A stretch of DNA of 64,000 nucleotides, taken from contig NC_068558.1 of the NCBI RefSeq assembly GCF_022201045.2, positions 30,585,501 through 30,649,500 of the forward strand, read 5' to 3'. Source of the stretch: Citrus sinensis (lineage: Eukaryota; Streptophyta; Magnoliopsida; Sapindales; Rutaceae). The position numbers and the translations under genes were made by a program. The notes under the pieces were generated by a model. That model was not told where the DNA came from. It made no database searches and saw nothing but the letters and a program-made list of their open reading frames with translations. Below are positions 1-64,000 of this stretch, piece by piece (positions within the stretch are counted from its first letter, which is position 1; each line of letters opens with the position of its first letter).

Positions 1-183
1 GCTAGTTTCAAAAATAGGTATCAAGTAGCACACACATTTAGTAGATAATGATGGTCTGATTGCAGATCTCATACTAAGGTGCCAAAAGCTTGATCTCCAG
101 CATCTAGCTTACCTGCAAACGGGAAAAACATTGATGCACCCACAACACGAGCTCGTGGAAATGAAATGTGATGGGAGAATTAC

Positions 184-1275
184 TTACCCGAGATGGAGTA
201 TCTTCTTGTCCGGGTGAGAGTAAGCAGAGCCACCACCCTCGATAATAGCAGCACCAAAGAAATTCCAAAAAGCTAATTCATGGATTGCATTCAGGTCTTG
301 CCCAATCGCGGTGTTTGCTTGCTAAAACCTCTCCATTTCTGCTATCTGAGTTTCAGAAACAATGAAATTTTAATAACGTGCTGAAATTTTGGAAGAGGGT
401 GAGAAAAAATGCATTATACATACAACAGACTGATTTTCATACATTTGATCGAAGACACACGCTTTCATTTGCCAGCTCAGCCTCCTATGAAAATGAAAAT
501 GTTAAAGAGTTCCATAAAAGCATGGAAAAAAACGAAAAAAAGGCTAAACAGGATTTAATGAACATTAATTATTACCCTTTTCTGCAAGAACTCAATTTCA
601 GCTAGCAGCATTTCATGTTGCACAAAACAGAAAACAGACAAAGTAACAAATTATTTTCAAAATGACACAAATTACATATACTGAACGTATATCTATAAAG
701 TTTATGCAATGTTTTGTTGCAAAACAATGGTGTATTGCTCAAATTCAATTATTTTTGTATGCATAATGAAATTAATTAATTACCTTCTTGGACCTGATCC
801 TCGTGATGCCTCACTCAAGCCTATTCTCCAGTTGCTTAAGCTCCTTTACAGTTAAAGAACTCAGAGAATCACGCATCAAATGCCTATATGAAGAGTCAAG
901 AGTGAGATAACCAATTGAAAATTCATTTGAAATTGTATATTTTGGCATAATTAATTAACTATGCTTAATATGAAAATGATTGTTGATGAAATAATTGAAA
1001 ATACCTGTTAGAATTCTGTAACATTTGAATTTGCTGCCGCAGCTTTGCTGACTCCTGCTGACTGTACTGTTTCCGTGGGTCGCATGTAATGGGAGAAGTT
1101 AAATTTTTATTGGGAACTTTATATTTCAATGCTAGCTATGTGGTAATAAATGATAATAACTTGTTTTTTTTTCACTTTTTCATAATAATATATATTCCTA
1201 GCAACGCCTGACTTTATAGCTTAAATTAATGAATTACTTACCTGAGCATTGATCTCAGTAATAGTGCCAGAATTT
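184..1275 (-). pseudogene. AGL11/SEEDSTICK-like MADS-box pseudogene, copy A (I, K and C regions)
   Basis: On the minus strand the exons of an AGAMOUS-clade (AGL11-like) transcription factor can be read: the end of the I region (~1240-1275), a YYQQESAKLRQQIQ-type exon (~1003-1085), the K-box exon (~783-887, with SLTVKELKQLENRLE and GITRIRSKK), an HEMLLAEIEFLQK exon (~583-632), an ELANESVCLR-type exon (~440-490) and the C-terminal exon ending DKKILHLG at a stop at 184-186. Exon-intron structure is kept, so this is a genomic copy, not a retrocopy. It is broken: TGA stands at the Arg codon after QLENRLE, TAG at a Gln codon of the last exon, and the MADS domain and most of the I region are absent. 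The family controls ovule and seed identity. No function is expected here. It pairs with copy B at 26527-27665. Confidence 0.85.
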
Positions 1276-1376
1276 ATTTATTTTATAGCTTAAATTACAT
1301 ACATTTACACACACACTCGCGCACACTAGGAATAGCAGGTTATATTCATCAAATTCATCTAAATATAACTAACTAA

Positions 1377-1774
1377 CCAGATAGCTCAGCTTCTTTTCTT
1401 TCCTACTGAATTTCTACACTTGGTAGATTCTCAGTAGGTTTATCAATAAACTTCAGGAACTCCAGATAATCCGGGTCTTTATTGTCCACATCAAAACCAA
1501 ATACAACTTATTACTACAGTACTTCTAAAACCAATAAGAAGATAAAGAAAATTAAAGTATGCTTGTAATTGTTGAGCTTTTAGTTAACTTTGCAATCTAG
1601 CAACTTAAGTGTACGGTAGAAGCCACAAAACTTCAACCCCAAAAGTACTCTAAGTTTTTTTTTTTAAAAAAAAATTACCTTTAAAAATGGTGCCTTCACG
1701 ACTATCCTTTCTAGAACAAGGCTTGAGAACACATTGGGATGGAGCATATTCAACAGTAGCCTTAAATTGAGCCC
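1377..1774 (-). pseudogene. UPF3: UPF3 pseudogene, 3' exons (unit 1)
   Basis: Two minus-strand exons match the Smg4/UPF3 domain of the plant nonsense-mediated-decay factor UPF3. Exon 1679-1774 reads AQFKATVEYAPSQ-like and ends at a GT donor. Exon ~1377-1492 reads DPDYLEFLKFIDKP then ENLPSVEIQ. The second has an in-frame TAG directly after EIQ, where the family has Leu. The first exon of the same copy lies at 23206-23399, because element E1 (1851-23150) sits in the intron between them. UPF3 shuttles between nucleus and cytoplasm and links exon-junction complexes to UPF2. This copy cannot make that protein. Confidence 0.8.
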
Positions 1775-1850
1775 CTAATCGAGAACCCAATAACACATAA
1801 AATTAACCAAACAGAAAATGCCCTTTTCATTTAAAACAACATAAACCTAT

Positions 1851-3327
1851 TGATAACTCTAGGAAATGAGAGCTATTACATCAATTCTAAAAATAAATCA
1901 AGATCACTTAGAGAACAAATAAGGTGTTTTTATTACATTTTGGTTATATTTTGCATAAACATTCATTTTAGTTAAGTTTTAATAAGTTTTGTTTGAATCA
2001 AAGTAATTGGTGCTAAAAACAGGTGCATAATTGCAGGTTTTCAAAAAGTCTTAATTCATGAGAGGATGGTGAGACAGTGGATGAGCAAGAGGAGGAAAGA
2101 AGATAGCCGCAAAAGAAGTAAAGCACAATCAGGAATAGTGCAGTGTTGTAGCGGATGTTAGAGCAATTAGTGCTATAGCAATCTGAGAGTAACGCGGGAG
2201 AAAATTTAGGTGCGGGTCAGCTACAGAATCGCGATTTACATGTTTCCTAATTTAACTCATGCAAGCCTATGGACTTTTGTTTTACCCTAGTTTACAGTAT
2301 AAAAGAGAGGCGTGCACTACATAGAAAGGCGGCAAGAAAATTATCATAAAAATCATTAGAGAGAAAAAGAAAAGAAGATCGGAATTGAAGAGTGTTGTTT
2401 CGGCAACATTGAAGAATCTTGCAGAATTATTCGGATTTGTTTTTCACTGTGCTCAACTTGTATTTATCTTATTCCTTTAACTGTTCTAATGTATCCAGTG
2501 AACAACATATTTATGTTTGTTTTTCTTATTCAGAATATGAACTAGATTTGCTTGTTGTTGAGTGACAAACAATCCAATGGGTTCTTGACTGTTCTTATGT
2601 GTTGTTATGTCATTACTGTAGCATTATACTCTAGTAGTTATTATTAATATAACTGTTATTTCGGTTGACCACCTATTTAATAGTTCCAGTTAAGTTAGAG
2701 CAGCAAAAGGGCATGTCTTAGTGGATATTATTAGAGTATTACTTGATCTTAAGTTAAGTTTCTCGTATTAAGTTATCTTGAATCCCATAAGGCCAATACT
2801 TGAAGTTAAGATTTGTGACACACTAGATATAGGTGCTCACCTTGTAGGGTGGAGAGATAAAAAGGATCATAAAGCCATATAATGAGTAGATTAGCAACAG
2901 GTCATTGCTAGTGTATTTGAGGGTATGAGAGTTCCAATATGCGACAGTTGAGGATGCAAATTAATTCCGCCCAGTGCTGCAGCACTTGCCGTAACAATTG
3001 GAATCAACTTGATGAAAAACAGTCAGCCTATAAGGAGAGTTTGATCATTCAACTACCATATTCTCACTTGAATCTTAGACACATTTAGTTTAGTTTATTT
3101 CATTGCGGTTTTGTTTATTTTATTCTCTCACAATCATTAATTACGATAGAACACATTTTATGTTTGTTAACTTCATATTTGAATTAGTTTGCACTATTGT
3201 GATTGCTACAACATTTCTGGTAACATAAATCCCTGTGGAGACGATCTTGAATACTCATTACTTTATTACTTGTTGTGTACACTTGCACATTGACACCAAT
3301 ATTATTTGATTATAAAATCAACCAACA
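1851..3327 (+). repeat. E1 left LTR
   Basis: 1477-bp direct repeat of 21676-23150, starting TG and ending CA, preceded by TSD CCTAT. A TATA-like stretch (AGTATAAAAGAGAGG, about 2296-2310) probably marks the promoter, and the 3' part repeats the start of a related LTR in E3. Confidence 0.93.
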
Positions 3328-3333
3328 AGTTTT

Positions 3334-3351
3334 TGGCGCCGTTGCCGGGGA
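3334..3351 (+). other. E1 primer-binding site (tRNA-Asp type)
   Basis: TGGCGCCGTTGCCGGGGA lies 6 nt after the left LTR. It is complementary to the 3' end of plant tRNA-Asp (established for Athila-type elements). The same 18-mer follows the LTRs at 10230, 32043 and 43165. Confidence 0.9.
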
Positions 3352-3440
3352 TTGATTGTTTATTTTTGAAATGTGAAGTAAATCTTGATAGCACCAAATT
3401 TGATTTAATTCATTCTATTTATTGGCAAATCAATACTTGC

Positions 3441-6050
3441 ATGCGCAAAGACAGATTTGTGATATTTCAGTTCGATCCTGAGATTGAAAGGACTGTTAGG
3501 AGATTGCGAAGAGAGCCAAGGAAGTCAAAAATTGTTTCAAGCATGAATAATTTGCAGGGTGAGGGAAATTTGAACCCTCACGGGCCCTTACTGTTGAGTG
3601 TTAGAAAATGTATATTTATAAAAGAGAAAATCATCATTTTACATTTCAAATCTTACTAACACCCTTACTTTTATGTATTAATTTTCTTGTGATTTAATTA
3701 CGTGTGTTTTATTTTAATTAAGTATTTCATGTATTGTAGGGGCATCATGGTCATTTCACAATGAACGAGAAATCAGACGGCAAAAAGAACATCACTTTTG
3801 AACTCAGGACAGTCGAAAACCTTAGGAGGAGCATAAAAGGAAAAATGTCACTGTTCACATGTATGGTACTATTCACATGTACAGTATTGTTCACGACACT
3901 GTTCACATAGACGGAACGATGACGTGGCATTGACCGATGATGTGGCATTGGCTGATGAGGTGTCACGATCCTGTTGGACTAAAATTCTTGTGTACTGTTG
4001 ATTGATGACATGGCAGCATATCAGTGGACTAAAAATCTCGCGTACGGTACATGCATTACACAAGATTATTATTAACCAAAGCACGTTACTATTCAAACCA
4101 GTTGACTGTTCAAACCGCGTACTATTGACTGATGATGTGGCGCAATCCTGAGCATGTAAACTATTTTTAATCCAATGGCCATGATTTACTCGATGTATCT
4201 ATAAAAATGGGACCTCTCCTTTCTACTTGGGCATCTCTGAATCCATTTTTGGACTCTATTTTCTGTAATTCCTTCTCTATCTTGTATTTTCTACGTATTT
4301 TAATAAATTTTCATTTTGCCCCTAGTTCAATTATGAGTAGCTAATTTTCTTTCAAGCTTGGGTTGAAGGTGAACCTCAACATGTGTCATGGGCTTTATTT
4401 GGTAAATTTATTTTCTTTTCCTCTCTAGTTTTTGTGGATGTTTTGACTTCTCATTGACAAATAATAATAATCTTGTCTAGATACTGTCTTGGTTTCACTG
4501 GATCCCTAGTTCAAGGTTATTATTATTTGGCACGATAAGCCCTTAGCACCATATTGATTAGAGTGTGGTTCATGAGGAGTGAAAACCCCCCTCATGATTT
4601 AATTAGCATTAATAAGGAGTATTTAGCCCATGATGCATGTTGATACAGATCCAAATACCCAAGTACGTCATTTCAATAGATTTTTCTTCCATTTATTCTC
4701 GATATTTCAATTTTAAGTTTAGAATAATTGAAGTCACTTTCACCACAAATCCAACGACCCATTTAGAAAAATTAATTCTACACACAATTAAAATCTACCT
4801 TCTCGTGGGATCAACACTCGTTACCATTGATCTATTCTAAAATAGATTCTTGCACTTGTGAGTTCAATAAAATTTGCACAACACTTACAACCAGTTAACA
4901 TTCAAGAAGAGCAGAATGAATATGCTAACGAGAGACAGCCAGGCAATAACAATATTATTTGCATGGCTAATGACAGAGACAGAGCTATTAGAGATTATGT
5001 TGTGTTAATTCCTCAAGTTGTACACCCTGGGATAATCAGACCTGAAGTAGAAGCTGTAAATTTTGAGTTGAAGCCAGTGATGTTTCAAATGTTGCAAACA
5101 ATTGGTCAATTCAATGGATTACCAAATGAAGATCCTCATCTCCATCTTAAGTTGTTCTTGGAAGTGAGTGATACTTTCAAAATTGCTGGAGCAACATAAG
5201 ATGCCTTAAGGCTGAGGTTTTTCCTTATTCCTTAAGAGATCGAGCAAAAGCATGGTTAAATTCGTTACCATCTGATTCCATCACTATATGGAATGAGTTG
5301 GCTGATAAATTCCTAATGAAATATTTTCCACCGATAAAAAATGCAAGGTTGATGGTGGATGCTTCAGTAAATGGAGCCCTGTTATCCAAATCTTACACTA
5401 AAGCTTACAAAATTTTGGAGATAATTGCCAATAATAATTATCAGTGGCCATCAACCCGGCAACTAGCAGCAAGAGGATCAGCAAGGGTACATAACATAAA
5501 TGCAATTACAGCCTTATCCGCACAAGTAACCTCATTGACTAACATGGTAAAGGCCATGACATCTGTTCCAGCAGTAGTGAAGCAAGTTGCTAAACTTTCT
5601 TGTGTATACTGTAGTGAAGGACATGACTTTGATAATTTTCCTGGAAATCCAGCATCAGTAAACTATGTGGGTAATTTCAATCGACAGCCTCAAAACAATC
5701 CATATTCAAATACTTACAACCCTGGATGGAAACAACACCCAAAGTTCTCATGGAGTAGTCAGAATCGAAATGCTCCAGTAGTAAATGGACAAAATAAGAA
5801 CACTCAACCATCTGAATTTCATCAGCAGAGTTAGGGGCAAAAACAGAGCAGTCAGGATCCAATCATTTCAATGGAAGCATTGATTAAGCAGTACATTGCA
5901 AAGAATGAAGCAATTGTGCAGAGTCATACTATATCCTTGAGGAACTTGGGAAATCAAATGGGACAACTTGCCACAACAATGAATAGCAGGACTCAAGGAA
6001 GTTTACCTAGCAACACAGAAGACCCTAGGAGAGGGTAAAGAATGCAAAGC
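3441..6050 (+). pseudogene. E1 gag, broken and interrupted by a solo LTR
   Basis: The gag start is at ATG 3441 (MRKDRF, then FDPEIERTVRRLRRE, the same start type as E2). The frame is interrupted by a solo LTR at 3592-4883 and resumes at 4889 with FELKPVMFQML and the capsid-like core. A stop at ~5197 and a small deletion break the core. The deletion removes the stretch corresponding to the region before LIVDTSANG in E3. A nucleocapsid knuckle near 5600 (CVYCSEGHDFDNF) has lost its last Cys, and further stops follow at ~5832 and ~6037. The product would be the structural protein of the virus-like particle. It cannot be made from this copy. Confidence 0.85.
3592..4883 (+). mobile_element. Solo LTR of the LOG-carrying Gypsy family, inside E1 gag
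   Basis: 1292-bp sequence starting TGTTGAGTGTTAG and ending TTTGCACAACA, flanked by the perfect duplication CTTAC (3587-3591 and 4884-4888). It is clearly homologous along its length to the three LTRs at 30651, 41740 and 52951 but diverged by substitutions and short deletions, so it belongs to an earlier wave of the same family. The internal region was lost, presumably by LTR-LTR recombination (established route to solo LTRs). It contains a TATA-like box, TCTATAAAAATGG, near 4198. Confidence 0.93.
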
Positions 6051-6350
6051 AATTAATTTGAGATCTGGAAAAAATGTTGACATCCTAGTTAATGTGACTA
6101 ACAAGGGTAAGGAAGTTAATTCCTCATAAAAACCACCTCAAGATGGAAGCATGTTACAACAACCCAACCATCAAAACACTGGTTACATGGGCCAAGCTAC
6201 AGCTACAACAGAGGGAATTCAATCAGAACATGCTGAAAAAGAATTTGCAACACCAGTAGCCACAACCTACACCAAACCAAATAAACAGAGTTTGGTACCT
6301 CCTGAAGCTACCCAACAGTTTAGACACCCACTACCTTTTCCATAGAGATT

Positions 6351-7168
6351 CCAGAAGCAAAAACAAGACAAACAGTTCAGTAAATTCCTGGAAGTGCTGA
6401 AGCAATTACACATAAATATACCTTTTGTGGAAGCCTTGGAGCAAATGCAAAATTATATGAAATTTCTAAAAGACATCTTGGCACGAAAGAGAAGGCTGGG
6501 AGAGTTTGAAATTATTGTTTTAACACAGGAAGTAGTCATATGCTCCAAAGTAAGATTCCTATAAAAATGAAAGATCCAGGAAGTTTTACAATACCATACT
6601 CTATAGGAACTAAGTATGCTGGCAGAACACTTTGTGACTTGGGAGCTAGTATTAATTTAATGCCATTATTTGTATTTAAGCAGCTGGGAGTAGGGGAATG
6701 CAGACCAACAACAGTCACTCTGTAATTAGCTGACAAATCTCATGTATACCCTAAAGGAAAAATTGAGGATGTACTGGTGAAGGTGGACAAATTCATCTTC
6801 CCACTAGACTTTATTGTACTGGACTTCGAAACTGATAAAGAGGTGCCCATTATACTTGGAAGACCTTTTCTAGCAACTGGAAAGACTTTGATAGATGTGT
6901 AGAAAGGGGAGCTCACCATGAGAGTAAATGATCAACAAGTTACATTTAATGTACTAGAGGCTATGAGAAGTCCTGATGAAGTAGAAGATTGCAGTTTCCT
7001 AAGTGTTGTAGATTTTGTTGTAACAGACAGAATGGACAGATACTGCAGTAATGAAATCAACAAAGTCACCACCTTTGATGATGTAGAAGAGAAAAATGTT
7101 GCAGCAAATCAGATAGATTGGATGGAAGAAAAAAATCTGATAGACACAACAGGTTTATTGAGCACCTG
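6351..7168 (+). pseudogene. E1 aspartic protease region, broken
   Basis: Linker and retropepsin-like protease of the gag-pol polyprotein. Near 6632-6646 the frame reads CDLGASINLMP, the Athila-type active-site motif, followed by the [10 protein letters not shown] flap-side motif near 6850. Stops occur at ~6723 (TAA) and ~6900 (TAG), and the frame shifts near 7145. A protein of this kind would cleave the polyprotein. This copy is inactive. Confidence 0.85.
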
Positions 7169-7184
7169 AATTTTTCAGACAGAG

Positions 7185-8760
7185 AAGTAAAAACAACTTT
7201 ACCATCTATTGAATCACCTCTTAGTCTTGAATTAAAATTGTTACCTTCACATTTAAAGTATGTTTATCTTGGTCAAAACAACACACTCCCTGTGATCATT
7301 TCTTCTACTTTGGATATAGGTCAAGAACAAAGTTTAGTAGATTTGTTGGGAAAATACAGAAGAGCAATTGGATGGACCATGGCAGACATCAAGGGGATAA
7401 GCCCATCAATATGCATGCATAAAATCCTGTTAGAAGATTGCTACAGTAATTCGGTGGAGCACCAGAGAAGGTTGAACCCTATTATGAAAGAAGTGGTGAA
7501 GAAGGAAATCATTAAATAGTTGGATGCTGGAATCATATACCCAATATCAGACAGTTCGTGGGTGAGTCCAATTCAATGTGTTCCAAATAAGGGAGAGATA
7601 ACTGTGATAGCGAATAAGAGAGATAGATTTATTCCTACAAGGACAATGACTGGATGGAGAATATATATGGATTACAGGAAGCTCAACAAAGCCACAAGGA
7701 AAGACCACTTCCCACTCTCATTCATAGATTAGATGTTGGACAGACTTGCTGGAAAACAGTACTATTGTTTCCTAGATGGGTATTCAGGTTACAACCAGAT
7801 TGCTATAGCTCCAAAAGATCAGGAAAAGATTACATTTACTTGTCCTTTTGAAACATTTGCCTTCAGAAGAATGCCCTTTGGGTTGTGCAATGCTCCAGCA
7901 ATTTTTCAGAGATGCATGATGTCTATTTTTTCTGATATGGTAGAGCAAATTTTAGAAGTTTTCATGGATGACTTTTTAGTTTTTGGAGAGATATACAATG
8001 ATTGTTTACACAACTTGGAAGAAGTTCTTAAGAGATGCGAGATGACTAACTTAGTGCTCAATTAGGAAAAGTACCATTTCATGGTGCAAGAAGAAATAGT
8101 GTTGGGTCATAAGGTGTCTAAGAAAGGCATTGAGGTAGACAAAGCCAAAATAGAGGTAATAGATAAACTGCCTCCCCCCACTTCAATAAAGGGTATAAGG
8201 AGTTTTTGGGTCATACTAAATTTTACAGAAGATTCATTAAGGATTTTTCCAAGGTAGCTAAACTATTATGCTCATTGCTGGAACATGACAAGCCCTTTCA
8301 CTTTGACAAAGATTGTCATCAAGCATTTGGAGAATTAAAGAAAGCTCTGATCACTGCTCCAGTAGTTATATCTCTAGACTGGACGTTACCATTTGAATTG
8401 ATATGTGATGCTAGTGATCATTCTGTTGGAGCAATATTAGGGCAAAGAAAGGATAAGGTTTTTCACTCCATATACTATGCAAGCAAAAACTCTTACTCAA
8501 ACTCAAATCAATTACACCACTACAGAGAAAGAATTGCGAGTAGTAGTATTTGCTTTTGACAAATTCAGCGCCTACTTAGTGGGTACTAAAGTGACTGTAT
8601 ACATAGACCATGCAGCCATCAAATATTTAATTTCAAAGAAGGATGCCAAACTAAAGTTAATCAGATGGATCTTATTGCTTCAGGAGTTTGATCTGCAAAT
8701 TAAAAATAGAAAAGGGACTGAAAATTAAGTAGCAGACTACCTGTCACGGTTGGAAGCAGA
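7185..8760 (+). pseudogene. E1 reverse transcriptase and RNase H, broken
   Basis: RT motifs are clear: [18 protein letters not shown] (~7665), [11 protein letters not shown] (~7770), [15 protein letters not shown] (~7870) and the catalytic FMDDF (~7962). RNase H follows with CDASD (~8405), [16 protein letters not shown] (~8520) and [10 protein letters not shown] (~8600). Stops or shifts lie at ~7519, ~7730, ~8063, ~8200, ~8480 and ~8727. Several are Trp or Gln codons changed to stops by G:C to A:T transitions, as expected for methylated, silenced DNA. Confidence 0.9.
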
Positions 8761-8859
8761 TACAAGTATATTGACAAGAAAGGACATCACTGAAACTTTT
8801 CTTGATGAACAGTTGTTGGTAGTACAGCAAGCACAGGTGCTGCAGCAGTCAGGATCTCC

Positions 8860-9034
8860 ATGATATGCAGATTTTGCCAACTATTTGGTAAGTGAATTGC
8901 TACCACCTGAGTTGAAGTTCCAAGAGAAAAAAAAAATTTCATGATGTAAGAAGTTATCAGTGGGATGACCTACATTTATATAAGTTGTGCTCAGATCAAG
9001 TAATACGAAGATGTGCTTTAGAAGGAGAAATTCC
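8860..9034 (+). pseudogene. E1 integrase N-terminal part, cut by E2
   Basis: The pre-integrase stretch (YADFANYLV, then WDDLHLYKLCSDQVIRRC) runs up to GEIP at 9034, where E2 is inserted. The five bases ATTCC are duplicated, and the same frame resumes at 16848. One-base shifts and stops lie around 8862 and 8930-8945. Confidence 0.85.
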
Positions 9035-10224
9035 TGTTAGAGTGCAATTTATGCACTAGTTTTGCATTATTTACTTCCCTTAATATCAATGTTTTGCACT
9101 TAATAATAGTGATTTACTTGTGTTTTACTTTTGTAGGTGCAATTCTATGGATTGATGATAAAATTGAGCTATAAGATGATGTTTAAGGATTATTGTTCCC
9201 TTGGAGAAATTATGAGCGGCAGAAGAACTTTGTTGATAAGGCGTGGGCGCGTGCTGTCAACTGCGGACCTGCAGTTTTTAGTTTAACGTGTTTTGTATTT
9301 TTGGTTATTTTTGTAATTACGAATTTAATATTTCAGATATTAGGATTTTATTTTAAATAGAATTCTAAAAGAGAAGAGAGAGAGAGTATTTAAGGGAGGA
9401 ATCTATTGTGGAAAGGGGGATTTTTTGGATTGGAGAAAAAGAAACCCTAGATCTAATTTTTCTCTTCTCTCTATGAGGAACTAAACCCATTTTTCTGGTT
9501 GAAGGATAATGAAGCTTTGATTCATCACTACTGTGAGATCTTTCTTATGCTTTAATTGTTTTATTACTTTTTGGGTATTTGTTTATTCTCTGAATTAGTT
9601 TCATGATTATGTTTGTTAATTAGGTAATTGGCCACTATTTAATTATCAACTTAATCTATTGTCAATTAAAGGATTCATCGTATGAAGAATTTAATGTTTG
9701 TGACAAATAACATAGCAGAGAGTTGTGTTGTGAGAATAAACAATCTAATTTAAATGAATCATCATATGTGTTGATTAGGATTTGGGTCTCTCTGGTTTTT
9801 CAGGCTGTCAATTGATTAAATCCTATGATCGTATCTAGGGTTGTCCATTGATTAGGGAAATAACCAACGGTCGTACCTTGGTTATCGACTAGTTAAGGAG
9901 AGATTGGCTATTAGAGGGTCTCAATAGCTATAACCAGTCTATTCATAAGTAATAATAATCTATATTTGAATCAATGATCAGTAGTCGAATCAAGCTGAGT
10001 TAATTCCTTCAACCAGAGCTTTCTCCAATTTGAATTACAACTTTAATTTGCATTCTTATTATTTTAATTTGATTTTTATTATTGTCAACAAAACCCCCAT
10101 TTTATGTTTTGCATTTTAAAAGGATTTAAATAATTACCGATCTCTGTGGACACGACCCTGCTCAATCACTATACACAATTTATTTAGAGTAGGAATTTAT
10201 TTTTGTTGGCTTCGACACCCATCA
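9035..10224 (+). repeat. E2 left LTR
   Basis: 1190 bp, identical to the right LTR except for three substitutions noticed (near 9419, 9919 and 9936). A TATA-like AGAGTATTTAAGGGAGG lies near 9385. Confidence 0.95.
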
Positions 10225-10229
10225 AATTT

Positions 10230-10247
10230 TGGCGCCGTTGCCGGGGA
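10230..10247 (+). other. E2 primer-binding site (tRNA-Asp type)
   Basis: TGGCGCCGTTGCCGGGGA begins 5 nt after the left LTR. It is intact, consistent with a recently mobile element. Confidence 0.9.
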
Positions 10248-10289
10248 TTGGTGTCATTTATTTAATCCTTTTTACGTTTTACTTGGTGT

Positions 10290-12839
10290 ATGGTTCGTTC
10301 TTCTCGTACAGGTACACTTTCGTTTGATCCTGAAATTGAGAAGACAGCTCGCCAGCTGAGACAGCAGACTAAGCGAGCTAAGCAACGATCCTTGTCGCCT
10401 TTGCTTTCTGAAATAGATACAGTACCTGATTTAGTTGAATCATCTAGCGATTCAGAAGAACAAGTGATGGATAGACCTGCACCTGTAGAAAGAACTCTTA
10501 GAGAGTTAGCTGAACCAGACTTGAATCAACAACCACTCTGCATTCAATATGCAGATTTGGAGGTAAATTTTGAATTAAAGTCTGGTCTTATTCATTTATT
10601 ACCCAAGTTTCATGGTTTTGCAGGTGAAGATCCTCATAAACATCTTAAGGAGTTTCATGTTGTGTGCTCAAGTATGAGGCCACAAGGCGTGACTGAAGAG
10701 CAGATTAAGCTGCGTGCTTTTCCGTTCTCTGTAGATGGGCTAGCTAAAGATTGGTTATACTACTTGCCTCCTGGATCAATTACAACGTGGAATGGTTTGA
10801 AGAAGCAGTTCCTTGAGAAGTACTTTCCTGCTTCAAGAGCTGCCAACATCAGAAAAGATATTTGTGGGATCAGACAACTTCCTGGGGAGACTTTATATGA
10901 GTATTGGGAGCGATTCAAACAATTGTGTGCCAGCTGTCCTCAGCATCAAATTTCTGATCAACTTCTTATTCAATATTTTTACGAAGGACTGTCATTGATG
11001 GATAGGAGTATGATAGATGCTGCTAGTGGAGGCGTGTTGGTGAACAAGACCCCTACTCAAGCAAGGGAGTTGATATCAAATATGGCTGCCAATGCACAAC
11101 AATTTAGCAGCAGGCAAGAGCTCACTTCAAGGAAGGTGAATGAGGTAAATATTTCTTCTGTTGAACAACGTTTAGATAAACTTACTTCTCTTGTGGAAAA
11201 GTTTGTTGTAGGTAATGTGCAGCAGGTGAAGACTTGTGGTATATGTTACAATATGGGTCATTCAACTGATATGTGTCCTACACTTCAAGAAGAACCCATT
11301 GAACAAGCCAATGCAGTTGGAGGATTTCCAGGCATGCCTCAGAGGAGGTATGATCCTTATGCACAAACATACAATCTGGGATGGAAGGATCATCCCAACT
11401 TCAGCTATGGAGTTAGGCCGTCAGGATTCCCACAACAGTATCCACCAAGATATCCAGCACCTCCACAGTCAAACTCCAAGTCAGGTATATCTCTTGAAGA
11501 AATTGTTAAATCACTTGCGACTAACACTCAACAATTTCAGCAGGCAACTACAGCAAGCATTCAGAACTTGGAGAACCAAATGAGTCAATTGGCGACTACA
11601 GTGAGCCGTCTGGAGTCTCAAGTATTAGGGAGATTGCCTTCACAATCTGAGGTGAATCCAAAGCAAAACGTTAGTGCTGTCATCCTTAGAAGTGGGAAAG
11701 AGTTGCAAGAGCCTAGTAAGAAAGTGACAAAGCATGTAGAAGATGAGCTTGAGAAGAATGAATTGATGCCTCAATCTCAAGATACGGAACCCACCAGAGC
11801 GAAACCCCTACCTATTGTGATACCTCCTCCTTTTCCAAGCCGGTTTGCAAAATCCAAGAAGGAGGAACAAGAGAAAGACATCCTTGAGACATTTCGCAAG
11901 GTTGAGGTAAATATTCCTTTATTAGATGCTATAAAACAAATACCTCGATATGCTAAAGTCCTTAAGGAACTGTGCACCTCTAAGAGAAAATTAAGAGGAG
12001 ATGAAAAAGTTCACATGGGGGAGAATGTTTCAGCAGTTCTTCAAAAGAAACTACCTCCTAAGTGCAAGGATCCAGGTATGTTTACTATCCCTTGTAAAAT
12101 TGGTAGTGTTAAAATTGAAAAGGCTTTGTTAGATCTAGGAGCTTCTATTAATGTCATGCCTCGTTCCATTTATTCATCCTTGAATGTTGGTCCATTAAAA
12201 GAAACTGGCGTAATAATTCAACTAGCTGATAGGTCTAATGCATATCCTGATGGGGTATTAGAAGATGTCTTAGTACAAGTTAATGAGTTGGTTTTTCCTG
12301 CTGATTTTTATGTACTTGATATGGAAGATGATAACTCCTCTAATTCTGTCCCAATTTTGCTAGGAAGACCTTTTCTTAAGACTGCTAGGACTAAAATGGA
12401 TGTACATAAAGGAACTCTCACTATGGAGTTTGATGGAGAGGTTATAGAATTCAATATGAATGATGCCATGAAATATCCTAGTGAGGAACATTCAGTATTT
12501 TCTGTGGATGTTATTAACCCTATAGTGCAGGAAATTTTTTACAAGAAAAAGACGAAGACATTTCATGATAGAATGATTTTGAGAAACGAGTTCTCTGTTG
12601 GTCAAAAAGTTCTTCTTTTTCATTCTAAACTTAAACTTTTTCCGGGTAAATTACGTTCTTGCTGGGTTGGACCTTTTATTGTTACTAATGTTTTTCCTCA
12701 TGGTGCAGTTGAGATTCGGAGTCCGACCTCTGACAAAGTTTTTAAGGTTAATGGTCATCGCTTAAAACCTTTTTATGAAGGTTTTTCGGTGAATATTGTG
12801 GAGGATGTGGCTCTCGAGAGTCCCAATTATGGAGATTGA
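10290..12839 (+). CDS. E2 Gag-protease polyprotein fused to integrase C-terminal tail
   Basis: 849 codons, open throughout. The start MVRSSRTGTLSFDPEIEK matches the gag starts of E1 and of the LOG element. A retrotransposon gag capsid core lies at about residues 100-235, and a perfect CCHC knuckle (CGICYNMGHSTDMC, C-x2-C-x4-H-x4-C) at about 316-329. A Pro/Gln-rich linker follows. The protease motif LLDLGASINVMP is at ~613 and LLGRPFLKTA at ~690. From about residue 750 the frame enters the integrase tail (KTFHDRMILRNEFSVGQ, then LFPGKL and the GPF motif), with no RT, RNase H or DDE domain between. Intact gag suggests it can still make particles. The fused tail may be a passive scar or may add chromatin or nucleic-acid binding (inference). 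There are no disabling mutations, unlike the surrounding E1. Confidence 0.92.
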   Translation: MVRSSRTGTLSFDPEIEKTARQLRQQTKRAKQRSLSPLLSEIDTVPDLVESSSDSEEQVMDRPAPVERTLRELAEPDLNQQPLCIQYADLEVNFELKSGLIHLLPKFHGFAGEDPHKHLKEFHVVCSSMRPQGVTEEQIKLRAFPFSVDGLAKDWLYYLPPGSITTWNGLKKQFLEKYFPASRAANIRKDICGIRQLPGETLYEYWERFKQLCASCPQHQISDQLLIQYFYEGLSLMDRSMIDAASGGVLVNKTPTQARELISNMAANAQQFSSRQELTSRKVNEVNISSVEQRLDKLTSLVEKFVVGNVQQVKTCGICYNMGHSTDMCPTLQEEPIEQANAVGGFPGMPQRRYDPYAQTYNLGWKDHPNFSYGVRPSGFPQQYPPRYPAPPQSNSKSGISLEEIVKSLATNTQQFQQATTASIQNLENQMSQLATTVSRLESQVLGRLPSQSEVNPKQNVSAVILRSGKELQEPSKKVTKHVEDELEKNELMPQSQDTEPTRAKPLPIVIPPPFPSRFAKSKKEEQEKDILETFRKVEVNIPLLDAIKQIPRYAKVLKELCTSKRKLRGDEKVHMGENVSAVLQKKLPPKCKDPGMFTIPCKIGSVKIEKALLDLGASINVMPRSIYSSLNVGPLKETGVIIQLADRSNAYPDGVLEDVLVQVNELVFPADFYVLDMEDDNSSNSVPILLGRPFLKTARTKMDVHKGTLTMEFDGEVIEFNMNDAMKYPSEEHSVFSVDVINPIVQEIFYKKKTKTFHDRMILRNEFSVGQKVLLFHSKLKLFPGKLRSCWVGPFIVTNVFPHGAVEIRSPTSDKVFKVNGHRLKPFYEGFSVNIVEDVALESPNYGD

Positions 12840-12874
12840 TGCATAAATGTGTCTAGCCAAAGACATAAAACAAA

Positions 12875-12900
12875 GGCGCTTTTTTGGGAGGCAACCCAAA
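12875..12900 (+). other. E2 post-pol hairpin (AGGCAA loop)
   Basis: Thirty-six bases after the stop of the polyprotein, GGCGCT is followed by the inverted repeat TTTGGG / CCCAAA (12883-12888, 12895-12900) around the loop AGGCAA. Equivalent structures follow pol in E1 (17989) and E3 (54944) with different stem bases. Confidence 0.7.
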
Positions 12901-12959
12901 TGATTTGTTTGTTTTGGTTTTTGTTATATCTTCTTTTAATTTTGATTCAAAAAAAAAAA

Positions 12960-13180
12960 TTTTGCTTATTTTGGTCAGAAGAAAATTTTTGATAAGGCGT
13001 GCCCACGTCTTAGCTAATAAGTACTTCTGTAATTTTTAAAGTAACATAGTTTTAAGGCGTGCCCACGTACTTAATAAAAAAGTACTTCTGAAATTTAATG
13101 TGTTTGCTTATTTTGGTCAGAAGAAAATTTTTTATAAGGCGTGCCCACGTACTTATTAGAAAAGTACTTCTGAAATTTTT
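12960..13180 (+). repeat. Three-copy repeat carrying GGCGTGCCCACG
   Basis: Three degenerate units near 12993, 13055 and 13137 share AAGGCGTGCCCACGT followed by AAGTACTTCTG. CGTGCCCACG is a small inverted repeat and AAGTACTT a palindrome. A related stretch, AAGGCGTGGGCGCGTG, occurs in the E2 LTR. No coding role is seen. Confidence 0.7.
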
Positions 13181-13201
13181 AGTGTCTCAAAGTGATTCAT
13201 C

Positions 13202-13312
13202 ACTAAAAAAAAAAAAAAAAAAAAAAAAAATTATTTATTTATTTATTTTTTTTTCGTTCCTTTCTTTCTTTCTTTTTATTTATTTATTTATTTTAAAAAA
13301 AAAAAAAAAACC
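13202..13312 (+). repeat. A-rich and T-rich simple repeats
   Basis: A run of about 25 A followed by TTTA/TTTC-type repeats and a second A run. Low-complexity DNA. Confidence 0.8.
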
Positions 13313-13329
13313 AAAAATCGAAAATCACT

Positions 13330-13996
13330 GTTCACTATTCACTGTTCACAAAATCCCTAATTTTCCAGAAATTGTTTTCTTCTCCAGCCACTTGCAGCAC
13401 ACCAGCAGCAAACCAGCCCGCCGGAAAACGCACCATCCCGTGAGCGCAGCACCAGCATCCCGTGTCTCGCAGCCCAGCAGCGCGCAACGAAGTCCCACCA
13501 GCGAAAGCAGCCGCGCGCAACGCAGCAAGCCCCAGCCATCACCATCGTGCGAAATCATCAGCAACCGTGCGCGCAACACATCCCGCGAAGCAGCAGCAGT
13601 AACGCCCCGCAACGCAGATCCTCAGCTCCAGCCCGCACGCAACCAGCAGTGCGCAACTAGCAACCAGCAGCCGCAGCCTAAGCAGCAGCAGCAACCGTGC
13701 GCGCAACACAGCCCACGCATCAGCAGCAGCCGCGCGCAACGCAACGCAGCACCAGCATCCCGCGCGCAGCAAGCTCCAGCCATCACCATCGCGCAGCGCA
13801 ACGCAACGCAGCACCAGCGTCAGCCCAGCTCTCGCGCACAACACAGCCCACGCAGCGCGCAGATCCAGCAGCCCCAGCGCGCGCGTGCAACACAATCAGT
13901 GCCATCCCGCGTCCATCAAGCAAGCTCCAGCCGAGCAGCAATCGCAACGCAACCAGCCTACGACCTGCATTCCAGGCGCGTGAATCGAAATCCGTG
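13330..13996 (+). repeat. GC- and CpG-rich degenerate repeat block in E2
   Basis: About 650 bp with composition unlike the AT-rich element around it. It is built from variants of CGCGCAACGCAGCACCAGC, CAGCAGCAGC and AAGCTCCAGCCATCACCATC. The forward frame 13098-13997 is open for 299 codons (Ser/Arg/Gln/Ala-rich), but antisense frames are open over much of the same DNA, so openness reflects lack of AT-rich stop codons rather than selection. Many CpGs are intact, which fits a recent insertion that has not yet decayed. It could be captured DNA or a self-expanded spacer. I recognise no protein in it. Confidence 0.75.
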
Positions 13997-14164
13997 ACAA
14001 GATGGAGCAGAATTTGGCCGCATACTTCAAGAGTGTGGGATTTATCCCACCATTCCCGCCAAGCCCATAGACGTTATGAGGATCAAAGCTCACAATTCAG
14101 GGAAGTTTTTGCCCTTAATCTTTTATCCTTACGCTTTAATTTTTATGTGAGCTTTGATTATCTT

Positions 14165-14202
14165 ACATTGGGGACAATGTCAGTTCTTGGTGTGGGGGAG
14201 GG
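14165..14202 (+). other. E2 internal hairpin + PPT-like cassette
   Basis: Inverted repeat ACATTG / CAATGT (14165-14170, 14175-14180) with loop GGGA, then the purine tract TTGGTGTGGGGGAGGG at 14187-14202. The 13-mer TTGGTGTGGGGGA is repeated exactly in the true PPT next to the right LTR (15637). Confidence 0.7.
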
Positions 14203-14312
14203 ATTTTTGCATTATTGATGTCTGGAATTATTGTTTTCACTCTACTCATCCTTAAATGATTTTGGAGTTAGTATGCTTCATATATTATTAATTTTCTTTT
14301 CCTCTCTCTCTC

Positions 14313-14454
14313 ACTACTCTTTTCCCATCTATCTCAAATTATTTACATCTATTTTTATTCTATCATACTCTTTCATCACTCACACTACTCTTTTCCCATC
14401 TATCTCAAATTATTTACATCTATTTTTATTCTATCATACTCTTTCATCACTCAC
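14313..14454 (+). repeat. 71-bp tandem duplication, pyrimidine-rich
   Basis: Two near-identical 71-bp units (14313-14383, 14384-14454) starting ACTACTCTTTTCCC, in a C/T-rich stretch (14230-14570) that is open in one frame only through low complexity. Confidence 0.85.
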
Positions 14455-15614
14455 ATTTTATCTTTCACTTTTCATATTACTACATACATCTTTCTCACTT
14501 CTTATCATTTTTACCTTTTCTTTTATATATCACTCATACCTTCTTCTCATTCTACACCACTATTGATGGTTGATTCATTTGAAGAGTGTACATGATTTGA
14601 TGGCAAATTTACCAACTTTGTGAGGATTTGAGCCTATGAGCAACCACTTTGCTCTAATATTTTTGTTGTGTGAATATCAATCTTAGTTTGTTTATTCTAG
14701 AACTTGCTTTGTTATGCATGCTGAAGCCGCATTACGGGATTTTATGCATTAAAATGATAAGGGCAAACCCTTTTCCATTTTTCTATTCTCGCATTTTTTT
14801 TTCTCTACCCGAATACCTGTATTTGCTATCTTTGTTTGAGCCTTAACCATTACCCATCTAATTTTCTCCGTCTACTGAACCATTTTTCTTCTTTTTGAGC
14901 CTTAATTTAAGGAGATTTTTGGACTCATTGTGTGGATATATTTTGTTGCTTTTTCTACCTTGTAATAAAGTTTCTCAATTAGATCAACAAGCATTATGCT
15001 TGAATTAAATTGTGCAAGGTTCGTTTCTTTTGTTTGATTCAAAAAAAAAAAAGAAAAAAAACAACAAAAAAAAAAGAAAAAAAAAGAAAAAGAAAAATCG
15101 AAAAAAAAAAGAAAAAAATGTTTACATTCTTGGTGACTTGAGTAGAAATAAGCATTTTGATATCATAAGTTCATTCAATGAGTTCATTCTTCTCGTTTTG
15201 ATCTCTTTTTCTTTCGTAAACCTTTCTTTTTCATTTAACCCCATTACAACCCTTTTAAGACCCTTAGATTTTTGCATTTTATTCATGTTTTGTGGATTGA
15301 GATGTGATATATAAGCAAGCTTATGGTAATAGCATTCTTTGATTTGATTTGAGTGCATAAATGACACCCTAAACACTTTGAGTGCATGGAGTGAAGTCAA
15401 TGAGAGGGTTATTAAATCTTGCTGCACTTGAATTTTGAATGGATCTTCTTGGTGGTTGAATGTTCTTATTCTATCTTATGAGATTCTATGCTTTAAAAAT
15501 CCTTGTCTCTCGAACGTTGAACGACTTAATTTCTTGAGGTATGCTTGCTTAAAATTGTTTTTGGATGAGTTGAGATGAGAATTGAGTGGAGATTTGAGAT
15601 TAATCTTGAGTTAT

Positions 15615-15652
15615 ATGCTTGAGGACAAGCATCATCTTGGTGTGGGGGAATT
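15615..15652 (+). other. E2 terminal hairpin + polypurine tract
   Basis: Inverted repeat ATGCTTG / CAAGCAT (15615-15621, 15626-15632) with loop AGGA, 4 nt, then the PPT TTGGTGTGGGGGAATT (15637-15652) abutting the right LTR. The PPT primes plus-strand synthesis (established). The hairpin role is unknown. Confidence 0.8.
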
Positions 15653-16842
15653 TGTTAGAGTGCAATTTATGCACTAGTTTTGCATTATTTACTTCCCTTA
15701 ATATCAATGTTTTGCACTTAATAATAGTGATTTACTTGTGTTTTACTTTTGTAGGTGCAATTCTATGGATTGATGATAAAATTGAGCTATAAGATGATGT
15801 TTAAGGATTATTGTTCCCTTGGAGAAATTATGAGCGGCAGAAGAACTTTGTTGATAAGGCGTGGGCGCGTGCTGTCAACTGCGGACCTGCAGTTTTTAGT
15901 TTAACGTGTTTTGTATTTTTGGTTATTTTTGTAATTACGAATTTAATATTTCAGATATTAGGATTTTATTTTAAATAGAATTCTAAAAGAGAAGAGAGAG
16001 AGAGTATTTAAGGGAGGAATCTATTGTGGAAAGGGAGATTTTTTGGATTGGAGAAAAAGAAACCCTAGATCTAATTTTTCTCTTCTCTCTATGAGGAACT
16101 AAACCCATTTTTCTGGTTGAAGGATAATGAAGCTTTGATTCATCACTACTGTGAGATCTTTCTTATGCTTTAATTGTTTTATTACTTTTTGGGTATTTGT
16201 TTATTCTCTGAATTAGTTTCATGATTATGTTTGTTAATTAGGTAATTGGCCACTATTTAATTATCAACTTAATCTATTGTCAATTAAAGGATTCATCGTA
16301 TGAAGAATTTAATGTTTGTGACAAATAACATAGCAGAGAGTTGTGTTGTGAGAATAAACAATCTAATTTAAATGAATCATCATATGTGTTGATTAGGATT
16401 TGGGTCTCTCTGGTTTTTCAGGCTGTCAATTGATTAAATCCTATGATCGTATCTAGGGTTGTCCATTGATTAGGGAAATAACCAACGGTCGTACCTTGGT
16501 TATCGACTAGTTAAGGAGAGATTGGCTATTAGAGGATCTCAATAGCTATAACCGGTCTATTCATAAGTAATAATAATCTATATTTGAATCAATGATCAGT
16601 AGTCGAATCAAGCTGAGTTAATTCCTTCAACCAGAGCTTTCTCCAATTTGAATTACAACTTTAATTTGCATTCTTATTATTTTAATTTGATTTTTATTAT
16701 TGTCAACAAAACCCCCATTTTATGTTTTGCATTTTAAAAGGATTTAAATAATTACCGATCTCTGTGGACACGACCCTGCTCAATCACTATACACAATTTA
16801 TTTAGAGTAGGAATTTATTTTTGTTGGCTTCGACACCCATCA
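15653..16842 (+). repeat. E2 right LTR
   Basis: 1190-bp direct repeat of 9035-10224, ending ACACCCATCA, followed by TSD ATTCC. Confidence 0.95.
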
Positions 16843-16847
16843 ATTCC

Positions 16848-17943
16848 CCACATACTGGAGTCATGCCATGCTGCAGTATATGGAGGACATTTTGGTGGTC
16901 ACAGAACAGCTGCTAAAGTTCTACAATCGGGTTATTACTGGCCTACTATTTTTAAAAATGCTTATGAATTTGTTAAATATTGTGACATGTGTCAAAGGAT
17001 AGGGAACATAATTAAAAGAAATGAAATGCCATTGACCAACATTCTAGAAGTGGAAGTTTTTTATGTATGGGGAATAGATTTCATGGGACCTTTTCTACCA
17101 TCCTTTGGGAACTTGTATATCCTTGTTGCTATGGGTTATGTCTCCAAGTGGGTAGAGGCTGCAACATTACCTACCAATGATGCTAAAACAGTGGTGGCTT
17201 TTCTTTAGAAAAACATTTTTTCCAGGTTTGGCACTCCTAGAGCAATTATTAGTGATAAGGGTACTCATTTTTGCAACAAAGTCTTTACTGCAGCTATAGT
17301 AAAATATGGAGTCAGACACAAGGTAGCAACAGCATATCACCCACAGTCCAATGGTCAGGCTGAAGTGTCCAACTTAGAAAAAGTGGTGAACCTAACACGG
17401 AAGGATTGGTCTTTGCAGTTACATGACTCTCTATGGACCTACAAAACAGCATACAAAACTCCACTTGGCATGTCTCCTTACCGAATTGTTTATGGGAAGG
17501 CTTGTCATTTGCCACTAGAGCTAGAGCATAAAGCACACTAGGCACTGAAGAAATTAAATTGGGACATTCATGCTGCAGCAGAGCAAAAAAAGCTTCAACT
17601 TTGTGAGCTTGATGAATTACGGTTATTTTCATATGAAAATGCTAGAATCTATAAAGAAATGACAAAACACTGGCACGACAAGCATATCAAACACAGGCAA
17701 TTTAGCCCTGGTCAACTAGTGCTGCTCTACAATACAAGACTAAGATTATTTCCAGGGAAGCTTAAATCACGATGGTCTGGACCTTTTAGGCTATTAAAAT
17801 TTTACCCTCATGGAGCTGTTGATCTTTTAGATGAACAAACAGGTCACGAATTTAAAGTTAATGGACACAGGGTTAAGCATTACATACACCCAGCAGCAAA
17901 GTGTTCAAAGGAGGTTTTACTCCTTAAAGAACCCAACTATTGA
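16848..17943 (+). pseudogene. E1 integrase, main part, broken
   Basis: Resumes the frame cut by E2. The zinc-binding HHCC region (HAAVYGGHFGGHRTA, then CDMCQRIG) lies at ~16870-17000. Catalytic-core positions are GIDFMGPF (~17070), IISDKGTHF (~17250) and SNGQAEVSN (~17350). The C-terminal GPF domain (RWSGPFRLLKFYPHGAV) is near 17773. A TAG at ~17206 and another near 17540, plus a deletion of about 25 bp near 17375, inactivate it. The last 94 codons (17659-17943) are open. Confidence 0.9.
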
Positions 17944-17981
17944 GCAGTAAAAGAAGGTCAGACTGAAGGACCTTAAATCAA

Positions 17982-18004
17982 GCGCTCCATGGGAGGCAAC
18001 CCAT
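17982..18004 (+). other. E1 post-pol hairpin (AGGCAA loop)
   Basis: GCGCT followed by ATGGG / CCCAT (17989-17993, 18000-18004) around AGGCAA, about 40 bp after the pol stop. Loop and position match E2 and E3, and stem bases differ in a paired way. Confidence 0.7.
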
Positions 18005-18704
18005 TATGGAGATAGCCACTTCAAACCAAGTTTGATCATCTTTGGTTTTGTTGATGGTTTTCCTTCTCTTCCATTTTATTTAATCTTGTTCTTCAATTCA
18101 AGTTACTTAGTTTAATCTTTTCACATTATTGCTTTTTTTTATGTTGCTATCATTTGATCTCTTTATTTTTAATTATGTTTTTAGAATTGGTGTTAGTTTT
18201 TGTGGTAAGTATGAGTGGCATTAGCTTTCCATTTTAACCAGTGGGGTTGTATGGTGACAGAGTGCAGAGGCAAGCCACGTGTCAAAGAGCATTGGAGAGA
18301 CGTATGTAACCGTTACTAGAGCAAGCAAGTGTGTATTGCAGCACCCAATATTACCGTTACAATAAATTAAAAATTAGAGCCTCTCACTTATTGTTGGAGA
18401 TAAATCATGACAGATGGTGGCGTGGATTTGGATAGCAATTGCGAAGAAATCTCTGAAATTAATGCATTAATTTCGTTGCCCTATGTTTTAGGGATATACA
18501 TATTAAATTCAAAATATTTTCTTCCCTCATTTATCTTTAGTTTCCGGATTTATCTTCAATTAAAGTCCACTATAAAAGGGAGTCACTGTGAGTAGTGATC
18601 TACGGCACTATTCCCCATCTCCTTCGCAAATACAACTCTCATAATTCTTAACCTCTTTTTCTCATTTTACTCTCAGAGACCCTCAAATTGTTACTGCTAT
18701 AGCA

Positions 18705-20465
18705 ATGCCAAGGTATAAGAAAACAGCCAGCCACCTCAAAGACCCTTCACGCTTCTAGAGTTACCACACCGAAGAAAAATATGAAGAATTTATAGAGCCG
18801 CGTAAGATTTTGGAAGAAAAAGGGTTTTAATTTCCAGAGCGACTCACCAGAATTGCGCAAACAATACACAATGCTACTGCAAAGCATGGATGGTTGGACT
18901 TTTGCAACCACCGTCAAGATCCTGTGCTACCAGTAGTCAAGGAATTTTACGCCAATTTGGTAAGCCCTGATAAGCACAACATTTGGGTAAGAAACACACT
19001 TGTTCCATTAGACTCCCGCGTTATAAATGCTTTTTATAATTTACCTACTGAAATTAATTGTGAGTATGCCAAGTTGCTTGATAAATTGACCCCAAGGAAA
19101 TGGAACACCATCTTCACAACTCTTACAATCGAAGGGGCATCATGGGCTAACGAGGAAGGGCGTGCAGTTAATAAGATAGATTTGAAATCTATTGCTAAGG
19201 TGTGGGTGAAATTTCTAAAATCTATGCTTATGCCAACCACTCACATTACTACGGTTTCAGAAGAGAGGTTGGTCTTGTTATATGTCATTGTTTGAGGACT
19301 TCCCATAAATGTGGGTAGCATCATCGAAAAAGAAATCAGGGACTGTGCAGTTAAGAATCACAAAACTGCTGCTTTGCTATTTCCTTCACTCATCACCAGC
19401 ATTTGTGTAGTATTCGATGTTCGTCTTGACGCAAGAGATGACCATATCAAGAATGATGGTGCCTTTACGGCACGTACCATTGAGAGAGTTTCTGGTGAGA
19501 GTGTTGAAACAACAACCAAACCAGCTGCTGTAATAGGAGCAAGACGAGCTATTGGGTTAGAACAAACAATCCAGGCACTCAGCACCAGTATAACTTAATG
19601 TGCTGAAGCTGAACAGAGGGAAAACGATTAGTTTTAGAGCTATCTACAACACCTGGACAACCAACTACACCAATTTGCTCTGTACATGAAACACACCCAC
19701 CGGAACTTCCCTGATTCATTTCTCCAGCAGTACAATTTACACCAACACCACATGTGCTCCAGCATCAGCCAGTGAAGAAGCCACTGCCATAGATGAACTA
19801 GAAAAAGAAGCTACAGCCGAACCACAAGCAGAAGTAGAATCAGAAGATGCTGAAATATCTTATTAACCTGAGGAAGAAGGTGACAAGTCTGCAACTGATA
19901 GCTCACCCACAGAGGCATAGGAGAACTTTGAGAAAGAACGTGAGGAACCTTCCATTCCAACTCATTCCAAAATCAGGAAAAGGCACATCATTCAAGAAGA
20001 GGCAGAAGAAGACCTTAAAGAGGAACCTTCCATTCCAACTCATTCCAAAATCAGGAAAAGACACATCATTCAAGAAGAAGAAAAAGAAGACCCTGAAGAG
20101 GAACCTTCCATTCCAATCCTTGCGGGCAAGGGCAAGGGCAAGGGCAAGGGCAAGGCAAAAATAGCAACACCTCCTGCCACTGAAGATGAAATGGAGCAAA
20201 TTGATGCAGAGCTGGCTACTGCAATAACCAGAGTTATGCCTACACCTGCAGAAACCAAACAGCAGATTCTTAGCCAACCTGTTCGTACCAGTCCGTGACA
20301 ATCTAGCAAAAGAAAAGGCAGTACGTCTAAAGGCACTGCTACAATAGCCTCGCCTCAACCAAAACAGACCAGGTTGGTGTTAACTGCGCAACCTACCCCA
20401 GCCGCAACTCCTCTCGCCAGCCCAATGACGAAAAAGACAAAGACATTGCCAACCATTTCCCCATA
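18705..20465 (+). pseudogene. E1 extra ORF, 'putative plant transposon protein' type, broken
   Basis: One reading frame from ATG 18705 keeps similarity across several stops (~18756, ~18828, ~19293, ~19596). The best part is 18894-19590: VVKEFYANL, then VINAFYNLP, AKVWVKFLKSMLMPTTH and a GSIIEKEI stretch. This pattern belongs to the uncharacterised plant-transposon protein domain common in Gypsy elements downstream of pol. A Lys/Glu-rich tail with tandem repeats and a Pro/Thr-rich end follow. It occupies the place taken by the small ORFs and LOG-like ORF in the LOG element. The function of this domain family is not known to me. Confidence 0.65.
19942..20157 (+). repeat. 78-bp tandem repeat and GGCAAG hexamer run inside the E1 extra ORF
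   Basis: Units start GAGGAACCTTCCATTCC at 19942, 20020 and 20098 (the third is partial), a period of 26 codons that keeps frame. They are followed by GGCAAG repeats (20125-20157). The repeats encode an acidic/basic low-complexity segment. Confidence 0.85.
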
Positions 20466-20675
20466 AGTTTCACTAAATGATAAGCTGCGCAGTGCATCCA
20501 AGAAGCACTGATATCATCCCGTCATTTGCAGCAGTCCCAACCACAGGAGAGTATCCCTTCCTTGCTAGTTAATTTATTGTTAAAAAAAATTTCTTTCAGT
20601 ATGTTTTTCAAATTGTGTGGTATTTTCTAATGTCTTCCATGTCCTTGTCCACTTGTGTACCTTTGTTCTATCTGC

Positions 20676-20708
20676 TTGTAAGGACAACAACTCTCAAATT
20701 TGAGGGGG
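20676..20708 (+). other. E1 internal hairpin + PPT-like cassette (decayed)
   Basis: TTGT / ACAA around AAGG (20676-20687), then CAAATTTGAGGGGG (20695-20708). It resembles the E1 terminal PPT (AAATTTGGGG). The stem is short, which fits an old element, so the call is weaker than in E2 and the LOG element. Confidence 0.45.
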
Positions 20709-21636
20709 TTGTGTTTCCAAATATTTATGTTTATGTGTATGCTTGTGTTGTGTGTTGTGTGAAGCTCTGTTATATAATATTTGTGTATGGATTTGAAAAC
20801 CTAATGAAAATACAGTGAGTGTTATTCAAGATTTATGAGAATGCTAAGTAGAGATAGTTATAGATGGAGGTTGAAATTATAACCTGACACTTAGACTTTG
20901 GTTGAATTGTATGAGATTGCTAAACCAAAGCCAAAAGAATAGAAAAGATATTAAGTTTGAGGGGGGGAAGTAAGTTGATTGACTGTGATATCTATGAAAT
21001 AAACTCTGTTCTAATGACTCAAGTTGCTGAATAACCAGATCTGAGTATGTACCCCATATGCAGAATTGTCTTCAAAGGTAGCAAGAGTTAAGAGTAATGC
21101 TGTAGCATTTAAAAAAAAAAAGGTCCTCTGTCTAAGGCATTGAGTAGACAGGTCTGTTCATGAGCCCCATGTTCAGTCTTGAGTAAAAGATATGCCTAGA
21201 TAAGACTATATTACAGATATTGCTACAGTAATTGTGATCTATGCATGATTTGAGTAATTGGGTGTCATCATTACAATTGATTGACATTCACATAAAAAAT
21301 AAATATTGCAGTGAGGAGGTTGAATACTCTCCAGTTTCTCAATTTTAAAATCATCACAGTTCTAGTATGTGAAATTTATGCTACCCCATATATGAATAAA
21401 GTTTTATCACTGTTGAAATTCATGCAGTCTCTTGGTGATGTTATAGCATCTTTAGAATACAATCAAAGTAGCACACACACACAATGGACAAAAAGAAGCT
21501 TAAGTCTAGAACTGATTTACTATGGTCACGTTGCATGATTGGGATGGTGATCTGAAGGTGGAAGAATCCTTGCAAATTTGATAAAAGAGCTAAAGTTATT
21601 TTGCATGATTGTTTGTGTGAAGTATTAGTATGTTGT
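20709..21636 (+). other. E1 noncoding 3' region
   Basis: AT-rich DNA between the internal and terminal PPT-like cassettes. It contains a second purine tract, AGTTTGAGGGGGGGAAG (~20954), and short A runs. I see no supported gene. Confidence 0.6.
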
Positions 21637-21675
21637 CATTACTTGAGGACAAGTAATGGTTTAAATTTGGGGATG
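21637..21675 (+). other. E1 terminal hairpin + polypurine tract
   Basis: Perfect 9-bp inverted repeat CATTACTTG / CAAGTAATG (21637-21645, 21650-21658) with loop AGGA, then TTTAAATTTGGGGATG (21660-21675) abutting the right LTR. Confidence 0.8.
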
Positions 21676-23150
21676 TGATAACTCTAGGAAATGAGAGTTA
21701 TTATATCAATTCTAAACTTAAATCAAAATCACTTAGAGAACAAATAAGGTGTTTTTATTACATTTTAGTTATATTTTGCATAAACATTCATTTTAGTTAA
21801 GATTTAATAAGTTTTGTTTGAATCAAAGTAATTGGTGCTAAAAACAGGTGCATAATTATAGGTTTTCAGAAAGTCTTAATTCATGAGAGGATGGTGAGAC
21901 AGTGGATGAGCAAAAGGAGGAAAGAAGATAGCTGCAAAAGAAGTAAAGTACAATCGGGAATAGTGCAGTGTTGTAGCGGATGTTAGAGCAATCAGTGCTA
22001 TAGCAATCTGGGAGCAATGCGGGAGAAAATTTAGGTGCGGGTCAGCTGTAGAATCGCGATTTGCATGTTTTCTAATTTAACTCATGCACACCTATGGACT
22101 TTTGGTTTACCCTAGTTTGCAGTATAAAAGAGAGGTGTGCACCACATAGAAAGGCGACAAAAAATTATCATAAAAATCATTAGAAAGAAAAAGAGAAGAA
22201 GATCGGAATTGAAGAGTACTGTTTTGGTAACATTGAAGAATCTTGCAGAATTATTCGGATTTGTCTTTCACTGTGCTCTACTTATATTTATCTTCTTCCT
22301 TTGACTGTTCTAATGTATCCCGTAAACAACATATTTATGTTTTTTTTCTTATTCAGAATATGAACTAGATTTGCTTGTAGTTGAGTGACAAACAATCCAA
22401 TGGGTTCTTGACTGTTCTTATGTGTTGTTATGTCATTGCTGTAGCATTATACTCTAGTAGTTATTATTAATATAACTGTTATTTCGGTTGACCACCCATT
22501 TAATAGTTTCAATTAAGATAGAGCAGTAAAATGGCATGTTTTAGCAGATATTATTAGAGTATTACTTGATCTTAAGTTAAGTTTCCTGGATTAAGTTATC
22601 TTGAATCCCATAAGGGCAATACTTGAAGTTAAGATTTGTGACACACTAGACATAAGTGCTCACCTTTTAGGGTGGAGAGATAAAAAGGATCATAAAGTCA
22701 TATCATGAGTAGATTAGCAACTGATCATTGCTAGTGTATTTGAGGGTATGAGAGTTCCAATATGCGACAACTGAGGATGCAAATTAATTCTGCCTAGTGC
22801 TGCAGCACTTGTCGTAATAATTGGAGTCAACTTGATGAAAAACAGTCAGCCCATAAGGAGAGTTTGATCATTCAACTACCATATTCTCACTTGAATCTTA
22901 GACACACTTAGTTTAGTTTATTTCATTGTGGTTTTGTTTATTTTATTCTCTCACAATCAATAATTACGATCGAACACATTTTAGGTTTGTTAACTTCAGA
23001 TTTGAATTAGTTTGCACTATTGTGATTGCTACAACATTTCTGGTAACATCAATCCTTGTGGAGACGATCTTGAATACTCATCACTTTATTACTTGTTGTG
23101 TATACTTGCACATTGACAGCAATATTATTTGATTATAAAATCAACCAACA
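21676..23150 (+). repeat. E1 right LTR
   Basis: 1475-bp direct repeat of 1851-3327, ending AATCAACCAACA, followed by TSD CCTAT. Substitutions against the left LTR are visible in nearly every line, e.g. five in the first 60 bases. Confidence 0.93.
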
Positions 23151-23205
23151 CCTATTCATACCAAATTAAGATTGATAAGTAAAAGAAAAAGGGTTAGCAA
23201 AATTG

Positions 23206-23399
23206 CCCTTTTCATTAACAAACACATGTCCATTCAACAACTCAGAAAACTCAAACACATCATAATTTTCTAGTCGAACGTGAAACCAATTGTAACCGTT
23301 GTTGAGGTGATCGTGGAAAACGGCTAAAAGGTCATTTTGAGAGAGGAAAGGAGGCAAATGATGAATCACTACTTTGGTTCTCTGCAATGGCTCCTTCAT
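23206..23399 (-). pseudogene. UPF3: UPF3 pseudogene, first exon (unit 1)
   Basis: Minus-strand frame from ATG 23399 reads MKEPLQRTKVVIHHLPP, then LSQNDLLAVFHDH, NWFHVRLENYDVFEF and NGHVFVNEKG. This is the N-terminal part of the Smg4/UPF3 RNA-recognition-like domain. Compared with unit 2 (60806-61127), exons 1 and 2 are joined with loss of the intron and about 20 residues of coding sequence, so the domain is internally deleted. The remaining exons are at 1377-1774, beyond E1. Confidence 0.82.
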
Positions 23400-23656
23400 T
23401 TCATCACATTCAATTTGTTCCGACTGTATTGAATTCGAAAAATTGAAAAAGAGTTTTGATTACTTGGTACACTAATTTTCAATTTGGGTTGAGAATGAAA
23501 TTGGAATATTGTTTATTGGAAAGTTTTAGACGCACATAACCGTTGTGTTTTCCTCTGGAGAGGCCTTTAAGCACTAACAAGATTCATTTTTCGTTGCCCG
23601 GGGCAAAGGGCAATTGGCATTCCTCATTTCCCTTCGTATTTACTTATGGGGAGTTT

Positions 23657-24200
23657 AGGCCATCTCCAATGTGACACCAAAACTAACACCAAATCACCTT
23701 TTACATCATTTTTGGTGTAAAATGCTTCTCCAATGTAACACCAAAACCAACACCAAAATGGCGTTTTGAATAGTATTGCACCAAATATGGTGCAACACTA
23801 TTCATTTAGTGCTAGGGAGAAAAAGTCTCAAATATCCTTATTATTATTTTTATTTACATATATGTCCTATTTTATATAATATTTTAAGTTATTATTATTA
23901 TTTTTGTTATTACTTTTATTTCATTTTTAATTTTTGAATATTATACTATATTCTAAATAAAAAATATTCAACACAAAAATTAATAATAAAAATAAAATGC
24001 TAATAACATTAATTACTAGATTACATATTACAAAATTAAAAATACAAAATTAAATTAACAAATTAAAAAAGCTACTACTACTACTAGCATAAATTAGAAC
24101 AATTATTTAATAATCTAGGAGATCATTATTAGATCCTCCAATATCATCAAAATATTAGCCAATATTATTGGAAGTATTTTGAGATGCTTGCCCTTGTTGA
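23657..24200 (-). mobile_element. Probable PIF/Harbinger-type DNA-transposon remnant
   Basis: GGCCATCTCCAATGTGACACC at 23657-23677 resembles Harbinger-type ends. The block repeats CTCCAATGTRACACCAAAA, and on the minus strand (~24300-24110) there is a short stretch resembling the C-terminal part of a transposon-linked NAM/Myb-like protein (SDTSLSQYF, NEKIKIL). It is absent from the matching place of unit 2, so it was inserted after duplication. I did not resolve a second terminus. Confidence 0.4.
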
Positions 24201-24534
24201 GATCTTCTCTACAAAATCTTAATTTTTTCATTTTGAAAATATTGACTTAAACTCGTATCACTTATCGAATTTAAATCTTTAAGTAAAATTTTGTTTTTTC
24301 TGGGGAATTGGAGTATTGCTTTTATAATAGACAATAATTTTTTAATAGTATTATTTTTATTTTTAAATAAATTTTTATTTATAATTATTATAAATTAAAT
24401 GAATTTTTTATATTATAAAACTAGTAATAAATAAATTATATATATTAGTTTTAATAGAAAAAAATTAACAACTTCCTTAATAATAAAAGTGACAAAATAA
24501 TGAAAGGCAAAAGAGGGAAATTGCATGTTCATTC

Positions 24535-24660
24535 CTCTTTTAGATTCTTTTCTTCTCAACTTTCTATTTAAACTCTCTTATATTCTTTACTTCTCAACTT
24601 TCTATTTAAAATCTCTTACATTCTTTACTTCTCAACTTTATATTTAAACTCTCTTATATG
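24535..24660 (+). repeat. 38-bp minisatellite upstream of AIG1, about three units
   Basis: Units such as TCTTTACTTCTCAACTTTC then TATTTAAACTC, period 38 bp. The equivalent array in unit 2 (62005-62300) has about eight units. Confidence 0.85.
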
Positions 24661-24764
24661 TATCCCACGCCCCTTCTAAAAGAAATTTTCTTTTGAATGT
24701 ACCCCACGCCCCTTCTAAAGAATTAAATAAAACAATTTGGACACATTTTTTATGTAACAAAAGA

Positions 24765-24831
24765 GTTATAGTTCAATGATAAGAGTATTATTTGATGGTT
24801 TTAAAATCCTGATTTAAATCCCAATAGCCAC
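24765..24831 (+). repeat. tRNA-like segment (SINE- or MITE-borne)
   Basis: The stretch has a box-A-like TAGTTCAATGATAAGAG and, 33 nt on, a box-B-like TGATTTAAATCCC, ending CCAATAGCCAC. The homologous segment in unit 2 (62706-62773) has better boxes (TTCAATGGTAAGAG, TGATTCAAATCCC). Stems are too weak for a working tRNA. It lies within a repeat ending ...CTGCCACTATGC (~25060). Confidence 0.45.
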
Positions 24832-25459
24832 GTTATTTTGTTTTTTTTATAAATAGTTTTTGAAAATTACTTAGAAAAATGATACTTTCATGCATTTAAA
24901 ATAAAGAGATTATTACTATTATTATTTAAAATTTAAAAGAAAGTAATGAAATTTGAGTTAATGAGATTTAAAATGTATTCGTGTGAACATTAAAAAAAAC
25001 CCCAAATTAAATAAAATGTTTTGAACTAAGCCCCCTAATTTAAGTATCTGGGTCTGCCACTATGCAAAATTCATCGTCGTCGTTTGTTTTTTCAATAATT
25101 TGGGCCAAAACAAGCATAATTAAATTAAATTATACATAGGCATAATTGATTAATTAACTGATGATGTTTAGATTTTGTGCTTGATTATATACTAATTCAT
25201 AATATTTTATTAAGATTATAAATTTAACTATGTCGTCGGGGTCTGAATGATTTTTATTTTTAATTTTTTTTATGAATTTATTCATGTTCGGTTGGATAAT
25301 ATTTAAAGTAATAACAAATATAAGTTTTAATGGAGTGAAATTGTATGGGTATGGTAACTAAATTTTCCTTTCTTATTGTTAAAGGATAAAAAGTGAATTC
25401 AATGTGAAAGTGGTTTGATATTGTAAATGCATTGCAGGTAAATTGAATTTTTTTTTAGG

Positions 25460-25878
25460 ATGGGAGAAAGAGTGATTGATGGTGATTGGAAGCCTACTTC
25501 TCCATCTAATGGGGAGCGCACTGTGGTTTTACTTGGCCGTACTGGCAATGGCAAAAGTGCGACGGGCAATAGTATTCTCGGAAGAAGAGCCTTCAAGGCG
25601 AGTGCTGGCTCGTCTGGTGTTACTACAACTTGTGAAATGAAGACAACCGTGCTCAAAGATGGCCAAGTTGTTAATGTCATTGACACCCCCGGTAATTTGC
25701 TAATGTTGGTGCCTAGATATTCCATTCCATGCTTGTTGATGTTGTGATGGTAAGTAGATTGATGTTATGAGCCATTGCAGGACTCTTTGATTTGTCTGCT
25801 GGCTCTGAGTTTGTCGGCAAGGAAATTGTCAAATGTCTCGGTATGGCCAAGGATGGCATCCATGCAAAGAAGTTATAA
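25460..25878 (+). pseudogene. AIG1/IAN-type GTPase, truncated copy (unit 1)
   Basis: Exon 1 (25460-25691) starts MGERVIDGDWKPTSPSNGER and carries the P-loop GRTGNGKSATGNSILG and the G3 motif DTPG. A GT donor follows. Exon 2 starts at 25781 after ATTGCAG (LFDLSAGSEFVGKEIVKC, then GMAKDGIHA) and loses homology to the other copy at ~25866, reaching a stop at 25876-25878. The rest of the GTPase domain (G4, conserved box) and the C-terminal coiled coil are missing. The family (immune-associated nucleotide-binding, GIMAP-like) consists of membrane-associated GTPases linked to pathogen responses. This copy would give only about 110 residues and is probably a pseudogene. Confidence 0.85.
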
Positions 25879-26526
25879 AACTTTCTTTTTCTTCTCCAAA
25901 GATTTATGTTTCTTTCTTTTCTTTCTAGGGTTTGTAACGATGTAGAAAATAAAAGACAGACTTCTTAAAAAGATGACTTCCTCTTAAATACTTGGTAATT
26001 AATAAATATTTTTTTTAATAAAAACTAATAACTTACCTAACTTATTTAAACCAATTTGATAAATTTTACTCACACACAAACACTCAATAATAACTATCCT
26101 ACTCAATTTAATAAGGGTAAAAGAAAAAATTAAATAAATAAATAAAAGTGGGCGTTACAATTTATTTATGCACATATGACACAATCTTTATTTACCTCAT
26201 ACATAATGCAAATCCTTCGACATCATACAGCCTCAGTTTTGAAAGTTTTATAGATATTAAGTTTCAGCATAATAACTGGTCGCCCAAAGAGAAGATGCCA
26301 ATGATAAGTCAGCGTAAGTAATTAGGTTACACATAAACTCATCCAATTTCATATATTGTTGGTTTCAAAAATAGGTATCAAGTAGCACACACATTCAGTA
26401 GATAATGATAGTCTGATCGTAGATCTCGTATTGAGATGCCACAAGCTTGATCTCTTGCAAACGGGAGAAAACATTGATGCACGCGCAACACGAGCTCATA
26501 GAAATGAAATGTGATGGGAGAATTAA

Positions 26527-27665
26527 TTACCCGAGATGGAGTATCTTCTTGTTCGGGTGAGAGTAAGCAGAGCCGCCACCCTCGATAATAGCAGGACCGA
26601 AGAAATTCCGAGAAGCTAATGTATGGATTGCATTCAGCTCTTGCCCAGTCGACATGTTTGCTCGCTGAGACCTTATCCATTTCTGCTATCTGAGTTTCAG
26701 AAACAATGAAATTTTAATAACGTGCTGAAATTTTGGAAGAGGGCGAGAACAAATGCATTATACATACAAAGGATTGATTTGCATACCTTTGATCGGAGAC
26801 GCACGCTTTCATTTTCCAGCTCAACCTCCTATGAAAATGAAAATGTCACAGAGTTCCATAAAAGCTTGGAAGAAAACGAAAAAAAAGGCTAAACAGGATT
26901 TAATGAACTTTAATTATTACCCTTTTCTGCAAGAACTCAATTTTAGGAAACAGACAAAGCAACAAATTATTTTCAAAATGACATAAATTACATATACTGA
27001 ACGTATATCGTTAAAGTTTATGCAATGTATTGTTGCAAAACAATGGTGTATTGCTCAAATTCAATTTTTTCTTTTTTTTTTTTGGTTGATTTCATGCATG
27101 CATAATGCAATTAATTAGTTACCTTCTTGGACCTGATCCTAGTGATGCCTCACTCAAGCTTGTTCTCCAGTTGCTTAATCTCCTTTGCAGTTAAAGAACT
27201 CAGAGAATCACACATCAGATGCCGATATGAGGAGTCAAGAGTGAGATAACCAATTGAAATTGTATATTTTGGAATAAATAATTAACTACACCTAATGTGA
27301 AAATGATTGTTGATGAAATAATTGAAAATACCTGTTCGAATTCTGTAAGATTTGAATTTGCTGCCGCAGCTTTGCTGACTCCTGCTGATAGTACTGTTTC
27401 CATGGGTCACATGTAACTGGAGAAGTTTAATTTTTATTGGGAACTTTTTATTTCAATGCTAGCTATGTGGTAACCAATGATAATTAGTTGGCTTTTTTTC
27501 TTTTTTAACCTTTTCATAATAGCATATATTCCTAGTAAAGCCTGAATTTATAGCTTAAATTAATGAATTATTTACCTGAGCATTGATCCGAGTAACAGTG
27601 CCAGAATTTGAATTATCCGAACACGCCTTCTTGTACCTATCAATGGTTGACCTTATGCTGCTACG
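26527..27665 (-). pseudogene. AGL11/SEEDSTICK-like MADS-box pseudogene, copy B
   Basis: Same exon series as copy A, with a longer I-region exon (27577-27665: [19 protein letters not shown], then TVTRINAQ), the QQESAKLRQQIQILQNSN exon (~27333-27400), the K-box exon (~27123-27230) and the last exon with NFFGPAIIEGGGSAY and the KKILHLG end (stop 26527-26529). Defects: the K-box carries the same TGA after QLENKLE as copy A, the last exon has a +1 insertion near 26660, and about 30 bp of the HEMLLAEIE exon is deleted near 26945. The MADS domain exon is not seen upstream to ~29600. Confidence 0.85.
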
Positions 27666-29687
27666 TGCATAACACATAAATTTCTAATTATTTAGCATAA
27701 TTGTTTGAAATTGTTTTGGGGAAAAAAAGAGAGGAATAAGAAAAGAGGGAGCTGAAGTTTAATAAACAATTTTATTTCTTTATTAAATATCATTTATGTT
27801 ATCTCATTAGTTTTCATGATCCCTCAGTCTTCAGCTACATGGATAAACAAACATAGACATAAAAAGAAAGACATGTTAAGTAAGATGTATGTAAAAATGT
27901 TTTATTTTATTTTTAATTCTTTATTCTCAATGAGGACATTGGAATAAGTTTACTAAACCTAGCTACCCTCTACATCTAGCTAGTTCATTAATTCCAAGCT
28001 CAAAGTGGCATTATTTACTCTCTAATTTGAGAGCATTTTATCCCCACAAGCCAATTGAATATTGAGATGAGAACTACTAAACTAATAGGTGCTTCTTGAT
28101 ATACGTATCAAGTTAACATTTCAAGTTCTACGCCTGATATTTCAATTGTAAGTTTAATGTGTAAGGTTTCTTTAATCTAACATTTTAATTGACAGCCACT
28201 CCCTATAGCTTCCTAATCATAAATGAAATTATATGTGCCCACTCCCTATAATTTGAACTTTGAAGTGAAGAAGCTAGCACTTTATATCCCCATCACATTG
28301 AAGAGTAAAAATCTCTTTCACGTTTTAGGTTTCTATTCACCATGCATGCGGAAAGAGTAAGACCTAATATCATTTTAAATTTCTTCAAACAAGTCCAGCA
28401 CTTTAATAGCATGAAATGTTAATGCAAACTGAGAAAGAAGCCAATACACGATTGAAAATTTTAGGTGCTTTTAAGTCAAAAGTACTGAAGAAAACTGAAG
28501 TGAAAGATATGATTCAGATTGCTTCAATGAAGAAAAAAGATATGGGAAAATTTTTAAAGCTAAAAGTAGAAACAAAAGCCAAAGAAAATTGAGAATTTGT
28601 AAATGATTATAAAAGGAAAGAATCCATCAGGCCAGATTTCAGATCACTGCATGCAGCATGCTGTAATTATTAATTTGATTATTAATGTATTGCAACTGCT
28701 GTGTATTTTGTCAAATGATCTAAAACCCAAGATACAGATAGGAAAGTCACCACAGCCTTTTCTTTTTCTGGGAAATTGGAGTGGACAACTTCGGTCAAAT
28801 TTTTATTTTTTTATTTTTATAAAAAAGATTTTGCTACCATGAAATGATGTACTTGCAATGTCTAACTTTCATCACGAACAAAAATCCCTTTATGACATTC
28901 GTTTAATTATATCAAAAAGTTGAAATTGTTGAAAAAAAATTGTTCAAAAAAAAAATTATTGTTTTTAACCAAAGCAGTGACTCAAGACCAGCAATATTCT
29001 TGACCACTAAAGTCTCATTACCTATTTTCTAATTAGGATAACATTATTTATAATTTACCTTAAAATGCAGTTGAACGACTTTCAGTTTCTTTGTTTAATT
29101 AGTCATTCGAGTTGAACTCCTAAAAAAGATATGAGTTAAAAATAATGTTTGCGCTATGCTCCTTCCCCTTTAATAAAACTTGAAAAAATAAAATAAAATG
29201 AATTCATGACGTGGTTTTATCTCAATAACATTATTACTGCTCCTATGGGGGATTTTGAACTGTTACTAGTTATATAAATGGCTAATCTAAATATCTGAAC
29301 TCTGTTATATAATAGGCTAATCCATGCCATTCTAATCAATATCTAACTGCTAATTCTATAAACTAAAAGGAAAAAAATAATTGTACTTTTAGTAGTACAT
29401 ATACCATGCTAGCGATATTGAATGTTAACTAATTATTAACATTAAATGTTATCAAGATGATGACATTATCATTATTTTCCGTAATTAAAAATATTGTAAC
29501 ACTACCGTAATTAGGATTTTAGACGATCATTTTCCAAGCATCTCCATCAATGATTTGGTATTAAGAATCTCAATAGTAAACAAAAGGGACAATAACTAGT
29601 GGGACTCAAAAGCCAATCAAATATGGGTTTGGATAGAAAAGGCAAATATTATGACAAAATCCATTTTGCTCTTCATGCACCAATCAC
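27666..29687. other. AT-rich stretch without recognisable gene
   Basis: Upstream of AGL11 copy B. It may be remains of its long first intron. Short open frames occur by chance, and I see no conserved motif, LTR or RNA gene. Confidence 0.5.
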
Positions 29688-30022
29688 TGTTGGAGAATTA
29701 ACAAATAAAACACACAAGAAACACACTATTTTATTTATTCAACAACACTTCTCACCAACTACAATTCTTATTTTTTACTCCCTACAACTTAGAGATTTTG
29801 TTACTTCACTTGATGCATAAACCAAAGAGGAGAGGGGGTATTTATACATGAAACAAACGAATCACAACCATTCAAATAAGAAATTACAAAAAATTAATAA
29901 TCATTCATCTTCACCTACCACACCTAACACAAATAATTCAAACCTCACCAACCATACCTACTCATGGAACCTTCCATGAGTTGGGCTTGAATTTATTAAT
30001 CTTGGATCAAGTTTATGATCCA
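29688..30022 (-). repeat. LTR of a truncated Ty1/Copia element
   Basis: 335 bp with ends TGTTGGAG...TGATCCA on the plus strand. It adjoins a 14-base C run (30024-30037), which is the polypurine tract of the minus-strand element. It contains TTATTTAT- and TATA-like sequences. Only this 3' LTR remains. Confidence 0.8.
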
Positions 30023-30039
30023 ACCCCCCCCCCCCCCAA

Positions 30040-30339
30040 AACTTGAACCTGTGACACCAAGCAAACTTCTGAATCTTACGAAGTCTTCTTGCTTGAGCGG
30101 CTTGGTGAAGATATCAGCTGCTTGATCTTGTGATTTTACATACTTGGCTTGCACTTCTTTTCTTGCACTACACTCTTTTATGAAATGATAGCGAGTATCT
30201 ATGTGTTTGCTTCGATCATGAAAGACTGGATTTTTGGATAGGTCAATTGCTGGTTTGTTATCAACATAAATCTCGCTTAGCTCTTCTTGTGGCAAACTCA
30301 ACTCCTTCAGTAAATTTCTGAGCCAAATTGCATGACAAA
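30040..30339 (-). pseudogene. Copia RNase H C-terminal fragment
   Basis: Minus-strand frame carries EIYVDNKPAIDLSKNPVFH, then SKHIDTRYHFIKE and QAADIFTKPLK, the hallmark end of Ty1/Copia RNase H. The fragment continues on the other side of the TRIM and LOG array at 54505-54553 (TLSTCEAEYVAATSS), so the whole is one Copia 3' end split by insertion. Everything upstream of that point is lost. Confidence 0.88.
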
Positions 30340-30344
30340 CACTT

Positions 30345-30650
30345 TGTCATGACCCAACCTAGACCTAACAAGATATTGTCCGCTTTGGGCCTTAACAAGG
30401 CCCACACGGCTTTGTTCCTGGGGCACCCATACACCTCAAAACGCGTCTTGCCAATTAAGGTGTGGATCGCCCCTTATAAACCCAGCATCTTTCCTGTGCT
30501 TTGCCAATGTGGGATTTGCCTAGGGTGTTACATACACCCCCCCTTGGGGACTCAGCGTCTTCGCTGAGGTTTGCCCCACCATCGCTCAAGAGGACACGCG
30601 GAGCCTCTCTGATACCATAATGTCATGACCCAACCTATACCCGGCAAGAT
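30345..30650 (-). mobile_element. TRIM element, left LTR, interior and start of right LTR
   Basis: Tiny LTR element: plus-strand LTR 30345-30536 (192 bp, TGTCATGACCC to TTACATACA), interior 30537-30620 (84 bp), second LTR from 30621, cut at 30650 by the LOG array and finishing at 54342-54499. TSD CACTT at 30340-30344 and 54500-54504 splits the Copia RNase H frame exactly. Read on the minus strand, the interior has the initiator-Met primer site TGGTATCAGAG (30607-30617) and a G-rich PPT. It has no coding capacity, as usual for TRIMs. Confidence 0.88.
30551..30568 (-). other. TRIM PPT-proximal hairpin
   Basis: CTCAGCG / CGCTGAG (7 bp) around a loop that reads AAGA on the minus strand, immediately upstream of the TRIM polypurine tract (CCCCAAGGGGGG). 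It parallels the AGGA-loop hairpins of the Gypsy elements. Confidence 0.6.
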
Positions 30651-32036
30651 TGTTGAGTGTTAGAAAATGCATATTTATAAAGGAGAAAACCGTCATTTTA
30701 CATTTTAAGTCTTACTAACAACCCTTACTTTTATATATTTAACCTTCTTGTGATTTAATTACATGTGTTTTATTTTAATTAAGTATTTTATGTATTTTAG
30801 GGGCATTATAGTCATTTCACAATAAAGGAGAGATCAGACGGCAAAACGGACATCACTTTTGAACTCAGGACGGTCGAAAACCTTAGGAGGAGCATAAAAG
30901 GAAAAATGACACTATTCACATGTACGGTACTATTCACGTATACGGTACTGTCTACGTTACTGTTCACGACACTGTTCACATAGACGGATCGATGACGTGG
31001 CATTGACCGATGATGTGGCATTGACTGATGAGGTGTCACGATCCTGTTGGGCTAAAATTCTTATGTACTGTTGATGGTGAAATGGCAGCATATCAGTGGA
31101 CGAAAAATCTCGTGTACGGTGCATGCATCACACAGGATTATTTTCAACCAAACCGCGTTACTGTTCATCCGGGTCAAACCGCGTTACTGTTCAAAGTCGG
31201 GTCAAACCGTGTTACTGTTCATCCGCGTGGTCAAACCGTGGACTGTTGACTGATGACGTGGCGCAATCCTGAGCGTCCAAACTGTTTTTAATCCGATGGC
31301 CATGATTTACTCCATGTATCTATAAAAAGGGGGCCTCCCCCCCCTAATTTGATATCTCTGAATCCATTTTTGGGATCCATTTTCTGTAATTCCCTCTCCA
31401 TCTTGTATTTTCTTCGTATTTTAATAAATTCCCATTTTGCCCCTAGTTCAACTATGAGTGGCTAATTTTCTTTCAAGCTTGGGTTGAAGGTGAAGTCTCA
31501 ACATGTGTCATGGGCTTTATTTGGTAAATTTATTTTCTCTTCCCCTCTAGTTTTTGTGGATGTTTTGACTTCTCGTCGACAAATAATACTAATCTTGTCT
31601 AGTACCGCCTTGGTTTCACCGGCCCTCTAGTACAAGGTTATTATTATTTGGCACGATAAGCCCTTAGCACCATATTGATTAGAGCGTGGTTCATGAGGTG
31701 TGGATTCCCCCCTCATGATTTAATTGGCATTAATACGGATTATTTAGCCCATGATGCATGTTGATACGGATCCAGATACCCAAGTACGTCATTTCAATAT
31801 AATTCTCATCAATTTATTCTCGCCATTTCAATACCAATTTCAGAATTTATCCTCGCCATTTTAATTTAAGTTTTAGCATATACCAAATCATTTCCACCAT
31901 AAATCCAACAACCCATTTACAAAATTAATTCTAAACACAATTAAAATCCACCTCCTCGTGGGATCGACACTCGTCACCATAGATCTATACTACAATAGAT
32001 TCGTGCGCTTGCGAGTACATTAAAATTTGCACAACA
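30651..32036 (+). repeat. LOG-element LTR 1
   Basis: 1386 bp, TGTTGAGTGTTAG to TTGCACAACA. It differs from LTRs 2 and 3 at two positions noticed (CCTTAGGAGG versus CCTTAAGAGG; ATGACAC versus ATGGCAC). Confidence 0.95.
30990..31328 (+). promoter_or_regulatory. LTR promoter with W-box and TGACG motifs, TATA box
   Basis: TATA box TATAAAAA at 31321-31328. Upstream within ~260 bp are TTGAC[C/T] W-box cores at 31003, 31021 and 31246, reverse cores (GGTCAA) at 31172, 31200 and 31229, and two TGACGTGG elements at 30993 and 31254. WRKY factors bind W-boxes and TGA-type bZIPs bind TGACG (established). The poly(A)-type AATAAA is at 31433. The same arrangement recurs in LTRs 2 and 3 (offsets 11089 and 22300). 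Defence- or salicylate-linked activity is an inference from motif content. Confidence 0.6.
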
Positions 32037-32042
32037 AGTTTT

Positions 32043-32060
32043 TGGCGCCGTTGCCGGGGA
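32043..32060 (+). other. LOG element copy 1 primer-binding site
   Basis: TGGCGCCGTTGCCGGGGA, 6 nt after LTR 1, tRNA-Asp type. It is followed at once by GGTAAGTAAT, a strong 5' splice-site match. Confidence 0.9.
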
Positions 32061-32446
32061 GGTAAGTAATTTTAATTCATAGAATTAATTTTTGTGAATA
32101 ATTTCTTTTATTTGTTTTCTTGTATTTTTTTTATTATTAAAAAAAAAAGAAAAAAAAAGTGAATCTACATTTAAAGGTTAGTATTTCTTTTCTTTTTCTC
32201 TTCTTTAAAATTTTGTAATTTAATTTTCCATTTATTTTTCTTTGTAATTTTTTTTGTTTATCTTATTAATTTAATTTTTAGTTAATTTCTTTCACGTATT
32301 TATTTTTGTGTATTTTTATAGAAAGGTTGTAATAGCGCAATAAGGTTAGTATCGTAATTTCTCACTCTTCTTTATTTTTATTTGTTTTGTTCCCATCTTT
32401 ATTTTTTGTTTTGTTTGCATCTTTATTTTTATTTTATTTATTTTGC
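32061..32446 (+). other. 5' leader of LOG element copy 1, possible intron
   Basis: T-rich leader between primer site and gag. A donor-like GAG/GTAAGTAAT stands at 32060-32071, and acceptor-like T-rich TTTTTATAG ends at ~32320. No coding content is supported. The open frame from 32387 to the gag ATG is just translated T-rich leader. Confidence 0.45.
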
Positions 32447-35400
32447 ATGCATGGTCGTAGGTCATTATTACCTAATCTTGAACCTATAGACCTTGAACTA
32501 GAAAAAACACTTCGCACACACAAACACGTTAAAAATAAAATGGATTTACAAGCACCACAGGAGAGGCCATTTAAGGACTATTTTAGTCCCTTAGCTAATT
32601 TGAGCACGTCATGCATAAGATACCCAAATGTAGCTGCTAGGAGTTTTGAATTAAAACCTAGTGTGTTAAATTGTCTCCCTACATTTTATGGCCTAGAAAA
32701 TGAGGATCCATATAATCATTTGAATGATTTTCATGCCATTTGTCAAACATTCAAATATGAGAATTTTTCAGATGATGATGTTAAACTTAGACTATTCCCA
32801 TTTTCTTTAAAAGATAGAGCTCGTTCATGGTTAAATACTTTACCTGCTAATAGCATTTCATCATGGGAACAAATGGTAACGAAATTTTTGAATAAATATT
32901 TCCCAGTGCATAAAACCAATGCTATTCGCAGGGAAATCTCAGAGTTTACCCAGAGAGAGGACGAGCAATTTTTCGAAACATGGGAGCGATTCAATGGGCT
33001 ACTCTTGAAGTGTCCACATCATGGGTACGAGAAATGGCACCAATGCCAATACTTTTTGGAGGGATTACTACCAAATGTGCAAGAATGGCTAATGGCAACA
33101 AGTGGAGGAGAGCTAATGTCAAAAAGTGCATCAGAAATTTGGGAATTCTTCCAGCGACAAGCGGATAATTCCCAACAACGGAGTCGATCACTCAGGAATA
33201 CTAGAAGAATTAAAGGAGTAAATGAGGTTCAAATTGGCGAGTCAACTTCGGGAATCAAAGAAGTCAAGGAGATGGTTGAAGGTCTTGCTCGACAAATAGC
33301 ATCGTTATCGACTGCTAAATCAACAGAACCACATGACCATGACTCATACTCAGATCAAGCCAATGCCATAGGTGTAATGAGAAAGCCATCAAATTACAAC
33401 CCATACTCCAACACATATAACCCTGGATGGAGAGACCACCCCAATTTTTCATGGTCTCAAGGACTCCAACAGAATGGACCAGCAGCTCCAGCTCCACCAA
33501 TGCAACCAATTCCTCAAATTTCTCAAGCCTCTCAACCACCATTTAGACCATACAATCAGAACCAGAACTACTCTCAACCCAGACCATGGGAGGATTCATT
33601 CCAAAATCTCAAGAATCTTACTCACTCTACGATTGAGCAACAGAACCGCACCATTGATGGACTACGAAATGAGTTGAGAGCAGGCTTCAACTCACAAGCT
33701 CAATCGGTTTCAAGCCTCGAGAAGATGGTGGGACAACTTGCTTCTTCAGTTCAGACCTTGGCAATGACCGTTGAGAAAGGCAAATTTCCAAGTCAACCAG
33801 TACCTAATCCTAAAGGAGTACATGAAGCAAGTACCAGTTCACCACAGCAGCATGGAGAGGTCAAAGCAGTAATGACCTTGCGAAAAGGAAAGGAAGTCGA
33901 CAACAAAGTGGAGATGCCGGTGACAAAAGAAAATCAAATTGTACCTGTGAATGTTGAGGACTCATCACCGGAGGAGAAAGAAGAAACTAACCCACGAGAA
34001 TACGTTCCCAAAGCTCCATTTCCTCAGAGGTTAGCGAAAGGAAAAAAGGGAAAATCCACAGGTGAGATTCTCGAAATCTTCAAACAGGTAAGTGTTAATA
34101 TCCCTTTGCTTGATGCTATTAAACAAGTTCCATCTTATGCCAAGTTTCTTAAAGACCTTTGTACTAAAAAGAGAAATATGCATGTTCAAAAGAAGGCATT
34201 TTTAACAGAAAATGTTAGTTCTATACTCCAACATAAAATTCCTTTAAAATGCAAAGACCCTGGCTCCCCCACTATCTCATGTAGTATAGGGAACCACACA
34301 ATTGAGAATGCTTTGTTGGATTTAGGAGCTAGTGTAAATCTGTTACCTTATTCAGTGTTTGTGAAACTTGGACTTGGAGAATTACACCCAACTCCAGTGG
34401 TGTTACAGCTTGCAGATCGGTCCACGAAAATACCTCGTGGTATTGTGGAGGACGTGCTTATCCAGGTAGACAAATTTTATTTTCCTGTTGATTTCATTGT
34501 AATTGACACTCAACCAATACAGGATTCAAGGAAGCACATCCCCATTATTCTAGGCCGACCTTTCTTGGCAACTGCAGATGCTCACATTCAATGCAGGACT
34601 GGAAATATGCAGTTGTCTTTCGGCAACATGACTATGGAGCTGAACATCTTCAACATTGCCAAACAACCTCACAGTGCAGATGATGGAATTGTTGATGTGG
34701 ATTTAATTGAAGCATTAGTTGATGATACTTTTGTTTCAAACCTTAGTGATCCTTTACAAACATGTTTAACTCACTTTGGTTTGAATTTTGATATTGACAG
34801 ATCGGTCGATGAGGTCAACGCCCTGCTTGACTCCGCACCATCCTTGGACACTAATAAATGGAAGTCAAGAGTTGAACAACTAGCACCATCAGAGAAGAAA
34901 CTCATCCCATCATCAGAATCACCACCGAAACTCGAGCTCAAACCATTACCCAACACTCTGGAATATGCATTTTTGGGAGAAGAAAGCACTCTGCCGGTAA
35001 TCATCTCATCATCCCTAAATGACGAACAAAAAGGTAAGTTGTTGGATGTTTTAAAAGATCACAAAGGAGCATTAGGATGGACCATAGCAGACATTAAAGG
35101 TATAAATCCAGTAGACTGCATGCATTACATTCACCTTGATGAAAATGCTAAATCTACTAGGGAAATGCAACGTCGGTTAAATCCTAATATGAAAGAAGTT
35201 GTTAGAACTGAAGTCCTTAAGCTATTAGACGCAGGTATCATTTACCCAATTTCTGATAGTTCATGGGTCAGTCCTGTACAAGTTGTCCCTAAAAAGTCAG
35301 GAGTCACAGTAGTTACCAATGCTGATAATGAATTGATACCCACTAGAGTGACTACAGGATGGCGTGTATGCATTGATTATAGAAAATTGAATTCTGTCAC

Positions 35401-37834
35401 ACGTAAAGACCATTTTCCTTTACCATTTATTGATCAAATGCTTGATAGATTAGCAGGACATGAATTTTATTGCTTTCTAGATGGTTACTCAGGATATAAT
35501 CAGATTCCCATAGCACCAAAAGATCAAGAGAAAACTACTTTCACTTGCCCTTTTGGCACATTTGCATATAGGAGAATGCCATTTGGATTATGTAATGCAC
35601 CTGCTACATTTCAACGATGCATGTTGAGCATTTTTTCTGATATGGTGGAACGATTCCTTGAAGTCTTTATGGATGATTTTTCTGTCTTTGGTGACTCATT
35701 TGATCAATGTTTACATCATCTAACACTAGTTCTGCAGAGATGTATCGAGAAGAACTTGGTCTTAAATTGGGAGAAATGCCATTTTATGGTAAAACAAGGT
35801 ATTGTTCTCGGTCACATCATTTCGAGCAAAGGTATTGAGGTTGACAAAGCCAAGGTGGATCTCATTTCTAATCTTCCTCCACCCAAAACAGTCAGAGAAG
35901 TAAGATCTTTCCTTGGGCATGCTGGTTTCTATAGACGTTTCATTAAAGATTTTAGCAAAGTTTCTAGACCCTTATGCAATTTGCTTGCTAAGGATGTACC
36001 TTTTGTCTTTGATGATTCATGTCTTGTTGCGTTTGAAAAATTAAAGCATTTGTTGACATCATCACCCATCATTCAGCCCCCGAACTGGAAATTACCATTT
36101 GAGCTCATGTGTGATGCATCTGATTATGCAGTAGGAGCAGTATTAGGACAAAGAGTTGATCGAATTCCCCATGTTATTTACTATGCTAGTATGACATTAA
36201 ATGATGCACAGTTGAACTATTCAACTACTGAAAAAGAAATGCTAGCAGTAGTGTTTGCATTGGAAAAATTTCGATCATATCTCATTGGTTGTAAAATAAT
36301 TATATTCACAGATCATGCTGCTCTTAAATATCTTCTCACAAAGAAAGATGCAAAAGCCAGACTAATTCGTTGGGTGTTACTTTTGCAGGAATTTGACTTG
36401 GAATTCAAAGATAAAAAAGGGACAGAAAATGTTGTGGCGGACCACCTCTCTCGTCTCCATTTTGACACAATTACAGAATCATTACCATTGAATGAGTCAT
36501 TTCCAGATGAACAATTAATGAATGTGGAAGTATTACCTTGGTATGCTGATATAGTTAATTATCTTGTTACAGGTAAACTTCCAGAGCATTGGACCAAGCA
36601 AGACAAGGCTAAATTCTTTGCAGAGATAAAGAATTTCTTTTGGGATGACCCGTATTTGTTCAAGTATTGTGCAGACCAAATTGTTAGACGATGTGTCCCA
36701 GAAAGTGAAATTCAGAATATCCTTTCATTCTGCCATGAACAAGCTTGTGGAGGCCATTTCAGTGCTAAGAAAACAGCGACTAAAGTTTTACAATGTGGTT
36801 TCTATTGGCCATCTATATTTCGAGACGCTTACACTTTCTGTTCTTCATGTGATAGGTGTCAACGAATGGGAAGCATTACACGAAGGAACATGATGCCACT
36901 AAATCCAATTTTAGTGGTTGAGATTTTTGACGTATGGGGTATCGACTTCATGGGACCCTTTCCCCCTTCTTTTGGCCATCAATACATATTGGTTGCTGTT
37001 GACTACGTATCAAAATGGGTAGAAGCAATTCCATGTAGGACCAATGATCACAAGGTGGTAATAGCATTTTTAAAAAGCAACATTGTTTCACGCTTTGGAT
37101 TCCCTCAAGCAATAATCAGTGATGGTGGTGCCCACTTTTGTAACAAAGCATTCAAAGCTCTTTTGACAAAGTATTCAATCACACACAAAGTGGCGACCCC
37201 GTATCATCCGCAAACCAGTGGCCAAGTTGAGATCTCCAATCGAGAAATAAAGCACATATTAGAAAAAATGGTGAGACCGGACAGAAAAGATTGGTCATTA
37301 AGACTTGATGATGCCTTATGGGCATATAGAACGGCTTTCAAGACCCCGATTGGGATGTCACCCTACAGGCTAGTGTATGGAAAAGCTTGCCACCTACCTG
37401 TGGAACTCGAGCATCGTGCATATTGGGCCATCAAGAAATTCAATTTTGACATGCAGCAAGCCAGCTCAGAAAGAAGATTACAGCTGGCAGAACTTGAAGA
37501 AATTCGTAATGACGCGTACGAAAATGCCAAGATTTACAAGCAACGAATGAAAGTCTTCCATGATAAGCAAATTATGAGAAAATCGTTCACTCCAGGTCAG
37601 AAAGTGCTTTTATTCAATTCTCGCTTGCACCTATTCCCAGGTAAGTTACGCTCTCGTTGGTCTGGTCCCTTTATTGTTCATACTGTTTTTCCACATGGGG
37701 CAATTGAAATTAAAGACCCAAAGAATGGTGTCACGTTTAAAGTTAATGGTCAAAGATTAAAGCCATATCTAGAGTACCAACCACATGAAGAAGACACCGA
37801 AATAAATTTGAGTGACCCACTAAATTTGAATTGA
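32447..37834 (+). CDS. LOG element gag-pol polyprotein, copy 1 (intact)
   Basis: About 1795 codons without stop or shift. I chose ATG 32447 ([20 protein letters not shown]) because it aligns with the gag starts of E1 and E2. The frame is open 20 codons further up, but that part only translates T-rich leader. Order: gag core (~residues 60-240, no clear CCHC knuckle), Pro/Gln linker, protease [12 protein letters not shown] (~624), RT with [19 protein letters not shown] and FMDDFSVFG (~1074), RNase [15 protein letters not shown] (~1222) with [16 protein letters not shown] and [11 protein letters not shown], integrase HHCC (~1429-1471), D-D-E at GIDFMGP (~1498), ISDGGAHF (~1559) and QVEISN (~1594), GPF tail (~1739). 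Athila-type. It appears fully competent, and neither host nor element copy nearby shows decay. Confidence 0.95.
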
Positions 37835-37961
37835 TTTTTTTTTCTTTTCGTTGATTTGATTTTTCTTTCTTTCTTTTTATTATTATTCTTTTGCTAATTG
37901 AAATTGTTTTTGCATAAGTGTGTTTATTTTACCATTAAGTTTTCTCTTATCATTTTTAATC

Positions 37962-38195
37962 ATGAGTCTCATACTTAGACCGTTCCTCCTGAGCATTCTT
38001 AAACCACTTCAACGTGTCAAAACTCATCTCAAAAGGCAGATTCAATTTTGTAAAACACAACGCATTTGGGCTCTACAACCACCAGAGTTAGTAGCCTATG
38101 TTGAGGGTTTAGAACGCCAACTCAGTGACATTGAGAGAAGTGTTTACGACATCCAGTTGGAGCTTGAGGTAAATTCAATAAGAGGAAGATTTTAA
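37962..38195 (+). CDS. LOG element small ORF 2, copy 1
   Basis: 77 codons from ATG 37962 (MSLILRPFLLSILKPLQR), with a hydrophobic start, a basic middle and a Leu/Glu heptad-like end (ELVAYVEGLERQLSDIERSV) suggesting a short coiled coil. It lies 127 bp after gag-pol. At 38168/38169 there is GAG/GTAAAT and at 38231-38240 TGTGCTTTAG. Removing that 72-nt AT-rich stretch keeps the frame open to a stop at 38310-38312, so the true protein may be about 92 residues. No family is recognised. It is identical in copy 2. The position fits a subordinate ORF made by splicing or reinitiation. Confidence 0.5.
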   Translation: MSLILRPFLLSILKPLQRVKTHLKRQIQFCKTQRIWALQPPELVAYVEGLERQLSDIERSVYDIQLELEVNSIRGRF

Positions 38196-38336
38196 TTTTC
38201 TTTGTGTGTTTTAATTTGTTTTTCTATTTGTGTGCTTTAGTTTGTTACCCCGGTGAAGTGGCGGATAACGGTACTCCGTGACAATCAAGTCGGTTACTTC
38301 AGTTTCCCATAATAACTGATATTCTGAGGCGAAGGT

Positions 38337-38894
38337 ATGGACAGAAACGAGATTCTAGCGAAGCTTCACAAGCGATTCCCTTCACTTCCTCAGAATGCCC
38401 TCCTTACGATCTATAAAGCTCGGTCCGAACGCATGCGATTACTCATGAGGAATAACATACCTGCTGACATCCGTTGGTTAATCGAGGCTAAAGTACGATC
38501 GGCAGGTGAGTTACCTCCAAAATTTATTGCATACATGCCTGGTTGTGGTAAAGGAAATTATGCAAGAAAACGACGAGCTCGAAGAATTTCTGTTGCTTGT
38601 CATAAGTGTGCCAGAATGAGTTGCAATAAAAACCCATGTTCTTTAGGAATGGTGTCTGATAACAGGGAAGATAAGATTCAATTCATTAGGGATGGCTTGA
38701 ATAAGGAGTCATTGGATGATATCCTTTTGTCTCTTGAAACGCATCCCAGTGGATATGTGCAAGGAGCGATTCTCCAGTTATGGCCATTATTCCAGAAAGA
38801 GCATGCACGATATAGTCTCGGGAATCTGACTATAAACGACCCTGTTTGCCAGTTTATAAGAAAACTGGATAGGAAGCCTATCCTCGACCCATAG
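38337..38894 (+). CDS. LOG element basic Cys-rich ORF 3, copy 1
   Basis: 185 codons, start MDRNEILAKLHKRFPSLPQ. The notable feature is a basic run ARKRRARR (residues 76-83) directly followed by a compact Cys cluster C88-x2-C91-x4-C96-x4-C101, with His at 89 and an aromatic-poor tail rich in charged residues. A basic run plus zinc-finger-like cluster suggests nucleic-acid binding and nuclear targeting. The layout recalls the small cysteine-rich nucleic-acid-binding proteins of some plant flexiviruses, several of which suppress RNA silencing. That is a resemblance in layout only, not a proven homology. It lies between ORF 2 and the LOG-like ORF in an intact element and is identical in copy 2, which argues for use. 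Confidence 0.6.
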   Translation: MDRNEILAKLHKRFPSLPQNALLTIYKARSERMRLLMRNNIPADIRWLIEAKVRSAGELPPKFIAYMPGCGKGNYARKRRARRISVACHKCARMSCNKNPCSLGMVSDNREDKIQFIRDGLNKESLDDILLSLETHPSGYVQGAILQLWPLFQKEHARYSLGNLTINDPVCQFIRKLDRKPILDP

Positions 38895-39235
38895 AGGGCG
38901 TTCAAGCCGTTTCTGGACGTAGAACCAGAGGAAGATGTGAGCCACAGTCGCAACTACCTGTAAATATCCTTTCACTTTACTGTTATTTTATTTCACTATT
39001 GTTTTATTATGTGCATTATTGTCTTTAAAAATTTTATTACTGTTTGCTTTTTCCTTATTACTGTTTTCTTTTTCCCTTTTACTGTTTCCTTTTTGACTAG
39101 CGAGCCACGTGCTTTACGCGTTATTTGACACTGACATGTTACCTCATACATAACTGTGATCCACTGTCACCAAGATTCTTAAATGTGATTTCCTTTTTGT
39201 CAAGCACTCACAAATTATTTTCGAGAAGTATCACA

Positions 39236-39904
39236 ATGGCAGCTACTCCCAATAGACAATTCAAGAACATTTGTGTGCTTTCTGGATTTACCTATGGCAA
39301 ACATAAAGAGTTCGTTGAGGCAGCTATAGATCTTGGTCGAAGCATAGCAGCGAGAAAATTACATTTGGTGTATGGAGGAGGTAATCGAGGGTTATCAAAA
39401 ATGGTCTCAGAAGCAGCTTTTATCAGAGGAAGTCAAGTGTTAGGCATCATCCCAAGAGTCTTAAAACCATTGGGCAGTTCGTCTGACTCATCAACTGGAG
39501 AAGAGTTAGTCGTCTCAGGTATGCAAGAAAGAATAACTGAAATGCTTAATCATGCTGATGCTTTTATTTTCCTTCCAGGAGATCTTGCAACACTAGAGGC
39601 ACTTATCACGCTAGCATCTTGGGCCCATCTGCACATCCACCAAAAACCCATCGGTTTGTTAAATGTCAATAACTTTTATGATGGCTTTATCGCATTTCTT
39701 AACCATGCAATAAAAAACTATTTCATTCCCGCTAATGTGAAAAAACTCTTTATTTGTGCTCACACTGCTAATGAGCTACTTGATCTGTTACAAGCGTATA
39801 AACCGGAGCCAGACCCCTGGACCTTTGTGTTGGAGCGCCCAAATAATGATGGTAACAGTAGCAGCAGTAAGAAGTACAAATTAGATTTAACTCTACGCCT
39901 GTAA
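39236..39904 (+). CDS. Retrotransposon-borne LOG-like protein, copy 1
   Basis: 222 codons from ATG 39236 (MAATPNRQFKNICVLSGF). I preferred this start because the family begins here and the upstream extension has no ATG in frame. It matches LOG (cytokinin riboside 5'-monophosphate phosphoribohydrolase), which releases free cytokinin base from the nucleotide: GKHKEFVEAAIDLGRSIA, LVYGGGNRGL (residues 44-53), VLGIIPRVL, MQERITEM with conserved Arg99, DAFIFLPG and KPIGLLNV. The signature PGGxGTxxE is changed to PGDLATLEA (114-122), losing two Gly and the catalytic Glu (Ala122). Length is usual for LOG. It is intronless, although plant LOG genes have introns, so capture through RNA is likely. The reading frame is preserved in both copies, so a non-enzymatic role or altered substrate is possible. 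Confidence 0.88.
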   Translation: MAATPNRQFKNICVLSGFTYGKHKEFVEAAIDLGRSIAARKLHLVYGGGNRGLSKMVSEAAFIRGSQVLGIIPRVLKPLGSSSDSSTGEELVVSGMQERITEMLNHADAFIFLPGDLATLEALITLASWAHLHIHQKPIGLLNVNNFYDGFIAFLNHAIKNYFIPANVKKLFICAHTANELLDLLQAYKPEPDPWTFVLERPNNDGNSSSSKKYKLDLTLRL

Positions 39905-39965
39905 ATATTTTCTTCTGTGTTGCACCACCCAGGTGATGTCTTCTAAACTCTACTTCTTTCATTTC

Positions 39966-40005
39966 AAACATTGAGGACAATGTTTCGTTCTGGTTGGGGG
40001 GAGGG
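39966..40005 (+). other. LOG element copy 1 internal hairpin + PPT-like cassette
   Basis: AAACATTG / CAATGTTT (39966-39973, 39978-39985) with loop AGGA, then TGGTTGGGGGGAGGG (39991-40005), about 60 bp after the LOG stop. The 11-mer TGGTTGGGGGG recurs at the terminal PPT (41727). Confidence 0.7.
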
Positions 40006-41704
40006 AATAGTCGACAATTATGAAATTTTGGTTAAGTTTTTACTAATTTTTTGTTGTAGAAACTAACTGGTGCTAACTTTTTGTGTTGAAGATGGCTGAA
40101 TATGGAGTGTAGTGACTCTAGAAACGCATCTTCATCGTTTAAAAAAAAATTAAAAAAAAAAACTTAAAAAAAAAATTAAGACATTTTCTTTTTTCTTTAT
40201 TATGTGTTTATGTTTATTTTTCTTCTTTTTAATTTATCCTCTATAAAAATGCATTTTCCAACTTTTGAGTCGAAGATGGCTGAATATGGAGTGTAGTTCC
40301 TCTAGAAACGCATCTTCTTTAAAAAAAATAATAAAAAAATCATTTTCTTTTCTATCATTTTAAATGTAACTTTTCTAAATTAATTTTTCTACATCATTTT
40401 CACATTTCTGCATGCATATTTTTTTTTATGTTTAGAATAGGTTGGGGGGTAGAATGTTTTTTTTTAAAAAAAAAAAATTTGATTTGTTTTAACATTGGGT
40501 GACATGATTAATTTAAATTTTAGTATTTGTATTATCTTTGGTCTTAAGTGATGTTACATTATGTTTGCTACTCTACATGTTGATGTTGGAGACATATATG
40601 AGTTGCTTGAAGGAATGAACATGTCATAATAAGTACCAAGTGAGTTTTTGAGCCTATCATTTTTCTTGGAGAGTAACCCTTTTGCCCATTCTTTATACAG
40701 CTTAACAGTTTATTATTGTATACACGATCTGTAGATTTCTTTTGAGTTAACCCTTAATAAAAAAAAAAAAAAAGTGTGTTGCTACATTTGGAGGCCCATC
40801 TAACTAGTAGATATGGAAGGTTATTCAGAGCCCTAAAAGACGATGGAAAGGCCATCTTTGATCCGTTTGAGCCTTTCTAGCCATCCCTTTTATTAAATAT
40901 CCATAGTTAACCCTTTTGAGCCTTTAAAAAAAAAAAAAAAACAAAACATTTTCTTTGTCAACTTATCATCTTGACCCACTCCGATTTGGAGTATTACCCG
41001 ATGTCTTATAAGTTCCATCACCTATTTATGTTTGAGAAAATGTAAATAATTATTTTGTTCAGTGAAGTTATGCCAAATAAAAGCAAAAAAAAAAAAAAAA
41101 AAAAAATTCTCTGCATTTTTCTCAAACATACACTTTGTTTTCCTTATTTTCCTTCTTTGTTAGCCATGTCCCTAGCCTACGTTTCGTCCTAATAAAAGTC
41201 CTTCTTGATTTTAGGGAACTATAGTTTGAAGTAGAAGCTAGTTATATGGGCTAAAAAGATGTAGTGATGCATAATTAAAAAAAAAAAAAGATAAATAAAG
41301 TGGGTTGACTAACATTTTATTTGACTTGAGATCGTATTATTTCTAAGCTGAGGGCATATTTATTTCATCTTGGTGAGAGCATGTGATATCACTTCTTTAT
41401 TATTTTCTCTCTCAATTACCATTCATTGGAGTGACTATTTTTATTGGGATTAATTTATTTGTGAGAGTGTCACTACTTCCAGTGAGATTTTGGGGTTTGA
41501 CATGTCATTCTTGAGAGTAGCTATAACAAAGTCTACTGGGCTAATTCATGTGGATGGTTGATGTGGGTGTGATGTTGCTTTAGACTGGAGATAATGCTTA
41601 TACTTTTATTTGATTGCTATCATTAATCTGATGGAATAAATACGAGTGTTTCTATTAAAACAAAAAAAAAATTATTTTGAATTTGAATTTTGTTTTCGCT
41701 TTAT
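40006..41704 (+). other. LOG element copy 1 noncoding 3' region
   Basis: About 1.7 kb of AT-rich DNA between the two PPT-like cassettes, with several A runs. It holds two near-identical 46-bp units with ends GAAGATG / CATCTTC (40088-40133 and 40272-40317), each able to fold. No gene is supported. Confidence 0.65.
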
Positions 41705-41739
41705 TTGCTAGGGACTAGCAATAAGCTGGTTGGGGGGTG
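41705..41739 (+). other. LOG element copy 1 terminal hairpin + polypurine tract
   Basis: TTGCTAG / CTAGCAA (41705-41711, 41715-41721) around GGA, then TGGTTGGGGGGTG (41727-41739) abutting LTR 2. Confidence 0.8.
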
Positions 41740-43158
41740 TGTTGAGTGTTAGAAAATGCATATTTATAAAGGAGAAAACCGTCATTTTACATTTTAAGTC
41801 TTACTAACAACCCTTACTTTTATATATTTAACCTTCTTGTGATTTAATTACATGTGTTTTATTTTAATTAAGTATTTTATGTATTTTAGGGGCATTATAG
41901 TCATTTCACAATAAAGGAGAGATCAGACGGCAAAACGGACATCACTTTTGAACTCAGGACGGTCGAAAACCTTAAGAGGAGCATAAAAGGAAAAATGGCA
42001 CTATTCACATGTACGGTACTATTCACGTATACGGTACTGTCTACGTTACTGTTCACGACACTGTTCACATAGACGGATCGATGACGTGGCATTGACCGAT
42101 GATGTGGCATTGACTGATGAGGTGTCACGATCCTGTTGGGCTAAAATTCTTATGTACTGTTGATGGTGAAATGGCAGCATATCAGTGGACGAAAAATCTC
42201 GTGTACGGTGCATGCATCACACAGGATTATTTTCAACCAAACCGCGTTACTGTTCATCCGGGTCAAACCGCGTTACTGTTCAAAGTCGGGTCAAACCGTG
42301 TTACTGTTCATCCGCGTGGTCAAACCGTGGACTGTTGACTGATGACGTGGCGCAATCCTGAGCGTCCAAACTGTTTTTAATCCGATGGCCATGATTTACT
42401 CCATGTATCTATAAAAAGGGGGCCTCCCCCCCCTAATTTGATATCTCTGAATCCATTTTTGGGATCCATTTTCTGTAATTCCCTCTCCATCTTGTATTTT
42501 CTTCGTATTTTAATAAATTCCCATTTTGCCCCTAGTTCAACTATGAGTGGCTAATTTTCTTTCAAGCTTGGGTTGAAGGTGAAGTCTCAACATGTGTCAT
42601 GGGCTTTATTTGGTAAATTTATTTTCTCTTCCCCTCTAGTTTTTGTGGATGTTTTGACTTCTCGTCGACAAATAATACTAATCTTGTCTAGTACCGCCTT
42701 GGTTTCACCGGCCCTCTAGTACAAGGTTATTATTATTTGGCACGATAAGCCCTTAGCACCATATTGATTAGAGCGTGGTTCATGAGGTGTGGATTCCCCC
42801 CTCATGATTTAATTGGCATTAATACGGATTATTTAGCCCATGATGCATGTTGATACGGATCCAGATACCCAAGTACGTCATTTCAATATAATTCTCATCA
42901 ATTTATTCTCGCCATTTCAATACCAATTTCAGAATTTATTCTCGCCATTTCAATACCAATTTCAGAATTTATCCTCGCCATTTTAATTTAAGTTTTAGCA
43001 TATACCAAATCATTTCCACCATAAATCCAACAACCCATTTACAAAATTAATTCTAAACACAATTAAAATCCACCTCCTCGTGGGATCGACACTCGTCACC
43101 ATAGATCTATACTACAATAGATTCGTGCGCTTGCGAGTACATTAAAATTTGCACAACA
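41740..43158 (+). repeat. LOG-element LTR 2 (shared, middle)
   Basis: 1419 bp. It acts as 3' LTR of copy 1 and 5' LTR of copy 2. It has an extra 33-bp tandem unit (TTTCAATACCAATTTCAG then AATTTATTCTCGCCA) around 42916-42970 that LTRs 1 and 3 lack. Confidence 0.95.
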
Positions 43159-43164
43159 AGTTTT

Positions 43165-43182
43165 TGGCGCCGTTGCCGGGGA
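43165..43182 (+). other. LOG element copy 2 primer-binding site
   Basis: Same 18-mer as at 32043, 6 nt after LTR 2, again followed by GGTAAGTAAT. The copy 2 leader (43183-43570) matches copy 1 apart from T and A run lengths. Confidence 0.9.
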
Positions 43183-43570
43183 GGTAAGTAATTTTAATTC
43201 ATAGAATTAATTTTTGTGAATAATTTCTTTTATTTGTTTTCTTGTATTTTTTTTTATTATTAAAAAAAAAAAGAAAAAAAAAGTGAATCTACATTTAAAG
43301 GTTAGTATTTCTTTTCTTTTTCTCTTCTTTAAAATTTTGTAATTTAATTTTCCATTTATTTTTCTTTGTAATTTTTTTTGTTTATCTTATTAATTTAATT
43401 TTTAGTTAATTTCTTTCACGTATTTATTTTTGTGTATTTTTATAGAAAGGTTGTAATAGCGCAATAAGGTTAGTATCGTAATTTCTCACTCTTCTTTATT
43501 TTTATTTGTTTTGTTCCCATCTTTATTTTTTGTTTTGTTTGCATCTTTATTTTTATTTTATTTATTTTGC

Positions 43571-46500
43571 ATGCATGGTCGTAGGTCATTATTACCTAAT
43601 CTTGAACCTATAGACCTTGAACTAGAAAAAACACTTCGCACACACAAACACGTTAAAAATAAAATGGATTTACAAGCACCACAGGAGAGGCCATTTAAGG
43701 ACTATTTTAGTCCCTTAGCTAATTTGAGCACGTCATGCATAAGATACCCAAATGTAGCTGCTAGGAGTTTTGAATTAAAACCTAGTGTGTTAAATTGTCT
43801 CCCTACATTTTATGGCCTAGAAAATGAGGATCCATATAATCATTTGAATGATTTTCATGCCATTTGTCAAACATTCAAATATGAGAATTTTTCAGATGAT
43901 GATGTTAAACTTAGACTATTCCCATTTTCTTTAAAAGATAGAGCTCGTTCATGGTTAAATACTTTACCTGCTAATAGCATTTCATCATGGGAACAAATGG
44001 TAACGAAATTTTTGAATAAATATTTCCCAGTGCATAAAACCAATGCTATTCGCAGGGAAATCTCAGAGTTTACCCAGAGAGAGGACGAGCAATTTTTCGA
44101 AACATGGGAGCGATTCAATGGGCTACTCTTGAAGTGTCCACATCATGGGTACGAGAAATGGCACCAATGCCAATACTTTTTGGAGGGATTACTACCAAAT
44201 GTGCAAGAATGGCTAATGGCAACAAGTGGAGGAGAGCTAATGTCAAAAAGTGCATCAGAAATTTGGGAATTCTTCCAGCGACAAGCGGATAATTCCCAAC
44301 AACGGAGTCGATCACTCAGGAATACTAGAAGAATTAAAGGAGTAAATGAGGTTCAAATTGGCGAGTCAACTTCGGGAATCAAAGAAGTCAAGGAGATGGT
44401 TGAAGGTCTTGCTCGACAAATAGCATCGTTATCGACTGCTAAATCAACAGAACCACATGACCATGACTCATACTCAGATCAAGCCAATGCCATAGGTGTA
44501 ATGAGAAAGCCATCAAATTACAACCCATACTCCAACACATATAACCCTGGATGGAGAGACCACCCTAATTTTTCATGGTCTCAAGGACTCCAACAGAATG
44601 GACCAGCAGCTCCAGCTCCACCAATGCAACCAATTCCTCAAATTTCTCAAGCCTCTCAACCACCATTTAGACCATACAATCAGAACCAGAACTACTCTCA
44701 ACCCAGACCATGGGAGGATTCATTCCAAAATCTCAAGAATCTTACTCACTCTACGATTGAGCAACAGAACCGCACCATTGATGGACTACGAAATGAGTTG
44801 AGAGCAGGCTTCAACTCACAAGCTCAATCGGTTTCAAGCCTCGAGAAGATGGTGGGACAACTTGCTTCTTCAGTTCAGACCTTGGCAATGACCGTTGAGA
44901 AAGGCAAATTTCCAAGTCAACCAGTACCTAATCCTAAAGGAGTACATGAAGCAAGTACCAGTTCACCACAGCAGCATGGAGAGGTCAAAGCAGTAATGAC
45001 CTTGCGAAAAGGAAAGGAAGTCGACAACAAAGTGGAGATGCCGGTGACAAAAGAAAATCAAATTGTACCTGTGAATGTTGAGGACTCATCACCGGAGGAG
45101 AAAGAAGAAACTAACCCACGAGAATACGTTCCCAAAGCTCCATTTCCTCAGAGGTTAGCGAAAGGAAAAAAGGGAAAATCCACAGGTGAGATTCTCGAAA
45201 TCTTCAAACAGGTAAGTGTTAATATCCCTTTGCTTGATGCTATTAAACAAGTTCCATCTTATGCCAAGTTTCTTAAAGACCTTTGTACTAAAAAGAGAAA
45301 TATGCATGTTCAAAAGAAGGCATTTTTAACAGAAAATGTTAGTTCTATACTCCAACATAAAATTCCTTTAAAATGCAAAGACCCTGGCTCCCCCACTATC
45401 TCATGTAGTATAGGGAACCACACAATTGAGAATGCTTTGTTGGATTTAGGAGCTAGTGTAAATCTGTTACCTTATTCAGTGTTTGTGAAACTTGGACTTG
45501 GAGAATTACACCCAACTCCAGTGGTGTTACAGCTTGCAGATCGGTCCACGAAAATACCTCGTGGTATTGTGGAGGACGTGCTTATCCAGGTAGACAAATT
45601 TTATTTTCCTGTTGATTTCATTGTAATTGACACTCAACCAATACAGGATTCAAGGAAGCACATCCCCATTATTCTAGGCCGACCTTTCTTGGCAACTGCA
45701 GATGCTCACATTCAATGCAGGACTGGAAATATGCAGTTGTCTTTCGGCAACATGACTATGGAGCTGAACATCTTCAACATTGCCAAACAACCTCACAGTG
45801 CAGATGATGGAATTGTTGATGTGGATTTAATTGAAGCATTAGTTGATGATACTTTTGTTTCAAACCTTAGTGATCCTTTACAAACATGTTTAACTCACTT
45901 TGATTTGAATTTTGATATTGACAGATCGGTCGATGAGGTCAACGCCCTGCTTGACTCCGCACCATCCTTGGACACTAATAAATGGAAGTCAAGAGTTGAA
46001 CAACTAGCACCATCAGAGAAGAAACTCATCCCATCATCAGAATCACCACCGAAACTCGAGCTCAAACCATTACCCAACACTCTGGAATATGCATTTTTGG
46101 GAGAAGAAAGCACTCTGCCGGTAATCATCTCATCATCCCTAAATGACGAACAAAAAGGTAAGTTGTTGGATGTTTTAAAAGATCACAAAGGAGCATTAGG
46201 ATGGACCATAGCAGACATTAAAGGTATAAATCCAGTAGACTGCATGCATTACATTCACCTTGATGAAAATGCTAAATCTACTAGGGAAATGCAACGTCGG
46301 TTAAATCCTAATATGAAAGAAGTTGTTAGAACTGAAGTCCTTAAGCTATTAGACGCAGGTATCATTTACCCAATTTCTGATAGTTCATGGGTCAGTCCTG
46401 TACAAGTTGTCCCTAAAAAGTCAGGAGTCACAGTAGTTACCAATGCTGATAATGAATTGATACCCACTAGAGTGACTACAGGATGGCGTGTATGCATTGA

Positions 46501-48958
46501 TTATAGAAAATTGAATTCTGTCACACGTAAAGACCATTTTCCTTTACCATTTATTGATCAAATGCTTGATAGATTAGCAGGACATGAATTTTATTGCTTT
46601 CTAGATGGTTACTCAGGATATAATCAGATTCCCATAGCACCAAAAGATCAAGAGAAAACTACTTTCACTTGCCCTTTTGGCACATTTGCATATAGGAGAA
46701 TGCCATTTGGATTATGTAATGCACCTGCTACATTTCAACGATGCATGTTGAGCATTTTTTCTGATATGGTGGAACGATTCCTTGAAGTCTTTATGGATGA
46801 TTTTTCTGTCTTTGGTGACTCATTTGATCAATGTTTACATCATCTAACACTAGTTCTGCAGAGATGTATCGAGAAGAACTTGGTCTTAAATTGGGAGAAA
46901 TGCCATTTTATGGTAAAACAAGGTATTGTTCTCGGTCACATCATTTCGAGCAAAGGTATTGAGGTTGACAAAGCCAAGGTGGATCTCATTTCTAATCTTC
47001 CTCCACCCAAAACAGTCAGAGAAGTAAGATCTTTCCTTGGGCATGCTGGTTTCTATAGACGTTTCATTAAAGATTTTAGCAAAGTTTCTAGACCCTTATG
47101 CAATTTGCTTGCTAAGGATGTACCTTTTGTCTTTGATGATTCATGTCTTGTTGCGTTTGAAAAATTAAAGCATTTGTTGACATCATCACCCATCATTCAG
47201 CCCCCGAACTGGAAATTACCATTTGAGCTCATGTGTGATGCATCTGATTATGCAGTAGGAGCAGTATTAGGACAAAGAGTTGATCGAATTCCCCATGTTA
47301 TTTACTATGCTAGTATGACATTAAATGATGCACAGTTGAACTATTCAACTACTGAAAAAGAAATGCTAGCAGTAGTGTTTGCATTGGAAAAATTTCGATC
47401 ATATCTCATTGGTTGTAAAATAATTATATTCACAGATCATGCTGCTCTTAAATATCTTCTCACAAAGAAAGATGCAAAAGCCAGACTAATTCGTTGGGTG
47501 TTACTTTTGCAGGAATTTGACTTGGAATTCAAAGATAAAAAAGGGACAGAAAATGTTGTGGCGGACCACCTCTCTCGTCTCCATTTTGACACAATTACAG
47601 AATCATTACCATTGAATGAGTCATTTCCAGATGAACAATTAATGAATGTGGAAGTATTACCTTGGTATGCTGATATAGTTAATTATCTTGTTACAGGTAA
47701 ACTTCCAGAGCATTGGACCAAGCAAGACAAGGCTAAATTCTTTGCAGAGATAAAGAATTTCTTTTGGGATGACCCGTATTTGTTCAAGTATTGTGCAGAC
47801 CAAATTGTTAGACGATGTGTCCCAGAAAGTGAAATTCAGAATATCCTTTCATTCTGCCATGAACAAGCTTGTGGAGGCCATTTCAGTGCTAAGAAAACAG
47901 CGACTAAAGTTTTACAATGTGGTTTCTATTGGCCATCTATATTTCGAGACGCTTACACTTTCTGTTCTTCATGTGATAGGTGTCAACGAATGGGAAGCAT
48001 TACACGAAGGAACATGATGCCACTAAATCCAATTTTAGTGGTTGAGATTTTTGACGTATGGGGTATCGACTTCATGGGACCCTTTCCCCCTTCTTTTGGC
48101 CATCAATACATATTGGTTGCTGTTGACTACGTATCAAAATGGGTAGAAGCAATTCCATGTAGGACCAATGATCACAAGGTGGTAATAGCATTTTTAAAAA
48201 GCAACATTGTTTCACGCTTTGGATTCCCTCAAGCAATAATCAGTGATGGTGGTGCCCACTTTTGTAACAAAGCATTCAAAGCTCTTTTGACAAAGTATTC
48301 AATCACACACAAAGTGGCGACCCCGTATCATCCGCAAACCAGTGGCCAAGTTGAGATCTCCAATCGAGAAATAAAGCACATATTAGAAAAAATGGTGAGA
48401 CCGGACAGAAAAGATTGGTCATTAAGACTTGATGATGCCTTATGGGCATATAGAACGGCTTTCAAGACCCCGATTGGGATGTCACCCTACAGGCTAGTGT
48501 ATGGAAAAGCTTGCCACCTACCTGTGGAACTCGAGCATCGTGCATATTGGGCCATCAAGAAATTCAATTTTGACATGCAGCAAGCCAGCTCAGAAAGAAG
48601 ATTACAGCTGGCAGAACTTGAAGAAATTCGTAATGACGCGTACGAAAATGCCAAGATTTACAAGCAACGAATGAAAGTCTTCCATGATAAGCAAATTATG
48701 AGAAAATCGTTCACTCCAGGTCAGAAAGTGCTTTTATTCAATTCTCGCTTGCACCTATTCCCAGGTAAGTTACGCTCTCGTTGGTCTGGTCCCTTTATTG
48801 TTCATACTGTTTTTCCACATGGGGCAATTGAAATTAAAGACCCAAAGAATGGTGTCACGTTTAAAGTTAATGGTCAAAGATTAAAGCCATATCTAGAGTA
48901 CCAACCACATGAAGAAGACACCGAAATAAATTTGAGTGACCCACTAAATTTGAATTGA
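43571..48958 (+). CDS. LOG element gag-pol polyprotein, copy 2 (intact)
   Basis: Same 1795-codon frame as copy 1, with one amino-acid difference noticed: Asp instead of Gly in [12 protein letters not shown] (codon near 45902), in the linker between protease and RT. All catalytic motifs are the same: DLGAS, FMDDF, CDASD, HHCC and D-D-E. A silent difference occurs near 44566. Both copies are therefore potentially able to supply proteins, in contrast to decayed E1 and E3. Confidence 0.95.
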
Positions 48959-49085
48959 TTTTTTTTTCTTTTCGTTGATTTGATTTTTCTTTCTTTCTTT
49001 TTATTATTATTCTTTTGCTAATTGAAATTGTTTTTGCATAAGTGTGTTTATTTTACCATTAAGTTTTCTCTTATCATTTTTAATC

Positions 49086-49319
49086 ATGAGTCTCATACTT
49101 AGACCGTTCCTCCTGAGCATTCTTAAACCACTTCAACGTGTCAAAACTCATCTCAAAAGGCAGATTCAATTTTGTAAAACACAACGCATTTGGGCTCTAC
49201 AACCACCAGAGTTAGTAGCCTATGTTGAGGGTTTAGAACGCCAACTCAGTGACATTGAGAGAAGTGTTTACGACATCCAGTTGGAGCTTGAGGTAAATTC
49301 AATAAGAGGAAGATTTTAA
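49086..49319 (+). CDS. LOG element small ORF 2, copy 2
   Basis: Same 77 codons as 37962-38195, including the donor-like site at 49292/49293 and acceptor-like site ending 49364. No family is recognised. Confidence 0.5.
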   Translation: MSLILRPFLLSILKPLQRVKTHLKRQIQFCKTQRIWALQPPELVAYVEGLERQLSDIERSVYDIQLELEVNSIRGRF

Positions 49320-49460
49320 TTTTCTTTGTGTGTTTTAATTTGTTTTTCTATTTGTGTGCTTTAGTTTGTTACCCCGGTGAAGTGGCGGATAACGGTACTC
49401 CGTGACAATCAAGTCGGTTACTTCAGTTTCCCATAATAACTGATATTCTGAGGCGAAGGT

Positions 49461-50018
49461 ATGGACAGAAACGAGATTCTAGCGAAGCTTCACAAGCGAT
49501 TCCCTTCACTTCCTCAGAATGCCCTCCTTACGATCTATAAAGCTCGGTCCGAACGCATGCGATTACTCATGAGGAATAACATACCTGCTGACATCCGTTG
49601 GTTAATCGAGGCTAAAGTACGATCGGCAGGTGAGTTACCTCCAAAATTTATTGCATACATGCCTGGTTGTGGTAAAGGAAATTATGCAAGAAAACGACGA
49701 GCTCGAAGAATTTCTGTTGCTTGTCATAAGTGTGCCAGAATGAGTTGCAATAAAAACCCATGTTCTTTAGGAATGGTGTCTGATAACAGGGAAGATAAGA
49801 TTCAATTCATTAGGGATGGCTTGAATAAGGAGTCATTGGATGATATCCTTTTGTCTCTTGAAACGCATCCCAGTGGATATGTGCAAGGAGCGATTCTCCA
49901 GTTATGGCCATTATTCCAGAAAGAGCATGCACGATATAGTCTCGGGAATCTGACTATAAACGACCCTGTTTGCCAGTTTATAAGAAAACTGGATAGGAAG
50001 CCTATCCTCGACCCATAG
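49461..50018 (+). CDS. LOG element basic Cys-rich ORF 3, copy 2
   Basis: 185 codons, same protein as 38337-38894, with the ARKRRARR run and C-x2-C-x4-C-x4-C cluster unchanged. Confidence 0.6.
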   Translation: MDRNEILAKLHKRFPSLPQNALLTIYKARSERMRLLMRNNIPADIRWLIEAKVRSAGELPPKFIAYMPGCGKGNYARKRRARRISVACHKCARMSCNKNPCSLGMVSDNREDKIQFIRDGLNKESLDDILLSLETHPSGYVQGAILQLWPLFQKEHARYSLGNLTINDPVCQFIRKLDRKPILDP

Positions 50019-50359
50019 AGGGCGTTCAAGCCGTTTCTGGACGTAGAACCAGAGGAAGATGTGAGCCACAGTCGCAACTACCTGTAAATATCCTTTCACT
50101 TTACTGTTATTTTATTTCACTATTGTTTTATTATGTGCATTATTGTCTTTAAAAATTTTATTACTGTTTGCTTTTTCCTTATTACTGTTTTCTTTTTCCC
50201 TTTTACTGTTTCCTTTTTGACTAGCGAGCCACGTGCTTTACTCGTTATTTGACACTGACATGTTACCTCATACATAACTGTGATCCACTGTCACCAAGAT
50301 TCTTAAATGTGATTTCCTTTTTGTCAAGCACTCACAAATTGTTTTCGAGAAGTATCACA

Positions 50360-51028
50360 ATGGCAGCTACTCCCAATAGACAATTCAAGAACATTTGTGT
50401 GCTTTCTGGATTTACCTATGGCAAACATAAAGAGTTCGTTGAGGCAGCTATAGATCTTGGTCGAAGCATAGCAGCGAGAAAATTACATTTGGTGTATGGA
50501 GGAGGTAATCGAGGGTTATCAAAAATGGTCTCAGAAGCAGCTTTTATCAGAGGAAGTCAAGTGTTAGGCATCATCCCAAGAGTCTTAAAACCATTGGGCA
50601 GTTCGTCTGACTCATCAACTGGAGAAGAGTTAGTCGTCTCAGGTATGCAAGAAAGAATAACTGAAATGCTTAATCATGCTGATGCTTTTATTTTCCTTCC
50701 AGGAGATCTTGCAACACTAGAGGCACTTATCACGCTAGCATCTTGGGCCCATCTGCACATCCACCAAAAACCCATCGGTTTGTTAAATGTCAATAACTTT
50801 TATGATGGCTTTATCGCATTTCTTAACCATGCAATAAAAAACTATTTCATTCCCGCTAATGTGAAAAAACTCTTTATTTGTGCTCACACTGCTAATGAGC
50901 TACTTGATCTGTTACAAGCGTATAAACTGGAGCCAGACCCCTGGACCTTTGTGTTGGAGCGCCCAAATAATGATGGTAACAGTAGCAGCAGTAAGAAGTA
51001 CAAATTAGATTTAACTCTACGCCTGTAA
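50360..51028 (+). CDS. Retrotransposon-borne LOG-like protein, copy 2
   Basis: 222 codons, same as copy 1 except Leu instead of Pro at residue 190 (C-terminal tail, outside the nucleotide-binding fold). The altered PGDLATLEA motif and conserved Arg99 are the same in both copies, so the active-site change precedes the duplication. Confidence 0.88.
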   Translation: MAATPNRQFKNICVLSGFTYGKHKEFVEAAIDLGRSIAARKLHLVYGGGNRGLSKMVSEAAFIRGSQVLGIIPRVLKPLGSSSDSSTGEELVVSGMQERITEMLNHADAFIFLPGDLATLEALITLASWAHLHIHQKPIGLLNVNNFYDGFIAFLNHAIKNYFIPANVKKLFICAHTANELLDLLQAYKLEPDPWTFVLERPNNDGNSSSSKKYKLDLTLRL

Positions 51029-51089
51029 ATATTTTCTTCTGTGTTGCACCACCCAGGTGATGTCTTCTAAACTCTACTTCTTTCATTTC

Positions 51090-51129
51090 AGACATTGAGG
51101 ACAATGTTTCGTTCTGGTTGGGGGGAGGG
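51090..51129 (+). other. LOG element copy 2 internal hairpin + PPT-like cassette
   Basis: AGACATTG / CAATGTTT (51090-51097, 51102-51109) around AGGA, then TGGTTGGGGGGAGGG (51115-51129). The only change from copy 1 (A to G at 51091) turns an A-U into a G-U pair in RNA, so pairing is kept. Confidence 0.7.
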
Positions 51130-52915
51130 AATAGTCGACAATTATGAAATTTTGGTTAAGTTTTTACTAATTTTTTGTTGTAGAAACTAACTGTTGCTAA
51201 CTTTTTGTGTTGAAGATGGCTGAATATGGAGTGTAGTGACTCTAGAAACGCATCTTCATCGTTTAAAAAAAAATTAAAAAAAAAACTTAAAAAAAAAATT
51301 AAGACATTTTCTTTTTTCTTTATTATGTGTTTATGTTTATTTTTCTTCTTTTTAATTTATCCTCTATAAAAATGCATTTTCCAACTTTTGAGTCGAAGAT
51401 GGCTGAATATGGAGTGTAGTTCCTCTAGAAACGCATCTTCTTTAAAAAAAATAATAAAAAATCATTTTCTTTTCTATCATTTTAAATGTAACTTTTCTAA
51501 ATTAATTTTTCTACATCATTTTCACATTTCTGCATGCATATTTTTTTTTTTTTTATGTTTAGAATAGGTTGGGGGGTAGAATGTTTTTTTTTAAAAAAAA
51601 AAAAAATTTGATTTGTTTTAACATTGGGTGACATGATTAATTTAAATTTTAGTATTTGTATTATCTTTGGTCTTAAGTGATGTTACATTATGTTTGCTAC
51701 TCTACATGTTGATGTTGGAGACATATATGAGTTGCTTGAAGGAATGAACATGTCATAATAAGTACCAAGTGAGTTTTTGAGCCTATCATTTTTCTTGGAG
51801 AGTAACCCTTTTGCCCATTCTTTATACAGCTTAACAGTTTATTATTGTATACACGATCTCTAGATTTCTTTTGAGTTAACCCTTAATAAAAAAAAAAAAA
51901 AAAGTGTGTTGCTACATTTGGAGGCCCATCTAACTAGTAGATATGGAAGGTTATTCAGAGCCCTAAAAGACGATGGAAAGGCCATCTTTGATCCGTTTGA
52001 GCCTTTCTAGCCATCCCTTTTATTAAATATCCATAGTTAACCCTTTTGAGCCTTTAAAAAAAAAAAAAAAAAAAAAACAAAACATTTTCTTTGTCAACTT
52101 ATCATCTTGACCCACTCCGATTTGGAGTATTACCCGATGTCTTATAAGTTCCATCACCTATTTATGTTTGAGAAAATGTAAATAATTATTTTGTTCAGTG
52201 AAGTTTTGCCAAATAAAAGCAAAAAAAAAAAAAAAAAAAAAAAAACAAAAGTTGTTGTTTCAAAAGAATAAAAATAGGTGAAATCCACCTTGCAACTTCC
52301 AAAAAAAAAAAAAAATTCTCTGCATTTTTCTCAAACATACACTTTGTTTTCCTTATTTTCCTTCTTTGTTAGCCATGTCCCTAGCCTACGTTTCGTCCTA
52401 ATAAAAGTCCTTCTTGATTTTAGGGAACTATAGTTTGAAGTAGAAGCTAGTTATATGGGCTAAAAAGATGTAGTGATGCATAATTAAAAAAAAAAAAAAA
52501 GATAAATAAAGTGGGTTGACTAACATTTTATTTGACTTGAGATCGTATTATTTCTAAGCTGAGGGCATATTTATTTCATCTTGGTGAGAGCATGTGATAT
52601 CACTTCTTTATTATTTTCTCTCTCAATTACCATTCATTGGAGTGACTATTTTTATTGGGATTAATTTATTTGTGAGAGTGTCACTACTTCCAGTGAGATT
52701 TTGGGGTTTGACATGTCATTCTTGAGAGTAGCTATAACAAAGTCTACTGGGCTAATTCATGTGGATGGTTGATGTGGGTGTGATGTTGCTTTAGACTGGA
52801 GATAATGCTTATACTTTTATTTGATTGCTATCATTAATCTGATGGAATAAATACGAGTGTTTCTATTAAAACAAAAAAAAAATTATTTTGAATTTGAATT
52901 TTGTTTTCGCTTTAT
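51130..52915 (+). other. LOG element copy 2 noncoding 3' region
   Basis: Same as copy 1 but with a segment of about 70 bp (~52246-52315) between two A runs that copy 1 lacks. The segment has inverted arms AAGTTG / CAACTT and inner GGTG / CACC. Loss between A runs in copy 1 is the simplest reading. Confidence 0.65.
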
Positions 52916-52950
52916 TTGCTAGGGACTAGCAATAAGCTGGTTGGGGGGTG
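52916..52950 (+). other. LOG element copy 2 terminal hairpin + polypurine tract
   Basis: TTGCTAG / CTAGCAA (52916-52922, 52926-52932) around GGA, then TGGTTGGGGGGTG (52938-52950) abutting LTR 3. Confidence 0.8.
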
Positions 52951-54336
52951 TGTTGAGTGTTAGAAAATGCATATTTATAAAGGAGAAAACCGTCATTTTA
53001 CATTTTAAGTCTTACTAACAACCCTTACTTTTATATATTTAACCTTCTTGTGATTTAATTACATGTGTTTTATTTTAATTAAGTATTTTATGTATTTTAG
53101 GGGCATTATAGTCATTTCACAATAAAGGAGAGATCAGACGGCAAAACGGACATCACTTTTGAACTCAGGACGGTCGAAAACCTTAAGAGGAGCATAAAAG
53201 GAAAAATGGCACTATTCACATGTACGGTACTATTCACGTATACGGTACTGTCTACGTTACTGTTCACGACACTGTTCACATAGACGGATCGATGACGTGG
53301 CATTGACCGATGATGTGGCATTGACTGATGAGGTGTCACGATCCTGTTGGGCTAAAATTCTTATGTACTGTTGATGGTGAAATGGCAGCATATCAGTGGA
53401 CGAAAAATCTCGTGTACGGTGCATGCATCACACAGGATTATTTTCAACCAAACCGCGTTACTGTTCATCCGGGTCAAACCGCGTTACTGTTCAAAGTCGG
53501 GTCAAACCGTGTTACTGTTCATCCGCGTGGTCAAACCGTGGACTGTTGACTGATGACGTGGCGCAATCCTGAGCGTCCAAACTGTTTTTAATCCGATGGC
53601 CATGATTTACTCCATGTATCTATAAAAAGGGGGCCTCCCCCCCCTAATTTGATATCTCTGAATCCATTTTTGGGATCCATTTTCTGTAATTCCCTCTCCA
53701 TCTTGTATTTTCTTCGTATTTTAATAAATTCCCATTTTGCCCCTAGTTCAACTATGAGTGGCTAATTTTCTTTCAAGCTTGGGTTGAAGGTGAAGTCTCA
53801 ACATGTGTCATGGGCTTTATTTGGTAAATTTATTTTCTCTTCCCCTCTAGTTTTTGTGGATGTTTTGACTTCTCGTCGACAAATAATACTAATCTTGTCT
53901 AGTACCGCCTTGGTTTCACCGGCCCTCTAGTACAAGGTTATTATTATTTGGCACGATAAGCCCTTAGCACCATATTGATTAGAGCGTGGTTCATGAGGTG
54001 TGGATTCCCCCCTCATGATTTAATTGGCATTAATACGGATTATTTAGCCCATGATGCATGTTGATACGGATCCAGATACCCAAGTACGTCATTTCAATAT
54101 AATTCTCATCAATTTATTCTCGCCATTTCAATACCAATTTCAGAATTTATCCTCGCCATTTTAATTTAAGTTTTAGCATATACCAAATCATTTCCACCAT
54201 AAATCCAACAACCCATTTACAAAATTAATTCTAAACACAATTAAAATCCACCTCCTCGTGGGATCGACACTCGTCACCATAGATCTATACTACAATAGAT
54301 TCGTGCGCTTGCGAGTACATTAAAATTTGCACAACA
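52951..54336 (+). repeat. LOG-element LTR 3
   Basis: 1386 bp, no 33-bp duplication, shares with LTR 2 the two substitutions noticed against LTR 1. Followed by TSD AAGAT. Confidence 0.95.
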
Positions 54337-54341
54337 AAGAT

Positions 54342-54499
54342 ATTGTCTGCTTTGGGCCTTAACAAGGCCCGCACAGTTTTGTTCCTGGGGCGCCCATATA
54401 CCCCAAAACGCGTCTTGCCAATTAAGGTGTGGATCACCCCTTATAAACCCAGCATCTTTCCCGTGCTTTGCCGATGTGGGATTTGCCTAGGGTGTTATA
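54342..54499 (-). mobile_element. Remainder of the TRIM LTR after the LOG array
   Basis: Continues the LTR begun at 30621 (ATTGTCTGCTTTGGGCC to GGGTGTTATA) and is followed by the TRIM duplication CACTT at 54500. The last bases lack 4 nt compared with the other LTR. Confidence 0.85.
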
Positions 54500-54504
54500 C
54501 ACTT

Positions 54505-54553
54505 GATGTGGCAGCTACATATTCAGCTTCACAAGTGGATAGCGTGACTAAAT
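54505..54553 (-). pseudogene. Copia RNase H fragment, upstream side
   Basis: Minus-strand VTLSTCEAEYVAATSS, continuing in frame into the piece at 30040-30339 once the insertions and one TSD copy are discounted. The Copia similarity stops at ~54553, where E3 DNA begins. Confidence 0.8.
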
Positions 54554-54559
54554 GAAAGA

Positions 54560-54940
54560 AAAATTTGGCAGAAAGAAGTACAATAAACTAGCAGGTAGGG
54601 GGTACTCCCCTGTTGCTGGAAGCACTGCTGCAGCACAGGCTGTAAAGGGTCACTTATTCTTTGATCAACTTCTCAAATGTGCCTTATCATAAAATTTGAT
54701 CAATCCATTTGCTGCTGCAAAAGCAAGAAATGCCTCTGTTGTTTGATAATCTTATGTTATATGTCATGCTGTAAGTGATACTACAGCAATTCCCTCATGC
54801 TCTTTTTGCACACATTTTTTTTACTTACTGCAATTTAACACAAAGACATAAAAAACTAAATGCACACTTAAAATAAAAAAAGACAAATTAAATAATTTAA
54901 AAGGTAAATTCAATGACTTAAAAACTTGAAACAACTTCCC
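54560..54940 (-). other. E3 3' noncoding remnant
   Basis: DNA after the E3 post-pol hairpin. It contains CTGCTGCAGCACAGGCTG-like low-complexity and A/T-rich parts. No coding feature is supported. Confidence 0.4.
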
Positions 54941-54943
54941 TTA

Positions 54944-54965
54944 TTAGGTTGCCTCCCAATTAGCG
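54944..54965 (-). other. E3 post-pol hairpin (AGGCAA loop)
   Basis: Minus strand ATTGGG / CCTAAT around AGGCAA, preceded by GCGCT. One pair is G-U. Same position relative to the integrase tail as in E1 and E2. Confidence 0.65.
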
Positions 54966-55336
54966 CTTGATTTTAGGTCTTTCAGCCGAACCTTTCTTCT
55001 TTGCTCAACTTGGACCTTCAAAAACCAATCCTTCTGTAGGCTGTTCACATTAGCTCCCATACGGTACTTCACTTTCGGCCCATTAACCTTGAATTCTTGT
55101 TGGTCTGGAGTGAGTTCCCTTTGTTGGATTTGCTTGTCAATTCTGAAGGGTTGCTTTTCCCATGACCATGTTATGTTAGCTGCTCCACGATCTTTATCAT
55201 CAAGTTTTTCAAATGTTACAACATTGATTTCTTCCTTACTACAACAACTGTGTAATCTTTCTGCTACAACAAAGTCCACAACACTAATAAAATTACAATC
55301 TTCAATCTCATCAGGACTCTTCATGGCATCCAACAC
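54944..55336 (-). pseudogene. E3 protease end fused to integrase tail
   Basis: Minus-strand frame of 130 codons. The first part matches the region after protease in E1 (LDAMKSPDEIEDCNFISVV), the last part reads QEFKVNGPKVKYRMGAN, the extreme C-terminus of integrase. RT, RNase H and the integrase core have been removed at about 55090, in frame. The upstream frame is interrupted at ~55350 and ~55445. Confidence 0.8.
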
Positions 55337-55444
55337 ATTGAATGTAACTTGTTAGTCATTCACCCTCATGGTTAATTCTCCTTTTTGAACATCAATTAAA
55401 GTCTTTCCTGTGGCTAAGAAAGGTCTCCCTAGAATGGTTGGCAC

Positions 55445-56173
55445 TTATGTGTCTACTTCAAAGTCTAGCACAATAAAATCCACTGGAAACATAAATTTAG
55501 CCACCTTCACCAACACATCTTCAATCTTCCCTTCTAGATAGGCATGAGATCTGTCAGTAAGTTGTAAAGTCACTATTGTTGGTCTACATTCACTAACTCT
55601 CAATTGCTTAAACACTGATAAAGGCATGAGATTAATACTAGCCACCAGCTCACAGAGTGCTTTGCCACTGTATTTAGTGCCTATGGAGCATGAGATTGTG
55701 AAGCTTCCTGAATCCTTTATCTTCTGCGGCACCTTACTCTGAAGCATTCGGCTGCACTCTTGTGTTAGAGCAATTGTCTCAAATTCTCCAAGTCTTCTTT
55801 TCTTTGTCAAGATATCCTTCAAAAATTTCGCATAGTTTGGCATTTGCTTTAGAACTTCTACAAAAGGGATATGAATATGTAGTTGTTTTAGCACTCCCAA
55901 GATTTTGTTGAACTATTTGTCTTGTTGTTGTCTCTGAAATCTTTGAGGAAATGGTAGTGAATGTCTAAACTGTTGTGTTGTAGTAGGTTGTGCAGACTGC
56001 TTCTCTTTTGCTCTACTTGGGTTTGTTGTTGTTGGTGTTATAACTTCTTCACTACCAGGTGCGAGATTATAATTTTCTGCAGAAATTTCTCTCTGGATTG
56101 AAGTGGACTTGAGTCTTATTTTTGGTACACCAACTGAACTATCAACATCCTTTCCAGATCTCAAATTAATCAT
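55445..56173 (-). pseudogene. E3 protease region
   Basis: Minus-strand frames 56173-55913 and 55900-55445 hold the linker and protease: NLRSGKDVDSS, LPFPQRFQRQ, then CSIGTKYSGKALCELVASI, where the active-site DLGAS is changed to ELVAS. It is interrupted by a TAG at ~55910 and a stop at ~55445. Catalytically dead. Confidence 0.82.
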
Positions 56174-57650
56174 TTTACAGTGCTCTTTCCCTTCTCTTCT
56201 TGGGTCTTCTGTATTGCTGAGTAAATTGCCTTGAGGTTTATTGCTTACTGTTGTAGCAAGCTATCCAATTTGATTTTCCAGGTTTCTTAAAGATGCAGCA
56301 TGACTTTGGACAATTTCTTCATTCTTCACAATATATTCCTTAATTAAAGTTTCAAGGGAGCTCAGTTGATCATTGTTGATGCTTCTTTACTCTTGATTTT
56401 GCTGATAAAATCTAGGTTGTTGAGCAAGTCTGTTCTGTCTAGTAGGTGCTACAGTAGTCTAGTTCTGATAACTTCATGAAAAGTTCGGGTGCTGTCTCCA
56501 TCCAGGTTTGTAAGTGCTTGAATATGGATTGTTCTGGTTCTATCTATTGAAGCTACCCACATAATTTACTGAAGCTGGATTCCCAGGACAATTAGCAAAT
56601 AAGTGTCCCTCTCCACAATAAATACAAGAGACCTCGACAACTTAGTTGACAGTTGCTGGAGTGGTGGTCATAGCTTTCGCCATATTTTTTAATGAGGTTA
56701 CTTGTGCTGACAATACTGTCAAAATGTCTATATTATGAACCCTTGTTGCAGCTTGTCTAGTTGATGGCCACTGATAATTATTATTGGCAATCCTCTCCAA
56801 AATTTTGCAAGCCTCATTGTAAGACTTAGATAACAAGGCCCCATTTGCTGAAGTGTCCACAATCAATCTAGTGCTTGGGTTGAGACCATTGTAGAAAGTT
56901 TCCAACTGTATGCAGCAAGGAATACCATGATGAGGACATCTTCTAAGTAACTCCTTAAATCTTTCCCATGCATTACACAAGCTCGCATCTTCAAGTTGAT
57001 GGAAAGATGTGATGTCATTCCTCAATTTTGCACTCTTAGTCGGTGTAAAGTATTTGATTAAAAATTTGTCAGCCAAGTCATTCCATGTAGTGATGGAATC
57101 AGGTGGAAAAGAATTCAACCATGCTCTTACTTGATCTCTCAAAGAAAATGGAAAAAGTCTGAGTCTCAATGCTTCCTGCGATGCTCCAGTAATCTTGAAA
57201 GCATCACTCACTTCCAAAAATAGCTTAAGATGTAGTTGAGGATCTTCATATGGCAGCCCATTGAATTGCTCCACTGTTTGCAGCATCTGAAACATCATTG
57301 GCTTGACCTCAAAATTGTTAGCTTGAACATCAGGTCTAACTATTCCTGAATGTATGGCTTGAGGAGTCAACACTGCATAGTCTCGAATGGCTTTATCTCT
57401 ATCGTTCGCCATGTGCATAATGTTGTTGTTCCCTAGTTGCCTTTGAACATGTTGTCCATTCATACCTTCATGTACATTGACTGGTTGTATCTCCTCTCTA
57501 GTGTTCAAGTTTCGCATATCTTCAAATCATCCATTGCTACAGTAGCTTGTAATTCACGATGCTCTCTTCTCAATCTCTTTGCGATTCTTTCAATTTCTGG
57601 ATCAAATTGGAATTCAATAGATTTATATTTGCGTATGCAAGGGTTTCTAG
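56174..57650 (-). pseudogene. E3 gag with zinc knuckle, broken
   Basis: The long open part (57517-56642) contains the capsid core: [48 protein letters not shown] and AWERFKELLRRCPHHG. Upstream, the gag start codon seen in E1 (ATGCGCAAA) reads ATACGCAAA here, and a stop separates it from the core. Near 56590-56640 a CCHC knuckle (CIYCGEGHLFANC) is intact but lies after a stop. It represents what E1 gag looked like without the solo-LTR insertion. Confidence 0.85.
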
Positions 57651-57740
57651 ATCACCTATGTCAACAAAATAAACAAATTAAAATAAAATTAAAAATTAGC
57701 ATCGTTAAAACTAAATTCATAAATCACAATGAACAATCAA

Positions 57741-57758
57741 TTCTTGGTAATAGCACCA
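57741..57758 (-). other. E3 primer-binding site, decayed
   Basis: Minus strand TGGTGCTATTACCAAGAA. Against the intact 18-mer all seven changes are C to T or G to A. Consistent with methylcytosine deamination. Unlikely to pair with tRNA-Asp. Confidence 0.8.
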
Positions 57759-57764
57759 AAAACT

Positions 57765-59232
57765 TGTTGGTATAATTCAAATGCTATTGGTGTCAATGTG
57801 CAAGTGTACACAACAAGTAATATAATGATGAGTAGCCAAGATTGTCTCCACAAGGATTGATGTTATTGGATTTGCTACAGTAATTTTAACAGTGCAGATT
57901 TTGTTCTAAATTAAAATAAAATAATTAATGAAACTAATATACTAATTAAAACAAAAACACAATAAATAAAATGCAACAAAGTAAATTATCACATCAAACT
58001 CAAAGATTAAACTAATGGAAATATAGAGTAGTTGAGTGAATAAATTTTCTTAATAGTTTTGACTATTTTTTTAATATTTGGCTCGGTTGCTACAACATCT
58101 GCTACAACACTGGGCAGAATCCTTATGTATCCTCAGTTGTCGCATGTTGGATATCTTATATGTATATGCAACCTAACAGTGATCAGTTGTTATGCTAACA
58201 TTCGATATAGCATTACACGCTTAGGTTCTATTACCCTACAAGGTGAATCCTTATATCTAGTTCTTCACTAATGTGAGATCAAGCATGGCCCTTTTGGACT
58301 CAAGTAAAACTGAATTCGGGAAACTCAATTTAAGACCAAGTATTGCTTTGATATGTTCTACTAAGATAGGCCCTTTTGTGGCTCTTCCTTAGCTAGTATT
58401 ATTAAATGGGTGATCAACCGAAATAATTAATAAAATAAAAGCTATCAAAACAAAATGCTACAACAAACATGCAACAATATATAAATTCAGTCAATAAACT
58501 ATCAAGATTGTTTTTCACTCAACTACAAATAAATTTAGTTCATGAGTTGCAAAAGAAAAATAAAGAACAAAGTTTTGGCCATGAAACACATCCCCATGAA
58601 TAAATAGTAAACAAGAAAATAAGAGAAGAATAAGAAGGACAGAGCTCCTATTTGATTTATGCAAATTCTCCTCTTGTGCAGCCCTTAATCTCTCTCTTGA
58701 ATCATGTTTTATCTTTGTTTCTTTGTGGTTTTTCTCTTTGGGTGATGACTCCTTTTATTCCCTATGATGTGTGCTTCTTTTATAGCTGAAAATTAGGGTA
58801 AACGGAAGCCTAGGGCGCGCATAAGTCAAATTAGGAAACTGCATATCGCAATTCTGCAAGTATCCAGCGCGAAATTTTCTCTGTCGTTATTCCAGGATTG
58901 CTACAGCAATGGTTGTTATAGCAATGGCTACAACAATTGCAATGTTCTAGATTTATTTCAATTCTTTTGTGGCCATGTTCTTTCCTTATTTTTGCAAGCC
59001 TATTGCATCAACATTCCTTCCTTGAAATTTCAGCTTCTGGACACCTACAAGTATGCATATGATTTAAGCACACAAATTATTCTAAAAGAAACAAAATTTA
59101 TTAAGAATAAACTAAGATGAATGTTTATGCAAAATATAACAAAAATGCAATGAAAGTACATCATTTACTCTCTAAGTATTATTAATTTAAGTCTAAACGT
59201 TTCATGATAACTCTCATTTCATAGAGTTATCA
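57765..59232 (-). repeat. E3 LTR (5' LTR of minus-strand element)
   Basis: 1468 bp, minus-strand start TGATAACTCTATGAAATGAG and end TATACCAACA, homologous to both E1 LTRs. It is the only LTR left. Confidence 0.88.
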
Positions 59233-59239
59233 CATATTC

Positions 59240-59640
59240 ACTAGGTAGTTGATAGAGTTGAAATTCCCGACAACTACATGTCTTCTCAATAATGTTGACA
59301 TGACCATCAAGGTCATCATCTTTAACAATAAACTCATACATATTTAGTGTCACCACTTTATATGTATGAGAATTCTCTGATTTTTTTAATAACTCGTTTT
59401 TAGCCTATTTTGTAAGTCGTGTGGCATTGGATCGAATGTTTTGAACTTGAACTTCATTTTAATTTTAAATTCAGAAATATTAATACAAACAACCCGAGAT
59501 ACTCATTCTATCAATTGTGCATACGTTGTAGAATGGGACACCATGATCCTTCTTGCCTTCGTACCATTAAATCTATAATGGTTGTTTTGCTCAATCCATT
59601 CACCACAGAACATAGTAGGCACACATACTGAAGTCATTTC
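59240..59640 (-). pseudogene. Probable Mutator-like (MULE) transposase N-terminal fragment
   Basis: Minus-strand conceptual frame with stops reads CGEWIEQNNHYRFNGTKARR, then IMVSHSTTYAQLIE and EFKIKMKFKF. This pattern is typical of the N-terminal region of plant MuDR-type transposases (short W-x-G-y motif, then YxxL and a basic KFKF strand). No catalytic domain is present. E3 adjoins it directly at 59232. Confidence 0.5.
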
Positions 59641-59724
59641 ATGCAATAATATAACACATGATTATACAACAAATACAAAAATAAAAACAAACAAGGTATA
59701 TAACAAAGTGTGGACCCGTTTGCA

Positions 59725-60300
59725 TATATACACGACTGCAGTCGTGTAATTGATAGTTTATACGACATTAACTATGTGACTTGCTAAAATACACAATTAT
59801 AGTCCAGTAAATAGTCAGAAGATATATTTAGTAAAAAAAATATAATCTTTATACTAACAGAATGTTAGGTGTCATAACAGACACTATATTTTTCACAATT
59901 GCACAACTATTATCGTGTAAATTCATACATACACGAAAAAAGTCGTATAAGTTATAAAAATACACGACTCAATGAATAGTTAGAGAGCATATTTCTTCTC
60001 CAAAAAATATTTTTCTTGCACTGATAAAATGCTAAGGTCTTATAACAATTGGAACATTTTTCATATATGCACAATTATATTATGTAAGTTCATACGTACA
60101 CAATAGTAGTCGTGTAACTTATTACAACACATGATTATAGTCCAGTAATAGTAAGAGTACATATTTAGTGAAAAAAATATATTTTTTGCACCAATAGAAT
60201 GCTAGGGTGTCATAATAATAGGAACATTTTGCACTTTCATGACTACAGTCGTGTAAATCCATACATACACAACTGTTGTCGTGTATGTCGGGTGCAGAAC
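59725..60300. repeat. ~170-bp degenerate tandem repeat carrying palindromes
   Basis: At least three units, recognised by AGAATGTTAGGTGTCATAAC-type cores near 59860, 60027 and 60196. Each has A/T runs and CACGACT...AGTCGTG arms between. The clearest palindrome is TACACGACTGCAGTCGTGTA at 59729-59748, fully self-complementary. The arms are partly decayed in other units (e.g. CATGACTACAGTCGTG near 60238). Possibly a subterminal array of the adjoining Mutator-like element (inference). Confidence 0.7.
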
Positions 60301-60770
60301 AAAATTTTGGAAACAAATTCAGGTTTCAATGAATGCAGTTATAAAATACGTCAAATAAAAGTGATATGATGCAAATGTAATGAAAATATGAGTTGGCTTA
60401 TTGTTTATCACAAACCAAACAAAACCCTAAAAATAAAATAATTTCAACAAAATGAATTAATAACACAAAATAAAAATAAAGTTTCAAATACCATATTCAT
60501 GGGATAAATAATGCACCCAACTGCAAACTAAAATCCCAGTGTATTGGTTGTTCATGAGTGATTTTGGGTGTGGAGTTAAAAAGAGTGAGAAGTAAAGAGT
60601 GTTCGAGGTGAGTTGTTTGTGTTTTATATTTTTCTTTAGGGATATTTTAGACAATGTACCGCATAAAAAGGTATATCCAGATAATTTTCAAGCATGGGGT
60701 ATATTTAACTAAATACCCTATTTTAAGGCATCTTTAATTAAAAACCCCAAGTTATTCATACTAAATTAAG
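60301..60770. other. AT-rich spacer before UPF3 unit 2
   Basis: No gene recognised. The last part (from ~60760) matches the sequence directly after E1 at 23151, marking unit homology. Confidence 0.5.
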
Positions 60771-60805
60771 ATTGATAAGTAAAAGCAAAGGGCAAGTAAA
60801 ATTAC

Positions 60806-61127
60806 CCTTTTCATTAACAAACACATGTCCATTCAACAACTCAGCAAACTCAAACACATCCGTAGGCTTCTTCAATTCTTCACATGCTCGTGAATACGTT
60901 TGATGCTTGTAACTGTTAAAAAACTAAAATCCAAGTTAAAATAAAATTAAAAAAAAACCCCAAAAATCAATTAATTATGAAACAATACCTAGATTTTCTG
61001 GGCCGAAAGTAGACCAATTGTAATGGTCATTGAAGTGATCGTGGAAAAGGGCTAAAAGGTCATTTTGAGAGAGTGAAAGAGGCAAATGACGAATCACTAC
61101 TTTGGTTCTCTGCAATGGCTTCTTCAT
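60806..61127 (-). pseudogene. UPF3: UPF3 fragment, exons 1-2 (unit 2)
   Basis: Exon 1 (61127-60989, minus) begins MKKPLQRTKVVIRHLP and reads LSQNDLLALFHDHFNDHYNW, ending at CTAG/GTATTG. Exon 2 (60912-60806) follows a TTAACAG acceptor and reads SYKHQTYSRACEELKKPTDV, then FEFAELLNGHVFVNEKG, ending at a GT donor. Frame is kept across both. The exons seen in unit 1 at 1377-1774 are not found downstream, where transposons now lie, so the gene is truncated. Confidence 0.82.
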
Positions 61128-62004
61128 TTCATCGCATTCAATTTGTCCCGATTGTATTGAAATTGAAAATCGAAAAAGAGTTTTGATTATTTTGTACCCT
61201 AATTTTCAATTTGGGTTGAGAATGAAATTGGAATATCATTTATTGGAAAGTTTTAGATGCACATAACCGTTGTGTTTTCCTCTGGGGGGCCTCTGAGTAC
61301 TACCAAATGGGAGATTTACACTTGGGAAACGTTGTCGTGTGGGCGTTCCCTTTGCAAGTAACACGTGTCGATAAGTTAACAAGATTCATATTTCAATGCC
61401 CGGGGCAAGGGCAATTGATAGTCCTTACTTCCCTGCATATTGCTTCTGTGGAATCTAGGGGTCTTAACGTGTAAACGACAAAAAACCCCCTATAAAGTAT
61501 GAATGGGCTAATTTAATAAAGGAGCATCCATAATAAGAGTAATAATAATAATAATAATGGGAGATCGTCGGTATTCCTCTACTCAAATCAATATATACTA
61601 ATTACTTTAGTATTGTTTATGAAATATTTAATAATTTTTTAATAGTATAATTTTTATTTTTGAATAAATTTTTATTCATATTTATTACAAATCAAATGAA
61701 TAATACAAATTAAAATTTAAATTTAAATACTAAAAATAAAAATATATGCTTCGATATAAATAAAAATTAATTATAAAATATTTTCTTGTACTTTTTTATT
61801 TTTAAATATTTTTCTTATAATGAATGCATATATTATGGTTCCAAGATAAGTTATTAGAAAAATTACTCATTTGCCCTTTTGTTTTAATTTTTTTGGGGAC
61901 GGGAGAATTATATATATTAGTTCCAATAGAAAAAAAAATTAACAACCTCCTTAATAATAAAAGTGACAAAATAATGAAAGGCAAAAGAGAGAAATTGCAT
62001 GTTC

Positions 62005-62300
62005 ATTCATCTTTTAGATTCTTTTCTTCTCAACTTTCGATTTAAACCCTTTTAAATTCTTTTCTTCTCAACTTTCTATTTAAACTTTCTAATATTCTTT
62101 ACTTCCCAACTTTCTATTTAAACTCTTTTAAATTCTTTTCTTCAACCTCTTTTAGATTCTTTACTTCTCAACTTTCTATTGAAACTCTTTTACATTCTTT
62201 TCTTCCCAACTTTCTATTTAAACTCTCTTACATTCTTTACTTCTCAACTTTCTATTTAAACTCTCTAATTACAGGCTTTACTTCTCAACTTTCTATTACA
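62005..62300 (+). repeat. 38-bp minisatellite upstream of AIG1, about eight units
   Basis: Units of the form TTCTTTACTTCTCAACTTTC then TATTTAAACTC. Expanded compared with three units in unit 1 (24535-24660). It lies about 1.1 kb before the AIG1 start. Confidence 0.85.
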
Positions 62301-62569
62301 TTCATTATTTAATTTATAATTTTCATACCTTAAATCCTAAAATTTAAGGCTTTCTCATCTCTTCATACGCAACGCAATCTTTTTAGCTCTCCTCTCTTCG
62401 CAAGTAAGTAAAATCTCAGTTTATCGCATCATCTCACGGTTTGTTTTCATACTTTGCTTTCTCCAAATTGCCCTCGCCTTTTCCTCTGAATCTTAATTTT
62501 TGTTTTTTTAATTATAGACTCGATTTTATTTACCTCGGTTTGTAAATTTTATCGGATGTAATGCATAAT

Positions 62570-62997
62570 CATGGGCGACCCAATTAAGGCCTAGGAGGGG
62601 GTTCAGCCCCTTCTGAGCTATTAATTTTTCTTTTAAATGTACTCCAAGCCCTTTCTAAAAGAATTAAATTAGAAAAATTTAGACACATTTTTCATATAAC
62701 AAAAAACTTTTAATTCAATGGTAAGAGTTTATTTGATGGTTTTAAAGTCCTGATTCAAATCCCAATAGCCACAATATTTTTTTAATATTTTGTGAAAACT
62801 ACTTAGAAAAATGATACTTTCATGCATTTGAAATAAATAGTTTATTACTATTATTATTTAGAATTTAAAAGAAAGTAATGAAATTTGAGTTTATGAGACT
62901 TAAAATGTATTCGTGTGAACATTTTAAAAAAAAATCCAAATTAAATAGATTTTTTTAACTAAGCCCCCTAATTAAAATGTCTAGGTTCGCCACTGTG
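62570..62997 (+). repeat. Non-autonomous repeat with weak inverted ends and tRNA-like segment
   Basis: Begins GGGCGACCCAATTAAGGCC and ends CTAGGTTCGCCACTGTGC. The ends (GGCGACCCA and its near complement AGGTTCGCC) are loosely inverted. Inside, 62706-62773 looks tRNA-like. The same repeat without its left end occurs in unit 1 (~24660-25065). Confidence 0.45.
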
Positions 62998-63385
62998 CAT
63001 AATTGATTGTCATCATTCTTTTTTCAATAACTTCATAAAACAAGCATAATTAAATTAAAATATATATCAGCACAATTAATTAATTAATTGATGCTCTTTA
63101 GATTTTGTGCTTGATTATATATCAATTCATCATATTTTTATTAAGATTATAAATATAACTATATTGTCGGGGTCTGAATGATTTTTATTTTTAATTTTTT
63201 TTATGAATTTATTCATGTTCGGTTGGATAATATTTAAAGTAATAACAAATATAGGTTTTAATGGAGTGAAATTGTAAGGGTATGGTGACTAAAGTTTGTT
63301 TCTTATTGTTTAATGGTAAAATCTGAATTCAATGTGAAGTGGTTTGACATTGTAAATGCATTGCAGGTAAATTGAAATCTTTGTT

Positions 63386-63987
63386 ATGATGGGAGGAAGA
63401 GTGATTGATGCCGATTCGAAGCCTACTTCTCCATCTAATGGGGAGCGCAATTTGGTTTTAGTTGGCCGTACTGGCAATGGCAAAAGTGCAACGGCCAATA
63501 GTATTCTCGGAAAAAAAGCCTTCATGTCGAAGGCTGGCTCGTCTGGGGTTACCAAAACTTGTGAAATGCAGAGAACCATGCTCAAAGCTGGCCAAGTTGT
63601 TAATGTCATTGATACCCCTGGTAATTTACTAATGTTGGTGCCTAGATATTCCATTCCATGCTTGTTGATGTTGTGCTGGTAAGTAGATTGATGTTATGAG
63701 TGATTGCAGGACTTTTTGATTCTTCGGCTGACCCTGAGTTTGTCAGCAAGGAAATTGTCAAATGTATTGGTATGGCCAAGGATGGGATCCATGCAGTCCT
63801 TTTAGTTTTCTCTATTAGAAACCGTTTTTCTAAAGAGGAAGGAGCTGCAATACACATTTTGGAGTCCTTGTTCGGGAAAAAAATTTCTGACTATATGATT
63901 GTTGTTTTCACGGGAGGGGATGAACTTGAAGATAATGACGAAACATTAGAAGATTATTTGGGTCGTGAGTGTCCAAAGCCTTTAAAG
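63386..63987 (+). CDS. AIG1/IAN-type GTPase, exons 1-2 (gene runs off the window)
   Basis: Exon 1 (63386-63620) starts MMGGRVIDADSKPTSPSNGE; the second ATG at 63389 equals the start in unit 1. G1 P-loop GRTGNGKSATANSILG and G3 DTPG are present. Exon 2 (63710-63987) continues in phase after GATTGCAG: LFDSSADPEFVSKEIVKCIG, then DGIHAVLLVFSIRNRFSKEE, G4-like FTGGDELEDNDETLEDYL and CPKPLK, ending at AAG/GTTTGT. The last exons, with the rest of the GTPase fold and a coiled coil, lie beyond the window. Both exons have no stop, so this may be a working immune-associated GTPase gene, the only host gene here without visible damage. Confidence 0.85.
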
Positions 63988-64000
63988 GTTTGTTTCTGAA

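Follow-up and report, generated by a model that had tools for sequence, protein, structure and literature searches.

Most extra open reading frames (ORFs) of plant retrotransposons are without known domains, according to PMC9289625. One section of that paper reports a YgdH (LOG) domain in long terminal repeat (LTR) elements of Citrus sinensis and C. clementina and, with the filter off, of Populus trichocarpa, citing Steinbauerova 2011, so that the presence of a LOG domain in Citrus gypsy elements is already published. The domain in these Citrus and poplar elements is the one that we describe here; it figures there as a domain hit, in a section without residue loss, selection, a tail or a cysteine-rich ORF. 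Gypsy elements of Phalaenopsis with an ORF for an AlkB-type RNA demethylase, treated in the same paper, offer a second parallel, since a host-type enzyme domain has likewise become fixed as an extra ORF. Their enzyme is active in vitro, whereas the Citrus LOG form has lost catalytic residues.

The enzymes to which this domain belongs, the LONELY GUY (LOG) proteins, are cytokinin riboside 5'-monophosphate phosphoribohydrolases. In CgLOG, as set out in the relevant parts of PMC4979012, the phosphate is contacted by Gly116-Gly118 and Thr119, while Arg99 and Glu122 are proposed to be catalytic. Alanine at AMP-binding or catalytic residues, S19A excepted, causes an almost complete loss of activity. 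The protein is a dimer in which the neighbouring subunit contributes Glu125 and Trp129 to the prenyl site, and the list of pocket residues that we use below comes from the same paper. Two further systems are relevant. LxLxL is a defined pattern of the EAR motif, the alternative being DLNx(x)P (motif definitions in PMC9956375). The C-terminal LxLxL of the effector HaRxL21 binds TOPLESS, and the corresponding passages of PMC7446885 also report ten LxLxL-containing effectors of which none bound it, LxLxL alone being insufficient. Like the Citrus protein, such pathogen effectors are foreign proteins within plant cells and carry LxLxL at the C-terminus; they are encoded by pathogens, whereas our protein is encoded by a retrotransposon. 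Among plant viruses, CVB p12 is a transcription activator and silencing suppressor (PMC7588395, section on p12), and the cysteine-rich proteins of mandariviruses, including the CYVCV CRP, are linked to transcription activation or silencing suppression (PMC12172455, section on these proteins).

In the open-licence literature we found no account of the tail, the catalytic-residue loss or the cysteine-rich neighbour, nothing on LOG or EAR in retrotransposons beyond PMC9289625 and nothing on the cysteine-rich domain in retrotransposons; two papers on extra ORFs, PMC11963269 and PMC7264820, contain no mention of Citrus, lysine decarboxylase, cytokinin or carlaviruses. Beyond what is published, we describe an EAR-type tail, the contrast between a tail that is kept and an enzyme that is lost, and a cysteine-rich neighbour in an apparently exchanged block. 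Plant LTR elements with an additional ORF are ordinary in kind. The content of this one is unusual: selection on the ORF has been measured, the loss of its enzyme residues can be traced, and it has a concrete candidate partner.

A young tandem element with three accessory ORFs

The window, that is, the whole stretch of DNA analysed, comprises 64,000 nucleotides of Citrus sinensis (contig NC_068558.1, positions 30,585,501 to 30,649,500); positions below are counted from its first letter. As the first-pass annotation had claimed, it contains an LTR retrotransposon with a LOG-like ORF, recognizable by its LTRs, an AAGAT duplication and a match to PF03641, and the 222-codon frame is open in both tandem copies. 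The main features are the following (subfamilies are defined further below):

30651-32036, + strand: LTR 1, TG...CA, 1386 bp, by self-BLAST; 5-bp duplication AAGAT at 30646-30650
32043-32059, + strand: primer binding site TGGCGCCGTTGCCGGGG, complementing the 3' end of tRNA-Asp(GTC)
32387-37834, + strand: gag-pol ORF, copy 1 (gag, protease, RT, RNase H, integrase; Pfam)
37962-38195, + strand: 77-aa accessory ORF, copy 1, present also in subfamilies B and C
38337-38894, + strand: 185-aa cysteine-rich ORF, copy 1 (RKRRARR basic stretch, CxxC)
39236-39904, + strand: LOG-domain ORF, copy 1, 222 aa
39575-39601, + strand: altered active-site motif PGDLATLEA, residues 114-122 (LOG equivalent PGGxGTxxE)
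39881-39901, + strand: C-terminal LDLTLRL, residues 216-222, an LxLxL EAR-type tail after KKYK, copy 1
41740-43158, + strand: LTR 2, 1419 bp, common to both tandem units; G-rich tract just upstream
43511-48958, + strand: gag-pol ORF, copy 2
49086-49319, + strand: 77-aa accessory ORF, copy 2
49461-50018, + strand: cysteine-rich ORF, copy 2
50360-51028, + strand: LOG-domain ORF, copy 2, one residue different (P190L)
51005-51025, + strand: LDLTLRL tail, copy 2
52951-54336, + strand: LTR 3; 5-bp duplication AAGAT at 54337-54341

Self-BLAST and reading of the boundaries delimit a unit of the form LTR-internal-LTR-internal-LTR (30651-54336), with AAGAT immediately flanking the outer LTRs on either side. 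LTR 2 has a private 33-bp tandem duplication that is absent from both outer LTRs. As LTR 1 and LTR 3 differ by only two substitutions over 1386 bases, the insertion is young. A splice-donor-like AG|GTAAGT lies at 32060, immediately 3' of the primer binding site. The genome has 15 places that match the tRNA-end pattern, and the two that were checked are both tRNA-Asp(GTC) genes. Priming by tRNA-Asp is typical of the Athila lineage. From its LTRs, the order of RT before integrase, the target duplication and this primer site, we classify the element as Athila-type Ty3/gypsy; the gag-pol ORF of copy 1 has no Pfam match to a chromodomain. Each internal region carries one gag-pol ORF followed by three small sense ORFs (77, 185 and 222 aa). 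The first of these has a coiled-coil-like look, no Pfam match, and roughly 45-58% identity to its counterparts in subfamily B and C loci.

A LOG-domain protein without the enzyme signature

The 222-aa protein matches PF03641 (E 8.9e-28), and its best solved relative is Arabidopsis At2g37210 (E 3.9e-45, far beyond chance). Its translation bears out the motifs first noted, namely VYGGGNRGL (residues 45-53), Arg99 and PGDLATLEA in place of PGGxGTxxE; that description did not mention the LxLxL tail at the C-terminus or the virus-like cysteine-rich neighbour. Besides E122A, the phosphate loop carries G116D and G118A, so that Asp116, Ala118 and Ala122 stand beside the retained Thr119, Glu121, Arg99 and Trp129. 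Only Met96 and Trp129 are left of the prenyl-pocket set Met96, His97, Lys100, Glu125 and Trp129. Compared with LONELY GUY enzymes, the window protein thus shares PF03641, Arg99, Met96, Trp129 and VYGGG, and differs by the loss of Gly116, Gly118, Glu122, His97, Lys100 and Glu125, by its intronless ORF and by its LxLxL tail. The AlphaFold models are poor (mean pLDDT 34 and 57), and the LOG fold therefore rests on sequence homology.

An alignment of 122 rows (120 proteins among the matches listed and the two window ORFs) has glutamate at position 122 in none of the 120 rows aligned there (109 Ala, 7 Thr, 4 others), and arginine at position 99 in 102 of 111 aligned rows, 11 of the 122 being gapped. 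In 62 rows from the Citrus genome, position 116 is Asp in all 62, while at position 122 alanine stands in 55 and glutamate in two; the two Glu122 copies, L055 and L065 (the latter with stops), both have Asp116 and Ala118. The uniform Asp116, found across all subfamilies (A, A2, B and C), rules out a loss of the motif inside this single element. The Citrus form is probably a selected, conserved LOG-domain protein that is enzymatically inactive, and a database label of cytokinin enzyme is probably wrong for it; listed Citrus and poplar entries bear such names. Among the matches listed, three Citrus gene models (P0055, P0077 and P0087) predict a single protein with both the cysteine-rich and the LOG domain, and three poplar relatives (P0248, P0260 and P0265) are named LOGL10. 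These fused models and LOGL10 entries are probable cases of transposon proteins annotated as hormone genes. The closest annotated proteins among the matches listed are from Citrus x changshan-huyou.

Copies in the Citrus genome and purifying selection

A protein search of the 299.7-Mb assembly (11 contigs) scored 150 places from 2,112 first-look candidates, and a 29-base pattern over the altered motif, with at most three mismatches, hit 1,169 places as against none for the reversed control. All but one of the 150 best-scoring copies are free of stops, in a list that favours intact copies. For comparison we used 62 rows, each covering at least 215 of the 222 codons: 15 of subfamily A (the window type; L001 and window copy 1 are one place), 7 of A2 (more diverged A), 26 of the 30 fetched for B, and 14 of C. 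Shorter or ungrouped rows were left out, including L083 and L084, which had been fetched with C.

Between subfamilies, mean dN/dS of stop-free ORFs (Nei-Gojobori) is 0.19 for A-B (117 pairs), 0.22 for A-C (182 pairs) and 0.25 for B-C (126 pairs), at mean dS of 0.55-0.74. The ratios are the same without the duplicate row (108, 168 and 126 pairs), and codon bootstraps of single pairs give 95% ranges inside 0.12-0.34. The amino-acid sequence has thus been constrained while silent sites changed. The stretch around the active site (residues 96-129) has a dN of 0.03-0.07; among the five stretches compared, this is the lowest value for two of three pairs and a tie for the lowest in the third. Within older groups dN/dS is higher (0.52 for B-B, 0.62 for A2-A2), as expected from neutral decay following insertion, and 19 of the 30 subfamily-B loci have internal stops. 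The between-subfamily ratios rule out a passenger sequence; the tests that the first-pass annotation had suggested (dN/dS, presence in the family, stops) all speak against it, for copies retrieved by searches biased towards intact ORFs.

Relatives in other plants and an older lineage

With L042, a decayed Citrus relative of what we call lineage D, as query, 932 proteins were retrieved, of which the best 120 were examined. Those with an organism name are from Populus, Reevesia, Diplodiscus and Xanthoceras. These best 120 of 932 have Gly116, Thr119 and Glu122 in all 120, Gly118 in 119 and Arg99 in 112, while His97, Lys100 and Glu125 are mostly replaced. In lineage D itself the motif reads PGGLGTLEE in L042 and L085, QGGLDTLEE in L050 and PGGLDTLKE in L063.

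In a 35-row tree (midpoint-rooted drawing; two host fragments, L040 and L041, omitted), nine host LOG rows, seven from Citrus and two from Arabidopsis, group together (100/100). The 25 LxLxL-family rows stand opposite (98/95), with A, B and C nested within them, and the tail-less Xanthoceras protein P0360 falls between the two. If host LOGs are taken as outgroup, the motif loss is derived; as judged from these alignments, the Citrus lineages have lost the enzyme signature and kept the tail. All nine Citrus host LOG loci found have introns and an intact GG[YF]GT[LM]EE, and the window protein is 37-46% identical to host LOGs. A capture from a present-day Citrus LOG gene is rejected because the host loci are intron-bearing, motif-intact and separate in the tree; the contrast between intron-bearing host loci and an intronless retroelement ORF fits the capture of a spliced mRNA. 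It had been proposed that an intact element kept a captured host LOG after its activity was lost or changed. A LOG-derived ORF, a young intact element and lost catalytic residues agree with this; capture and loss in this one element do not, since the lineage is older and the motif is intact in relatives outside the Citrus type.

The listings also pair cysteine-rich and LOG-type proteins. The longest contig listed is 8,723 bases for both P0140 (cysteine-rich) and P0295 (LOG type), and 4,511 bases for both P0171 and P0261; each pair presumably lies on one contig. From these paired listings and the poplar match in the LOG-domain section of PMC9289625, we infer that the poplar and Malvaceae relatives are encoded by elements.

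A conserved C-terminal LxLxL tail

In the Citrus rows, LxLxL lies within the last nine residues in 58 of 62, and the tail is complete in 60 of 62. The last seven residues are 95% identical between subfamilies as against 75.5% overall, and the linker block that precedes them 48%. Among the matches listed, 72 of 89 proteins of at least 205 residues have the tail; the other 17 comprise six with a changed leucine and 11 ending otherwise. Of the wider relatives of that length (79, from the best 120 of 932), 70 end exactly in LxLxL, as against 2.7% in shuffles, and only four have LxLxL elsewhere. Across all 79, leucine occupies position -5 in 72, -3 in 71 and -1 in 74, positions -4 and -2 are variable, and 74 have a basic patch ahead of the tail (at least two K/R at -11 to -8). 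As a control, LxLxL occurs in the last 12 residues of six of 120 neighbour-ORF proteins among the matches listed; four of these six are long models ending in KLDLTL.L which, by their length, are fusions with the LOG ORF. The C-termini identified for Citrus LOG genes, five of nine (L039, L040, L043, L045 and L048), have no LxLxL.

Lineage D keeps the tail leucines with codons different from those of A in L063 and, frame-shifted, in L050; one leucine is a stop in L042, and L085 is truncated. The tail codons TTA GAT TTA ACT are near-identical in DNA across A, B and C, and blocks nearby are also conserved as DNA; a cis element could therefore account for some of the tail's conservation in Citrus. 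The dN of residues 214-222 (0.17, 0.05 and 0.11 for three pairs) is not clearly lower than that of the whole ORF (0.15, 0.14 and 0.12).

A virus-like cysteine-rich neighbour in a possibly movable block

Copy 1 of the 185-aa ORF stays below the cut-offs of two Pfam families of viral proteins (Carla_C4, 16.3 vs 20.9 bits; Viral_NABP, 14.1 vs 23 bits). All seven of its relatives tested reach at least one of these cut-offs, with a best E of 3.5e-08, and so match carlavirus nucleic-acid-binding proteins. It shares with the carlavirus and mandarivirus proteins (relevant sections of PMC7588395 and PMC12172455) a basic stretch and a CxxC zinc-finger-like core, and differs in having long extensions at both termini, with a Carla_C4 match that covers only residues 69-95 of 185. 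Scans of viral contigs with four queries found no relative. Of 59 LOG-bearing loci, 51 carry the ORF on the strand of the LOG ORF; L027 and L054, which lack it, represent a single place. The ORF is constrained (A-C dN/dS 0.26), and its product would probably counter RNA silencing.

Two noncoding blocks that flank this ORF (38258-38322 and 38892-38975) are conserved between subfamilies, and the first has a short upstream frame (MADNGTP) in B and C. Spliced mRNAs might be made from the donor-like site behind the primer binding site and the pyrimidine-rich AG sites that precede both small ORFs, the AG before the LOG ORF not being clearly conserved in subfamily B. A read-through extension past the TAG of the cysteine-rich ORF was considered, because the next 66 bases are conserved; the five A/C differences there, read by eye, all alter the amino acid, which makes a DNA or RNA element likelier.

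The accessory block and pol have diverged to different extents. Between the window and one subfamily-C element, pS in pol is 0.62-0.87 over most of the compared part and 0.54 in the last 71 codons, while dS between the window and subfamily C is 0.88 for the cysteine-rich ORF and 0.70 for the LOG ORF, with flanking noncoding DNA still alignable. Silent sites of A-B pol are saturated too (195 codons). For B-C, dS is 0.73 in pol, 0.54 in the LOG ORF and 0.28-0.33 in the cysteine-rich ORF (five B copies without stops there). With pol silent sites near saturation and accessory dS lower, these comparisons, with one C and one B pol sequence, suggest that the accessory block is younger than pol and was exchanged between lineages after their pol genes had parted.

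Discussion

We see the ORF as an accessory gene of an Athila-type Ty3/gypsy element, inherited from an older lineage present in several rosids, an ancestor of which would once have captured a spliced plant LOG mRNA. In the proteins of this lineage, a variable linker would join the LOG-fold domain to a basic patch, and an LxLxL (EAR-type) motif would form the C-terminus. The Citrus form has lost the catalytic Glu and the phosphate loop while fold and tail remained under purifying selection, so the conserved job would not be the release of cytokinin. The LOG fold, which forms dimers in known LOGs, might display two EAR tails which, if the protein enters the nucleus, could dock to TOPLESS-type co-repressors. 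The co-repressor would then be redirected or titrated, altering transcription of the element or host defence, possibly to the benefit of the element, and the protein may act beside the adjacent virus-like cysteine-rich protein. We give about even chances to the protein being a scaffold of LOG fold whose tail docks to a co-repressor, rather than a cytokinin enzyme; the observations behind this are the ORF, the selection on it, its conserved tail, its lost catalytic residues and the co-location in Citrus. More tentative, and somewhat short of even, is the broader picture of a rosid retrotransposon lineage with a two-part host-control kit, made of a virus-type silencing suppressor and a TOPLESS-recruiting LOG-fold protein, swapped as a module, from which Citrus dropped the enzyme and kept the tail. 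If the tail binds TOPLESS, a transposon would share the docking trick of pathogen effectors.

The tail might instead serve self-assembly, nuclear export or binding to the element's Gag or cysteine-rich protein. A short LxLxL motif need not bind TOPLESS (effector tests in PMC7446885), but the exact C-terminal site, the preceding basic patch and alternating leucines with variable spacers fit EAR usage, and we consider this explanation unlikely, at roughly one chance in five. Somewhat less probable still is interference, akin to the decoy or partner of host LOG suggested in the first-pass annotation, in which the retroelement protein would pair with host LOG subunits or bind nucleotides without hydrolysis and so lower cytokinin activation. 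Since the CgLOG dimer borrows Glu125 and Trp129 from the neighbouring subunit for its prenyl site (structural description in PMC4979012), a protein without Glu122 and Glu125 that yet retains Trp129 and Arg99 could act in this way. However, this would hardly be the ancestral role, because the wider family keeps the catalytic loop; the window protein is only 37-46% identical to host LOGs, and the tail is left unexplained.

That loop, nearly invariant in the best 120 of 932 (G116, T119 and E122 in 120, G118 in 119, R99 in 112), would suit an active phosphoribohydrolase serving replication in the wider family, and the replacement of most pocket residues H97, K100 and E125 an altered substrate, the Citrus form being derived and doing its chemistry through other residues. 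Against this, the window protein is without Gly116, Gly118 and Glu122, and CgLOG alanine mutants other than S19A are nearly dead (mutant assays in PMC4979012); we hold it to be just as improbable as interference. That the ORF is kept mainly for cis-acting RNA or DNA signals, its protein being incidental, agrees with the two conserved noncoding blocks but is largely refuted by silent-site divergence (dN/dS 0.19-0.25 at dS 0.55-0.74), which leaves it very little credit. Least credible of all is a functionless passenger transduplicate: older copies do decay normally, as the stops in 19 of 30 subfamily-B loci and the B dN/dS of 0.52 indicate, but purifying selection between subfamilies refutes it and relatives with the same tail exist in other plants.

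Other elements in the window

Two direct repeats of 1,191 bp (9035-10225 and 15653-16843), 99.7% identical, enclose an intact 849-aa ORF (10290-12839) with gag and protease matches only, and the whole (9035-16843) looks like another young element with a shortened pol. An LTR-like sequence at 3592-4711, about 89% identical to the LTR of the LOG-bearing element, is probably an older solo or partial copy.
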